The notes under the pieces: model-generated
The model's database searches: none
What the model was told of the DNA's origin: nothing
Seen by the model: only the letters and a program-made list of their open reading frames with translations
Assembly (NCBI GenBank): GCA_002197995.1
Contig: NGZR01000001.1
Span: forward strand, 1,550,001-1,614,000
DNA: 64,000 bases
From: Gaeumannomyces sp. JS-464
Taxonomy: Eukaryota > Ascomycota > Sordariomycetes > Magnaporthales > Magnaporthaceae
Reading direction: 5' to 3'
Program-made: the position numbers and the translations under genes
Shown: one piece after another, positions 1-64,000 of the stretch
Numbering within the stretch: the first letter of the stretch is position 1
Layout: every line of letters starts with the position of its first letter

Positions 1-1
1 T

Positions 2-1134
2 TTCGTCGAGAACGTCGACTTGGCCGACAACGAGGCGTCGATGGTGTTCCATGTGGCCAGCCGAGTGCTAAAGCAATACGACGACGACTATGGCTACCGC
101 CAATCATTCAACAAGCCGCTTACGGCCTTCCCAAAAGATGTTGGCTTCGACGACGGCCTCTCTGCGCCGCAGCCCGATTTCATCGAGGGCCTAGGGGAAC
201 GCGAGTTCAGACCTTTCCCGGTCGACAAAATCAAGGGAGCCGTCCTCTGCTGCAAAGACAACCCCTCCTCCCTGACGCTGCCTCATCTTGCCGGCGAATG
301 GAAGGGCCGTGGGGGGAACATGGAAAAGGCGAGCATGCAAGCGCCTACGACGGCGCAGCACTTGTTTACTCCAGGAACCAGGCCCTCGCCTGCATCGGGA
401 AGCCCGATCCGCCTGGCCACGCCGAGGTCACGGCTTTTGCCACGGACGGCACGACCTGCAACTTCTTCGCGCATTACGCTCTTCCGTCCGAGGATGGCAA
501 CCGCCTCAAGTACCACCAGTATCAGTACGTGTCGGCAAACATGAAGGCCTCTCACCAAGGGTACAAGGCCGGCCGGAGGGGGATCAGGAATGCGCAGGAC
601 CGCGCGAAGGAACAGTCGTACGCCCTGAGGGACGACCTCAAGAGGCACTGGACGCAGCGCAACGCCCCCAGCGATGAACCAATGGTGGAGATAGAGACCG
701 ACGCTATTGCCGCCACAGGAAGGCGGCGGCGACGGCAGCCCGCCCAAAGAAACACCGCAAACGCCACTACCGCGCGACAGCGGCGGTGGCAGCCTGGATC
801 GGATGATGGCGACGGCGACGGCGACGTCAAAAAGGCTGCAGCTGGTGGTTTCCCTGAGGCAAACAGTAGCAGTAGCGGCTGTAGCCGGCACCTCCGAGGG
901 CCACAGGCCGGGAGAAGCCGTGCAGCAACAACAGCAGGAAGGCGAAGAGCGACAGAAGAAAGACGCAACAGAAGAAAGACGCAACAGAAGAAAGACGCAA
1001 CGTCAGCTACCGTGCTGTTGGAGGGTCACAGCGATGGCCGATCAGATGTCGAGAGAGGGAGAGCGATTGCCAGGGCGGCTGGCCCAAGCACAACACCCGG
1101 AGGACGATCAGAGCAGCGCTGTTGCGGACAATGA
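2..1134 (+). CDS. Partial fungal PD-(D/E)XK-like (DUF7924-type) protein, apparent frameshift
   Basis: The 5' end lies outside the window; the frame is open from base 2. The text PQPDFIEGL, then LTLPHLAGEWKG, then SAYDGAALVY and GHAEVTAFATDG matches, from memory, a large fungus-specific family of unknown function with a PD-(D/E)XK nuclease-like fold: the PD and the E-W-K supply the expected acidic-x-Lys pattern. The frame changes near 330-345 (between ...MEKASMQ and SAYDGAALVY), so one base is missing or two are extra. After RDDLKRHW the tail is low-complexity Arg/Gly/Gln/Ala. Another frame stays open to 1,423 and may be the true tail, because a 16-nt tandem repeat at 953-1000 makes the frame ambiguous. 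Other members have a similar Ser-rich, poorly conserved tail. Function and expression are unknown. It could be a pseudogene or carry a sequence error. Confidence 0.65.
   Translation, partial: RRERRLGRQRGVDGVPCGQPSAKAIRRRLWLPPIIQQAAYGLPKRCWLRRRPLCAAARFHRGPRGTRVQTFPGRQNQGSRPLLQRQPLLPDAASSCRRMEGPWGEHGKGEHASAYDGAALVYSRNQALACIGKPDPPGHAEVTAFATDGTTCNFFAHYALPSEDGNRLKYHQYQYVSANMKASHQGYKAGRRGIRNAQDRAKEQSYALRDDLKRHWTQRNAPSDEPMVEIETDAIAATGRRRRRQPAQRNTANATTARQRRWQPGSDDGDGDGDVKKAAAGGFPEANSSSSGCSRHLRGPQAGRSRAATTAGRRRATEERRNRRKTQQKKDATSATVLLEGHSDGRSDVERGRAIARAAGPSTTPGGRSEQRCCGQ
953..1000. repeat. 16-bp tandem repeat, 3 copies
   Basis: CAGAAGAAAGACGCAA is repeated three times perfectly. The period is not a multiple of three, so copy-number change shifts the reading frame of the low-complexity tail of the gene it lies in. 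Confidence 0.9.
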
Positions 1135-1908
1135 CAAAGTCACAGACACAAGCCCCGACACTGTCGTCGTTCCAGCGGCCGCATCAGCAGCAGCAGGAGT
1201 AACGACACCGGCCAAAACAAGCAACAAGCCACGGCTGACAACGATGTCTGCGCTGGCAATGCCGCCGCAGCGCAGAAGCAACGGGGAGGATAGTTTGGTC
1301 GGGAAGGCCAAGGAACTTCCTGGCTCACTCGTTGTGCGCCTCCGGCCTGTTTTGCGTCCGGTCTTTGCGACGTCGTTCGTCCCGCATCGACCGCGGTCGC
1401 TTGGGTGGCGGAGGACGGGTTGAGCAACATTGCTCGTTTATCTAGGTGTTGACTCTGGCCGGCCCTGGTCGGCGGCCTCGCCCACTTCGTGGCCTGGGCT
1501 GGTGGCTCCCTTCCCCCTTCCCCTTGCTCTCGACGACATCCTCGCCCGGCCCAGGACCGGCGTTACCGTGTTGCCACCAGATGCTTGCAGTCGGGGATCG
1601 CCAAAACGCCAGAACCGCCACAACGAACCGCCACAACAAGGGAGTGCCACGCCAGAAAGAAAGAAAAAGAAAAACACCCACACCCACACACTGTTTCCTC
1701 ATCTATCGCCACTAGAAAAGCTAGATTTTGCGCCGTTTGTTGTAGCCCCACTTTGGTTCTTGGATGGTGCAGTCCTGGTTGTGCGGGTGTTCCGCGCCTT
1801 GACGGGCCGCTCTTCTTTCTCCTTCTCCGCGTCTGTTTCTTTGCAACGCTTTCGCCCCGGTGGCGGTCTCGTAGTCGCGATATTATATGGCATAACGACG
1901 CGAAGGAC
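1135..1908. other. Intergenic stretch
   Basis: Between the two accessory genes. It contains an A/G-rich stretch near 1,658-1,690 and no frame with recognisable protein similarity. It may hold the untranslated parts of both neighbours. Confidence 0.5.
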
Positions 1909-3660
1909 ATGGTCAGGCGAGGAAGTGCCTGGGACGGCATCTTTGGGACCGGCATCGGGCGTCATGACGACTATGACGTCTTCGCCGTTCTGATTCCCCA
2001 TGATACAAGGAAAAAGGCCAATAGCGCTTTCAAGCTAGCCCACAATGCCAAATGGTTCCAACCCGCGGTCGGGGCGTGGCCCAATCGGCCACCATTGGCA
2101 GCCGAGAGCCTGCTCCGGCCTGGAACTCTCAGCCAGAGGAGGAGGAGGAGGAGAAAGCAAGCGGCGGTGCTGTTGACCGCCTCGTCCTGACTTTCTCTAA
2201 ACTTATGCAGCTCGAAGGTCTCAAGGACGGGGTGCAGGCGGGGACGAGCACTGCGACGTCCACATCCTGCTGGAACATCGAGGGACGCGCGGCCTCAGCG
2301 CCCGCCACTACCGCATCGCTGTCGACGGCGATATGCGCATCTGGCTGCACGGCCATTCGATGCATGGGACCGCGTTCGGGTATAACGGCAGAATACCGAC
2401 CAGGTGCGGGTGGGTGAGACATGGTTGCTGGCGGTGCACCCGCACTGCGAATATCTTCAAGCCCCATCACCTCAACTCGGGTGGTCTCAGCGTCACCATC
2501 GACTTTCCCAATCACCAGGGGGCGAGACGCGCGGTACCTGAGAACCTGCGCGCGCTCGTTGAAAAGTTTCAAGGCCGACGAGGTCCCGGGTGTTCAGGGG
2601 CTCGGCCTGGACAGCCAGCTCATGACCGAGCCGCCCAACGAAGCACAGACTGTCTCTGATCATCCGATTTACTTCAAGCACCATGAAATCAGAAGCGGCG
2701 CCTTCGGCCAGGTATTCAAAATCATCAGGGCCCGCGACGGCAAGGTTCTTGCCGGCAAAAATCGTTCTGGCGCCACCGACCAACAGCCAGAAAAGACGCC
2801 GCGGCGAGGTCGACTCCACATGGCTGGTCAACATTCGGCGAGAATATACCATCATGAAGGAAAACCCCCCACGTGCGTTCTCTTTCCTGCCTTTTCGTCG
2901 TTTAAGCCCCGATATTAAACCGCTCCCTTCCTTCTCCCTCAGCCCAATATTGTACAGGTGTTCGGGATGCGCGAGTGGCCCGAGGTCATGATCGTTATGT
3001 CCTACTTCCCGAGCGGCAGCATATCGCAGGCCGGGGTCTGCGACGAGTCCAAGTTGGTGACGGCCTTTGGGCAGCTCCTTGACTGCCTCACCTTCCTGCA
3101 TCAACGCCGTCGCCCACCCGATGTCAAGCCCGATAATGTGCTGGTTGAGCTGGTGCCGCGCTTCAAGGTCGTGCTCAGCGACTTCGGCCTGTCCAAGGTA
3201 GCTACGGATACGGCGTGGCTCCGGACTTTTTTTGCGGGACGCTCAAGTACCTGGCGCCGGAGGTGTTCCCCTTCAGCAAGGTGGACTACGGCCCACCTGC
3301 TGACGTGTCGTCCCTCGGCGTCATGGCCCTCGAGTGGCTGCACGGCATACTGGAACCGCCAGCCATGCCGGCACCCAGGGCGGCACAGGTGAATGTATCG
3401 CCGGGCCAGTGGCGCACTTGGGCCGAGGCCTGGGTCGACATGCTGATTATGCAGCAGACGACCAAGAGGAAGGGGCGGATGTCGACCCGCTGCAGGGCAT
3501 GCTTGTCACCAACACGGCAAGGCGGCTAACGGCTCGCGCGGGCCTGATGAAGGGCCTCAAGGACGGCCTGTTTACGCGGCGGGCCGTCGACGGCCTTGTC
3601 TCGTGCGTGGTGGGTGGTCAAGATGTAGGGGGGAAAAAAAAACCCCGGACGTGGCTGGCG
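1909..3660 (+). pseudogene. Decayed FHA-domain serine/threonine kinase gene
   Basis: Pieces of one protein are spread over all three plus frames. The N-terminal FAVLIP...KKANSAFKLAHNAKWFQP (split here) is at 1,970-2,070. An FHA-like part with IWLHGHSMHGTAFGYNG is at 2,336-2,386. The glycine loop GAFGQVF is near 2,695. The catalytic loop, expected HRDLKPDN, reads PPDVKPDN near 3,120. DFG is at 3,180-3,188, APE at 3,254-3,262, and the C-terminal lobe is at 3,330-3,620. About nine frame changes are needed over 1.7 kb. A normal intron fits at 2,873-2,942 (GT...CTCAG), after which PNIVQVF continues, but one extra C before the donor breaks phase. The family (FHA followed by kinase, often multi-copy in filamentous ascomycetes) is recognised from memory. 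The frame-break density exceeds that of the conserved genes, so decay is likelier than error alone. The start at 1,909 is only the first in-frame ATG. Confidence 0.75.
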
Positions 3661-6600
3661 GTGCCGAGTTGCCTATAGCCGCCCCGCGAGTGAACGCCCA
3701 AGGCGACCCGGTGCCGCCATCCTCCTGGGTCCATTGGGCGGTGGCGTGCCGGAGAGCAGTAAGGGAGTAGTGCGACTACCTACAAAAGGCTGAATATGCC
3801 TCCACCCACCACCAGGTCAAAATGGGATGTGCTCGACCATAAGGGAGTGGCGCTACAGCTGCTCGGGTCAGAGCACGGATTGGCTGTCCATAGGAGGAAG
3901 CTTAATCAGCCGTCGACTGGAAACACCTTCTGGATGGTACTAGTAGCTCTTCTTCCGACCTCTCCTGCCCCCGACGGTGCTGGGCATCGGATTTGGTGAC
4001 ACACTGGCGAATCGGCCTCGACCCAACATGGCCAAAGGTTCCGGGATCAGATGTCGACGGTGTGGACGGTTCAAAGCCCTCGGCCTCAACCCCAGAATGC
4101 GGCCCGGTCCGGCTATGCCCCGAATGACCATATCCAGAGATGGCTGTTGTCCAAGTAAAGAAACAAACAAACTGAGAGGGAAAGGAAAAGAGAGAGTGAA
4201 AAAAAAAAAAGAATCGACGATTTTCGCCTGGCACAGCAACGGATGCCTTCTTGATATATGGTGCATGCGGAGGCGCGTGTCGAGCATGAGCGAGTGGGAA
4301 CACGTGCAGCACAGAGCGTGCAGAGGCTCAAACCCACATGATTTTTTTTTTGATTTTTTAACCCGTGGAGCCTCGGGCGGAAGGGTTACATCCCATCGCA
4401 GACCTTTCCATGGCTCTATGGGCTCGACGGTGGGAACAGCCAGCGGAGAGTCACAGCAGGAGGCCCAGAGCCGTTTCAAACATCCATTGCTGTGAGCGCG
4501 TACATACATGCGAACTGCTGCCCTTTGACGCGTGCCTTTTCTTGGCTGACTACCCACCCACCTGCACGCAGCTCATCGAAGCCGACCCACGGGCCCAGCG
4601 AGCCAGACTATGTCTGTGCAACATACTACCTATGTACAAGCGCAAGCCTGTCCGTCTCCCATATGTGTGGTGGGATCGGGGGCCGATTTGGTCTGATGCA
4701 AGTGCTTGTCTTCCTGGCAATGGCAGTGTGGGGAAACCTGGAAAGCATTGAGAGCCAGGGTCCGGCAAAGGTGGGTGTGGGTGGCCAGTGCTTGCCAATT
4801 TAAACTCGCCCCCTTTTTTTTCTGCTGTGCTGTTTTCTTCTCCAACCTGGCCGAGGGATTTGGCCCATCTCGGCCCAGACTGGCCTGTGTTGCATGTATA
4901 ACGCTACCTAATTAGCGGAAAGCAAGTCCAAATTTGCCAGAGGGCAAGGGAAGAAAGGCCTTATGATAGGTTGGTTCACAGGTGGGCGCAACCACGGATA
5001 GGGCATTCGACGGTGTGCGACTGGTCGGGTGCAAAAAAAAAAAAATGCACGTACGCGTGCATCATGCGTGTCAATTCTCGTGTTCTTCCAAAATATTTGC
5101 TTTTTCTTTTTCTTTCTGTGCTTCGCTGGCAGGCGGCCACGGGCTGGCTGCGCATTTCCAAGACATGCAGATGTCCGCATTCGACCAGAAATCTCTGGAA
5201 GCCGTTTTTCGAAGGCTATGTGCTGCCTGCCGTTCTGGTAGGAATCTGTCCGTCTCGCCCACGTTTGGAAGCGGACCGAGGCGTGGATGATGTCCTAGAC
5301 ATTTCTTTTTTTGTTCTCCTCACTTTCTGGCATTATTTCTCCGACCAAGTGCTCCCTCCTGCTTGCATTATTGGGTGAAATGCGTGGTAGGCACTGTGGG
5401 AATCAACAGCCAGCAGCAGCACAAAATACATGCGATCCATCGAGGGATTTTCCCTGATTACAGATTTGACCAAGTCCCAAGCCAAGGATCCATGGTGGGA
5501 GCCCCTACGTAGCACTCTGTCAAAAAAAAAAAAAGGAGCCCCTGAGCATATTTCGCATTCCCCACTCCCGCACGCCTGTGCCTTGCATGAGCTGCACGTC
5601 GGCCCTCATTCAGTTCCCGGGCGGTGCCACCCTTTTCGTCCGGGTCGAGATCTTGACGGGCTTTTCTGCTCCTCCCTCCCCCCCTCGCGTCGTTGTGCAC
5701 GCTGGACAGCTGTGGAAAAAAGGGAGCTGTGTGGTACCAACCTTGCTTCCTCGAACAAGGGGCATCTTTGTGTGCCTGCCTCACTCACTTTTACCGCCTT
5801 TTCCCTTTCCTTCCTTTTTCCGCTCCCAGCCAGCTCTCTCGCGCTCAACAGGCACGACAAAAGCATCACAGACAGACGGCCTGGGTTGCGCCGCTGCACT
5901 TTCCTTCGTTTGTTTATCCACTTGCACACTTTCCTCTGGAACGAAAGCCCTCGGCCTTGGTCCGTCCCTTGAGCTCGCGCGCTCCTGGACTTTTTATTTT
6001 ACTCTTATTTTCGTTCGTTGGCGCCGCTTTTTGCCCGCCGACAGCCAGAGGTGCTTGATAGGCCCGCGCTCGGACAGCGAAGACGGTCTCGAAGAGCCGT
6101 GTGCATAGTGAGTCTCCCAATCAGCCTTCGCTACTGCCCAGTTTCGAGCCCGATAGGCTCTGCGCCTCGTCGGGATCTCGGGCGATGGTGTCGACCGCAG
6201 CGCTGGCCAGCGCGTGGGTGGCGCCATTATCAAGTGCCGCACTTAGCACGCAAACCAAGTGGCACACAGCGGCGCCACGCTGCATCAGGGAAAGGGGAGG
6301 ACCCTTTGTTGCATCCTGCCAGCGTGTGGGATTCATTAGCCAATGCAATGCGCCGATGTCACTTTTCTTCCTTTTTTTCTTCTTTTTTTTTCCTTCTCCC
6401 ACAACGTCCTGCAGCGCAACGGAACTGACCCCAGTCTGGTCTTCAGACCAAAAAGATATCCACCAGCAAGTGAGGGAAGCTGGAGGGAATCCTGCCAACC
6501 AACAAAGAAGACGCGCCAAGAACAAGGAACCCAACCCAGCCCAGCCGCGAGCGAGCCAACGACCGCAGCACACGCTTGCGTCGACCTCTCTTTTACACCT

Positions 6601-7374
6601 ACATTACCGAATCTGTCCGGACAGCCTTTGTTCTCCACCTCATTTGCGACTTCTTTTGTTTCTCGACATCGAACCGGCATCGAATAAATCAACAAAAAAA
6701 AATTATAAAAAAATAAATAAAGAAGGAGGTGCGGTTCATATTCCGACCCGGAATTGAATTTTTTTTCGACAGGCAGCGTCGAGACCGAGGTAGGTCTAGT
6801 TTGCGGCCCCTCCCTGACTGGCGCGACAACATCTGCCCAATCCCAGTCCGAGTCCCATGCGCGCCAGGCCGCATGCTGGGTGCCTTGGCGTCCTGGACAT
6901 CCTGGCCATCCTGGCCATCCCTCTCCTCGGAGCCGGCTGTTAGTTCAGTCGTGCTGGTCAGATGAATGCTATTCCCCAGTGCCCGGCATATCGTCGCGCA
7001 TGCCTGTTTTTATCTTCCATTTGGCTTTTTCGGAACTGACGATTTTATGCAGCACGATTTGAGGCTTCCGTCATCTTCCCGCGAGTCGCGACTACCTACC
7101 TACCGTCCAACGGCCCGAACAGGCAAGATCAGACTCAGAGGAAGGAGCAGCACACGCAGCCAATCCGCAGCGTTTGCCCCCCGACAGCCCCCCTGGCCAG
7201 CCACCCGTCGCGGCGTGTGGCTTGCCTAGCACCTCGTAAGCCAGTGGAAATTTGGTCGGGCAAGCGAAGCCTGGCATCTGAAACGACAGCAGCCGCCCGC
7301 AGCCCCAGAGACATCGGAGCCACCAGAACCACCAGAGCCACCCAACGGCGGCCACCTTGCGTCCGGCCCGATCA
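3661..7374. other. Long intergenic region
   Basis: 3.7 kb without a convincing gene on either strand. Short open frames exist but lack family resemblance, splice logic or codon bias. There are A or T runs of 8-13 bases (for example 4,200-4,211, 5,033-5,045, 5,522-5,533), a small tandem CCTGGCCAT repeat near 6,893-6,920, a TATA-like A/T stretch at 6,699-6,722, and CTACCTACCTACC near 7,092. The right part is presumably the promoter and 5' untranslated region of the septin-like gene. Confidence 0.6.
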
Positions 7375-9266
7375 ATGGGCGAGGGCCCTGTTGCGGCAGC
7401 ATCCTCCCACCACCATCGCGACCGACTGCCCTCGCACGCTCTGGCGAAGCCGTCGTCGACCCCGGACTCCCAGAGTACCATGAGTCCGCCACCACGCCGC
7501 TCGTCCCTCGGAATGCTGCTGCGACGAAGCAAGTCGGGCGAGCTCAAGGGCAAGAAGGCCCAGGCCCGCGAGGCCGAGCTGCAGAGGCAGCGCGACGCGT
7601 CCATCCCCAAGTCCCCGCCCCGCCTGCCCGTCCTCTACAATGGCGCTCCCGCCCCGGAGCTGCAGACCTTTGGCAGCGACTCGCTGCGCCCCGACTCCGT
7701 CGCCATCGTCTCTGGCCACGCCTCGTCCATCGCCGACAGCCAGTCCCTGCTCTCCAGGCCCTCGTACGACCCGGGCTCTCGCTCCGTCGTCAACGTCCCC
7801 GTCCCCGTCCCGCCCATCCCCCACGGCGCCTGGGTCGACCCTTACGCCCGCACCGAGAGCATGACCCATCGCGGTCGGTACAGCTATGCCAGCAGCGCTG
7901 TCAGCACCGTAAACAACCCCAGGAGGGTCCGCAGGCGCAAGGACCCAACCCCTTTCAAGTGAGTCTCCTTCTGCCTTGCTCGTCTCGTCTTCTGTCGCTG
8001 CCTGGCTCGGTAGGCAGTGCGCCAGTCTGCCATCTCTCCCGGTTCTGTTTCGAGCTCTAGACCGCTGACACTCTTCCCTTGCGCACTCTGAAGCGTTCTG
8101 ATAGTCGGGACCCGCGGCTCCGGCAAGACGTCGTTTCTCGAGTTCCTCAAAACCTCTCTGGCCCTGCCTCCTAAGAAGCGGGCGAAGAGCACCGCCCCCG
8201 ACATGGATGACTTCACGCCCGCGCCACCACCGTCTGGCAACTTCATCCCACACTACATCGAGACTGAGATCGACGGCGAGCGCATCGGCCTCACCCTGTG
8301 GGACTCCGAAGGACTGGAGAAGAATGTGGTTGACCTGCAGCTCCGCGAAATGTCCACTTTCCTGGAGAGCAAATTCGAGGACACTTTCACAGAGGAGATG
8401 AAGGTGATGAGGTCGCCTGGCGCACAAGACACGCACATCCATGCCGTCTTCTTGGTTCTGGATCCTGCCCGGCTAGACCGCAACATCGCGTCGCCAAGGC
8501 ACAGGCGCCTACCGGCCACAACGGCAAGTACGTGGTGCAGCCGCGGATAGTGGGCGGTCTGGATGAGGACCTGGATCTCCAGGTCCTGCGGACCCTCCAG
8601 GGTAAGACCACCGTCATCCCCGTCATCTCCAAGGCCGATACCATCACGACAAAGCACATGGACGTGCTCAAGCGTACTGTCTGGGACAGCTTGAAGAAGT
8701 CGAACCTGGACCCGCTCCAGGCGCTGGGCTTCGACGAGGACGACTCCTCGACCCCCGACTCTAGCAGAATCGACGAGGAGCCCGAGGAGGAGGACGAAGA
8801 AGATGCGGCTGCACAAGCTGTTCAAGATGGCCAAGTCACGCCAACCAACGAGGCACAACCCCCAGCTCTCGGCGAGGATGGTGAGGAGGATCGGCGATCT
8901 GCAGTTACCGGGTCGCCCGCGTCGAAGCTGTCGAAGCGCGATTCGATCCGTCGTAGCCGCACGCAGGAGGAGCTTAAGGACGACGAGCCGCCCTTCATCC
9001 CCTTGTCTATCATCAGCCCAGACATCTACGAGCCCACCGTCGTGGGGCGTGCTTTCCCCTGGGGATTTGCAGACCCGTATGACTCGACTCACTGCGACTT
9101 CGTGCGGCTCAAGGAGTCCGTCTTCAGCGATTGGCGCGCCGAACTGCGCGAGGCCAGCAGGGAGCAGTGGTACGAGGCCTGGAGGACAAGCCGGCTCAAG
9201 CAGCGCGAGAACGGCAAGGGTGGCGGTGTCCGTCGCTATGCCACGACTGGAGGCATGGGCAATTGA
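7375..9266 (+). CDS. Septin-type P-loop GTPase (one apparent 1-base deletion)
   Basis: Exons are 7375-7958 and 8094-9266. The 135-nt intron (GTGAGT...CTGAAG, branch GCTGAC at 8,063-8,068) splits an Asn codon. The product is about 585 residues. A basic, Ser/Pro-rich N-terminus (SLGMLLRRSKSGELKGKK) precedes the G domain: G1 GTRGSGKTS (about 200-208), G3 DSEG (about 265-268), G4 SKAD (about 374-377), and a septin-like end with VVGRAFPWG and HCDFVRLKESVF. An acidic insertion (EEPEEEDEED) follows G4. No C-terminal coiled coil is seen. Septins form GTP-dependent filaments at the cortex and septa; this divergent subgroup may differ. At 8,488-8,490 the frame slips by one missing base (...RNIA then VAKAQAP); both sides are well conserved, so a consensus error is the simplest explanation. 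ATG 7,375 is the first in frame. Confidence 0.85.
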
Positions 9267-10561
9267 GAGTGAGGGCCGAGGAAGGAAAAAAAAAGAGAGA
9301 AAAGCAAGAGACCCCGCCTCATTCCAAATCCAAAGACGCGCCGCGCCGTGCGTCTGTCCACTTGCCCAACCCTAATAAGGCCTTGCAGGGCGCTCACGCC
9401 ACATACCCATTCTATTCTTGGCTCTTCCAGACGACTTTTTGGCTCACTTTCCACATTTTATCATTGCTTCTCCTCATTCTCTTTGTTCTTGTGCTTGTCA
9501 TTTTGCTTCTTTTTCACGGTCTAGCAGCATACCCTTTTTGCACCCGAGGTTTTTTTTTTTTTTTTTTTTTTTTTTTGCTATGTTCTTCTATTCTCGAGTT
9601 CGACTCTTAGGGGGATTGGCTATGATTTAAAGGTCCGGATCGAACTCTGGAATTCTCGGCCCCGGCTGACTGGGTCGGTCCTAAATATGCAAGAATCAAC
9701 CCACCCCATCCCCCTTTTTTTCTGCCTTTTTTTTCTTTTCTTTTTTCACTTCAACTCCCCCTTCGGAGGACACGGGTCCTTCTTTTAACCGCGGTCGGAG
9801 AGGCGTCTGGAACTATCTCGGGTTGGTGGTCAAAAGAACCTTCGTTTTTGTTTCTCGTCCACGGAGATTCATGGACTCACTTTTTATCAGCTTCTATGTA
9901 GTCAGTTTCTCAAGACCTTCCTATCGTCCTTTGCCCGTGCCGCCTCCAGTGACCAAAGTGAATCCTTGCGGACATGGACCCTTGCTGCCTTTGTTGCCGC
10001 TTCCTCGCTGTGTCTTCCTGCATGTTCTTCCAGATCGGCCATTCCAACGTCCACTGAGCGACACCTCAAAGTTGATGGGTCCTTTAGCCGGGATTACCCA
10101 CGCCTTCTTCGAATTAACACTGCAAACAGCTCCGAGCATCGATGGATAGATAGTACATCAATCGAACACGGTGTCTGTTGAACCAGCTATCTAGCGAGAA
10201 CCTCCTCGACGATACCCCCAAAGGACACCACTACTCGTTCGTTCATTCCCATCTATCTGACAAAACAACGCACATCAGATTCTTTAAACTCCCCCTCGTC
10301 AACGGACCCCATGCCAGGCCCCAACAGGGGAGCGTTCTGGAAAAACTCAGGTATGCGACCACCACCCAGCTGTTCAACATGAAACCCCAATTATCAATCC
10401 CCATGTTTGACAGGTACCAAGGAGCAAAATGACACAATGAAAACACAGCCGAGATTGGTGAAAGAATTATAAACCGAAGAGTGGTTGGAGACGGCACAGG
10501 TGGAGCGCGATGACCGATGCCTAAATCTTGAGGAAAGTCTGTTGCTGAAGGGATACAATCC
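9267..10561. other. Convergent intergenic region with T27 run
   Basis: This lies between the stops of two convergent genes. It contains a 27-base T run (9,550-9,576) and pyrimidine-rich tracts near 9,712-9,750. No supported gene. Confidence 0.6.
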
Positions 10562-13500
10562 TCAGTTCTCGGGCTCCTCAGAGTTTTCGCCGGCGCCGGT
10601 GCCGAACGCCGTCAACTGGGATTTAAGACCGGTCCAGAACCGGCCCTGCAAGCTTGGCCGAGTATTCTGGATTTCGTCTGAGCCGGCATTTAAGCCAGTA
10701 GACGAGCCGGGGCTGACAGGGCGGAAGGGGCCCGGACGGTCGTGGTGGTGATCCAGGAGGGGAGCTCCCGGATCTGGGCCCAGGCGACCCCCGCCCATAC
10801 CCATGCTCGGGACGGCGGCTGCAGGAGTGGTCTCTGTCAGGAAGGTGGTAAGCCAGCCTAGTGTTGTGTTAGCTCTCTAGCTTCGAGGGCTGCTGTTAGC
10901 GGGATATGATCAGTGAAAATTTACCTGACGATGTCCACGACGAGATTGTCGGCTCCCAACCAGGCATGTCGGGCCACTCAGACATGCTTGGGGCTGCAGA
11001 AGCACTGGCTTCCACCAAAGCGCTCGTTGCAGACGTTTCTTCAGAAGACGCGCTTGAAACAGAAGTGGTCGCCGTGGCGGAAGGTCCATATCCTGTTGTG
11101 GTGCTGCTGGGTGGGAACCCGATGGCATCTGTCAGGCTTGTCTCGAATACTGCGGTGCTGCTGGTACTGTTGTAGAACGATGCTGATGAGGTTGCATTTT
11201 TGGTGACCTCGGACCTGTTTGGAGGTAGAGTGGACGCTGGAAGAGTCGCCAATGTTAAGATCGGAAATGTTGCAGAACTGTTCGTTGTCAAGGTAGCCGA
11301 TGAATTATTCGGTAGACCGAAGCCCGAGGTTGCGTTTGCTTCGAGAGAAGTAGACAGAAGAGGCGAGGCAGTCAGTGGCGCACTTGTAACAAAGGTGGTA
11401 GTGTTACAAGTCGTTGTGAAGTTGACCCAAGGGCCAGTGGGAGTAGCCGTTCCGTTCAGCGAGAAACCGCTGGGGATGACAAGACCAGACGTAGTGTCGC
11501 AGGAGGTGCTTGTCACAGCAGTGCCAAATGTGCCGCCCGTCGGGAGTGAGGTCAAAGTCCCATTCGAAAGCGGGAAGGGAGGAGAGGGACTTGACGCTGT
11601 GGGCCAAGTGGCACTAGTCAAGTTTGGAGTAGGGTGCAGAGGGGAGCTTGTCGCGGGCGTTGTAGCAGTTGGCCCAGTAGGACCGTCGCTCGCCGTGGCG
11701 TTGGTCAGAGGGTAGGGCGGTGTTGAGGTTGGGAGGGCCGTCGTGCCGTTCACCAGGCATGGCCCAACCATTATGCCACCAGTGCACACCGGCAGCGGCG
11801 TTGGAGAGGTCAGTTGGGTGGTGACACATGGACCAATCATTATGCCACCTGTGCAGATTGTTACCGGTTCTGGGTACGGGGTCGAAGACGCTGCAAGACA
11901 TGGCCCGGCCATGATACCTCCGGTGCAGATCGGAAGCGAAGTAGCATTCGAGGTTGTGTTGGGCCAAGAAAGGCCTGCAGACGGTGCAAGGCAAGGCCCG
12001 GACATCGATCCTCCCATGCAGGTAGGAAGAGATCCGCTCAATGCATCCGTCAAGGAAATCTCGGTGATTGAGCTAGTTGGGCTGGTTGGCATCGTGGTGC
12101 CATTGCATGGACCGCCCATTGCGCCGCCTGTGCATGTAGGCATAGAGCCGCTCCACGCATCCGTCAAGGAGGTCTCAACGACCGAATTAGTTGTTGTAGT
12201 CGGTGCCGCAGTGCCATTGCACGGTCCTGCCATGGCGCCTCCACTGCAGAAGGGCAGAGATGCATTCCAGGAATCTGTCAGGGGTATATTGCTGAAAGAC
12301 GTGGCTGATGTGGTTGGCGGTGTTGATGTTGTCCCGATGCAAGGCCCTGACATGAAGCCCCCTGCGCAGAATGGGAGAGATGCGCTCATAGCATCAGTCA
12401 GAGACGTCTCGTATACAGAACTCGAATCGGTTGTGGTGGTTGCGGGCAACGAGCCACTCAACGCGTCGGTAAGAGATGTTTTGACCACATCAGAAGTGCT
12501 GTGGATACACGACCCAGACATCACACCCCCGGTACAGATGGAGAGTAGCGTGGATGTGTTTGATGTCGGAATCGGCGCACTCCAGGCGTCGGTGAGGGAC
12601 GTTTCGATCACACCAGAGCTGCTGTGGACACATGGTCCAGACATCGCACCTCCAATGCAAGTGGGCAGCGACGTGTAAGTGTTTGAAGTCGGCAGCGAGG
12701 CACTCCAGGCATCGGTCAGGGACGTTTCGGGCACTCCGGATGTGCTGTGAATGCACGGCCCAGACATCACGCCGCCAGTGCAGATGGGAAGCGGCACGGA
12801 TGTGCTTGATGCCGGGAGCGTTGAGTTGAGTGCCGTGGTCGAGTTGGGCGTCCCAGCCGTGGTTAGAACACAGGGCCCAGTCATGCCGCCGCTGCCGCAA
12901 AGGCTGCCCGTGGGGCCGGCCCCAGAAAGAGTCGAGTTGGTCCAGGGGAAGGGGGGTGTAGGCGTGGGTGTCTGCGAAGCTCCCACCCAGCAGGGACCTG
13001 TCATCCAGGCTCCTGAGCAGAGGGAGGATGCCAGAGTCGTAAAAGAGGAGGAGTTGTATGCGGGGGACGAGAGGTTGGAAGAGGAGGGTAAAGGAGTAGC
13101 CAGACAAGAGCTGCTTATTGACCCGCCTGAGCACTGTGGGAGGGTGGCGGTCCCATTCGTCGGAAGTGCTGACGCTGCCACGGTGTCCAGTGGGAGAGTT
13201 GACATGCCGAATGTCCCAGTGCCCGTAGGGCCGGCGGGGGTATCTGTGGAGTTGGAAAGAGGGAACGGCGCCAAAGTGGACACAGAAGAGCTGAATGAAA
13301 GCGGGTTAGAGATGCTTGTGACCTCCGTAGGCCCAACCCCTGACTCTGAGCCATTGAGGCTCGGTAAGGGTGGAAGAAGTAGATCTGTTGTGGTCGGACG
13401 AGTAGGGCTTCGAAATGAAGACGGGGCCGCAGTCGAGGTCGAGGGCAGCGAAAAGGAGGTGTACGGCGAAGACGACGACGACGAAGCACCTGGGAGAGGG

Positions 13501-14034
13501 TAGCCGGTCTCGGCCGAGGATGCCGTGAAAGTACTCGAAGCGGTTGCAGAGGACGGATCCGCAGATGAAGCAGCAGAACCGCTCACAGGCAGAGCCCCGG
13601 ACGTGAAGAAGTCACTTGCAGTCGAGACAGTCGCTGTAGAGGAGACAGTCTCGGAGGTCTCCCATGGAAGCGGCAGACCCGTATCAGAAGCAGTGGACGT
13701 AGCTGCCATAACATCATATTAGAATGGATAATCTTCGAAGTGGCTCCTAAGAGAATAAGCCAAATATCTTACCGGTCGTCGTGGTAGACGTCAAGGCGAG
13801 CGGGTTTCCATAACCGTAGCCGTAGCCGTAGCCAGGGGCGGGCGGGTTGGCGAGGGCGCGTGGCTCGGGAACAGATCCGTCGATGGCGCCCTCCTGGCGG
13901 GAAAGGAGCGGGTTGCGGATGCCAGCGGCTTGGCCGTGGGCGCCAGGGAAGCGGTCCTGAGCCATGCCGAGTAGCATGAGTCCGCAGAGGATAGCGGCCC
14001 ATTGGGCAAATGCGGTCCAGAAAGGAAGCCTCAT
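10562..14034 (-). CDS. Secreted Ser/Thr-rich repeat protein with 13 CxGGxMxGPC modules
   Basis: Three exons on the minus strand: 14034-13773, 13702-10925 and 10857-10562. The introns are 70 and 67 nt with standard borders (GTAAGA...GCAG, GTAAAT...CTAG) and matching phases, giving 1,111 residues. Residues 1-35 form a signal peptide (hydrophobic core ILCGLMLLGMA). A GYGYGYGYG tract follows near residue 69. Most of the protein is mucin-like Ser/Thr/Pro. Residues about 278-736 hold 13 Cys modules of the form C-x8-C (for example CTGGVMSGPC, CIGGAMSGPC, CTGGIMAGPC), with eight linkers like ETSLTDAWSASLP between them. The last exon codes for a less biased, Gly/Pro-rich tail ending SEEPEN, with no GPI-type hydrophobic end. 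Likely a secreted, heavily O-glycosylated wall or extracellular protein; I do not recognise a named family. The start at 14,034 is chosen because it begins the signal peptide. Confidence 0.85.
11757..13133 (-). repeat. Coding repeats: Cys module plus SLTDAWS linker
   Basis: DNA region encoding the thirteen C-x8-C modules and eight SLTD(A/S)(W/L/M) linkers. Module spacing is irregular (about 25-50 codons), and copies differ at the DNA level, so the array is old or under selection rather than a fresh tandem expansion. Confidence 0.85.
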
Positions 14035-17000
14035 GTTTGCCCGAGACCAAGCTTCTTGGTAGGGCTGCTTTTCCGGACGTCTCTGGAAAGGGAAGGAATC
14101 GCGACCACCTGGGGATGACGGTGAGGAGCAGGGACGGTCTTGGCGCAGAGGCTCTTTCCCGATGCAGCGGCAATAGAGAAAGGAGGCGAGAGAGTGGAAA
14201 AAGAGTGGATTGAGCTCTCCCAAACTCGAAAGAGGTGATACTCCGGGGCAGCGAACGGCCGGCTTTGCTGGTAGATTCTTCCTGACAAAACGAGTGGCAG
14301 GCGAGAGCCTGATATCGGGATATTGAACCAACCTAATGCCAGGTACCTAGGTAGGTATCTATGGAGGGTGGAGAGATCAACCTCGATATCAGGGCACGCA
14401 GCCGAAAAAGAGTGAGGCGTCCACTGGCTAAGAGGCAGAGGAAAAAGAGAGAGGGAGGCGGGGTGCAGAGGGAAGGAACGAGAAGAGAGACCGGCTCGTG
14501 TCCCGTTAGGAAGGAGGGCATGGCAGCTCAACACGAGATATATCACCGTGAACATCCACAAACGGAAGGAACGTTCCTTCCCAAAACCCGCCCAACGGGA
14601 GGCCACTCGGCCGGATGGACTCAGGCTCAGGCGAATTTGAGGAGCGCAACTACCATCAATCATTGATACATCCCGCACCGATGCACCAGCCCGCCAGCCA
14701 TGGCACCTCGACGTGTCCCTAATCCAACGAGACCTGCAGCCGCCGTCATGGTAGGCGGAGTGACACCCAACGGCCGTGACAATAGACAGCCAAAATGGAC
14801 TTGGAGCCCCTGGGGAAACATGGTACACCCGATGACAACTTTTGGCAGCGTGTTTGTCCTGTTCCTGCTCTGCCAGTGCCTGATGCCTGCCTCCATCCAA
14901 GTCACGCCGGCGTCTCTGCTTAGTCGCACTACGGCTCGTGCTATCTCGATACATGGACCCCTCGCCCTGGGTGAGGAGTATTACAGCTATCATGGACGAT
15001 ATGCGGCAGTAACCAAGGCGACATCGGGACACCAGGCACCCGTTGAGGAGCACGCACCCAAGCCCTCGGTCGCATTTTCCCGGTTCTCGGCGAGTACGAG
15101 CTCGCGTGAGGACTGGGCCTCGCTTCCGCGAAGCAAACACGGGGGGTGTATTGCGAAGTCTGCTTCGCTTTCGTCGCTCTGCGTTCTGGGAAGCAGCTCC
15201 ACGAGGGTGGCAGGATTGAGGGTCGTAGAGGGAAGTCCCCAGATGCTCGGCTCGCTTTCCCGTCACGGCAGACGGTGTCCAGTGCTCGTTCCGTCTGTGT
15301 CCGCCAAACTCCCGAAGAGATGCCTGTAGCCGGACGCCGTCGTCAAGCAATCAAGGAGAAAGCATCAGCTACCACAGTTGTGTACATGGTTTGTCGGGGA
15401 CGTGTACTCCCAGTGCTCCATATTAGCACCGATGAGATATGCAGGTGGCTGGCTACACGGCGAGCGGCTCTGCTACCATGGTGATGAGGGAAAAGGGGGC
15501 TTCTTGCAGGTGAAGGGTGGCAGTGCAACAATAGAATGATCTCGGGTTGCCCGACAGATAGGAGAGGAGGAAATGGTCACCTACTTGCCTTTCCAGCCTG
15601 CGTTCTGGTCAACCGAATTGGACCCAGCCCCTAATGCGCTCTGTTCATATACAGCACAGGCACGGAAGCGGATCGCTCTGCCTGTGGCAATCAAGGGCAT
15701 GAATGAATCTTACAGGGCATTGGCTCCTCGAAAATTCACCATAGCCGTTATGTTGGTCCACACTGAGAAAAGAGAAGAGAAGAGTAGAGACGCGAGACAA
15801 GGGGCCACGGCCACAGGCCCCAGGAGGGCGGGCGAAAGCGAAGAGGGAAGACGAGGAGGGGCGGAGCGGGAGCCAGACGGGCTCTCGTCCCCCAGCCCTT
15901 GAGGGGGTGGCTCTGGCTGTTTGCCTGCCCCGGACCTGATCTCTGTGGGACGTCTGCTCCCAGATCCGGAGCTGCCGTGCGAAGGGATGGCCAACAGAGG
16001 TGGGTGGCCGGGTCACCTCAATGTAGGGAGGGAGGAGGAATTGTTGCGGTGTAACGACGGGCGATTCCCAGCGATCGCTGGCCTTCCCTCCCACCCCATC
16101 TCCCCTGTTGTGCAACAATCACAAGACCGAAAGGGACGGCCGGCCATCTCTCCCACCGAGAGAAATATTTTGCGTAATGAGCTACGTGACCGACAATCTA
16201 GGCAGGTATCCGTTCGATTCCTCGGGTGAAAAAAAGGGAGAGCACGCAGGAAGAGGGCGAGAGATTTTCTCACTCTCCGCCAATCGCTTCCAATTACCAA
16301 GGACAGCCTGACCTGCCTGCCGTGCGCTTGGACATGGCCAAGAGCCTCCCAAGGCACATCGAATTGCTTTTTTTTTCTTGACTTCTTTTTCTCCTCTTAT
16401 TTTACCTATTCCCCCCCCCCCCCCCCCCCCCCCCCCCCTTTTCAGCGCAACGCAGTAGGTCATGTATGACGGCAGGGGTGGGTGTGATGGACTGCAGGAG
16501 AGGACCGGGGCTGCTCTCCCTTGCCGCGTCTCCGCACCTCCCGGACTACTTGCTCCTATGCCAGTGTCCTTCGCACGTAGCAACTCCCACCCCCCTTTTC
16601 AGCGCTCTTCTCCCAGTCCGCTAAAAATGCCATTGGCGTTGGCGTCCTTTTGAACTTGCGACTAGGCACGGATGATTCGATCCCGAATACCAACCCGAAA
16701 AAAAAGTCCTCGTTACCTTAGGTAGGTAGGTACCTATGTAGATCTGTCCAGCTGAATTGCGACTGGGCCAGGTGTTGGTGCAAGTACAGGGCCCCCTGGT
16801 AAGCCAAAACCAACACCGCCTTGCTTCATTGGTGAGCCTTCCAACCATCCATTCAATATGGGCGCCAAAAAGAGACTGTTCTTGCTGCTCTAGTCTGGGA
16901 CATTACAGGCTGCACGAGTCCCACGCCAAGTAAGCCCCGTGTCCCAGAGCTTGCCACCCCGCGGGTTGTGTACGTATCAATATTCGATGACCACCAGCCG

Positions 17001-17154
17001 TCCGCTCAGGCGGCGATCGATGGTTCGGCCCCAGCTGATCGAAAAAGTAAACGTGGTCGTGTTTCATTCAGAGCTCCTACCGACTAGTAGTGGCTAGGTA
17101 TGCCCGGAAACCGGCACCTCAGTCGCCCTTATTCCCGGCAGCCTGCCCGGCCGT
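14035..17154. other. Intergenic region with C28 run
   Basis: 3.1 kb upstream of the repeat protein and downstream of the membrane-protein gene. Long open frames on both strands (14,031-15,350 minus, 14,700-15,329 plus) overlap each other and show no family features, so they are not called. Palindromic AGGTACCTAGGTAGGTA-like motifs occur at 14,340-14,358 and 16,719-16,740. Confidence 0.55.
16411..16438. repeat. Poly-C run, 28 bases
   Basis: An uninterrupted run of 28 C, preceded by a T/C-rich stretch (16,369-16,410). G-quadruplex or i-motif formation on the respective strands is possible. The length is likely to be uncertain in the assembly. Confidence 0.95.
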
Positions 17155-18701
17155 CTAGGTGCCCTTCGCTTCGATGTCTGCCGCCCACAGAGCAGCACCG
17201 ACTAGGATGAAAACCGGTCAGCACAAATGAGCGTTGAACAGCAGCTACCCGACCGTTACTTGTGGCACGGCGTGCAACCAATTGGAGCTTACCAGCATTA
17301 GTGCAAGAAAAGAGCAGAGATGCGACGGGCACCATTTCGAGCAGAGTGGCAACGAAACCAAACCTGGTGGCGTGTGATCCATTGTCAGCTGCTGCAACTA
17401 AGAATAGGGAGCGGCAATACGCAAAGAAAGCAAAGAGAACTAAAGCAGGCATGGGGAGTAAAGTCACACTATACAAGACGAAGGGAGGAATGCTGTGGCG
17501 ACGCCAAGGGTGACTTACGCCGTGTAGGAGCCTGCGTGCGCCTGGATCCAGGCGGACCTCCGCTCCTTGCCCCAGGATTTGAGCTGGAAATACTGTGTGT
17601 TTGTTTTTGTTAATTCCGCCGTCCAATGGTTGTTTGCTCTCGCCCCCCCTCTCTCTCTCATTCACAGAAGCAGTGCCATGTTCCGCCGAGACATACACGA
17701 TCGTGGACACCCTGGCCCCTGGCTCGTCCTGTGCGCATCGAGTGTATTAGCAGTGGGATCGCACATCAAATGCGACTAGGGAGGGCATCACATCTTGCAG
17801 GGAAAAAGGACGATCTCAACATACCTTGCAGCAGAATGAAGATCATGGTCCCGACAACTGGCAGGCAACACACAGCCTGCGTTAGCTTTTCATGCTTGGC
17901 GTGACCAGGGGGCAGCTCGAGGCGGCAGGCAAGACACCACCTACCGGGAATGAAGTTGAGAGGAAGGTGGATAAGGTAGCGTATGATGGCTTTGGGGCTG
18001 AACCGCTCGAAGGGAGATTTGAGCACTTTTCCCAATTTGCTGATAGGGTCGGAGCCCGGCTGCAGCTCTCTACCCTCCTTGACGACGCCAGTCGCGCCAC
18101 GGGCAACAAGGGTGCCGTCAAAGGTGTCCAAGAGGGCATCCTGCATAATGAAGTTGCGGGCGATAAGCGACGTGATCGTTGACGACTCGTTGAGGACCAG
18201 CAGAACCGTCGTGAACACGGCCAGTGGGCCGTTCACCCACACGAGGACTGCCAGCTGTGGAAGGTAAGTGAAGATGAACATGGGCACTGTCACCGCGGCC
18301 GAGACCGCGAGAGTGGGACCGATGCGGGAAAGGAAGGGCCTCCACAGGGCCCGGTGGGAGGCGAAGTAGAAGATGCCCTGTAGGTTTCGTCGTTTTAGCG
18401 ATCAGAAGGTTCGGGCCTGCCTGATCTGGGCAGCGCTTGCATGGGAGGAAATGTCGTACCTTGATGGGGTACAGGTAGCTGCCGCTCCTCGCCGCATCGT
18501 TGACCTGTGCCTTTGCCTCGGCGTAGTCCTCCTTGCTGCTCGAAATGGAGAACTTGTGAGCCTGGGCGAAGCCTCTACTGCAAGCCATTTGAGCTCTGGC
18601 ACAGAAGGGTCGGTGTGACGGAGCAAAGGAGGAGACGAGACGTACACAACTTCCTGTGCCCTCGCCTGGAGCGAGCCCGCGACTCCGGGGCTTTGGGACA
18701 T
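17155..18701 (-). CDS. EI24/RRT8-like integral membrane protein, 8 exons
   Basis: Exons (minus): 18701-18646, 18577-18460, 18377-17945, 17857-17825, 17728-17697, 17592-17519, 17363-17293 and 17201-17155. All seven introns are GT-AG with matching phases, giving 287 residues. The N-terminus MSQSPGVAGSLQARAQEVV leads to KFSISSSKEDYAEAKAQV. Then come GIFYFASHRALWRPFL, two hydrophobic stretches around VTVPMFIFTYLPQLAVLV and VFTTVLLVLNESSTI, a soluble loop FMIQDALLDTFDGTLVARG-like (read NFIMQDALLDTFDGTL), a third around LNFIPVVGTMIFILLQG, and a fourth around FGFVATLLEMVPVASLLF. The layout matches fungal proteins annotated as outer spore wall RRT8-like; the yeast relatives RRT8/LDS1/LDS2 are linked to lipid droplets and spore wall. 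Exons 4 and 5 are only 33 and 32 nt. The gene is intact, with no frame breaks. Confidence 0.88.
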
Positions 18702-20774
18702 CTTGGTGGCTATGCGAATCTTTGCTTCTTTTTTTTCTCTCTCTTAGAGTGTCTGGATGTATGCAGAGGAGCCTTGGCCGGCCGGGGAGAGCGCCAGGCT
18801 ATGCCGTGGGCGGGTCTATGCCAGATCGGTAAAATACCAGAGCAGCTAAGCTGACTCCGTGCGTCGTTTAGGCCGAGCGTACGGCGCGCCTTCGGAGGAT
18901 TCCTGGGTCCAGTTGGATGCCAATTGCCTTTCGTGGTTGCGAAATATGGTGGCTTGGGATGTGGTGCTTGGAAGAGACCTGACCCAGGACGCTGTTTATA
19001 TTGTGTGGGGTCGATTCCAAGGGAGGCAAATGGACGACGTCATTGACCAGCTGCCTGGGAGGCAGGCGCACCCGGCTAGTGAGGTCTCGCTCAATACGGA
19101 CTCCTGAGCAGAGGCAGGTGGTGGTCCCAGCGTTAGTGTGCGGGCCAGTGTGAGACAGTGAGGTGGCCTTGTGATTCTTTTTTTTCCCCCATTCTCTCCC
19201 TATTTCCCATTCTCAGGCGTGTTTCCCACCCCTCCCCAGTCACCCCGATGAATGTGATCGACCGAGGAAAAAGAAGCAAGCGACGGGGAGCGGATCAGCG
19301 GCCGCCGAAAAGAAAAAAAAGCACTAGCCGATTGGGATTTGGTTTATGGCGCAATTCTAGAGACAGTAGTCTGGTGCTTTCGCGAGCTGACCCTCCCTCC
19401 TCGTGGCCGCCGGCTTGCACCTGCTCATCTCTGCATCTCTGCTCGCCAGGTGAGCTTCGGAGCAATAATCCTTGCGGGGATCAAAGAGAAGATGGGATGA
19501 ACGCACCGAGAGGCTGGTGCTGGGCGGGTGTGTGGCCCACTTTGGGCCCAGCTTCCCTTGGGCAATCAGTTTCATTCAAACCCAAGACACCATGATCCAG
19601 CCAGCCAGCCCATCGTGCCCATCCACCGCCCAACTTCCACCCGATGTGCTGGAGAAGGGAAGGCTGGCCCAGAACTGCCAGACGAGGTGGTGGTGGGCGA
19701 GCCTGGACGCAGGCACCAAGGGCCTCCATAACTACCGCTACCTGCCCCACACCCCCTGGCACCGCCCAACCAACCCTCCGCGGAATGCTTGCGCGAACAA
19801 GTCCTTCCCTCCCTTTGGCACGCTAGCGCATAGTAGTCCCTGGATGGCCCCGCTTGGCCCCAGGCGATGGCGTTCTCTCCTGGCCTTGCTGAAAGTAGGC
19901 ACACCCTAGCCGAGGGCAGCCCGCCTCCGATGGCGACGGTGTGAAAATATCACCCGGAGAGCCGGAGTCTTCCCCGGGGAGGGCTCTGGCTCACTGCCTG
20001 CCTATGCACTAGAGGGTGCGCTAGGAAAGCAAGAAGAGGGAAATGGAGAGCAAAACCAAGAGGACAATGAATCGAAAGAGCGCGGAGGAGGGAGTATGCA
20101 TGAGGGGAGTACGCTCGGGGAGATGAGGGGCGTGGGATGGAATCCTGGCAACGCTGCCAGAAACCGAATTGTGGCTTCCGGGACTTCGGTGTATTCGGTG
20201 TTGGCAATCTTCTCGCGATGGATGTCTATAAAAAGGGCGGTCGGGCCCCTCGACACTGCATCGATATGTCTCAAAGATCATGTCCAAGGGAGACAGACAG
20301 AAGATCACCAAGAACCTCAAGAGTTGAATCCCCCAGACATTATACATTATTCTCGCACTTGTTATAAAGTTCGCCTACTCAGTCCGCCCTACACTCGCGT
20401 TCGCTCGGCTTAGATCTTGTCAGTGCCTCCCTACCTAGTTCAACTAGCCACCACCTCCTGCTCCTCTTCCTTCTCCTCCTCCTCCTCCTGGCTCAGCGTG
20501 TCTGAACCAGATCATCACATTGTTCTCCCTCCACCTGCTCTCCCCATCTGCTCCATCCCAGAAGCAAGCCTTCCATGCGTCGGGCCGAGAGTGCTCGGGC
20601 GCCAACCGATCGCGGGAGCCTCAGCGTCACCAGCTGCACACGGAAACTGACCCTCGCGTTTGACAGGATCACGCGCAAAGCCGTTTTCCACGTCGAGGAT
20701 AGCATCTCTATCTTTGACCACACCACACAGCGCTTCACCGTCGCCACCGTCCGGCACTCCAGGCCAGCTTCAAG
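18702..20774. other. Divergent promoter region
   Basis: Between two divergently transcribed genes. No supported coding region. A CTCCTCCTCCTCC pyrimidine repeat lies at 20,466-20,489 and is probably in the 5' leader of the gene starting at 20,775. Short frames in 19,150-20,370 lack any family signal. Confidence 0.55.
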
Positions 20775-22303
20775 ATGAGCGTCCTCGAGCCGCTGAACTC
20801 CATTGAGAGTGATGATATCATGGTGAAGTCGGAGCCCCGTTCTGACTCCGAGGAGCGAGGGGACGCCCCTCCCACGCCTCATCAGCCGCCTGGCAGCACC
20901 TCGCGGGCTGCAGACGTTGAGATTGGCGACTCGGACACGATCGAAGTCAAGGCGGAGTTCGTCGAGGAAGAGACCAGCACCGTCCTCAACGCCCTCCCTT
21001 CCGCTCCTCCCGCGTCCCACAACCAACCGGCACCATCCGCCTCGCCCGAGCCCCTGACTCCCGTGCTAGCGCATTTTCCCACTCCCACCGAAGCCCGGGA
21101 GATCTGGATGGTACCCACAGATCAGCTGTACCCCCTGCACGCGCTGACAGACGTCGGGCCACCCCCGACCTTTTTCACCTCTGTGGACACAACCCATGAG
21201 TTCAGCCCACCTTATCCCGAAGAGTTTTATGAGGCAAACGAGTGCAGGGGGCTTGTTAGAGGGCCAACCTTGTTAGCATTTCATTGTTACATGCTATATC
21301 AAAAGCTACCCTTGGTCAAGATTCATGGCCAAAGCCTACTCGATCTGGGATTCATGTAGTAAGGCCGCCGTACCTCTCCCGCCCCTAGTGGCCCTTCCCC
21401 AAACGAGACGACTACTAAGACCTACCCGCAATCTAGCCTTGACGCAGAGCGCGATTGGAACACGGACCCCAAAACAGACGTCCTCGGGATAGCGTCGGAA
21501 AGACTGGCATGGAGAGCGACCGCCGCAATCATGTCCCGCAGGATCGACCACGTCTTCAACTTTGTTTGCGAGGTCGAAGAAGCTATGGACGGGACGGACA
21601 GGCCCGACATCGCCGTCAGGGGCCTGGAGACGGGCCCGCACGGCACGCTGTCCATGATTCGGCTCATGCGCCAGTGGGTTCGCGGGGCGGACGCCGTGAC
21701 CGAGACGATGGTCGAGAGGCTCGTCCTCCGCCTGACCATGGACTACTTTGGCTACTCCAGGCACGCCCTTTGCAACAAGGACGGCGGCATGCCCGCGATC
21801 CTGTCACGCATCGCCGACGTCGAGGACGACATTGGAATCTTGACCGAGATCGCCCTGCTCTGGCCCGAAGCCGCCAGGGCGCACATCCGCCCCAATACCA
21901 GTAAATGACCTCCCCCATTGCCGCTGCCCCCCCTCCCCGCCCCTCTCCCCTCTTTTGCCCGATCATAGCCCGTCTACCCCTCCCTATCCTCGAGCGACAT
22001 TCTGCAAAAATCGCCCGCGACTTCTGTGCGAGCCAGAGACTGACACAGAAATGCCCTTCAACAGCAAAGACGACCATTAAGATCATCGCCGACGAGGTGC
22101 TGATCATCTTGGAACGCGAGCTCGCCGACAGTGACTGGGCTCTGTGGGTCAGCAGGTTCTGCGACAACGCCGCCACGAAGAGGGCCCCGTGGTACCTGTA
22201 TAGCTGCCTGTGCCATCTGCTCCACTGGCTCGAGGACTCTCGCGCGAGCCTCCTCCTCCAGCGGCAACTCGAGCTTGCCCAGCTCACGGCCCAATTCGCC
22301 TGA
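20775..22303 (+). CDS. Unrecognised protein, at least three exons
   Basis: Exon 1 starts at 20,775 (MSVLEPLNSIESDD). It is acidic and Ser/Pro-rich and has two psi-K-x-E sites (MVKSEP, EVKAEF) that fit SUMO-acceptor motifs. The same frame continues to ...PYPEEFYEANECRG near 21,250 and stops at 21,357. A later block in the same frame (about 21,390-21,900; ERLAWRATAAIMSRRIDHVF ... IRPNT) is helical. The exon 1-2 junction lies between about 21,240 and 21,420 but could not be fixed. The last intron is clear: 21,901-22,064 (GTAAAT...CAACAG), restoring phase to TTIKIIADEVLIILERELAD and ending at 22,303 with ...LELAQLTAQFA. I do not recognise the family. A soluble nuclear protein would fit the acidic, SUMO-motif N-terminus, but this is inference. 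The 5' leader could hide an extra exon. Confidence 0.6.
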
Positions 22304-23792
22304 GCGTGGAGGGCTCCGCAGGCCCTGGCCCTCCTGGCGGATATCTTTGCTAGTCGAGGTGCCCCCGTGGCCACTCACGACATACATATACACCTTGCAC
22401 ATATCAGGGCGTATATTTCCTTGTATCTTGTCGCTTCCATCATCCATATTCTGTGCCCTTTCTCCCCTTTGCCCTTTCCTTTATCTCCTCATTTCCTTTA
22501 TGGCTTCTCCTACGAACATCCACGCTCTGCTTATCGATATTTCTTGCTATCTATGGGAAAATATGTCGTTGTGGCGTTCTTGCGAAAACAGAAAAAGAGA
22601 AGAAAAAAAGAAAAAAAAAGGAAAAACACAAAGACGGAAAATTTCAGTAGCTCGGACACCTCACACAGTCTCCTTTCCATCTTCCTCCTTTCGAATGTTC
22701 TGTCTCATTTCTTTCTCCATTACAACGAAATTTGGTAGCCTGTCCCCTTTCCTTGTTTCGCCGCTTTGACCTTTGCTTTTATTCCCGCCTTTTATTCTGT
22801 CTGTTGCTGCGCTTCTTCTGCTCGCTGCCTTCCCTTTTTGCCCGTTGTCTTACTGTTTCAATACATACTTTCACCAGGCTTTCTGCCTCGAAAAAGAAAA
22901 GAAAAGAAAAAGAAAAAAAGAAAAGAAAAAAAGAAAAAGAAAAGAAGAAAAAAAAAATCACCGAAAAAAAAGAACGAAAAAAAACCTCCCCGGAAACAAA
23001 GGACACACGATCACGATTGCTAATAGGACTTACCGTCCTCGGCTTTCTACGCATGCCAGTGGAAATACTGCTCAGCACTCACACCATATCTGCTTTTACC
23101 TATTCCTTATCTTTTTGTTCTTCGTTCGATGCTCCACACTCTTTTGCACACCCTGTTCGACACCTAGCTTCTTTCCTTTTCCCCTTCCGACACTCCTGCA
23201 CAAAAATTCCCCAATGCTGCTTGGCCCCTTCTTTCCTTAGTCCAGCCGCCTGAGCACACCACTGCTTCAAGATACATGGTTTAGCAGTCGATCCTGGCGG
23301 GTTCACTCCTTTGGTGGCAGCATTTCTCAGTGTCATTCCACGATGGGTGGATGTGGATGTGCGGATGTTATGATTTACGCGATGGGGAACACACAATGCG
23401 GCTAGGCATGTTTAGGTTATTAAACCCGGACGTCTGGTGTTCATATGCTCGGTTTTTTTTTGGACCGGATAGAGAAGGCCCGTGTAGGGCAGTCTGGAGA
23501 TTGCAATTAAAGAGTCATGCCTTTCGTCCTGTTCATGTCGACGTGAAACTTTGGAAGAGTCGCTTTAGAGATAAAAAAAAAAAAACCGAAAATTTCGCAC
23601 CAAGCTCTGGTATACCAGCCCGTGGACTCCCACCGTGACCTTTTCCCACGCAAGCCAAACCCAAACCGGAAGTTCCTCAAAAGTACTTAGGAGAATAACG
23701 CGGGAATATCGAAAGATGACCTTGGTGAGCGTGACGTACACGCTACAAGCAATCTAAACGCAAAAAGAGATGGAAGGAGAAAAAAAAACCAA
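22304..23792. other. Intergenic, with long purine tract
   Basis: Mostly pyrimidine- or purine-biased DNA between convergent genes. The Lys-rich frames here are translations of the purine tract and are not genes. Confidence 0.65.
22890..22985. repeat. Purine (A/G) tract
   Basis: About 95 bases almost entirely of A and G (AAAAGAAAAG-type), with a similar shorter tract at 22,590-22,630. Such homopurine stretches can form triplex DNA. Confidence 0.85.
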
Positions 23793-24102
23793 TTAAAGCT
23801 CGACGATGACGGGGTTGTGGACCGTGCCGGACGGAGCAGTTGGCGCAACGTGGTACTTGGAGGTGGAATGGCATGGCCTTCTGAGGGTAAGGGCGTTAGA
23901 CTTGCTCCATGGAGATAGCTCGGGTGGATTGTCGCCGTCTGTTACTCACTCTCGTTGACGAGGGCTACGCTCGCTGGATGCCAGTGCCATACTTCGGAGG
24001 CTACGAGCAGAGGTTTTCCTTGCAAGCAGTGCAAACCCAGCCGTTTGACCAATAAGCCAGATTGGAACAGCCACAGGAACAGGTACACGGTGCCGCAGCC
24101 AT
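23793..24102 (-). CDS. Candidate small Cys-rich protein, two exons
   Basis: Not obvious as an open frame because it is short and spliced. Exon 1 (24102-24005) begins MAAAPCTCSCGCSN and continues to WVCTACKENLC. Exon 2 (23880-23793) reads RPCHSTSKYHVAPTAPSG and ends PVIVEL-stop. The acceptor CCCTCAG with branch site CTAAC (about 23,895) is very good. The donor used here (TC|GTAGCC) keeps the frame and gives 61 residues with eight Cys, including C-x-C-x-C-x-C and C-x-x-C. A stronger donor, GTGAGT at about 23,951, would instead join exon 2 to a different upstream frame (MALASSERSP...). The Cys pattern suggests a metal-binding, metallothionein-like protein; this is inference. Exon 2 looks conserved in style, but I cannot name the family. 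Confidence 0.5.
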
Positions 24103-26435
24103 GATGTGGACTTGGTGGATCGAGGAGGAAACTCTCGAGTGTATCAAAATGATTAGATGAGGTATGGCGAGGACGGGATGCTGGCCTTCGCAGGATAAGA
24201 ATCCGTGAGGTAATGGAGTGCTTTAGTCGTGGTGATGAACGAGTTTGAGGGAGTAGAGGAGGACCTGAACTCGGTAGGTAGGTGACTGGGGAAGGACTTC
24301 GCTCGAGGCGTGGGGCATACTTATACTTTCTTGGTAATGTTTGTGTCTTGACTGGTGAACTCGGCTCTCCATTCCTCTCGACGGAACCTTCACACGATCA
24401 ACTACACACTGGGCTAGTCACACTTTGCGATTAAAGGACCTTGCAGAGGGATATGCATGCGACAGTCCCTGTTGGCCCAGAATATCGAGTGAACCTGGTT
24501 GGCCCGGGGAAGAGGCTGTGCTGGCCGGCTTGGCCCGGTGATTAGGAATGGATGCGGGTATATGCTCCGAGGCTGGAACGAAGAGGTTAAGCCTGGCGGG
24601 GAAACGGACGTTACTCCACGCCAAAAGCAAGGCATGCATGACATACGAGCTTGCGCGCCTCGGACAGCTCCTAGGAGGTCACACCCGCGGGCATAGGCGT
24701 GGGTGACCTCCGTCGCGTATTCGCGACTACCCGAAGCCAATTGCAACGGCTGTCGAGTCTACCGCAGAGATAGCTGGGTGGATCATCGGCGATGAGCTCT
24801 GAGCTCGTCGACCTGGAAGTGAGAAGTGATGACCGAAGGGCCGGGTAGGTGGAGAGCTAGGAAGCTTGGTTGAGGGATTGCATCATGTATAGGCCATCCG
24901 ACGGCACCCCTGAGCCTCTTGGCTCCAGGCAAGGTGTCGGACGAATGAAGCACGTAGCGGGTTGTTCAAGAAAGGGATGGGTGACCGACCTGTGGTCCCC
25001 CACGCAGGCGCATGCAGAAGACACGGGCTATGTAGCTACATGGCAAGGCGTGCAGGCAGGCCTCCGGCTGCATGAGGAAAACGGCCGAGAGGAAAAGAAG
25101 GGGCCGATTGGGTCGCGGGATGCCCCAAGCGGAAAAAAGCGGGAGAAATCAATAGGGAAGTAAATCGGTGCGAGGTGCGGGATGAGAAAGAAAGAAAAAG
25201 CAAAAAAAAAAAAAAAGAAAAGCCGTACGTGGTACTTTCACGCACCAGCTGGGGTTTTGTTGTCAAACGAGGCAGGCGGACTGCTGGCCTGCATGGACAA
25301 GACGCACGACGCAGAGCATCCGTCGCCAGCGACCCGAGGGGAGCAGCCAACCACGAGGGCGCGATACTGCTGGGATCGGGCGGAAGAGGTGCCAGGTTAC
25401 GAGGCATTGGCCGTTATCGCGCCCTTCCACCCGGGGCGGGGCCCTTTGGGGATGCGCTGAAGCAGCAGACCACGCACATGGTGGTCACGGAGTAGGACTA
25501 GGAGGGCTCTCGGCTTGCCTGGCGGATCGTTCCCCGATGTAGGGGCTGCTGGGATGGAAAGCGCGGCCTGCATGCTTAGTTTGGTTGCAGTGCAGCAAAA
25601 TCAAATTTCTCCCCGGCACCGGCGAGAAGGGGAATGAAGCGAGAGGGCACACGACGAAGGGCGCCGTCGGGATCCGGCCAGTAGGAACGAGGACGGCCGG
25701 CCACTCTGTTCCACCGACTCCGTGGCTTGCGGTCTGGAATGAAATCGGCAGATTGAAGGCGCCAGGGCCCGATGGGATGCTGCATCGGCCAGTGTCTGGG
25801 GCCGCAGCCAGCCGCTTGGATAGGGTGCGCGCGTGTCGAGCCAGCTGGCCTAGCCCCCTCATCTCAAAGGGAATGAGATGAACGGCAGATCAGAGAAGGG
25901 GTGAATCCTGGGATTTTTGAATGCAGGAGCTGGGCTTACACTCCTAAAGGCGGTTAGTTAGGCAGGGGAAGCATAGGATGGAGATATCATCGGCACAGCC
26001 GAGCTTGACACGTCATGTTGAGCGGCTTCCGCCTTGAAAGAAGAACTGAAAGCGAACGTCAAGGAGGGGCATTATGGTTCAGACAGAGACGTGTTTCTTC
26101 TAGCTTTTTTGTTGTGCACTTTCCGATTTGGGGGCCTTCGAATGCTGGCGCTTGTTTTGCGCCCGTTGCTTTGCTTTCTCCGCTTGCGTGCGGGTGGGTT
26201 TGAGCTGTGGAGTTTGAAGTCTAGCCTAAAAGGCGTTTGTGCAGTCACGTGATGCACCAGCCTCAAATAGCTCTGCGTCCATGTGGCTTATGGCCCCCCT
26301 GTGTGGGGGGAATTGACTACGTCGCAGTTCGTTCTGAGCTCTGGATATCACCACGTAGGTTGAAGCATCCATACGTCGTCCCAGAGGCGGGTCCCCACAA
26401 CCACACCCGACGCCGTTGTTCGCTTGCTGCCCATC
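24103..26435. other. Intergenic region upstream of gamma-COP
   Basis: 2.3 kb with no supported gene. It has an A14 run at 25,202-25,215 and a GGTAGGTAGGTGA motif near 24,273. The right end is the likely promoter of the COPI gene. Confidence 0.55.
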
Positions 26436-29400
26436 ATGAACTACGGCAAGAAAGACGAAGATGCCGACAACGGCCTGGTCAAGGTCGACCGGACTCAGGT
26501 CTTCCAGGAGGGTGAGCACGGCCACTGCCGCACAGAATGCCTATCCCCCGTCCACACCGCGCACAACCCGCCGCCTGCCTTAGGGGAGACGCCTGGGCGG
26601 CTCCTGGCTGCAGACACAGGCTAACATCGCGGCTCTCTCGCGCAGCCCGGCTCTTCAACAACTCGCCCATCCAGCCGCGGCAGTGCCGCATCCTTCTGAC
26701 CAAGATCGCCCTCCTCCTGTACACGGGCGAGAAGTTCCCGACCAACGAAGCCACAACCCTCTTCTTCGGCATCTCCAAGCTGTTCCAGAACAAAGATGCC
26801 AGTCTACGCCAGATGGTTCACCTTGTCATCAAGGAGCTGGCCAACTCGGCCGAGGACATCATCATGGTCACCAGCACCATCATGAAGGATACGGGCGGCA
26901 GCACCGATGTCATCTTCAGGCCCAACGCCATTCGCGCCCTCTGCCGCATTATCGATGTGGGTGCCACCCGGCCGGGCCTGGATCCTCTCTTTTGCTCCCC
27001 GGCGAGCGGCTGCTAACCACACGCCTCGGGCTGTAGGCGACGACTGTGCAATCGATCGAACGTGTTATGAAGACGGCCATCGTAGACAAGAACCCTTCAG
27101 TCGCCTCCGCCGCCCTTGTATCTTCGTACCACCTCCTGCCCATCGCCAGGGACGTCGTTAGGCGGTGGCAGAGCGAAACACAGGAGGCGGCCGCCAGCAC
27201 CAAGTCCTCGGGCGGCTTCTCGCTCGGCTTCTCGTCCTCGTCGGCCAGCCTGCCCGTCAACAACTCGACCATGACCCAGTACCACGCAATCGGCCTGCTA
27301 TACCAGATGCGCATGCACGACCGCATGGCCCTGGTCAAGATGGTGCAGCAGTTCGGCGCCCCTGGCGCGGTTAAAAACCCCGCCGCCATCGTCATGCTGG
27401 TCCGCCTGGCCGCTCAGCTTGCCGAGAGGACCAGCAGCTGCGGAAGCCCATGATGCAGCTGCTCGACGGCTGGCTGAGGCACAAGAGCGAGATGGTCAAC
27501 TTCGAGGCCGCCAAGGCCATCTGCGACATGCGCGACGTGACCGACGCCGAGGTCGCGCAGGCCGTCCACGTCCTTCAGCTCTTCCTGACATCGCCGCGCG
27601 CCGTCACCAAGTTCGCCGCTCTCCGCATTCTCCACAACTTCGCCACATTCAAGCCCCAGGCCGTCAACGTTTGCAATCCCGACATCGAGCTCCTGATCTC
27701 CAACAGCAACCGCTCCATCGCCACTTTCGCCATCACGACTCTGCTCAAGACTGGCAACGAGGCCAGCGTGGACAGGTTGATGAAGCAGATCACGGGCTTC
27801 ATGTCGGAGATCACGGACGAGTTCAAGATCACCATCGTCGAGGCTATTCGCACGCTGTGTCTCAAGTTCCCGAGCAAACAGGCCGGCATGCTGGCCTTCC
27901 TCAGCGGCATCCTCCGGGACGAGGGTGGCTACGAGTTCAAGCGCGCTGTGGTGGAGAGCATGTTTGACCTGATCAAGTTCGTGCCCGACTCCAAGGAGGA
28001 TGCGCTGGCCCACCTGTGCGAGTTCATCGAGGACTGCGAGTTCACCAAGCTTGCCGTCCGCATCCTGCACCTGCTTGGACTCGAGGGTCCCAAGACCTCG
28101 CAACCAACCAAGTACATCAGATACATCTACAACCGGGTCGTCCTTGAGAACGCCATCGTAAGGGCGGCCGCCGTCACGGCGCTTGCCAAATTTGGTGTTG
28201 GCCAGAAGGACCCCGAGGTCAAGCGCAGTGTACACGTCCTTCTCACACGCTGCCTCGACGATGTCGACGACGAGGTCCGGGACCGTGCCGCCCTGAACCT
28301 GAGGCTCATGGACGAGAGGACGAGCTGGCTGAGAAGTTTGTCAAGAACGGTGAGTCTATAGCATACCGCCCTCCCCCGACTCGATGACGAGTGGTGTTTC
28401 TAATGCCCACGTAGACAGCATGTTCTCTCTCTCGTACTTTGAGCACCAGCTGGTCATGTACGTCACATCGGACGACAAGTCGACCTTCTCGACGCCCTTC
28501 GACATCTCCAGCATCCCGGTTGTTACTAGGGAACAGGCGGACGCCGAGGACCGGACCAAGAAGCTCACGGCCACGACGCCCTCGCTCAAGCCGCCCAAGG
28601 TTGGTCCGACCAAGGCGGCCCCCACCGGGGCCGAGGCAGCCGCTTCGGCGTCGGCGGCTGCGCAAAAGTACGCCGAGGAGCTGCTGCAGATTCCCGAGAT
28701 GAAGGAGTTTGGCGGCGTGCTCAAGTCGTCGCCTGTGGTGGAGCTCACCGAGGCCGAAACCGAGTACGTCGTCAGCGTCGTCAAGCACATCTTCAAGGAG
28801 CACGTGGTTCTGCAGTTCGAGGTCAAGAACACCCTCCCGGCGACGGTGCTGGAGAACGTGTCGGTGGTGGCGACGCCTTCAGACGAGGAGGAGCTCGAGG
28901 AGCTATTCATCATCGAGGCCGAGAAGCTACCGACGGACGAGCCAGGCAAGATTTACGTGGCGTTCAAGAAGGCGTCGGGCGAGGGCTCGATGCCCATCAG
29001 CACCTTCTCCAACACGCTCAAGTTCACCACCAAGGAGATCGACCCGTCGACGAACGAGCCCGAGGAGTCTGGGTACGACGACGAGTACGAGGTGGCCGAG
29101 TTCGACCTGTCGGGCAGCGACTACGTCGTGCCGGCGTTTGCCAGCAACTTCAACCACATCTGGGAGCAGGTGGGCGCGTCGGGCGAGGAGGCCGAGGAGA
29201 CATTGAAGCTGAGCAGCATGAAGAGCATAGCAGGCAAGTTTAACCCTACATACAGGAGGGCCCCATTTTTCGCCCCTTTAATTTTCCCCACGACAGTCTA
29301 CTAACAACCGCGGGGAAACAGAGGCGACGGAGCAGCTGGCCAAGCGCTGTTCGCTACAGCCTCTGGAGGGCACGGACGTGCCCATCAACCAGACGACACA

Positions 29401-29554
29401 CACGCTCAAGCTGCTGGGCAAGACGGTGGGCGGCGGCAGGGTTGTGGCCAGTGTGCGGATGGCATACTCGTCCAAGTCGGGCGTCACGACCAAGATTGTG
29501 GTGCGCAGCGAGGAGGAAGGGGTTGCGGCGCTGGTGGTGGCATCTGTGGAGTAA
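26436..29554 (+). CDS. SEC21: Coatomer (COPI) subunit gamma
   Basis: Exons 26436-26511, 26646-26956, 27037-28349, 28415-29233 and 29322-29554; 917 residues once two single missing bases are allowed for, which is the usual size. It is the gamma subunit of the COPI vesicle coat (Golgi-to-ER and intra-Golgi retrieval). It starts MNYGKKDEDADNGLVKVDRT. An alpha-solenoid trunk follows (LLLYTGEKFPTNEATTLFFG, ASLRQMVHLVIKEL, LVMLRLAAQL-like helices), then a low-complexity hinge (about 590-630, Ala-rich) and the appendage (VELTEAETEYVVSVVKHIF, GTDVPINQTTHTLKLLGKT), ending GVAALVVASVE. Frame breaks at 27,424-27,429 and 28,314-28,319 both turn GAGGAGGAC into GAGAGGAC. In an essential gene this points to consensus error. 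Intron 4 (29,234-29,321) is a GC-AG intron with donor G|GCAAGT and a perfect TACTAAC branch site at 29,299-29,305. Introns 1-3 are GT-AG. Confidence 0.95.
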
Positions 29555-30096
29555 AGAAAAGTGCTGGATCTCTTTTTGTGTTGGAGCCTGCATGCCGCGG
29601 TCGGTGGTCTGCCTGTCGATTTTTCTTCTCTTATACATTCAACCAGCCGGCGTTACTTTGGTTTTAGGGACGAGATGTAGACAAACCATTGACGAAACAA
29701 AGAACGCTGTAATGCGGGACTGAGGAGCGGGATTGGTGGGTGTCTGGTTTCCTCGTGTCAAAATCCCTGCCACAGTTGCCCAAGCAGGGCGCGGGATGTG
29801 CCGGCGGTAGTCGACGACACGTGGAGCCAGAGCCTGCGGGTGCTCACTCACTCGTGGCCGGCGGCATTGGATTTGAGCGTCGGCTGGGTAGGATTAGAAA
29901 CGGGGCATGTTGGGGATGGGGACAGGGTGTCGAATCCTGTCTTTGAGGACACAAAACGGGCACATTCACGCAGATTTATATTAGAGTTGTTGCAGTAAAA
30001 AGGAGTGAGATGATTATGCTGGGTGACTTGGACCCAACCCGGTCGCGCACTCCACTCGAGCCGCTGGCCCAGAACAATCCTGTGCACAGTTGGGGC
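29555..30096. other. Convergent intergenic spacer
   Basis: Between the gamma-COP stop and the end of the minus-strand FTA2-family gene. No coding signal; probably 3' untranslated regions of both. Confidence 0.6.
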
Positions 30097-31162
30097 CTAG
30101 GCTTGAAGACCTTTGGCGTTTCCGTATACATGGCGATCCTTGCATTTGCCGTGGCCAAGCGGGAAAACAATGTCGGACAGGTCGATGAGGACGCCGCTTT
30201 TCCAGCTGTCCAAGATGGTGGAATCGAGGAACTCGAACCCGACAAGGGCCAGGAAGCCCATGGACGCCTGTATCTCATCCCGGTCGACGGGCTCATGCTC
30301 GTCGGTCTTTTGTTCCGGGATGTACTCGTACACGAGCGCAGAGTGTTCCTCCGCCGGGTCCGGCCCCAGCGCGCGCTGCCATTTTCCGACCTTGACGCCC
30401 CTGGGCGCGACGTCGTGGCGCGCCGGGTGGCGAAAATATCCGCCGCTGGTTTTCAACCAACCGAAGCATTTCCTCGTCCTGCGCATCGCGTCAAGCGTGA
30501 CGACGGCGTTGGTGGTTTCGGCGTCGGCTTTTATTCGCGGCTTTTGGCGGGCCCCTTGGGGAAAGGCGTAGAGGTTCTCGACGGCGTCGGCGCGGGTTTC
30601 GAGATGGCCACGCAGGTGGATCGACCGCCCGTCCTCGAGGTCGTTCAGCGACGCTTCCACCATCTAGAGGACGGCGTTGTTTTGGAACTCGCGCTGGGTG
30701 GACCACGTCATGGAGCCGCCAGGGGGCTTGGCGTCCCAGAACTGTGCCGTGGTGCAAAAAGAAAAACCATCCAAAGGTGAGCTTTTAGACGCACAGCGGA
30801 TGCGGAATTTTCGCGGGCTAAAAGGCTCCTTACCAGCTTCAGCACAAAAGGCCCCTGATCACCGAACGAAACCTTCCAGCACCAGCCGTCGTATCCGCCG
30901 CCCAAATGTTGCTGGCAGCGGATGTCCTTCAGGTCGGACAGGCATTTGCGGAGCAGGGGCTTTCTCAGGTCGGCCCACGAGTAGCGAGTGGTCCGACCAG
31001 TGGCTCTTCGGTGGTAAACGGAATCCTCTTTGGCCTCATCAAGGCCTTCTCCCACGCAACAGCCTTTTCGCGACGAACTTGTCGGCGACGAGCGTGATCG
31101 CACTGGGTTTGTTCCCACCCACCCAGTTTCTCCCTCTCGGGATGGTTTTGGCTCGTCATCAT
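30097..31162 (-). pseudogene. FTA2-domain (Sim4 subunit-like) family gene with premature stop
   Basis: Exon A (minus, down to 30,834) encodes WADLRKPLLRKCLSDLKDIR and GDGWCWKV-type text (read GGGYDGWCWKVSFGDQGPF). The intron is 30,742-30,833 (GTAAGG...GCACAG), and exon B from 30,741 reads FWDAKPPGGSMTWSTQREFQ...AVL, then TAG (30,666-30,664), then MVEASLNDLEDGRS and on to WKSGVLIDLSDIVFPLG near the end at 30,097. From memory this is the fungal family annotated with the kinetochore Sim4 subunit FTA2 domain, a kinase-like fold expanded in many ascomycetes; a kinetochore role for this copy is not implied. Relatives have Leu-Gln-Met at the stop position, so CAG has become TAG, a CpA-to-TpA change as RIP makes. 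The first exon's start is unresolved: the ATG at 31,162 (MTSQNHPEREKLGGWEQ) is in another frame, so a frameshift or missing intron is likely. Confidence 0.7.
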
Positions 31163-31330
31163 AGGATGCTACTCCCGCGACGCTCGCGACGCGATGGTGG
31201 CTTCTGGTCCGACGGCTGTTGGAAAAGGGTAAGAATCACAAAAGTACTAGTGACGCTGAATTGGAAGCTTTCGGGCCTCGTCCCAAAAAAAAAAAAAAAA
31301 AAAAAACGCAAAAGAACCACCGTTACTAGG
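31163..31330. other. Border between gene space and AT-rich repeat block
   Basis: It includes an A22 run at 31,285-31,306. To the left, base composition is GC-rich; within about 50 bases to the right the first LTR sequence begins at 31,331. Confidence 0.7.
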
Positions 31331-31461
31331 TGTTACAACCAGGGGTTCTGCTCCTAAGGTAGGGCGCTCAAGGGTGGCCTCGGACAGTAGCGCTAACTGG
31401 TAACACGGGGGCGAGATAACAAATGGGTAGAAAACAACGTTTAATTGCTTGCCCTAGGGGA
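31331..31461 (-). mobile_element. Un-mutated terminal part of a family 1 LTR
   Basis: It begins TGTTACAACCAGGGG and aligns by eye with the outer end of the minus-strand family 1 LTR at 34,549 (TGTTACAATTAAAGG), down to TTTAATTGCTTGCCCTAGG. Nearly all differences are C/T or G/A, the un-mutated state being here. The homology breaks at 31,461. Confidence 0.6.
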
Positions 31462-32640
31462 TGAGAGTGAGTGAGTGAGTATATTTAACGTCGGTAAGTC
31501 GGGATCTACCAATCCCTGCCTCCCAAGGGGCATACGACGTGCTAGCGCTACCTAAGCTAAACATTAGGCTACATGTTGCTATCCGGCGGCTAGCAGAATT
31601 AAACCCGAAGGCACACGGAGGTCGGGCCGCATTCCGGCGCTCCTTGTTGGTAAGCGGGCAATCGTTAATAGGGCGTATAAAACGCCAAGGCGTTAAAAGC
31701 GCTGCGGGTGGTACTAATGCGGTCGGCCGGCAAAGTGCCGGAAAAGGGGCGAGGCTAAGCGGGGGGTCCTTAGGACCACCCCTGGGTCCGGCCAAAAGAA
31801 AGAAAAGTTCGAGGGCTAAAGGGCCTAGTTCCAACCCGGTATGCTCCTTGTATGTCGCGTATCGAACGATAAGCTGCGCGGTTTGCTAACGTGGTGCGGG
31901 TCCCGGAGGCCGTTACGGTCACGCTGGCAAACAGAGCCGCGCGAAAACTTTGCGCGTAAAATGCCACCTATACATACGTATAGCCCGGCGTGGTAATAAA
32001 TAAGGGCGCGTGCAATTAAGCAAATTTTGCGCGTGCGTGCTTAAGCAGGTGTCTAAGCAGGCTAATCTTACGCCGTGCGTATCGTTAAATGCGGTCGATT
32101 AAAGAGAAGTCGCGAGTATAGTGGATAGGGCGGCGGCCGGTGCCGTGGTGCAACGGCGGCCGTGGTTGGCGGGGGACGGCGGCGGCCGGGCCGGCTTTTC
32201 GTCCAAAGTAGCTAACTGCTTGCCGGCCAGCAGTCTTTTCGTGCGTTCGAAATCGCTTCGGCTCGTCCGGTGCGGCGAAAGCGATAAGGAAGTTAAAAGG
32301 CGGTCAACCTGGTAATGCGAGGAGGTTAAAGCAATCCGATTATCAAAGGTTTCAGCACGCGCTTCGCGCGCGCCCTGGGCGATAGGGTGCAGGCCTTCCT
32401 TTTAATTGGCAATAGGCACCCCTATACCGTTGCCAACCATTTTCTGCTTTTTTGGCCCAGTTGCGTTGCCGGCGTCGGTATTAAAAGGAGTTGAAAAACG
32501 CGAGCGAAATAAGCTAAATGGTTTGTTAGTGCTTTAATAGTACTTTGGCCATTTTTAATAAGCTACACATTAAAAATAACCAGCTTTTTTAACGGCTATT
32601 AACAGTGGGTTTAATAGGAAAAGTTTTTAAAAAGAAGGTG
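31462..32640. other. Lightly mutated repeat-border DNA, unclassified
   Basis: 1.18 kb of mixed GC and AT composition, with no convincing reading frame and GC-rich patches (for example 32,120-32,200). It is bracketed by GCTTGCCCTAGGGGATG (31,445-31,461) and GCTTGCTTTAAAAGATG (about 32,641-32,657), which differ only by transitions, so it may be an insertion into the LTR that starts at 31,331. Confidence 0.4.
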
Positions 32641-33159
32641 CTTGCTTTAAAAGATGTTTAAAAGTTAATTTAGGTTAATTAATGCCGAAGCTTTAATTAA
32701 AAGCTATTTAATATCAGGAAATCCTTTTTATATATATTAATTCGTTTGTTACGTAAATCGGTGCTATATTTGTTGCATCGTATAGCAAATATATTACTTT
32801 AAAAGTTTAAATGTTATGTTTATTATATCGTATAATAAATACATTATTTTAATATTACGAAATTTTTAATTAAGTTAAATGCGATGTAAAAGCTTTTTTT
32901 TAAATCGCTTTTTTTTAACGGTTTGTTATTAAGCTTTTTTACATTTTGTTTTAATTGTAATATTAGGTTTTTTTTATAATTAAGCTTTTTTTAGCTTCGT
33001 TTTTCCGTTTATTCCCGTTTTTTATTAAAAATAAGTATTTTCCTTTTTTATTACTTTTTATCCTTTTTTATTAAGGAAATGTTTAGTTAAATGTAAAAAC
33101 AACGTTCGATTATTACTTAATCGATTATTCGTTATAATAACCTTTTTTGTTTTAATTAA
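32641..33159 (-). mobile_element. Degraded family 1 LTR and 3' end, minus strand
   Basis: TTTAGGTTAATTAATGCCGAAG and the following TATATATTAATT match the middle of family 1 LTRs in reverse orientation. The text after about 32,980 resembles the 3' end of the internal region. Strong AT bias; no open frame. Confidence 0.5.
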
Positions 33160-34385
33160 CGTGGTTTATTAATAAGTGGCGCATATTAACGAATAGCGCA
33201 GTTATACTTAACTTTTAGTTAATCGACGCGCATGTTAATTTAACAACACTAAAAATCCATTTAAATTATTTAAAACTGTATATATTAAACATTTTTACTT
33301 TTTATTAACAAATGCGCGTATTATATCCAGTTTTACCGCAAATGCTATATTATTAACAAGTTATCGTCGCTTTTTTTTTAACTTTTATAATCGCGTATTT
33401 TTTATTATAATTATTTATTTAACGTGGTTTACTACTAAGTGGATTAAACTGCTAAATGAATTACGCGAAAAATGCATATTAAACAGCGTTTTTTTGCAAC
33501 TAAATAACTCGCTTAATATACTTTTAAATTAAATTAAATTTAAAAAGGTTATAACGTGGTTTATTAGTAAATAGGTTATAATAGCGAATGGGTTATAACA
33601 CTTCGACTTTTGGTTAATTAACGCGCATGCTAATATAATAACGCCAAAAATCCATTTAAATTATTTGGAATTATATATATTAAATATTTTTACTTTTTTT
33701 TAATAAATGCGCGCATTATGTTTGGTTTTCCGTAAATGTTACATTAATAACGAGTTATCGTTACCTTTTTTTAACTTTTATAATCGCGCATTTTTTATTA
33801 TAACTGTTTATTTAACTTTTATTAGTGTAAAACATTTCGTACCTTTTCGATAATAAGTAACCTTTTAAATCGAACACGTGTTTTTTTTAGCCTTTTAGCG
33901 TTTGCTAAATGCTTCGTTTGCCATTTTAAGCGTAAACACTTTAGTTTAAAAAAGGGCCACTTTATGCATTATTACTTTCGTCCTTTTTGCAATTTAATTT
34001 ATAACCGTTAATATAAATGTCGAAAAGCTGCTTTAATAGTTAGTAATTTAAGTTTTAATATATTCGGATTGCAAAGTTGCTTTTTTAACTATTCGCAGCG
34101 TTTTAAAGGTTTAAAGTTTAACGTCGTTTAAAAGCTTTTTTAAAAGAGTTAAAGTTCGTAATTTTACATTTAGCTTTTTTAAAACCGAACCCGAATTAAA
34201 AAAGCAAAACTAACTTTTTAAAAGCCTTTTCGAATGTTTTTTTCGGTTATAAAGTTAAAAAATGCCGCTTTAAACGCCGAAAAAAACTCGATTTTAATTA
34301 CGTGGTTAACGTGTAACTTTATTAAATTTTCGATTTATTAATTATACGCCTTTTTTATTAAGCCGAAACATTTAACGTTAATATT
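33160..34385 (-). mobile_element. pogo-type DNA transposon remnants, minus strand
   Basis: Reverse-complement homologue of 62,345-63,270. It holds two overlapping 3' ends (33,160-33,430 and 33,550-33,830), each with the same ATTTAAATTATTT-type block, so two copies are nested or tandem. The protein-coding part is at 33,850-34,360, with stops throughout. Confidence 0.6.
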
Positions 34386-34548
34386 ACAACTAGTATATAT
34401 AAAGGTAAACTAGTAAAAAGTGCGGGGTATTTAAATTAAAAAAAGGTTAAAACAGTTTTATTAAAACCGGGTTACGTGCTTAGTAGTGCAACACATGTAA
34501 GTTATAAATATAATTAATATAGTTAACACCATTTTTAAAAATATATAA

Positions 34549-35002
34549 TGTTACAATTAAAGGTTTGCTTTTAACGTAAAGCACTTCGGGGGTGGATAAG
34601 ATAATATCGCTGGTTTAAGTATAAAAAAACACGTAATTTAAAAGGACAATTTAATTGCTTACCCTAAAGGATGCTTAAAAGCCAACTTAAGTTAATTAAT
34701 GTTAAAGCCTTGGTTAAAAGCTACCCATGTTAGTAAGAAATTCATCCTTTATATACACGTTGTTTTATTTTAGTAATTTTTTAAATTTGTAGCTTTATCC
34801 CGAGTTTTTACAAATTTATAAATCCTTTTTTAGATTTATTGCTTTGTCCTAAGTTTTTATAAATCCACAAATCCTTTTTTAAATTTGCTTTAAATAATTT
34901 TCCTGGTTACGTAACCTTCGTTTTTAACGTAAGCGGGGTAAAAGCACTATTTAAAGCCTTTTCCCGCTTTGTTTCCTAAGGGCTTATATGCTAGTCGTAA
35001 TA
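34549..35002 (-). repeat. Family 1 LTR (minus)
   Basis: 454 bases, homologous to the plus LTRs at 38,761, 45,496, 48,160 and 55,280. Confidence 0.8.
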
Positions 35003-35699
35003 TTAAGTTTCCTTTTTTAAGCTAAATCTTTTTAGCTATATTTTATTACCCCGCTTTTCGTTAATTAGCAAGTACTTTCCGTTTTTACCACCTCTTTTCC
35101 CCTTTTTAATTAACAAAATGTCCGGCCGGGTACGAAAACGTCCCTTCGCGAAGAAAACCCTTTAGCGTAAGGATTTGCTTGTTTAAATTTCTCTTTTTTT
35201 ATTAAAATGCCTTTTTCCTTTTTTTGCTACGAAATCCTAAAGCGCGAAAAGTGTAAAACCTTTTTTTAGGACTTATCGCGGTGCGTGAAATGCTTCGGTC
35301 GAAACCGCTTAGGTTGTAACATTTTAGGCCCTTTTCCCGTGCAATTTCGAAAAATCGGAAAATAATACGTAAAATTGGAGGCCGAGCTGAAGGTAAAAAA
35401 GGAAAAGCGCCGTATCGTAAAACGGGAGCTTTTCGCTGCTAACGCTCGTATTAAACGTTTAAAAACGCAAAAAAGTGGTTTAAAAAGAAAATGCGTGCTT
35501 TTAAACGCGGTATTAACGCTATAAAAGAATTGGAACGTGTCGAACGGGAAAAGGCCGACCGGGAGGTTTGTTAAGCTGTTTCGTAACCCGAGCCATTCGT
35601 GGCTTTTGCTGTTTTTCTTAACTGGCAAATGTTCGAGGTTAATTTTAACCTAAACCTGTTTGCTTTTTTTAACCGTGGTAAGTTGCGACGTTTTTTAAC

Positions 35700-35782
35700 A
35701 ATTTTTTTTAAGTTTTATGGCACATTAAGTGTGGTTTTGGTTTTTTTGCCGAGGTTTCGGGTTCGAATCCCGGCGCGACCGT
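35700..35782 (+). other. tRNA-derived 3' half inside family 1 element
   Basis: GGTTTCGGGTTCGAATCCCG is a textbook T arm and internal promoter B box, followed by GCGCGACCG as a possible acceptor strand. The same segment, mutated and in reverse orientation, is present in every other family 1 copy (44,740-44,815, 54,525-54,600, 63,550-63,620), so it belongs to the element. A complete cloverleaf cannot be drawn with confidence. Confidence 0.5.
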
Positions 35783-38760
35783 TTAAGGAAAAGTTTAACG
35801 ATATCGGACTTTTTTTAAAAACTTTTTTCCTTTGCTAACCTTTTTATAAGTGCTTTTACCGGTATTTTATTAGGGCTTTTTAACAGTTCGTAAAGTCGGC
35901 TCCTTTTTCCCACGTGTTTTCCTTATAACCGTACTTTTTGCATTTAATTAAGTACTTTTTAAGCTTGTTTTTTAACTTACAATTTAAATTTTTTTTAATT
36001 TCGTACTTTTATTTTAGGTCGATTTTTATTAATTCGTCGTTTTTAAAGCTTGGTAGCGCTAATTTAAATAGGGAAATATAAAAAACCGGGTGGGATTTTA
36101 TAATTAGTAGTAATTGGAGTTTGTAATTTACGTTCGAAACCTTTTTTAATATTTTAAAAAGTCCTATTTTTTATAGTTTAATTTGTTATTCGGTCGTTTT
36201 ACTTTAATATTTTGTTAAAAAAGATAAACGTTATTTTCTTTTTTAAAAGTCGGTTTTTCGATCTTTTTTTGTTTATTTAAATGGTTATGCAGTGTTGTAA
36301 TTTTTTTAGCTTTATTTAAAAGTGTTTATGCAGTTTAATAAGCTCCGTTACTTGTATTTCCGCTATTAAGGTATACTTTTTTACTTTAAGTTCTTTATAC
36401 GCTGTAAGCGTAAACCTGTAGTTTTTATAAAACGGTATAGTTTTTATGCTTTTATAAATTAAATTGTTATAAGCGAATTAAGCTATAAGGAATAATTATA
36501 CCTAATTATTTTGTTTGTAGTTAACGTAATAGCGTAAATATTATTTTATAGTTTAGTTTATTCGCTTCGTTTGTTCGTTTATTTAAAAGTGGTAAGTTGT
36601 AAATAAAAAATGCTCGGTTTTTAATAAAGCCGTACGCTTTTTTTAAAATTTATTTATAAATAGTTTATTTTTATCCGTAATTAAACGGTTCGGCGTGCCG
36701 TGTTTCGCTATTACATGTTTAATAAAAACGTACGTTAACTTAATAGCGTTGCTACTTTTTTATATGGTAAAAATAAAGCGTATTTAATAAGCCTATTTAT
36801 TATTACCAATATATTATCGTATTTTATTCCAATTATCAGTTTTTTAAATTGGAAAAGTTTAATAACGAAATTTATAATAACTTTTTGCTATACCTTGTTA
36901 AGCGCTAGTAAAAGTTGCAAAAGCTTATACGGCTTATGCTTGCTAGCTTTATTTTTAACACAGTTTTCGCAATTTTTTATTGCGTTTTATATTTCGGTTT
37001 AAATTTTTATAAACTTGTAATGTTATTATAGCCGTTTTTGCGTTTTTTTACGCTTTAATAGCCGTGTGTTAGCTAGTTGTAAATTTGTTAAATTTTTTTT
37101 AAGCTTTAAACTTTTCCTTACCGAACCGTTTTAACGAGCATTTTTTAAACCGGGATTAAAAATCCGTTTGGTTTTTCGTTAAAATTACTTATGTTTTTTT
37201 GGTATTGCGATTTAATGGTTCGATCGTTAGCTTAAAACGTTCGTTTGGCCGTTTTTTAACCTTTTCCGGTATTCGATCCGAATGTTATAGTTTTGCAAAA
37301 ACTCGTTTTAACGAACTTATCGCTTATTTAGGTTTTTATTTATAATAAAATGTGTTAGGTTTTTATCGTTCGTGTATATTACAACTTGTCGTTTTGCTTT
37401 ACAAAAGTATGGTTGCTATTTTTTTAAATGCTTGGATAATCGCTAAAAGTTTTATATCGTGGATTTGGTAATTTAACTTAAATTTATTTAACTTTTGCGA
37501 AAAAAACGCATAAAAGTATAACAGTTTTTAATCGTTTCGTTATCCAAATTAACCGCTAATCGCGTAATTCCATACGTCGGTTTTAACTTTAAAAGGTTTT
37601 TTTTAGGTTTAAAAATGCTAATATTGGTTTTTTAATACGGCGTCCCGTAATTGCTTAAAAGCTTTTTGTTTTTATTTTCCCTAATAAAATTAATAGTTGT
37701 TTTTAATAAAGTTCGTAAATAGTATAGCGATTTTGTTATAACTACGGATAAACCGTTTATAAAAGTTTAAAAAATTTAAAAACTTTATACTTTCGTAACG
37801 TTTTTAAATATAAACCACTTTTTAATTTCCTTAATTTTTTTAAAATTTATGCAAATTTATTTAAATATAATTACGAATTTTAAAAACATAACTTTTTGCG
37901 AATTCCAATCGCATTTTTTTAGTTTAATAAAAAGCTTTGCATTAAATAGCTTTTAAAGCACTTTATATACGTGCTACTTATGCTTTTCCATCGTTTTTAA
38001 AAAAATTAAAATGTCGTTTAAATATGCAAAAGCGAAAACGTTAAAATATTTACGCAATATATAGTTAATTATTTTTAAAAAGTAGCTAATGCGTTAATAC
38101 ACCCGAAGGTTATTATTAAAAATTTATAATACCTTAGTTTTATTTTAAAAGCTGTTAACCACTTTTGGCTTTTTTTTAATTCGTATTAAGTTATAAGCTT
38201 TTCGTAAATTTAAAGCCGTAAAATATTATGTTTTACCGAGCTTATTTCGTAATTCGTTAATAAAAGGTAAAAAATACCGATTTTTAACCGTAATTTCGTT
38301 TAATAAGCGGTAATTAACGCATATTCGCTCCGTTTTTTTTTGTTTTTTTTTATAAAATTTCGTATTTTATTAAAAAATCGGAAACTTTAATATATCCTTT
38401 TCGTTAATTTTCTTTCAATTGTTTTTTTTAACATTTCTTACTATCGAGGGCTAAATTGGTATAGCTTTTGGTATTTTAGCTATATTTTTAATTTAAATTT
38501 AATTTTTAAATCGAACGGTTTATACTCGAAAAGCACTATTTTTAAGTTTTTCCTAAACAATTTTTCGTATTTGTAGTATTTTTTCGGAATATTTGCAAGC
38601 CGTTTTTTAACGTTAATTTAATCGTTTTTATCGTTTTTCATTTTAAATAATCGTATATTCGTTAATATTAAATGCGAGGGTAAATTGCGAAGTTTTATTA
38701 CCGTTATAACCTTTTTTCGTTACTTTTTATACTTACGTTTTAAAGTTCGTAATTGGTAAA

Positions 38761-39206
38761 TGTTACGACCAGCATGGAAGCTTTTAAAACAGCAAAGCAA
38801 AAGGGGGCCCCGAAATAATGCTTTCGCCCGCCCCGGTTACGTAAAGTTACGTAAACCAAAAAGGATTTATAAATTTATAACAAAGCAATAAATTTAAAAA
38901 GGATTTGTGGATTTATAATAAAGCAATAAATTTAAAAAGGATTTATAAATTTATAACAAAATAATAAATCCAACCTAATACAAAGTAAAAAGCAACGTAT
39001 ATATAAAAAATGGATTTCTTATTATTTTAGGTAAATTTAACTAAAGCTTCGCATTAATTAATTTAAGTTAGCTTTTAGGCATTTTTTAAAGCAAGCAATT
39101 AAATTGTCCTTTTAAATTACGTAATTTTCCGTTTACTAGCATTAGCAATACTATTTTTTCCATTTTCGAAATGCTTTACCTTAAAAGCAAACCCCTAATT
39201 GTAATA
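38761..39206 (+). repeat. Family 1 5' LTR
   Basis: 446 bases, TGTTACGACCAGCATG to TAATTGTAATA; the end is mutated from GTAACA. The preceding GTAAA could be the left target duplication. Confidence 0.8.
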
Positions 39207-42200
39207 TTTTAACTAATTTTATTTAGTATTTCGTTAAAAGAAAAGTATAATACAGTTATAACGAGCAGCAGTAAAAAGCTTAAAAAGGAAAAAACCACGG
39301 TTTTTACTTTTAACGGTGTTAAATACGATTTCGACAAAGCCGTTAATACGGCTAGCCTTTTTAAACTTATAACGGACGAAATCGCTAAAAGCTAAACCGA
39401 AGTAAAGCAATTTACTGCGAAATTAATATCTTTTAAAACACTTATCGCAATTCGAGCATACAAATTCCCGTTTTCGAAGTTTTACGAAAAAAAACGGCAA
39501 ATTTAAAACATTCTTTATTAAATGCAAAAGCTATTTTAAATTTTACAAATAGCAATTCGTAAACGAAAAATAAAAGGTTGCTTACGCTGCTATTAAGCTA
39601 AACGGCAAAGTGAAAAAAATGGTTTTAACTAACTTAAAGCGAGTATTTTAAAAAGTATAAAAATAGCTAAAAAGCTATTAAAATTATTTTCGCTAATTTC
39701 GAAACTTTTGGAAAAAAGGTCGGAAAAATGTTCGGAATAGTTAACGAAACTCGAATCGCCGAAAAAGATTTGCTAGCTTTTAAATAGCGAAAAACCGCAG
39801 CTAAATACGCTGCAAATTTTTAACGAATTAATATTAAGTTTAATTAAAGCGACGCTACGTTAATATTGCACTTTTACAACGGGTTACGCGAAAACGTAAA
39901 AAACGAACTCGTAAAGCAAAACCGCTTAAAGTTTTTTACGGATTACGTTCGAAACGCAATTCGCATTAATAATAAACTATACGAACGATAATAGGAAAAA
40001 AAAAGGATATAGTTTTAAAAATGCGGTATAAAACAAAGCCAATTAAAAAAAGGCTAAGCAATAACTTATTACGGTTTACGAAACGCATTTAAACCTTATG
40101 GATTTTAATGCGGGAGCCGCTTATTAGTAATAAAAGCAGCAAAAAAGGCAAAAATAAAACCCGAAAAACGGGAAGTGTTTTAAATGCGGCTAAACGGGCT
40201 ATATAAAAGTTAATTGCTTTTAAAGGGATAATAACCGTTAAATAGCGAACTTTTAACGAATGTAAAAAAAACCGATATAAGAAAAACTATATTTAAAAAC
40301 AGCGTTTAGCTAAACGTGCTATTACGATAAGCTGTGTATTATATACCAGTTCGATAAAAAGGTTACCGGATAGTACCTTCGGAAATTACAAAACATTGCT
40401 ATGCTTAAAGCTATTAAAATCGAGTACGATAGCAAAGGAAAATAGCGGGTCGTTTTCGGAATCGAAGATTTAAAAGAGAAAAACGATACCGTTTTTCGCT
40501 AGGCTTAAAAAGAGGCAACCTTAACAAGCGACACGATAAGAGGAAAAGCTTAAAAAAAGCTTTTAAGCTAAACACACCTTTTCCGAAAGTCGGAAAACCT
40601 CGATACCAACGAGGAAATAAACCAAAATGGTTAAACCTTCGGAACGACCGAGTTTTAAAAACGCGCAAAAAGCTCGAGCAACGCGGCTTTTGTACTTATA
40701 ATTCGTAAAAGCTGGAAAAACCAGCGCGTTTTTACGCCACTTAACGTATTTAAATGTTTTTAAAACGTTAAAGTTTTAAAATACCTAAATGGCCTATTAT
40801 ATTACGCTATTTTAACGGACGGAAATAATGGCTAACCTTTATCGTGGTTTAATAACCAGTAAAAAGTTAAATACGTTAGCTATAAGTTCGACGACGCAAA
40901 CGAATTAAATAAGCTACGCTAAATTCCGAGGACTATTTTAGCATTAAGATAAAATACCCGGGATATTTGCACCTTTTTTAAGCAAAATGTATTTACGAAA
41001 AGTGCAAATTCCATTTACGATTTAAATTTAAATACGATTTCTTTTTACGGAAAATGGGAAACGAGTTAAAAGTTAAACCCCGTTTAGCATTTTAATTACT
41101 ACGGTAAGAATTAGCTTAAATCGGCAAATTTACCGTAGTTTTTAAGCGTAGCGAACGGCACCCAATATTATGCATTATTAAAACGCTCGATTAAGAAAAT
41201 GCGAAATTGCGAAATGCAAAAAGCATATAGTACAAAAAGCGGAAGCTTAGCATTAAAAGATTACGCGAGCGTACGTATCGTTCGACCTGGATAAAAAGAC
41301 GAATGTATAATACTTGTTCTTTTTACTAAAAAACTAAAAAAATTACCTAAACGGAAAGCACGGAATAAACGAAAAGGAAAACTAATAAAAACTTTCGCGA
41401 TAATAAAATCGATTTAATTATACGATTTATTAACATTCCAAATAAAATATTAAAAAAAGGTTAAAATAATAATTAATTGCGAAGCATAAAGCGATTACGT
41501 ATCGCTATAAACGGTTAAACGGTATGGAATTTTTATAAAACAAAAATATTAACCGTATTAATTAAAAACGGTTAAAAAAATACCTATCGCTTATAATAAA
41601 AAATGGATTAACCGAAAAACATAATTAATAACATTACGTATTCGGAATGGGGAAAACGTTATTATTATATTGGATAAGCTGGATATAAAACAAAAAAATG
41701 TAATTTTCGAAATCTTTTAGCTTAAGAAAAACAATTTACAAATAAATTAAGCTACTGGTTAAATTTAAAAGGAAAAGCTACAAATAATTAAAACGGTTTA
41801 CCAATTACAAACCTTAAATCGTAAGCATAAAAAGCAACGAAAAAAGGTTATAACGGTAATAAAACTTGGGAATTTATTTTTGCATTTAACATTAATAAAT
41901 ATACGATTATTTAAATTGGAAAGCGATTAAAACAACTAAATTAATATTAAAAAACGGCTCGCGAATATTCCGAAAAAATATTATAAATACGAAAAATTGT
42001 TTCGGAAAAACCTAAAAACGGTGCTTCCCGAATATAAACCGTTCGATTTAAAAATTAAACTTAAACCAAAAATATAGCTTAAATACCAAAAGCTTTACTA
42101 ATTTAGCCTTCGATAATAGGAGGTGCTAAAAAAACAGCTAAAAAAAACTACGGAAAGGATATATTAAACCTTTCGATTTTTTAGTAAAATATAGGATTTT

Positions 42201-44404
42201 ATAAAGAAAAGAAAAAACGGGACGAAGCGAATATGCATCGATTACCGACCGTTAAATAAAGCTATTATTAAAAATCGGTATTTTTGCTTTTTATTAACAA
42301 ATTACGCGATAAGCTCGGCAGAGCCTAATATTTTACGGTTTTAAATTTGCGAAAAGGTTACAGCTTAATACGAATTAAAAAAGGCCAAAAGTGGCTTACG
42401 GCTTTTAAAATAAAACTTAAATATTACGAATTTTTAGTAATAACTTTCGGGCTTATTAACGCATTAACCACGTTTTAAAAGATAATTAACCATATATTAC
42501 GCGAATATTTTAATATTTTTATTTTTGCGTATTTGGACGATATTTTAATTTTTTCGAAAATGATAAAAAAGCATAAATAGCATATGCATAAAATGCTTTA
42601 AAAACTGCTAAATGCAAAGCTTTTCGTTAAACTAAAAAAGTGCGAATGGCATTCGCAAAAAATCGCTTTTTTAAAATTCGTAATTACATTTGGACAGGTT
42701 TGCATAAATCTTAAAAAGATCGAGGAAATTAAAAAATGGTTTATATTTAAAAACGTTACGGAAGTATAAGGTTTTTAAAATTTTTAAACTTTTATACACG
42801 GTTTATCCGTAGTTATAATAAAATCGCTATATTATTTACGAATTTTATTAAAAATAGCCACTAGTTTTATTAGGAAAAGCAAAAATAAAAAGCTTTTAAG
42901 CAATTACGAAACGCCGTATTAAAAAAACCAATATTGGCATTTTTAAACTTAAAAAACCCTTTTAAAATCGAAATCGACGCGTTAAATTACGCGATTAGCG
43001 GCTAATTCGAATAACGGGACGATTAAAAACGGTTGCATTTTTATACGTTCTTTTCGCAAAAGTTAAATAAACCCGAGTTAAATTATCAAATTTATAATAA
43101 AAAACTTTTAACAATCGTTTAAGCATTTAAAAAATAGCGATTATACTTTTATAAAGCGAAGCATTAAATCGTAATATATATAAATTACAAAAACCTAACA
43201 CACTTTACTATTAGTAAGAATTTAAATAAGCGATAAATCCGTTAAAGCGAGTTTTTACAAAACTACGATATTTGGATTAAATACCGGAAAAGGTTAAAAA
43301 ACGGCCGGGCGAACGTTTTAAGCCGACGACCGAACTATTAAGTCGTAGTATTTAAAAAAACACGAGTAATCCTAGCGGAAAAACCAAACGGATTTTTGGT
43401 TTCGGCATAAAAAATGCTCGCTAAAACGGTCCGGTAAAAAAAAGTTTAAACCCTAAAAAAAATCCAATAAGTTTACAGCCAATTAACACATAGCTATTAA
43501 AACGTAACCAAAACGTGGAAACGGTTATAATAATATTACGGGTTTGCAAAAACTCGAGCCGAAATATAAAACGCAATAAAAAATTGCGAAAGCTGCGTTA
43601 AAAACAAGGTTAATAAGCATAAGCTTTATAAACTTTTGCAACTTTTACCGGCGTTAAACGAAGCGTGGCAAAAAGTTATTATAAATTTCGTTATTAAACT
43701 TTCCTAATTTAAAAAACCGATAACGGGAGTAAATACGATAGTATATTAGTAATAATAAACAAGCTTACCAAATACGCTTTGTTTTTACCATATAAGAAAA
43801 GCAACGACGTTACGAAATTAGCGTATGTTTTTATTAAACACGTAATAGCGAAATACGGCACGCCGGACCGTTTAATTACAAATAAAACAAGTTGTTTATA
43901 AGCATGTTTTGGAAAGGATTTACGAATAGGCTAAAAGCGGAACACTTTTTATTTATAGTTTACCACTTTTAAACAAATGGACAAACGGAACGAACGAATT
44001 AAATTATAAAGTAGTATTTACGTTATTACGTTAATTATAAATAAAACAACTAGGTATAATTATTTCCTATAGTTTAATTCGTTTATAATAGTTTAATTTA
44101 CGAAAGTATAAAAATTACACCGTTTTTTGCGAATTATAGGTTTACGCTTATAGCGTATAAAAAACTAAAGCAGGAAAACATGCTTTAATAGCGGAAATAC
44201 AAGTAATAAAGCTTATTAAATTACATAAATACTTTTAAGCAAAGCTAAAAAAGCTACGGTACCGCATAGCTATTTAAGCAAATAAAAAAAATCGAAAAAC
44301 CGACTTTTAAAAAAAGGGATAGCGTTTATCTTTTTCGACGAAATATTAAAATAAAACGACCGAGCGATAAGTTAAACTATAAAAAACTGGAACCGTTTAA
44401 AATA

Positions 44405-44644
44405 TTGGAAAAGGTTTCGAACGTTAATTGTAAACTTCGATTACCGCCAATTATAAAATCCCACCCGGTTTTTTATATTTCTTTATTTAAATTAACGTTA
44501 CCGGGCTTTAAAAGCGACGAGTTAATGGATGTTAACGTAAAACAAAAGTACGAAATCGAATTTTTTTTAAATTATAAGCTAAAAAATAAGCTTAAAAAGT
44601 ACTTAATTAAATGGAAAAAATACGGCTACGAAAAAAACACGTAG
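44405..44644 (+). pseudogene. Integrase C-terminus and chromodomain of family 1
   Basis: Reads KLRLPPIIKSHPVFYISLFK, the conserved strand before the chromodomain in fungal Gypsy integrases, then chromodomain text ending KWKKYGYEKNT-stop, where TGG of the expected Trp has become TAG. Part of the element above, not an independent gene. Confidence 0.75.
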
Positions 44645-45495
44645 GAAAAAGGAATTAACCTTCTAAATTGCTAGGAAGCTTTAACGAAGTACCGGCAAAA
44701 ACCTATAAAAAGGTTAGTAAAAGCAAAAGTAACTAGGAAACTAGTTAGGTTTTTAGCAATAGTCGTGTTAAAGTTCGAACTTAAAACCTCGGTAGGAAAA
44801 CCAAGCCACGCCTAATACGCTACAAATTTAAAAAAGTTGTTAAAAAAAGTTACAATTTACCTTGGTTAAAAAAGGCAAGCAAGTTTAAATCAGGATTAAC
44901 CTTAGGCACTTGCCAGTCGAAAAAAACGGAAAAAGCCGCAAAAGGCTCGAAATGCGAGGCAGTTTAGCGAGCCGCCTAGTCGGCCTTTTCCCGCTCGATA
45001 CGCTTTAACTTTTCTACCGAGTTAATACCGCGGCGCACCACGCGCATTATTTTTTCTAGCCACATTCGTTTTTGCTTCCGGAAACGGAAAACTTTTTTTC
45101 CGCCTTTTCCAGTTTAGCTTTAAGTTTGGAATGCTGGACGACGATATTCCGAAGTTTAAAAAAAAAAGCTTTAAAACGTCGCACCCCGAGCGATTAATCC
45201 GAAAGCATTCCACGCACCGAAACGAGTTTTTAAAAAAAGCTTTACACTTTTTACGCTTTAAAACCTCGTAATAGTACAAATAGGAAGGCATTTCGTAATA
45301 ATTAAGGAAAATAATTACTAAAAGCTTTTTACGACTAACGGTTTTCCTCGTAAAAGGACGTTTTCGTACCCGGCTAAACATTTTGTTAAACAAAAAAGAA
45401 GGGAAATAGTAAAAAAGGAAAGTACTTACCAATTAACGAAAAGCAGGGCGATAAAAAGTAAGCCAAAAAGATTTAGCTTAAAAAGGGAAACTTAA

Positions 45496-45887
45496 TGTTA
45501 CGACCAACATGCAAGCCTTTAAAATAGCAAGGCAAAAAAAGGCCCCGAAATAGTACCTCCGCCCCGCCCGGTTACGTGGAATTACGTAAACCAAAAGGGA
45601 TTTATGGATTTGTAATAAAGCAGTAAATTTAAAAAGGATTTGTAAATTTGTAATAAAGCAATAAATTTAACCTAATACAAGGCAAAAAGCAACGTGTATA
45701 TAAAAAATGGATTTCCTTGTTTTAAGTAGCTTTAATTAAAGCTTCGGCATTAGTTAACTTAAGTTAACTTTTAAGCATTTCCTAAAGTAAGCAATTAAAT
45801 TGTCTTTTTAAATTACGTAATCCTCCGTTTACTAATACTAGCGATATTATCTTTTCCACCCCCAAATGCCCTATTTTAAAAGCAAAC
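45496..45887 (+). repeat. Family 1 3' LTR, truncated
   Basis: Starts TGTTACGACCAACATG and ends at GCAAAC. About 14-18 terminal bases are missing, replaced by the family 2 LTR. Confidence 0.75.
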
Positions 45888-46087
45888 TATTACGGCTAGT
45901 AAAGCTTTAATTGTAAATAAAAAGTTGGATTGGAAACTCTTATTGTTAAATAAAAACGGAAGCTCCGCAAAGTGGATCCCGCATAAAATATTTCAAATGT
46001 TTGCAAGGCTAGGCCTTCGGCCTTTAACCTATTTCAAAATAACATTTTTTTGCTTTACCAATTTCTTTGCTTTCGATTGCGTTAACA
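45888..46087 (+). repeat. Family 2 LTR, left
   Basis: TATTACGGCTAGTAAAG ... GATTGCGTTAACA. The second base is mutated (TG to TA). Homologous to 62,142-62,344. Confidence 0.85.
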
Positions 46088-47798
46088 ATTAGTAGCAACT
46101 CCGGAAAACCTAAACGACCGGCGCGAACGTAATCGCGAAAATCAATTACGTCCTTTTTTACTTACCTTTTTTCCCGGATTTCGCAAGCTTAAAACGGCGA
46201 CGATCCTTTTTATTAACGCAGGTTTAAAACGGCGTTAAATTTACGTTTAAGCAGGTTTAAAACGGCTTATAACGCTTTACTTTACGTTTCCCTTTTTACT
46301 AATCATCCACCCCGCTATTACAAGCTTAAAACGATTTTAACAATTACTAATTATTTACCCGTTAGCGTAAGCTTAAAGCGGCGTCGATAATTACTAGCAC
46401 TTTTTTTTTCTTTTTCCCGCTTACGGTAATACGCTCGCACTATCCGGATCCCCTTTTTAAGGTTATAAAAAATATTTTTCCATTTTTCGCGTTAAGCTTT
46501 AAACGGGCGTTAACATTCGAATTACCCTACTTTTACCTCGTTTTTTTACTTCCTTGATTATAGCCGATCCTTTTACTGCAAACCTTTCGGAACCCGATAA
46601 AAACAATCGAACATCGGCAAATACGCCTATATTAAACACGATACCCGGGTTTTTAATTTTTAAAAGCGATTTTCCAATGCTTTATCGGGCCGTTACCCAT
46701 TTATACATAACGATAATATGCATTTCGAAAAGGCCAAACGGATTAACAATCGGTTTAAAATAATATAACCACTTTCGGGCATTAAGCAACCTACTAAACC
46801 TTTTGCTGCTGTAATAGCTTTTAACCTTTTCACTTAACGATAATTACAATTTTAAATACGACTTTATTCGAAATATTCGCTTTAGCAAATTAGCATCGGT
46901 TATTTACCACTTACCTCGTGGGAAACGCGAAACTACGTTTTAAACGGTTACAAAAAAGCTTCGTCCTTTTAATTTACTTTTTAAAACTAACCTTTTCGGC
47001 TTAGCTTTAACGGAAAAACCATCCGCCGTTTAAAAAACCAAATTAAACATTATAAAAACCGCTTTTTCCACGCATTCGAAAAGTTAAAAGGCTTTGCTTA
47101 AAAGCAAAACAGTTTAAAACAATTATAACGAAATTAAAACAAGCTTATAAACTAAATAATAGCCAAATTGGAAAGCATCGAAAATAGCCGCAAGCGTTTT
47201 TAACGCTTTAAATATAAGCGTTATTATAATTCCCACGGTTCGTAATCGGTTTACAGCCGTAATTATGCCCTATTTCCAAATATAAGCGAAACACGCTACC
47301 GTTTTTAAAAAAATCCGACGTAAATAAACTTAAGCTTATAACGTACCGGCATAATCGTTACGCGATAACCAAAACCTTTTTTTTAACGCGCGCGTTACTT
47401 TTCTTTACAGCAACGGTTACGTTAAGCCCGAGGCATACCGCGAACGGCCTAATACGAAAGCATTTTGTTTTAAGCTTAATTGCTTTTAGCTAAATAAACC
47501 CACATAATATTACTATTACGGGCGGTAACAGAAACCCGTCGAACCCCTCGTTTTTTTTTACGACGACGATAACGGAAAAGCCCTTTTGGACCGAAAGCCA
47601 AAAAAACCTCCGCCTTACCTATTAAAAAACCCTTGTCCTTTCCGGTTTACTTTTATCGATACCTTTTAACAAAACCCAGCTCGGGGTAAAAGCAACTTTT
47701 ACGTCTTTTTACCGAAAAATAAAAAGGACCGAAATCGAAATCGGGACCGGAACGCTTAAAAAGACGCAAAAAACCGCGTTACTCGTAATTACAAATAA

Positions 47799-47916
47799 TG
47801 TTACGGGATAAGACTAAGGTTAATCCACGTGCACCACGAAGGCAAAAAAGGAACGTTGTTATAGCTGGGGCTACAACCGTGCGAAGTCCTTATTAAGGAA
47901 CGACTGCACCGTAACA
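47799..47916 (-). repeat. 118-bp terminal-repeat element, solo copy, inverted
   Basis: TGTTACGGGATAAGAC ... CTGCACCGTAACA is the exact-length reverse complement of the repeats at 51,153, 61,021 and 61,478. Flanks are AATAA on the left and TAACT on the right, which do not match each other but match the reverse complements of the flanks of 61,021-61,595. Confidence 0.9.
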
Positions 47917-48154
47917 TAACTCGAGCGCGTAAATTAAAAGTAAAATCTTTTTTTTAATCGTATAAGGTTTTTAGCGAAAAAAGGCTGTTTTATTATTTAC
48001 AATTCCTTTTTAAAGCTTATAAACGGCATTCATTTTTAACTAAACTTGGTTTTCTTTGTTAAATTTTTTATAACGGTATTTGCCATCGTATAGCTTTTTT
48101 ATTTCGGAAATAGCGAGGTTTATAACGTATTAAGCTTCGCGCTGGAAGTGCTTA
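47917..48154 (-). pseudogene. Family 2 integrase C-terminal part
   Basis: Minus-strand text with INLAISEIKKLYDGKYRYKK and ILLLIYALEL. Typical of Gypsy integrase after the catalytic core (helix with Tyr-Asp, then the small barrel). It continues on the plus strand at 61,596 after removal of the insertions. Stops come from Gln/Trp codons. Confidence 0.7.
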
Positions 48155-48159
48155 CGCAT
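48155..48159. repeat. Target duplication CGCAT (left)
   Basis: Matches 55,722-55,726, flanking the nested family 1 element. Confidence 0.9.
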
Positions 48160-48605
48160 TGTTACGACCAGCATGCAAGCTTTTAAAATAGCAAAGCAAA
48201 AAAAGCCCGAAATGGTACTTCCACCCCGCCCCGGTTACGTAAAGTTACGTAAACCAAAAAGGATTTGTAAATTTATAACAAAGCAATAAATCCAAAAAAA
48301 GATTTGTGAATTTATAACAAAGTAATAAATTTGAAAAAGATTTATAAATTTATAGCAAAACTATAAATTTAACCCAATATAAAGCAAAAAGCAGCGTATA
48401 TATAAAAAATGGATTTCCTTTTGTTTTAAATAGCTTTAACTAAAACTTCGGCATTAATTAACCTAAATTAGCTTTTAAATATCCCTTAAAGTAAACAATT
48501 AAATTGTTTTTTTAAATTACGTATTCCTTTGTTAACCAAATTAGCGATATTATCCTTTTTTCCCCCGAAATGCCCTATTTTAAAAGCAAACCTTTAATTA
48601 TAACA
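48160..48605 (+). repeat. Family 1 5' LTR of nested element
   Basis: 446 bases, TGTTACGACC to TATAACA. Confidence 0.9.
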
Positions 48606-51152
48606 TTTTAACTAATTTTATTTAATATTTCGTCGAAAAGAGGATAATGTAGCTATAGCAAACAGCAGTAAAAAGCTTTAAAAAAAAGCCACGGTTTTTA
48701 CCTTTAACGGTGTTAAGTACGATTTCGATAAAACAATTAACACGGCTAGCCTTTTTAAGCTTATAGCGGACGAAATCGCCAAAAGCCAAAACGAGGTAAA
48801 ACAATTTACTACGAAATTGGTATCCTTCGAAGCACTTATCGCAATCCGAACGTATAAATTCCCGTTTTCGGATTTTTACGAAAAAAAAAACGAAAAGCTT
48901 AAAACGTTCCTTACTAAATGTAAAAGCTATTTTAAATTTTACGAACAGCAATTTGTAAGCGAAAAATAAAAAGTTGCTTACGTTATTACCAAGCTAAACG
49001 TAAAGTAAAAAAATAGTTTTAACTAATTTGCAACGATTATTTTAAAAGGTATAAAAATAGCTAAAAACTACCAAACTTATTTTGCTAATTTCGAAATTTT
49101 CGGAAAAAAGGTCGGAAAAGTGTTCGGTACAATTAACGAAACCCGAATTGCCGAAAAAAACCTGCTGGCATTTAAACAACGAAAAGCCGCAGCCAAATAC
49201 GCAGCGGACTTTTAACGAATTAATATTAAGCTTAACTGGAATAATACCACGTTAATATTGCATTTTTACAAAGGGTTGCGCGAAAACGTAAAAATAAACT
49301 TGTAAAGCAAAATCGCCCCGAGTTTTTTACAAACTACGTTAAAAACGCGGTTCGCATTAGCGATAAATTAGAACGATAATAAAAAAAGAAAAATATGGTT
49401 TTAAAATTACGGTATAAAGCAATAAGGCTAACCAAAAAAAAGCTAAATAGCAACCTATTACGGCTTATAAAACGCATTTAAACCTTATAAATTTTAGCGC
49501 AAAAGCCGCTTACTAATAATAAAGGCAGCAAAAAAAACAAAAGCAAAACCCGAAAAATGGGAAATGCTTTAAATGCGGTTAAACCGGCCATATTAAAGCA
49601 TATTGCTTTTAGCAAAACAATAACCGCTAGGTAGTAAACTTTTAGCGAACGTAAAATAGCCCGATATAAAAAAAAGCATGTTTTAAACCGACGTTTAGCT
49701 AAACGTGTTATTATAACGAGCTATGCGATATATACCAGTTTAATAAAAAAGCTACCGAATGGTATTTTCGGAAACTTTAAAACATTTATATATTTAAAGC
49801 TATAAAGTTTAAATACAATAGCGAAGGAAAGTAACGCGTCGCTTCCGGGTTTACAAATTCGAAAAAAAAACGATACCGCTTTTTGTAAAACTTAAAAAAA
49901 AACAGTCCTAATAAACGAATTAAAAGAAGGTAAAGCCCGAAAAAAGCTTTTAAGCTAAACACACCTTTTTCGAAAGTCGGAAAACTCCGATACCGACGTT
50001 AAAATAAACCAAAACGGTTAAAACCTTAAAACGGCCGAGTTTTCAAAACGAGCAAAAAGCCCGAGCAGCGTAACCGTTATACCGATAATCCGCGAAAGCC
50101 AGGCAAATTGGAAAAACCAGCGCGCTTTTACACTTTTTAACGTATTAGAGTGTTTTTGGAACGTTAAAGTTTTAAAGCACCCAAATGGCCCGTTATGCTA
50201 TATTACCCCCCGGTAAATAAAATTAACGGCAAATTTTTATCGTAATTTAACGATTACTAAAAAGTTAAATACGTTAACTACCGGTTTAACGACGTAAGTA
50301 AGTTAAAAAAAAGCTGCGTTAAAACCTGAAAACTATTCTAGCGTTAATTTAAAATACCCCGGACATTTGTACTTTTTTTAAGCAAATGCATTTACGAAAA
50401 ATGCAAATTTCATTTATAACCTAAGTTTAAATACGATTTCTTTTTACGGAAGTTAAAAAACGAGCTAAAAGTTAAGCCCCGTTTAGCATTTTAATTGCTA
50501 CGGTAAAAATTAGCTTAAATCGGCAGGTTTACCGCAATTTTTAAGCTTAGCAAACGGCATTTAATACTATATGTTATTAAAACATTCGATTAGGGAAAGT
50601 GCGAAATTATAAAATGCAAAAAGCATATATTATAAAAAGCGGAAATCTAGCATTAGGGGATCGCATAAACGTATATCCCGTTTAACCCGGACAAAAGGAC
50701 GAATATACGGTACTCGTTCTTTTTATTAAAAACTAAAAAAAACCACTTAAACGAAAAGTGCGAAATGGAAGAAAAAAAACCGATAAAAACCTTCGCAATA
50801 GCAAAATCAAATTAACCGTACAACTTATTAACATTTCGAATAAAATATTAAAAAAAAAGGTTAAAGTAATAATCGATTGCGAAGTATAAAGCGATTATAT
50901 ATCGTTATAAGCGGTTAAACGGTATAAAATCTTTACAAATCGAAAACGTTAACCGTATTAACTAAAAACGGTTAAAAAAAATACCTATTGCTTATAATAA
51001 AAAATGGATTAACCGAAAAACACAATTAATAATATTACGCACCCGAAGCAAAAAAAAACGTTATTATTACATTAGATAAGCTGGATATAAAAAAAGGAAA
51101 CGTGATTTTCGAAATCTTTTAGTTTAAAAAAAACAACTCGCGGATAAATTAG

Positions 51153-51270
51153 TGTTACGGTGCAGTCGTTTTTTAATAAGAACTTCGCACGGTTGTAACC
51201 CTAGCTATAACAACGTTCCTCTTTTACCTTCGTGGTGCACGTGGATTAACTTTAGTTTTATTTCGTAACA
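51153..51270 (+). repeat. 118-bp element, solo copy with ATTAG duplication
   Basis: TGTTACGGTGCAGTCG ... TTTCGTAACA. ATTAG at 51,148-51,152 and again at 51,271-51,275. The family 1 copy at 38,761 has the unoccupied site (AAATTAAGCTACTGG, about 41,743). Confidence 0.92.
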
Positions 51271-53272
51271 ATTAGGCTACCGGCCAAATCCAATAAAAAA
51301 AGCTACAAATAATTAAAACGGTTTAACAATTATAAACTTTAAACCGTAAATATAAAAAGCAACGAAAAAAAGTTACAACGGTAATAGGATTTAGCAATTC
51401 ACTTTCGCATTTAATATCGGCGAATATATAATTATCCAAAATGGAAAGCAATTAAAACGATTAAACTAATATTAAAAAACGGCTCGCGAATGTTTCGGAA
51501 AAATACTACAAATACGAAAAATTGTTTAAAAAAAACCTAAAAACGGTATTTCCCGAATATAAACCGTTTAATTTTAAAATTAAACTTAAATTAAAAACGC
51601 AGTTTAAATGTTAAAAACTGTATTAGCTTAACCTTCGATAATAAAAAATGCTAAAAAAACAGCTGGAAAAAAACCTACGAAAAGGATATATTAAAGCTTT
51701 CGATTTTCTAATAAAACATAGGATTTTATAAAGAAAAAAAAACGGGACGGAGCGAATATGCATCGATTACCGACCGTTAAACGAAGTTATAATTAAAAAT
51801 CGATATTTTTTGCTTTTTATCGACGAGCTGCGCGATAAGCTCGGCAAAGCTTAATATTTTACAGCTTTGGATTACGAAAAGCTTATAGCTTAATACGAAT
51901 TAAAAAAGGCTAAAAGTGGTTTACGGCTTTTAAAACCAGGTTTAAATGCTACGAATTTTTAGTAATAATTTTCGGATTTATTAATGCATTAATTACGTTT
52001 TAAAAGATAATTAACCACGTATTGCGCGAATATTTCGACGTTTTCGTTTTCGCGTATTTGGATAATATTTTAATTTTTTCGAAAACGATAAAAAAAGCAT
52101 AAGGAGTACGTATATAAAGTGTTTTAAAAGCTGCTTAATGCAAAGCTTTTTGTTAAGCCCGAAAAATGCGAATGGCATTTGCAAAAAGTCGCTTTTTTAA
52201 AATTTGAAATTATATTTGGATAAATTTGCATAAATTTTAAAAAAGTTAAAAAAGTTAAAAAATAGCTTATATTTAAAAACGTTACGAAAATACGAAGGTT
52301 TTTAAAAAATTTAAACTTTTACAAACGGTTTATCCGTAGTTATAGCAAAATCGCTATACTATTTACGAATTTTACTAAAAATAACCATTAGTTTTATTAG
52401 GAAAGGTAAAAATAAAAGGCTTTAAAGCAATTATAAAACGCCGTATAAAAAAAACCAATATTAATATTTCTAAACCTAAAAAAACCTTTCGAGGTTAAAA
52501 CCGACGCGTTGGATTACGGGATCGGCGGCCAATTTAAATAAAAAAAACGATTAAAAACGATTGCATTTCTGCGCGTTTTTTCGCAAAAGTTAAATAAATT
52601 TAAATTAAATTACCAAATCCACGATAAAAAACTTTTAGCAATTATCCGAGCATTTGAAAAATGGTAATCGCATTTTTATAAAACGAATTATTAGGGTATA
52701 ATATATAAATTATAAAAATTTAACACATTTTACTATTAGCAAAAATTTAAATAAGCGATAAATCCGTGAAAATGAATTTTTGCAAAATTACAACATTCGG
52801 ATCGAATACCGGAAAGGGTTTAAAAACGGCCGGGCGGACGTTTTAAGCCGACGACTAAACTATTAGGTTATAATACCTAAAAAAAACACGAGTAATTTTA
52901 ACGGAAAAACTAAACGGATTTTTAATCCCGGCATAAAGGATACTCGTTAAAACGGTCCGGTAAAAAAAAGTTTAAACCTTAAAAAAAATCTAACAAATTT
53001 ACGGCCAGGTGGTATACGGCTATTAAAGCGTAATTAAAACGTGGAAACGGTTATAATAATATTACAGGTTTGTAAAAAGTTAAGCCGAAATATAAAACGC
53101 AATAAAAAATTGCGAAAATTGCGTTAAAAATAAAGCTAGCAGGCATAAGCTTTATAAGCTTTTATAACCGCTGTTAACGCCGAGCGAAGCATAGTAAAAA
53201 GTTATTATAAATTTTGTTATTAAATTTCCCTAATTTAAAAAACCAATAACCGGAGTAAAGTACGATAATATA

Positions 53273-53500
53273 TTGGTAATAATGGATAGGCTTACTAAAT
53301 ACGCTTTATTTTTACCATATAAAAAAAGCACCGACGCTATAAAACTAGCGTACGTTTTTATTAAACACGTAATAGCGGAATACGGCACGCCGAACCGCTT
53401 AATTACGGATGAAAACAAGCTATTTATAAGCAAATCTTGCAAAGGATTTATAAATAAGCTAAAAGCGAAGCACTTTTTATTTATAGCTTACCATTTTTAA
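53273..53500 (+). pseudogene. Integrase core fragment of nested family 1
   Basis: 75-codon open stretch: MDRLTKYALFLPYKKS ... FIKHVIAEYGTPNRLITDE ... FIAYHF. It contains the first two Asp of the D,D,E triad in their usual contexts (DRLTKY, TDE). Only locally open. Confidence 0.8.
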
Positions 53501-55279
53501 ACAAATAAATAAAGGAAGCGGATAAACCAAACCATAAAGCAATATTTACGTTATTACGTTAATTATAAATAAAATAACTAGGTATAATTACTTTTTATAG
53601 CTTAGTTTATTTACAATAGTTTAATTTATAAAAGTATAAAAACTATACCGTTTTATGCGAATTACGGGTTTACGCTTACGGCATATAAAAAACCTAAGGT
53701 AGGAAAATATGCTTTAATAGCGGAAATATAAGTGACAAAATTTACCGAATTGCATAAACATTTCCAAATAAAGCTAAAAAAAAATTACGGCATTGTATAG
53801 CTATTTAAATAAACAAAATAAAATCGAAAAACCGACTTTTAAAAAAAGGGATAACGTTTATCTTTTTCGACGAAATATTAAAACGAAACGATTAAACGAT
53901 AAGTTAAATTATAAAAAATTAAAACCGTTTAAAATACTACAAAAGGTTTTAAACGTAAATTATAAACTCCGATTACCGCTAATTATAAAATCCCACCCGG
54001 TTTTTTATATTTCCCTATTTAAACTAGCGTTACCAGGCTTTAAAAGCGACGAGTTAAAAATCGACGTAAAATAAAAATACGAAGTTAAATTTTTTTTAAA
54101 TTATAAGTTAAAAAATAGGCTTAAAAAGTACCTAATTAAGTGGAAAAAGTACGGTTATGAAAAAAACACGTAGGAAAAAAAACGAATTTTAAACATTGTT
54201 AAAAACTTTTAAAAAAGTATTAACAAAAACACTTATAAAGGAGTTAGCAAAAGGAAAAAAGGCGGGCCACTTACCATAGCCGTTATTCGTATACCCGGAC
54301 GAGCATACGAAAAGCGACCGTGAAAAGGAATAACTTTAGCCCAGCCGGGAGTTAAACCCGGGATTTACAAAATGGGTGTTATAAATAATACCGTTTTACC
54401 ATTAGGTTAAAAAAAAGCAGCACTTACCGGAACTAAATAAAGCAAAAAGGTTATTACGAATAGTTAAAAAAAAAAAAAAAAAAAAAAAACCAGGCAAAGC
54501 TCGAACGGAACATTTTATTAAAGCCTTTTTAGCACGGTCGTGCCGAAATTCGAACCCGAAACTTCGGTAAAAAGACAAAAGCCACGCTTAATGCGCTATA
54601 AAACTTAAAAAAGTTATTAAAAAAAGTTACAATTTACTTTAGTTAAAAAAAGCAAATAGGTTTAAGTTAGGATTAACCTTAAGCATTTGCTAATCGAAAA
54701 GAACGAAAAAAGCTATAAAGGGCTCGAAATGCAAAGCAGTTTAGCGAGCCGCTTGGTTAGCCTTCCCCCGCTTAATACGCTTTAACTTTTTTACCAAATT
54801 AATACCACGACGTACCGCGCGCATTATCTTTTCCAGCTATATTCGTTTTTATTTCCGAAAACGGAAAACTTTTTTCTCCGCTTTTTCCAGCTTAGCTTTA
54901 AATTTGGAATGCTAAACGACGATATTCCGAAGCTTAAAAAGAAAAAGCTTTAAAACGTTACACCCCGAACGATTAATTCGAAAATATTCCACGCACCGAA
55001 ACGAGTTTTAAAAAAAAGCTTTACACTTTTTTACGTTTTAAAACCTCGTAATAATAAAAGCAAAAAGGTATTTCGAAGGAATAAAAAAAAATAATCGTTA
55101 AAAGCTTTTTACAACTAACGGTTTTCTTCGCAAAAAACGTTTCCGCACCCGACCGAACATTTTGTTAAATAAAAAAAATAGGAAAAGTAAAAAAGGAAAG
55201 TAAAAAAGTACTTACCATTAACAAAAAGCGGGGCGATAAAACGTGGCTAAAAAAACTTGGCTTAAAAAGGGAAACTTAA

Positions 55280-55721
55280 TGTTACGACCAGCATGTAAGC
55301 TTTTAGGATAGCAAAGCAGGAGGAGGCCCGAAATGGTACTTCCGCCCCGCCCCGGTTACGTAAAGTTACGTAAACCAAAAGGGATTTGTGGATTTGTAAC
55401 AAAGTAATAAATTTAAAAAGGATTTGTGGATTTGTAATAAAGCAACAATCCGAAAGGGATTTGTAAATTTATGGTAAAGGTACAAATTTAACCTAACATA
55501 AGGCAAAAGGCAGCGTATATATAAGAATGGATTTCTTTTTATTTTAAATAGCTTTAATTAAGGCTTCGGCATTAGTTAACCTAAGTTAGCTTTTAAGCAT
55601 CCCCTAAAGCAAGCAATTAAATTGTTTTTTTAAGTTACGTGTTTTTTTTTAACTAAATTAGCAATATTGTCCTTTCTTCCCCGAAGTGCCCTATTTTAAA
55701 AGCAAACCTTTAATTGTAACA
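55280..55721 (+). repeat. Family 1 3' LTR of nested element
   Basis: 442 bases, TGTTACGACCAGCATG to TTGTAACA. Confidence 0.9.
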
Positions 55722-55726
55722 CGCAT
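55722..55726. repeat. Target duplication CGCAT (right)
   Basis: See 48,155-48,159. Confidence 0.9.
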
Positions 55727-56600
55727 GTACTAAAGGTTAAGCGTGTTTTTTAGGTTTAAATTAGTAAGGCGAATAACCGGTTTAAAAAGTTTAAATCCGA
55801 AAAGAAACTTGTGCGGTAAACAATTCGTAACCGACGTAATCGAGTTGTTAATATCCTATTAAAATGCAAGGAAAATGTCGACCTAAGCGGAATATTTTTA
55901 AACGTAAAAGCGAATGGCTAATTTTATTAGTTGGTTTTTCCTTTTAAATTGTCCGTTAGTTTAGGAATGGTAAGCCGTGGTTATAGCGAGCTTAGTTCCA
56001 AAGCCTTTTTAAAAGGTTTGCCAAAAGGCTCCGGTAAATTTGGCATTTTTATCGGAAATAATAGCGCGGGGATAAAGCCAATTAGTTATAAAAAAATGTT
56101 GTAATAATAGCGAAGCCTAGTGTTTTGCATTATAAGTATCGTGTTTAAAAATTAAAATAGTTCGTTTAAATGTTTATTAATAACGGTAAAAAGGGCGTTA
56201 AAAAAGTTGTAAGTGCTAAATTGCTAAAAGGTGTTTGCTAACGGTACGATTAAAAATGCAGTAATAAAGTTCATAATTAACACGCTTATAAGTTTAATTG
56301 GGGCTTGGATAAGTTGGAACGTGCTAATGGGCTTTTGGTTATCGATTTGGTTTATGCTGTAAACGTAACAGTTTTTAATATATTAGTCGATTTGGCGCTT
56401 TTTAAACCGGAAATGCATACTAGCGAAAGCGTTTGTTATACGTTAACGGCCAAAGTGGTGCTTGTAATTATAAGCCTTTTTAAAAAAGGGTTTTACTATA
56501 AAAAATAGGATAATAAGTCGTTTAATCTTATTATTATTCCTATTATAAAGCACGCTTTCGATAACGCGGAAAAGGTGCCCGGTTTTAAAAGCGTTTAGCA
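55727..56600 (-). pseudogene. Family 2 integrase remnant
   Basis: Minus-strand text TAYHS-stop-TNGQFKRKNQ (the TAYHPQTDGQ region), FYV-stop-KYSA, INNSITSVTNCLPHKFLFGF and so on, as in Gypsy integrases downstream of the catalytic core. Continuous with 47,917-48,154 once the nested element is removed. Confidence 0.75.
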
Positions 56601-57739
56601 CGTTTTTATACTTAAAAGGTGCTTTACCGGGGCGGGGCGTAGCGAACTTCGTAATTAACTTGTAAAACCCGGGTTTTCTTTATAATGCTTAATAAATTAA
56701 AATCGTATGCTGTTTTTTATAACAGCCTCGGCTATTTGCAAAACGTGCTTAACGTCGTCCTCGTTATGCCGGTCGTTAGGGCTTTTTTTTAAAGCGAATT
56801 TAAAACGGGTTCGTTAAGTTTAGCACGTGTTTCGGCATCTCTTATAATGGTTAAAAAACAAGATAAAGCGTTAAAAATAAGGTTAAAGCGTTTTAGCACG
56901 TGGTAAACGTTTAAAAGGTAAGCGTTAAAGTAAATAAACGCGTTAATTAAACGTTAGTTAGCGCGGTCCGTTAAAACGGTGTTAAAATAAATCTTGTTAA
57001 CGATGTTAAAAGTAGCGTCGTGGTTTATAAAAACAATAATTTTAGGTTGGTTATTAAAATAAAGCAAAGTACGGAGCTTTTTGCACGATTATATAAGGCA
57101 GGCTACTTTTAACTCGGACGGGCTATAATTTAGCTTAAAAGCCGTAAAATAACGATTAAAAAACATGATAAGCTGGATAACGGTGGCCGGGATTACGGTT
57201 TTTAGCTTTTAAACGTAATCGAGTTGAGTTTAAAAAATTATAATTTTAAAGCCTCGCTTAAAAAATCCGTCGATTTAAAAGTAAAAGGTTCGGTTCGGGT
57301 TATAATAGTACAGTTTTATATGCTTGCAAATGTGGCTTTGCAAAGCTTTAAAAGATTTAAGCTTATCGGCAGTCGGGGTGAATTTAATGCTTTTTGCGTA
57401 ATGCTAACGTTAATTTTCTTTTGTTTTTCTTTGCTTGCGGCTTTTAATTAACAAAAGGATTTTGCGTTTTGGAAAAGCTCGGCGATTTTAGCGTAATAGG
57501 GAATTATTAATCGGAAAAAGCTAGTGTTATCGAAATAGGTTTCCAATAATTTAAAGGTATTAAAACGGCGATATCGCGGAAGCTTTGCACCCGAAATTCG
57601 GTGGTTGAAAGTCCGAAAGCGTCGACGTAAAATCTAAAAAGCTTAACGTTCGGGTAGCTAACAAAGCTTTTTTTTAAAAAGATCGCGATGCTTTTGCTTT
57701 AAAAAAGTCCAAAAATTTCTTTTAAATGCTTTTGGTGGT

Positions 57740-58140
57740 TTTAAAAATTATCCGAAAAAATAATAATATCGTTAACGAAGCAATGGTAAAAGTGTTTGTA
57801 AAAATAAAACAGGTTATTTATAAAGCGTTAAACGTAAGCAAATAAGTTCCGGTAACTTATAAAAGCGATACGCGAACGTTTAAAACCTTTGTGGTTTAAA
57901 ATCGTAAGCCGGTCCTAATGCTTTAAATGTATAAAAAATTGGAAGAAAAAGGCGGTGGTATTAATAACGGTGGCGTATTTTTTGCCTTTTAATGCGTTAA
58001 TAACGTTTTGTTAAAAAGGAAAAAGGTACGCGTCCGGGATTAAAATTTTGTTAAATTGGCGAAGGTTAACGATAACACGATTTTTGGGTTGGCTGTAAAC
58101 CATGCGCTATATAACGAAGCAAAGGAACGCGAAAAATGTA
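57740..58140 (-). pseudogene. Family 2 reverse transcriptase remnant
   Basis: Minus strand: VYSQPKNRVIVNLRQFNKIL, then PDAYLFP, FFFQFFIHL, and the catalytic box FVNDIIIFSDNF at about 57,745-57,790 (expected Tyr-x-Asp-Asp; first Asp now Asn). Order and spacing match Ty3/Gypsy fingers-palm. Confidence 0.8.
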
Positions 58141-59955
58141 ACGTGGTTAACTGGTTTTAAACGTTCCTATTCGTTAAATTTATTATGCGTTTTGTCGATA
58201 ACGCTTTTATTTTTACGAGTAATAAAATAAGGTCGGTTAAATAGCTTAGCGCTTTAGTTTTGCCATTTTTTAATAAAAGGGATTATTATTTATTCGTTTT
58301 CGGGGATATCGATTAGTCTTTTATCGCGCTAAATATTTGCGCGTTTACAAATGTTTTTAAAAATTCGGGCTTTCGTTAAGTTTCCATTATACACGTAAAC
58401 CTTGTCCTTAGTTAAAATGTAAAGTGCTTTTTTAAAAGCACGGATATTGCTCCTTTTTTCCGAAATACGGGGAAAAAATTTCAAGAGGTTAAGCATAGGG
58501 TTTTTTAATGGGATATTAACGTCCGGTTTAAATTTAAGCTTTTTGGGAACCTTTTTTAGCATTATAAGCATTTTAGCTTTTTTTCCTCCTAGTGTTATAT
58601 TTTAAACTTAATTAAATAGTAATATAAAATAGCACGCCCATTTAGCTTTTAGGTTTTTTTTTCCGGCAATTACCCGTAAGTGGTGCCTTTTTAATTAACC
58701 CTTTTGGTTTGCGAAAATTACGATTTAATTGTACGTTTAACGTTATTATCTTTTTTTTTGCCTTAGCTAAAGCTAGCGATGCGGATTATTTCGGGGATAA
58801 TCGGTTTAAAACCGGCGTTTTAAAAAGCTTTACCCGTAACGGATGCTTTAAAAAAAAAAGGTCGAAAGGGTTTCGAAGCCGTACTCGGCGTTATATTTAA
58901 CTTGGTAGCTTATAACGGCGGCGGCTAATGCTGTTATACTGGTAACAGCTTTAAAAGCTGTTTTAAAATTAAAAATTTAGTAAATTTAGTTCGTATGCTT
59001 TCGAATGGTAATTATACGTATGTTTTTGGTAAATCGCATAAGTTAGCCTATAGCGTTATGCGCTAAGCATACGGGTTTAATATTGCAATTAATTACGGTA
59101 TTAAAAGCAGTAAAATGGGTTCCTTTTATAAAAAACGTGCGCTTTTTAAAAAGCGGGAAGTACTTTACCAAAATTGCAATGGTTTGCTACGCCGGAATTA
59201 CAACGGCGTTAGCAATTTTAACGGTTCGGACAATTGCAATGCTTTTTTTAACTATAGCGATCGAGGCGTGGAAATGGTCCAAAAGGAGGTTAATTAAATC
59301 GGCCGTAAAGTTAATTAAAGCTTTTTAAAGTTTAAAAAAAGCAACGCTAAAAATTATACCCGCAGTTAAATGCTTAATAATTTAAACGTAGGTTAACTGT
59401 TTAAATACGGCGGGAAAGCCGTTAAGGTAATAGCTAAGCGTATAAAAAGTAACGCATGCGAATTTAATAGTACGCTTAAAACGCTTGGAATTTTATCCAA
59501 AAAGGATAGGTTAAACGTTAGGGTTGTTTACGTTGTAAACCTTATGCTTATAATAACGGAGGAAGCCGATAATTACTAAATTTCGGCCAAAACCGCAGTT
59601 AGAATAAATTTAAGTTTTTTAGCTATTAAAAAACAAACGGATTGTTATTTTAGCGTAAAAGTAACCGCTTAATGCGATTATGTTTAGGTTAATTTTAATA
59701 GCCTTTTTAATAACGTTTGCTTTTATAAACTGCTAAAAAGTAAAAGTTTCCTCGTTAATTTAATAAACGGGCTCGCTAAAATAAACGGTAAAATAAGCAA
59801 AAAGCAAATTGCGAAAAAAAGTAACGACGTTATAGCGTTTGCAAATGTGCGACCCCGTGCGCTTTTCGATAGCGTAAAGCTTATCCGCGTTAACGGATTT
59901 TGTAGCGTTTAAAACGCTATTATCGTTGTTTTAGTTAACCGGCGAATTTCCGGCG

Positions 59956-60396
59956 CTAGGCGTCGCCGTTTTTAACGTTATAAATTCGGTCGCGCGGTTT
60001 GTAATTTAAACGTTTGTAATTGCGATTTTTATTACGACGGTTACGGCTGCCACTTTTTTTATAATCGTTTTTGCGATTATTACAGTTTTTATAATTGTTT
60101 CGTTTATAATCGTTTCGTTTATAATCGCGATTTTTATCGCGATGGTAATCCTTACGGTTAAAATTACAGCGAAAGTCGTAATAGCGAAAATCGTAACGGC
60201 GAAAATTTAAATGGCGGTAATTTCGATTATAATCCCGACGTTTATTACGAGATTTGTTATAATAGCGATTGCTAAATTTGCCAAAGCTGTAATTATCGCG
60301 TTTGCTATTGTAATTGTCGTTATAGCTTTTATTGCGAAAGTTATGTTTTTTAATTATAGTATTAAAATAATGCTTTAGGGTTACGGTAATTAGCAT
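59956..60396 (-). pseudogene. Arg/Asn/Tyr-rich Gag region of family 2
   Basis: A 146-codon open frame of mostly Arg, Asn, Tyr, Lys and Asp (NYKRNDYKRNN-type). It sits upstream of the reverse transcriptase on the same strand, where a basic Gag linker would be. RIP (Arg/Gln/His codons to Lys/Tyr/stop) may have increased the Asn/Tyr share. The frame stays open because such codons rarely mutate to stop. Confidence 0.5.
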
Positions 60397-61020
60397 TAAA
60401 TTGTTTTTTTTAATATAGCGAAGGTATTTAGCGCGAGTTTTTATCGATTTAAAAGCTTTTAGCCGCGTTTAAATGCTTAAATTAAAACGGTTCCAAATTT
60501 GGATTATAATGCCGTACTAGTTGCCGTTTTGGGTAATGCCTATGCCTTTAGCAAAACGGAGCATTTTAAAAACGAATTAGTGTAAAGCGGATTCGTTTAT
60601 AGCCAGGTTTCGAAAAGTAAAAGTCGTTTTAGTAAAAAGCTTAATAGTTTTGCTAGCGTTTAAAGCGAATTATTATTTAAAAGTTATAAAAATGCTATTA
60701 AGCTTTAAACTTTTAAAATGGCGCGTTTTTTACGATTAAGTTAGCTATTTTACCAAATGGCTATTAAACCGTTAAAAAGGGTTTAAAAAAGGTTAAACAG
60801 TTAATAATTAACGTTTTATACCGTGTTTAGGTTTTCGCGGAAAATTTCAATCCGTTCGGTAAAAAAGTAAACGTTTGTAAAAATTGCTAGTTTAAATCGA
60901 ATAGGATGTTTTAATTATCGGGATTTTTTTAATAAAATCGAAAACTTCGATTATTTTTCGTTTAAAAAAAGCGATTTTCGTTAAAACGAATGGATATGTG
61001 GCTATTAATTGTTTGTTATT

Positions 61021-61595
61021 TGTCACGGTGCAGTCGTTCTTTAATAAGGACTTCGCACGGTTGTAGCCCCAGCTATAACAACGTTCCTCTTTTGCCTTCG
61101 TGGTGCACGTGGATCAACCTTAGTCTTATCCCGTGACAGTTTGTTATAGCTCACATGGGTCGCTCGAGTTCAATCCCCGCACGGTCGCGCGCACAAGTTT
61201 TATCCGTGGCGCAACGGTCGCGTGCACGGAAGCCACTTATGGCGCTTCTTTTGCTGGGGCGGGGGCAATTGGCTCCAGCGATTCGAAAAGCCGACCGAGG
61301 CTTTTCGGGGGAAGCTTATTAAGCTTGATCGACCCCGCGGCACGTGCATTTCGGTGCATGGGCGCCAGCGCCTCGCTTGCGCAGCGCCAGCGCTAGCACC
61401 TTCCTTGTGCAGCGCACCCCTGGAAGGCAAACCTTAATAAGCAATTGGGGACCAATTGCGGTTTAAGGGTGGGGTATTATCACGGTGCAGTCGTTCCTTA
61501 ATAAGGACTTCGCACGGTTGTAGCCCCAGCTATAACAACGTTCCTTTTTTGCTTTCGTGGTGCACGTGGATTAACCTTAGTCTTGTCCCGTGACA
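61021..61595 (+). mobile_element. TRIM-like miniature element: 118-bp terminal direct repeats around 339 bp
   Basis: Repeats 61,021-61,138 and 61,478-61,595, each 118 bases with 8-base inverted termini (TGTCACGG/CCGTGACA). They differ at six sites, all transitions. The core is GC-rich and almost free of RIP. A purine stretch AAGGGTGGGG (about 61,464-61,474) sits just before the right repeat like a polypurine tract. The core has GTTCAATCC (B-box-like, about 61,169-61,177) and TGGCGCAACGG (A-box-like, about 61,206-61,216). No protein is encoded. TRIM is the best class by structure; a SINE captured between two repeats is possible. Confidence 0.75.
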
Positions 61596-61921
61596 AGTTA
61601 CCTATTAACGGCATTAGGATTTATTTAGTAATATCCATCCAGCACCTTTTTCGCTACCACGCTAAAAACGATCCCTTTTAGCGAATGCTGGCACTACTTG
61701 GCCTTATCGACTATACCCCGGTTAACGACGAATTCGATAACTTTAGCAACTTTAACGACAAATCGTTTAAAGTTAAACGCATTATTAACTATAAGGTTAA
61801 AAAGGGCGGCGTTATCGAATACTACGTAATTTGGAAAGGATACGAAAACTACGAAAGCTTTTAAAAGCTTAAAGCTAACTTTAAACACGCATTTAAAGTA
61901 ATCGAGGTTTACGAAAAGTCG
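61596..61921 (+). pseudogene. Family 2 integrase tail and chromodomain
   Basis: Reads PINGIRIYLVISIQHLF (the pre-chromodomain strand, HPVISVAQL in relatives), then after one stop VKRIINYKVKKGG, EYYVIWKGYENYESF-stop and HAFKVIEVYEK, a clear chromodomain (WKGY core). In phase with the minus-strand end at 47,917 when the inversion is undone. Confidence 0.8.
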
Positions 61922-62141
61922 CAAACAACTTTAACCGCGTTTAAAAGCAAAGTTAACGCTTTTGCTAACGGCTTTTTCCCGGCAGTTAACAACGTTTTTA
62001 AAGCTTAAAACCTACTCCGGTTAAGCGCGACCGTAAACGCCCGCGCGAAAATTAGGCGCTATAAAAGCGAAAAAAAGGAAAACATTATGCTATTTGTATT
62101 TAACATCGAAAACGGTGCCGTTTTTTTAAAAGGCCGGCATT

Positions 62142-62344
62142 TGTTACGGCTAGTAAGGCTTTAATTGTAAATAAAAAAGTTAAAACTAAAAACCTTTATC
62201 GTTAAATAAGGACGGAAGCTCCGCAAAGTGGATCCCGCATAAAAATATTTTAAATCTTTACAAAGCTAGGCTTCCAGCTTCCAACTTACTTCGAAATAAC
62301 ATCTTTTTGCTTTACCAATTTCTTTGCTTTCGATTGCGTTAACA
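62142..62344 (+). repeat. Family 2 LTR, right
   Basis: TGTTACGGCTAGTAAGG ... GATTGCGTTAACA, 203 bases. Confidence 0.85.
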
Positions 62345-63273
62345 GGCTATAAAAGCTACTATTCGACGGATTTCGAGCTTTATTACTAAAAATATAACAT
62401 TATTACGCTTTATATGCTTTCGCATTTGTTTCCTTTTTTTAACCGCTTAACGTTAAATGTTTTAACCTGCTAAAAAAAGCGTACGGTTAATAAATCGAAG
62501 GTTTTAAAAAATTACACGTTAATTACGTAATTAAAGTCGAGTTTCTTTCGGCGTTTAAAGCGTTATTTTTTAACTTTATAATTAAAAGAAACATTTGTAA
62601 AAGCTTTCGAAAAGCTAGTTTTACTTTTTTTAATCCGGATTCGGTTTTAAAAAAGCTGGATGTAAGGTTATAAATTTTAACTCCTTTAAGGAAGCTTTTA
62701 AACAACGCCGAACTTTAAACTTTTAAAACGCCGCGGATAGCTAAAAAAGCAACTTCGTAATCCGAATATATTAAAACTCGAATTACTAATTATTAAAGCA
62801 GTTTTTTAACACTTATATTAGCGGTTATAAGTTAAATCGCAAAATGAACGAAAGTAATAATGCATAAAGTGGCCCTTTTTTAAGCCGAAATGTTTACGCT
62901 TAAAAAGGCGAACGAAGCATTTAGCAAACGCCGAAAAGCCAAAAAAAACACGTGTTTAACTTAAAAGGTTATTTACTATCGAAAAAGTACGAAATGTTTT
63001 AAACCAGCAAAAGTTAAATAAATAATTATAATAAAAAAATGCGCGATTATAAGGGTTAAAAAAAAGGGCGACGACAACTCGTCGGCGATATAGCATTTAC
63101 GGTAAAACCGGATACAATGCGCGCATTTGTTAAAAAAAAGTAAAAAAGTTTAATATATACAGTTTTAAATAGTTTAAATGGATTCCTAGCGTTATTAGGT
63201 TAATATGCGCGTCGATTAACCGGAGGTCGAGTATAAGTGCGCGATAATGTGGTTTGCGCGATAAGGTGGTAAC
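62345..63273 (+). mobile_element. pogo/Fot1-type transposase remnant
   Basis: Plus-strand fragments YYSTDFELYY and NIITLYMLSH (the end of the DDE domain: FxxYCxxNNIITLCMPPHSSH in relatives), then SSFFRRLKRYF, KETFVKAFEK (the ENI..GF..AGL region), ANEAFSKRRKAKK and finally YGKTGYNARIC, a mutated zinc-knuckle CGKTGHNARTC. This order is that of fungal pogo-family DDE_1 transposases. The 5' part is missing at the family 2 LTR. RIP-damaged. Confidence 0.75.
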
Positions 63274-64000
63274 TTACGTTACCGGGCTTTAAAAGCGACA
63301 AGTTAATAAAAGTTAACCTAAAATAAAAGTACAAAATTAAAGAAATTTTAAACTATAAGTTAAAAATAGGCTTAAAAAGTACCTAATTAAATGGAAAAGG
63401 TACGGCCACGAGGAAAACACGTCGAAAAAAGCAACCGACTTTATAAGTTGCTAAAAAGCCCTAATAAAATACCAGCAAAAGCACTTACAAAAAGGTTAGC
63501 AAAAAAAAAAGGGTTTTAAAAAAGTCCGACATTGTTAAACTTTTCCTTAAACGGTCGTGCCGGGATTTAAACCTGAAACTTTAATAAAAAAAACTAAAAC
63601 TACACTACAATATGCTATAAACCTAAATAAATTGTTAAAAGCATCGCAACTTACTACGGTTAATAAAGGCAAGCAGGTTTAAGTTAAAATTAACCTTAAA
63701 CGATTGCTAATCGGGAAAAACGGTAAAAGCTACAAATAATTTAAACTGCGTGGCAATTTAGCAAGCCTTTCGGTCGGCCTCCTCCCGCTCGACACGTTCC
63801 AATTCCTCCACTAAGTTAATACCACGGCGCACCGCGCGTATTATTTTTTCCAACTATATCCGTTTTTGTTTTTAAAAACGAAAAACTTTTTCCTCCGCCT
63901 TTTCCAGCTCGGCTTTAAATTTGGAATGCTGCACGACGATATTTCGAAGTTTTATAAACGAAGGCTTTAAAATGTCGCACTTTAATCGGTTAATTTGAAA
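63274..64000 (+). mobile_element. Family 1 Gypsy fragment (3' end), runs off the window
   Basis: It starts at ACGTTACCGGGCTTTAAAAG, homologous to 44,494 onward: chromodomain remnants, then the tRNA-like antisense segment (63,550-63,620), then the 3' non-coding part with CTCCCGCTCGACACG. The 5' side is replaced by the pogo remnant. Confidence 0.75.

What the first reader, a model, noticed from the sequence alone, without database searches (positions are those of the whole stretch)
47799..61595. A 13-kb inversion caught by swapped target duplications of a 118-bp element
The 118-bp repeat at 47,799-47,916 is inverted relative to the one at 61,021-61,138. Flanks of the first are AATAA (left) and TAACT (right). 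Flanks of the 575-bp element are TTATT (left) and AGTTA (right). Neither pair matches itself, but TAACT is the reverse complement of AGTTA, and TTATT of AATAA. Flipping 47,917-61,020 gives AATAA...AATAA and AGTTA...AGTTA, two perfect 5-bp duplications. It also places all family 2 coding remnants on one strand and joins integrase (...IYALEL) to PINGIRIYLVISIQHL and its chromodomain in phase. This is strong evidence for ectopic recombination between tiny inverted repeats only 118 bp long.
Basis: seen in the sequence. Interest (0 to 1): 0.9.

Follow-up and report, generated by a model that had tools for sequence, protein, structure and literature searches.

The report
Retrotransposon inversion with swapped target duplications
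In a fungal-type genome, two copies of a tiny mobile element that had landed in opposite directions inside one dead retrotransposon recombined and flipped the 13,000 bases between them, leaving exchanged footprints; the event looks real, but it is of a known kind.

Summary
A 118-bp LTR-like repeat (47799-47916, minus) has flanks AATAA/TAACT; a 575-bp terminal-repeat element (61021-61595, plus) has TTATT/AGTTA. Neither pair matches itself; swapped, both match exactly. Other copies of the host retrotransposon settle the order: in 13 of 13 copies where both left flanks were found, 47,798 runs on into the reverse complement of 61,020; in 11 of 11 close copies the complement of 47,917 runs on into 61,596 with exactly 5 bp shared; no listed hits show the window's order. 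Without a nested 7,562-bp element that kept its own duplication, the inverted part is 5,537 bp (nine other copies: 5,412-5,566). So two insertions in opposite orientation recombined and inverted 47,917-61,020. Not shown: that only 118 bp of homology was available (the left copy may then have been a full 575 bp), which LTR was the partner, or chimeric LTRs; no reads were available. The mechanism is known (Galileo inversions in Drosophila). New detail: the 575-bp element is TRIM-like with a self-priming-type primer site, and its LTRs are the only inverted repeats, of 25 listed, still at least 90% alike.

The parts
45888..62344 (+). Host copy of an LTR retrotransposon with chromodomain ('family 2'): 5' LTR 45888-46087, 3' LTR 62142-62344; carries three insertions and the inversion; 8,187 bp net of these
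   Evidence: eight other copies span 8,105-8,254 bp (coordinates)
47799..47916 (-). solo LTR-like copy A of the 118-bp repeat, left breakpoint
47794..47798 (+). AATAA, first half of duplication 1
47917..47921 (+). TAACT = reverse complement of AGTTA, displaced half of duplication 2
47917..61020 (.). inverted segment (13,104 bp)
48160..55721 (+). nested LTR-type element ('family 1'), 7,562 bp, flanked by CGCAT at 48155-48159 and 55722-55726; lies wholly inside the inverted segment and kept its duplication
51153..51270 (+). solo LTR-like copy D of the 118-bp repeat inside the nested element, duplication ATTAG/ATTAG intact
61016..61020 (+). TTATT = reverse complement of AATAA, displaced half of duplication 1
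61021..61595 (+). 575-bp TRIM-like element, right breakpoint
61021..61138 (+). left LTR B of the TRIM-like element
61478..61595 (+). right LTR C of the TRIM-like element
61141..61151 (+). primer-site candidate, perfectly complementary over 11 nt to 61071-61081 in LTR B
   Evidence: 11 nt in 4 of 6 full copies, 8 and 9 nt in the other two
61465..61477 (+). purine-rich tract before the right LTR
   Evidence: seen in sequence
61596..61600 (+). AGTTA, other half of duplication 2
61682..61861 (+). chromodomain piece of the host element, stop-free

Best explanation
A chromodomain LTR retrotransposon (family 2) received two insertions of a 575-bp TRIM-like family in opposite orientation: one at AATAA, one at AGTTA about 5.5 kb further along. 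Each made a 5-bp target duplication (shown: both targets are single and uninterrupted in other copies). One of them is now a solo LTR. Homologous recombination between the two inverted copies, with a reciprocal outcome, then inverted everything between them (47,917-61,020), which exchanged the inner halves of the two duplications (shown by the flanks; the crossover itself is inferred). A 7.6-kb LTR element that sits inside the inverted part kept its own duplication; whether it arrived before or after the flip is open.
For: Swapped exact duplications. Empty sites: the left flanks are contiguous in 13 of 13 copies where both were placed and the right flanks in 11 of 11 close copies, always on opposite strands, i.e. 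in the flipped order; the spacing extrapolates to exactly 5 shared bases in 8 of 13 (4, 6, 7, 7, 12 in the rest, with small indels in the alignment) and in 11 of 11. In 10 of 10 copies holding both outer flanks within 20 kb, F1 and F2 are on opposite strands, against the same strand here. Lengths fit: 5,537 bp net against 5,412-5,566 in nine copies; 8,187 bp net for the whole host copy against 8,105-8,254 in eight. Internal controls: nested element CGCAT/CGCAT and solo D ATTAG/ATTAG, both inside the segment, are self-matching. 21 of 26 other usable insertions of the family match themselves within one base.
Against: The LTRs do not prove a crossover: at 8 variable positions among A, B and C, A=B at 3, A=C at 3, B=C at 2; the best crossover model still has 1 misfit of 5, and 5 of 10 random orders do as well. 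The host copy's own outer flanks do not match each other (CAAAC against GGCTA), while 8 of 9 other copies match within one base, so the locus has at least one further unexplained rearrangement or error. No reads and no orthologous chromosome from another strain were available.
Confidence: 0.9

Rival explanations
1. Assembly error: the assembler walked through the 118-bp repeats the wrong way and the chromosome still has the ancestral order.
For: A false flip at inverted repeats would give exactly the same swapped flanks, and the flipped order is the one seen in the other copies. The host copy's outer flanks also mismatch.
Against: No N in the window; contig of 15.65 Mb and 34 contigs for 53 Mb suggest long reads (inference), which span 118 or 575 bp easily. 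The unique sequence on either side of each repeat begins at once.
Confidence: 0.07
2. The same inversion, but with more homology than 118 bp: the left insertion was a full 575-bp element when it recombined (anywhere in it), and became a solo LTR later; or the crossover used the right LTR (61478) rather than the left.
For: Solo LTRs outnumber full copies in the family: 6 full rows against 28 solo or partial rows in the listing used. Flipping to either LTR of the 575-bp element restores both duplications (follows from the flanks).
Against: Nothing direct. The LTR site pattern fits the right-LTR model badly (5 misfits of 8 at best, against 1 of 5 for the left-LTR model), but the sites are few and mostly RIP-type transitions.
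Confidence: 0.4
3. The inversion arose by template switching or break-induced replication between the repeats rather than by a reciprocal crossover.
For: Short inverted repeats can act through such routes (established knowledge); the product would look alike.
Against: No loss, gain or extra bases at either join relative to the other copies beyond small indels seen among the copies themselves, as a reciprocal exchange predicts.
Confidence: 0.15
4. Chance: the two insertions have lost or decayed duplications and the swapped match is an accident.
For: AT-rich 5-mers; RIP-type mutation blurs duplications (5 of 26 others have two or more mismatches).
Against: 2 of 650 exact cross-matches for one side alone, and independent proof of inversion from the other copies.
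Confidence: 0.01

Closest known systems
Galileo-mediated inversion 2z3 of Drosophila buzzatii (PMC2775673; I saw passages and section 10 part 1)
   Same: Two copies in opposite orientation at the breakpoints, exchanged target duplications, single-copy targets in the uninverted state, no deletion or duplication.
   Different: Galileo is a cut-and-paste transposon with kilobase-size copies and its copies are clearly chimeric (53 sites); here LTR-type repeats of 118 bp, chimerism undecided, the uninverted state is seen in paralogous copies of the host element, and the segment lies inside one retrotransposon.
Inversions of D. pseudoobscura between 128-bp and 315-bp repeats (only as cited in a passage of PMC2775673)
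   Same: Very short inverted repeats.
   Different: Those repeats are of obscure nature; here they are LTRs with target duplications.
LTR elements with unequal target duplications in Mycosphaerella fijiensis (PMC3562529, passages)
   Same: 125 of 640 LTR elements had different flanks at their two ends, read as ectopic recombination in a fungus with RIP.
   Different: In the passages seen, no partner with the swapped flank was identified; here the partner and the product are.
TRIM elements, reported in fungi too (Cochliobolus PMC4112212, Venturia PMC4646964; passages)
   Same: Under 1,000 bp, terminal direct repeats of 118 bp, short internal part.
   Different: Primer site looks self-priming rather than complementary to a tRNA (tRNA match not tested).
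Tf1-type self-priming (PMC7175516, passages)
   Same: 11 bases complementary to the primer site next to the 5' LTR.
   Different: Here shown only as sequence complementarity; transcript start unknown; no coding region.

Membership tests
Inversion by ectopic recombination between mobile elements | two copies of one element in opposite orientation at the breakpoints | tested here: met
Inversion by ectopic recombination between mobile elements | exchanged target duplications | tested here: met
Inversion by ectopic recombination between mobile elements | single, uninterrupted target in the uninverted order | tested here: met
   13 of 13 and 11 of 11 copies of the host element; paralogous copies, not the same locus in another strain
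Inversion by ectopic recombination between mobile elements | both copies chimeric | tested here: inconclusive
   8 variable sites, no clear blocks
TRIM (definition as in passages of PMC6934838) | under 1,000 bp with terminal direct repeats of 100-250 bp | tested here: met
   575 bp, 118-bp repeats
TRIM (definition as in passages of PMC6934838) | primer site complementary to a tRNA | not tested
   only complementarity to its own LTR was tested: 11 nt, 2 of 5000 shuffles reach it; the fold of this stretch is no more stable than shuffles (z 0.37)
TRIM (definition as in passages of PMC6934838) | polypurine tract before the 3' repeat | tested here: inconclusive
   purine-rich AAGGGTGGGG at 61465-61474; function untested
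TRIM (definition as in passages of PMC6934838) | no retrotransposon proteins encoded | tested here: inconclusive
   longest ORF touching the element 87 aa; not searched against protein libraries
Chromodomain Ty3/gypsy retrotransposon (host copy) | chromodomain near the 3' end of the coding part | tested here: met
   PF00385 E 2e-5, just under the curated cut-off; HP1 chromodomain in the PDB
Chromodomain Ty3/gypsy retrotransposon (host copy) | integrase and reverse transcriptase | tested here: inconclusive
   integrase: PF00665 has no listed match in the window among 25. In one search eight other stop-free pieces gave nothing significant; the sequence is full of stops. Reverse transcriptase was not searched on its own

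The most novel reading that the evidence does not exclude
In a genome whose long repeats are driven apart by RIP-like mutation, very short LTR elements that largely keep their identity become the main substrates for ectopic recombination; the 118-bp inverted pair may even flip back and forth within one strain. In this window the three TRIM-LTR pairs are the only ones of 25 listed inverted repeats (40 found) with at least 90% identity, the other 22 being 75-87% although longer as a rule.
Probability: 0.2. Interest if true: 0.6.

Novelty: new member of a known kind. Interest (0 to 1): 0.35.

Why it matters
It is an unusually clean natural record of one recombination event: the two targets, their order before the flip and a built-in control insertion can all be read from one genome. 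It makes a wider question testable: whether, in fungi that mutate long repeats, short LTR elements below the length that RIP recognises (a threshold recalled, not tested here) carry most ectopic recombination. Swapped duplications can be screened for in any long-read assembly.

Tried and rejected
Chimeric LTRs as proof of the crossover: inconclusive. RNA families and tRNAs in the 575-bp element: ARAGORN found no tRNA in the window and cmscan of 46000-64000 gave no match above any gathering score and none in 61021-61595; an early idea of a tRNA-like promoter in the internal part was dropped. Host element's own duplication: CAAAC against GGCTA do not match; 8 of 9 other copies do within one base (7 exact), one (C1:501929) does not. 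I looked for a partner with the swapped flanks among 8 further LTR copies with both flanks and 4 single ends and found none. Rejected: insertions made after an older inversion, because then each would match itself. RIP escape by the short repeats is only a hypothesis: copy A, taken alone, scores RIP-like (TpA/ApT 2.5, (CpA+TpG)/(ApC+GpT) 0.65, but only 118 bp), while the internal part of the 575-bp element does not (0.73 and 1.5). No relatives of this genome are held, so no comparison between strains or species was possible. Searches in print: (listings), with passages of PMC2775673, PMC3562529, PMC7175516, PMC6934838, PMC4112212, PMC4646964, section 10 part 1 of PMC2775673, and the abstract and outline of PMC12368964. 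I did not search print for this very locus or species, which is unnamed.

Full report
Setting. The window is C1:1550001-1614000 of a 53.0-Mb genome in 34 contigs. Its first 32 kb is GC-rich (0.576) and the rest AT-rich (about 0.30-0.34) with RIP-like dinucleotide indices (TpA/ApT 1.39-1.62, (CpA+TpG)/(ApC+GpT) 0.50-0.56, against 0.63 and 1.24 in the GC-rich part). That it is an ascomycete-type fungus is inference from this pattern.

The observation. The 118-bp repeat at 47799-47916 is inverted relative to 61021-61138 (96% alike) and to the right LTR of the 575-bp element (97% over 114 nt). Of 26 other usable insertions of the family, 15 have exact 5-bp duplications and 6 have one mismatch (rows dropped: 2 duplicate sites, 2 truncated copies, 2 rows of one interrupted copy whose outer flanks do not match). 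Exact agreement between flanks of different insertions is rare: 2 of 650.

The decisive test. I searched the genome separately with the four flanks: F1 (47399-47798), F2 (47917-48120), F3 (60621-61020) and F4 (61596-61995). F1 gave 15 rows besides the window, which make 13 copies in which F1 and F3 could both be placed at the join (one row is an outer fragment of a copy already counted, one is a partial hit without F3 nearby). In 13 of 13 F3 follows directly on the opposite strand. The extrapolated overlap is exactly 5 bases in 8 of 13 and 4-12 in the other five; the alignment shows continuous sequence with small indels. Eighteen other F3 rows, mostly more distant copies, had no F1 match and say nothing. 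F2 gave 21 other rows: in 11 of 11 close copies F4 follows on the opposite strand with exactly 5 shared bases; of 10 distant ones, 3 show the same with overlaps of 5-8 and 7 had no F4 match nearby. In 10 of 10 copies with F1 and F2 within 20 kb the two are on opposite strands; here they are on the same strand. No listed hits had F1 next to F2 or F3 next to F4 within 1 kb. The flipped order is therefore the ancestral one, and both targets were single before insertion.

Lengths and controls. A 7,562-bp LTR-type element, 48160-55721, lies in the segment with CGCAT on both sides; in the other copies the sequence before it runs on into the sequence behind it. Without it and its duplication the inverted part is 5,537 bp; nine uninterrupted copies have 5,412-5,566 bp between the same two sites, a tenth has 13.6 kb. 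The host copy runs from its 5' LTR (45888) to its 3' LTR (62344), 8,187 bp net of the three insertions, against 8,105-8,254 bp in eight other copies (coordinates). The nested element and the solo LTR D inside it (ATTAG/ATTAG) are insertions within the inverted segment that kept matching duplications, as expected when both ends move together.

Coding remnants. The only family match among nine stop-free pieces was a chromodomain at 61682-61861 (PF00385, E 2e-5, 24.8 bits, cut-off 25.1; HP1 in the PDB, E 6.8e-5). The minus-strand piece ending at 47917 and the plus-strand piece from 61598 are in the same phase relative to the shared target when read apart.

Mechanism. Two insertions in opposite orientation, a reciprocal exchange between them and inversion of the stretch between explain all of this. 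Not settled: the length of homology (118 bp if the left copy was already solo, up to 575 bp if not), the partner LTR (either one restores both duplications), the order of nested insertion and inversion, and chimerism (8 variable positions: A=B at 3, A=C at 3, B=C at 2).

The element. At least 40 matches of the LTR (capped list) and 9 matches of the internal part, including two halves of one interrupted copy. In 4 of 6 full copies read, 11 nt starting 0-2 nt after the 5' LTR are perfectly complementary to an 11-nt stretch at LTR position 50-51; in the other two 8 and 9 nt, starting 3 nt after it. 2 of 5000 LTR shuffles reach 11. The fold of this stretch contains that helix but is no more stable overall than shuffles (z 0.37). 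Tf1 RNA has 11 such bases (passage of PMC7175516).

Against. The host copy's own outer flanks do not match (CAAAC, GGCTA), although 8 of 9 other copies do within one base; a partner was sought and not found. This points to a further exchange at the outer LTRs, or to an error. No reads could be examined.

Compared with what is known. The criteria used for Galileo (opposite orientation, exchanged duplications, single targets in the uninverted state, no loss or gain) are met apart from chimerism, which is open. Repeats of 128 bp have been implicated in D. pseudoobscura (as cited in PMC2775673). TRIMs are reported in other fungi (passages of PMC4112212, PMC4646964). The case is a new, very legible member of a known kind.

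Noticed in passing
45883-45887 and 62345-62349: The host retrotransposon's own outer flanks do not match (CAAAC, GGCTA); its 5' LTR starts inside a truncated family-1 LTR whose last bases do not follow its 3' LTR. 8 of 9 other copies match within one base. Points to another exchange at the outer LTRs; no partner found.
   Followed up: partly
61071-61081 and 61141-61151: 11-nt self-complementarity between LTR and primer-site region of the 575-bp element, like Tf1-type self-priming.
   Followed up: partly
L013-L016 (contigs C34 and C2): Two insertion sites occur twice, on C34 (759830, 803399) and on the 144-kb contig C2 in opposite orientation with identical flanks: a duplicated segment or an unmerged second copy in the assembly.
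   Followed up: no
L023 (C1:14696228-14700698): A full TRIM-like element interrupted by about 1.4 kb and with non-matching outer flanks.
   Followed up: no
C1:501929-510094: A host-family copy whose outer flanks also mismatch (AGTTT, TTTTA), a second candidate for LTR exchange.
   Followed up: no
32000-32500: Sharp border between GC-rich gene-bearing DNA (about 0.58) and AT-rich repeat DNA (about 0.30).
   Followed up: no
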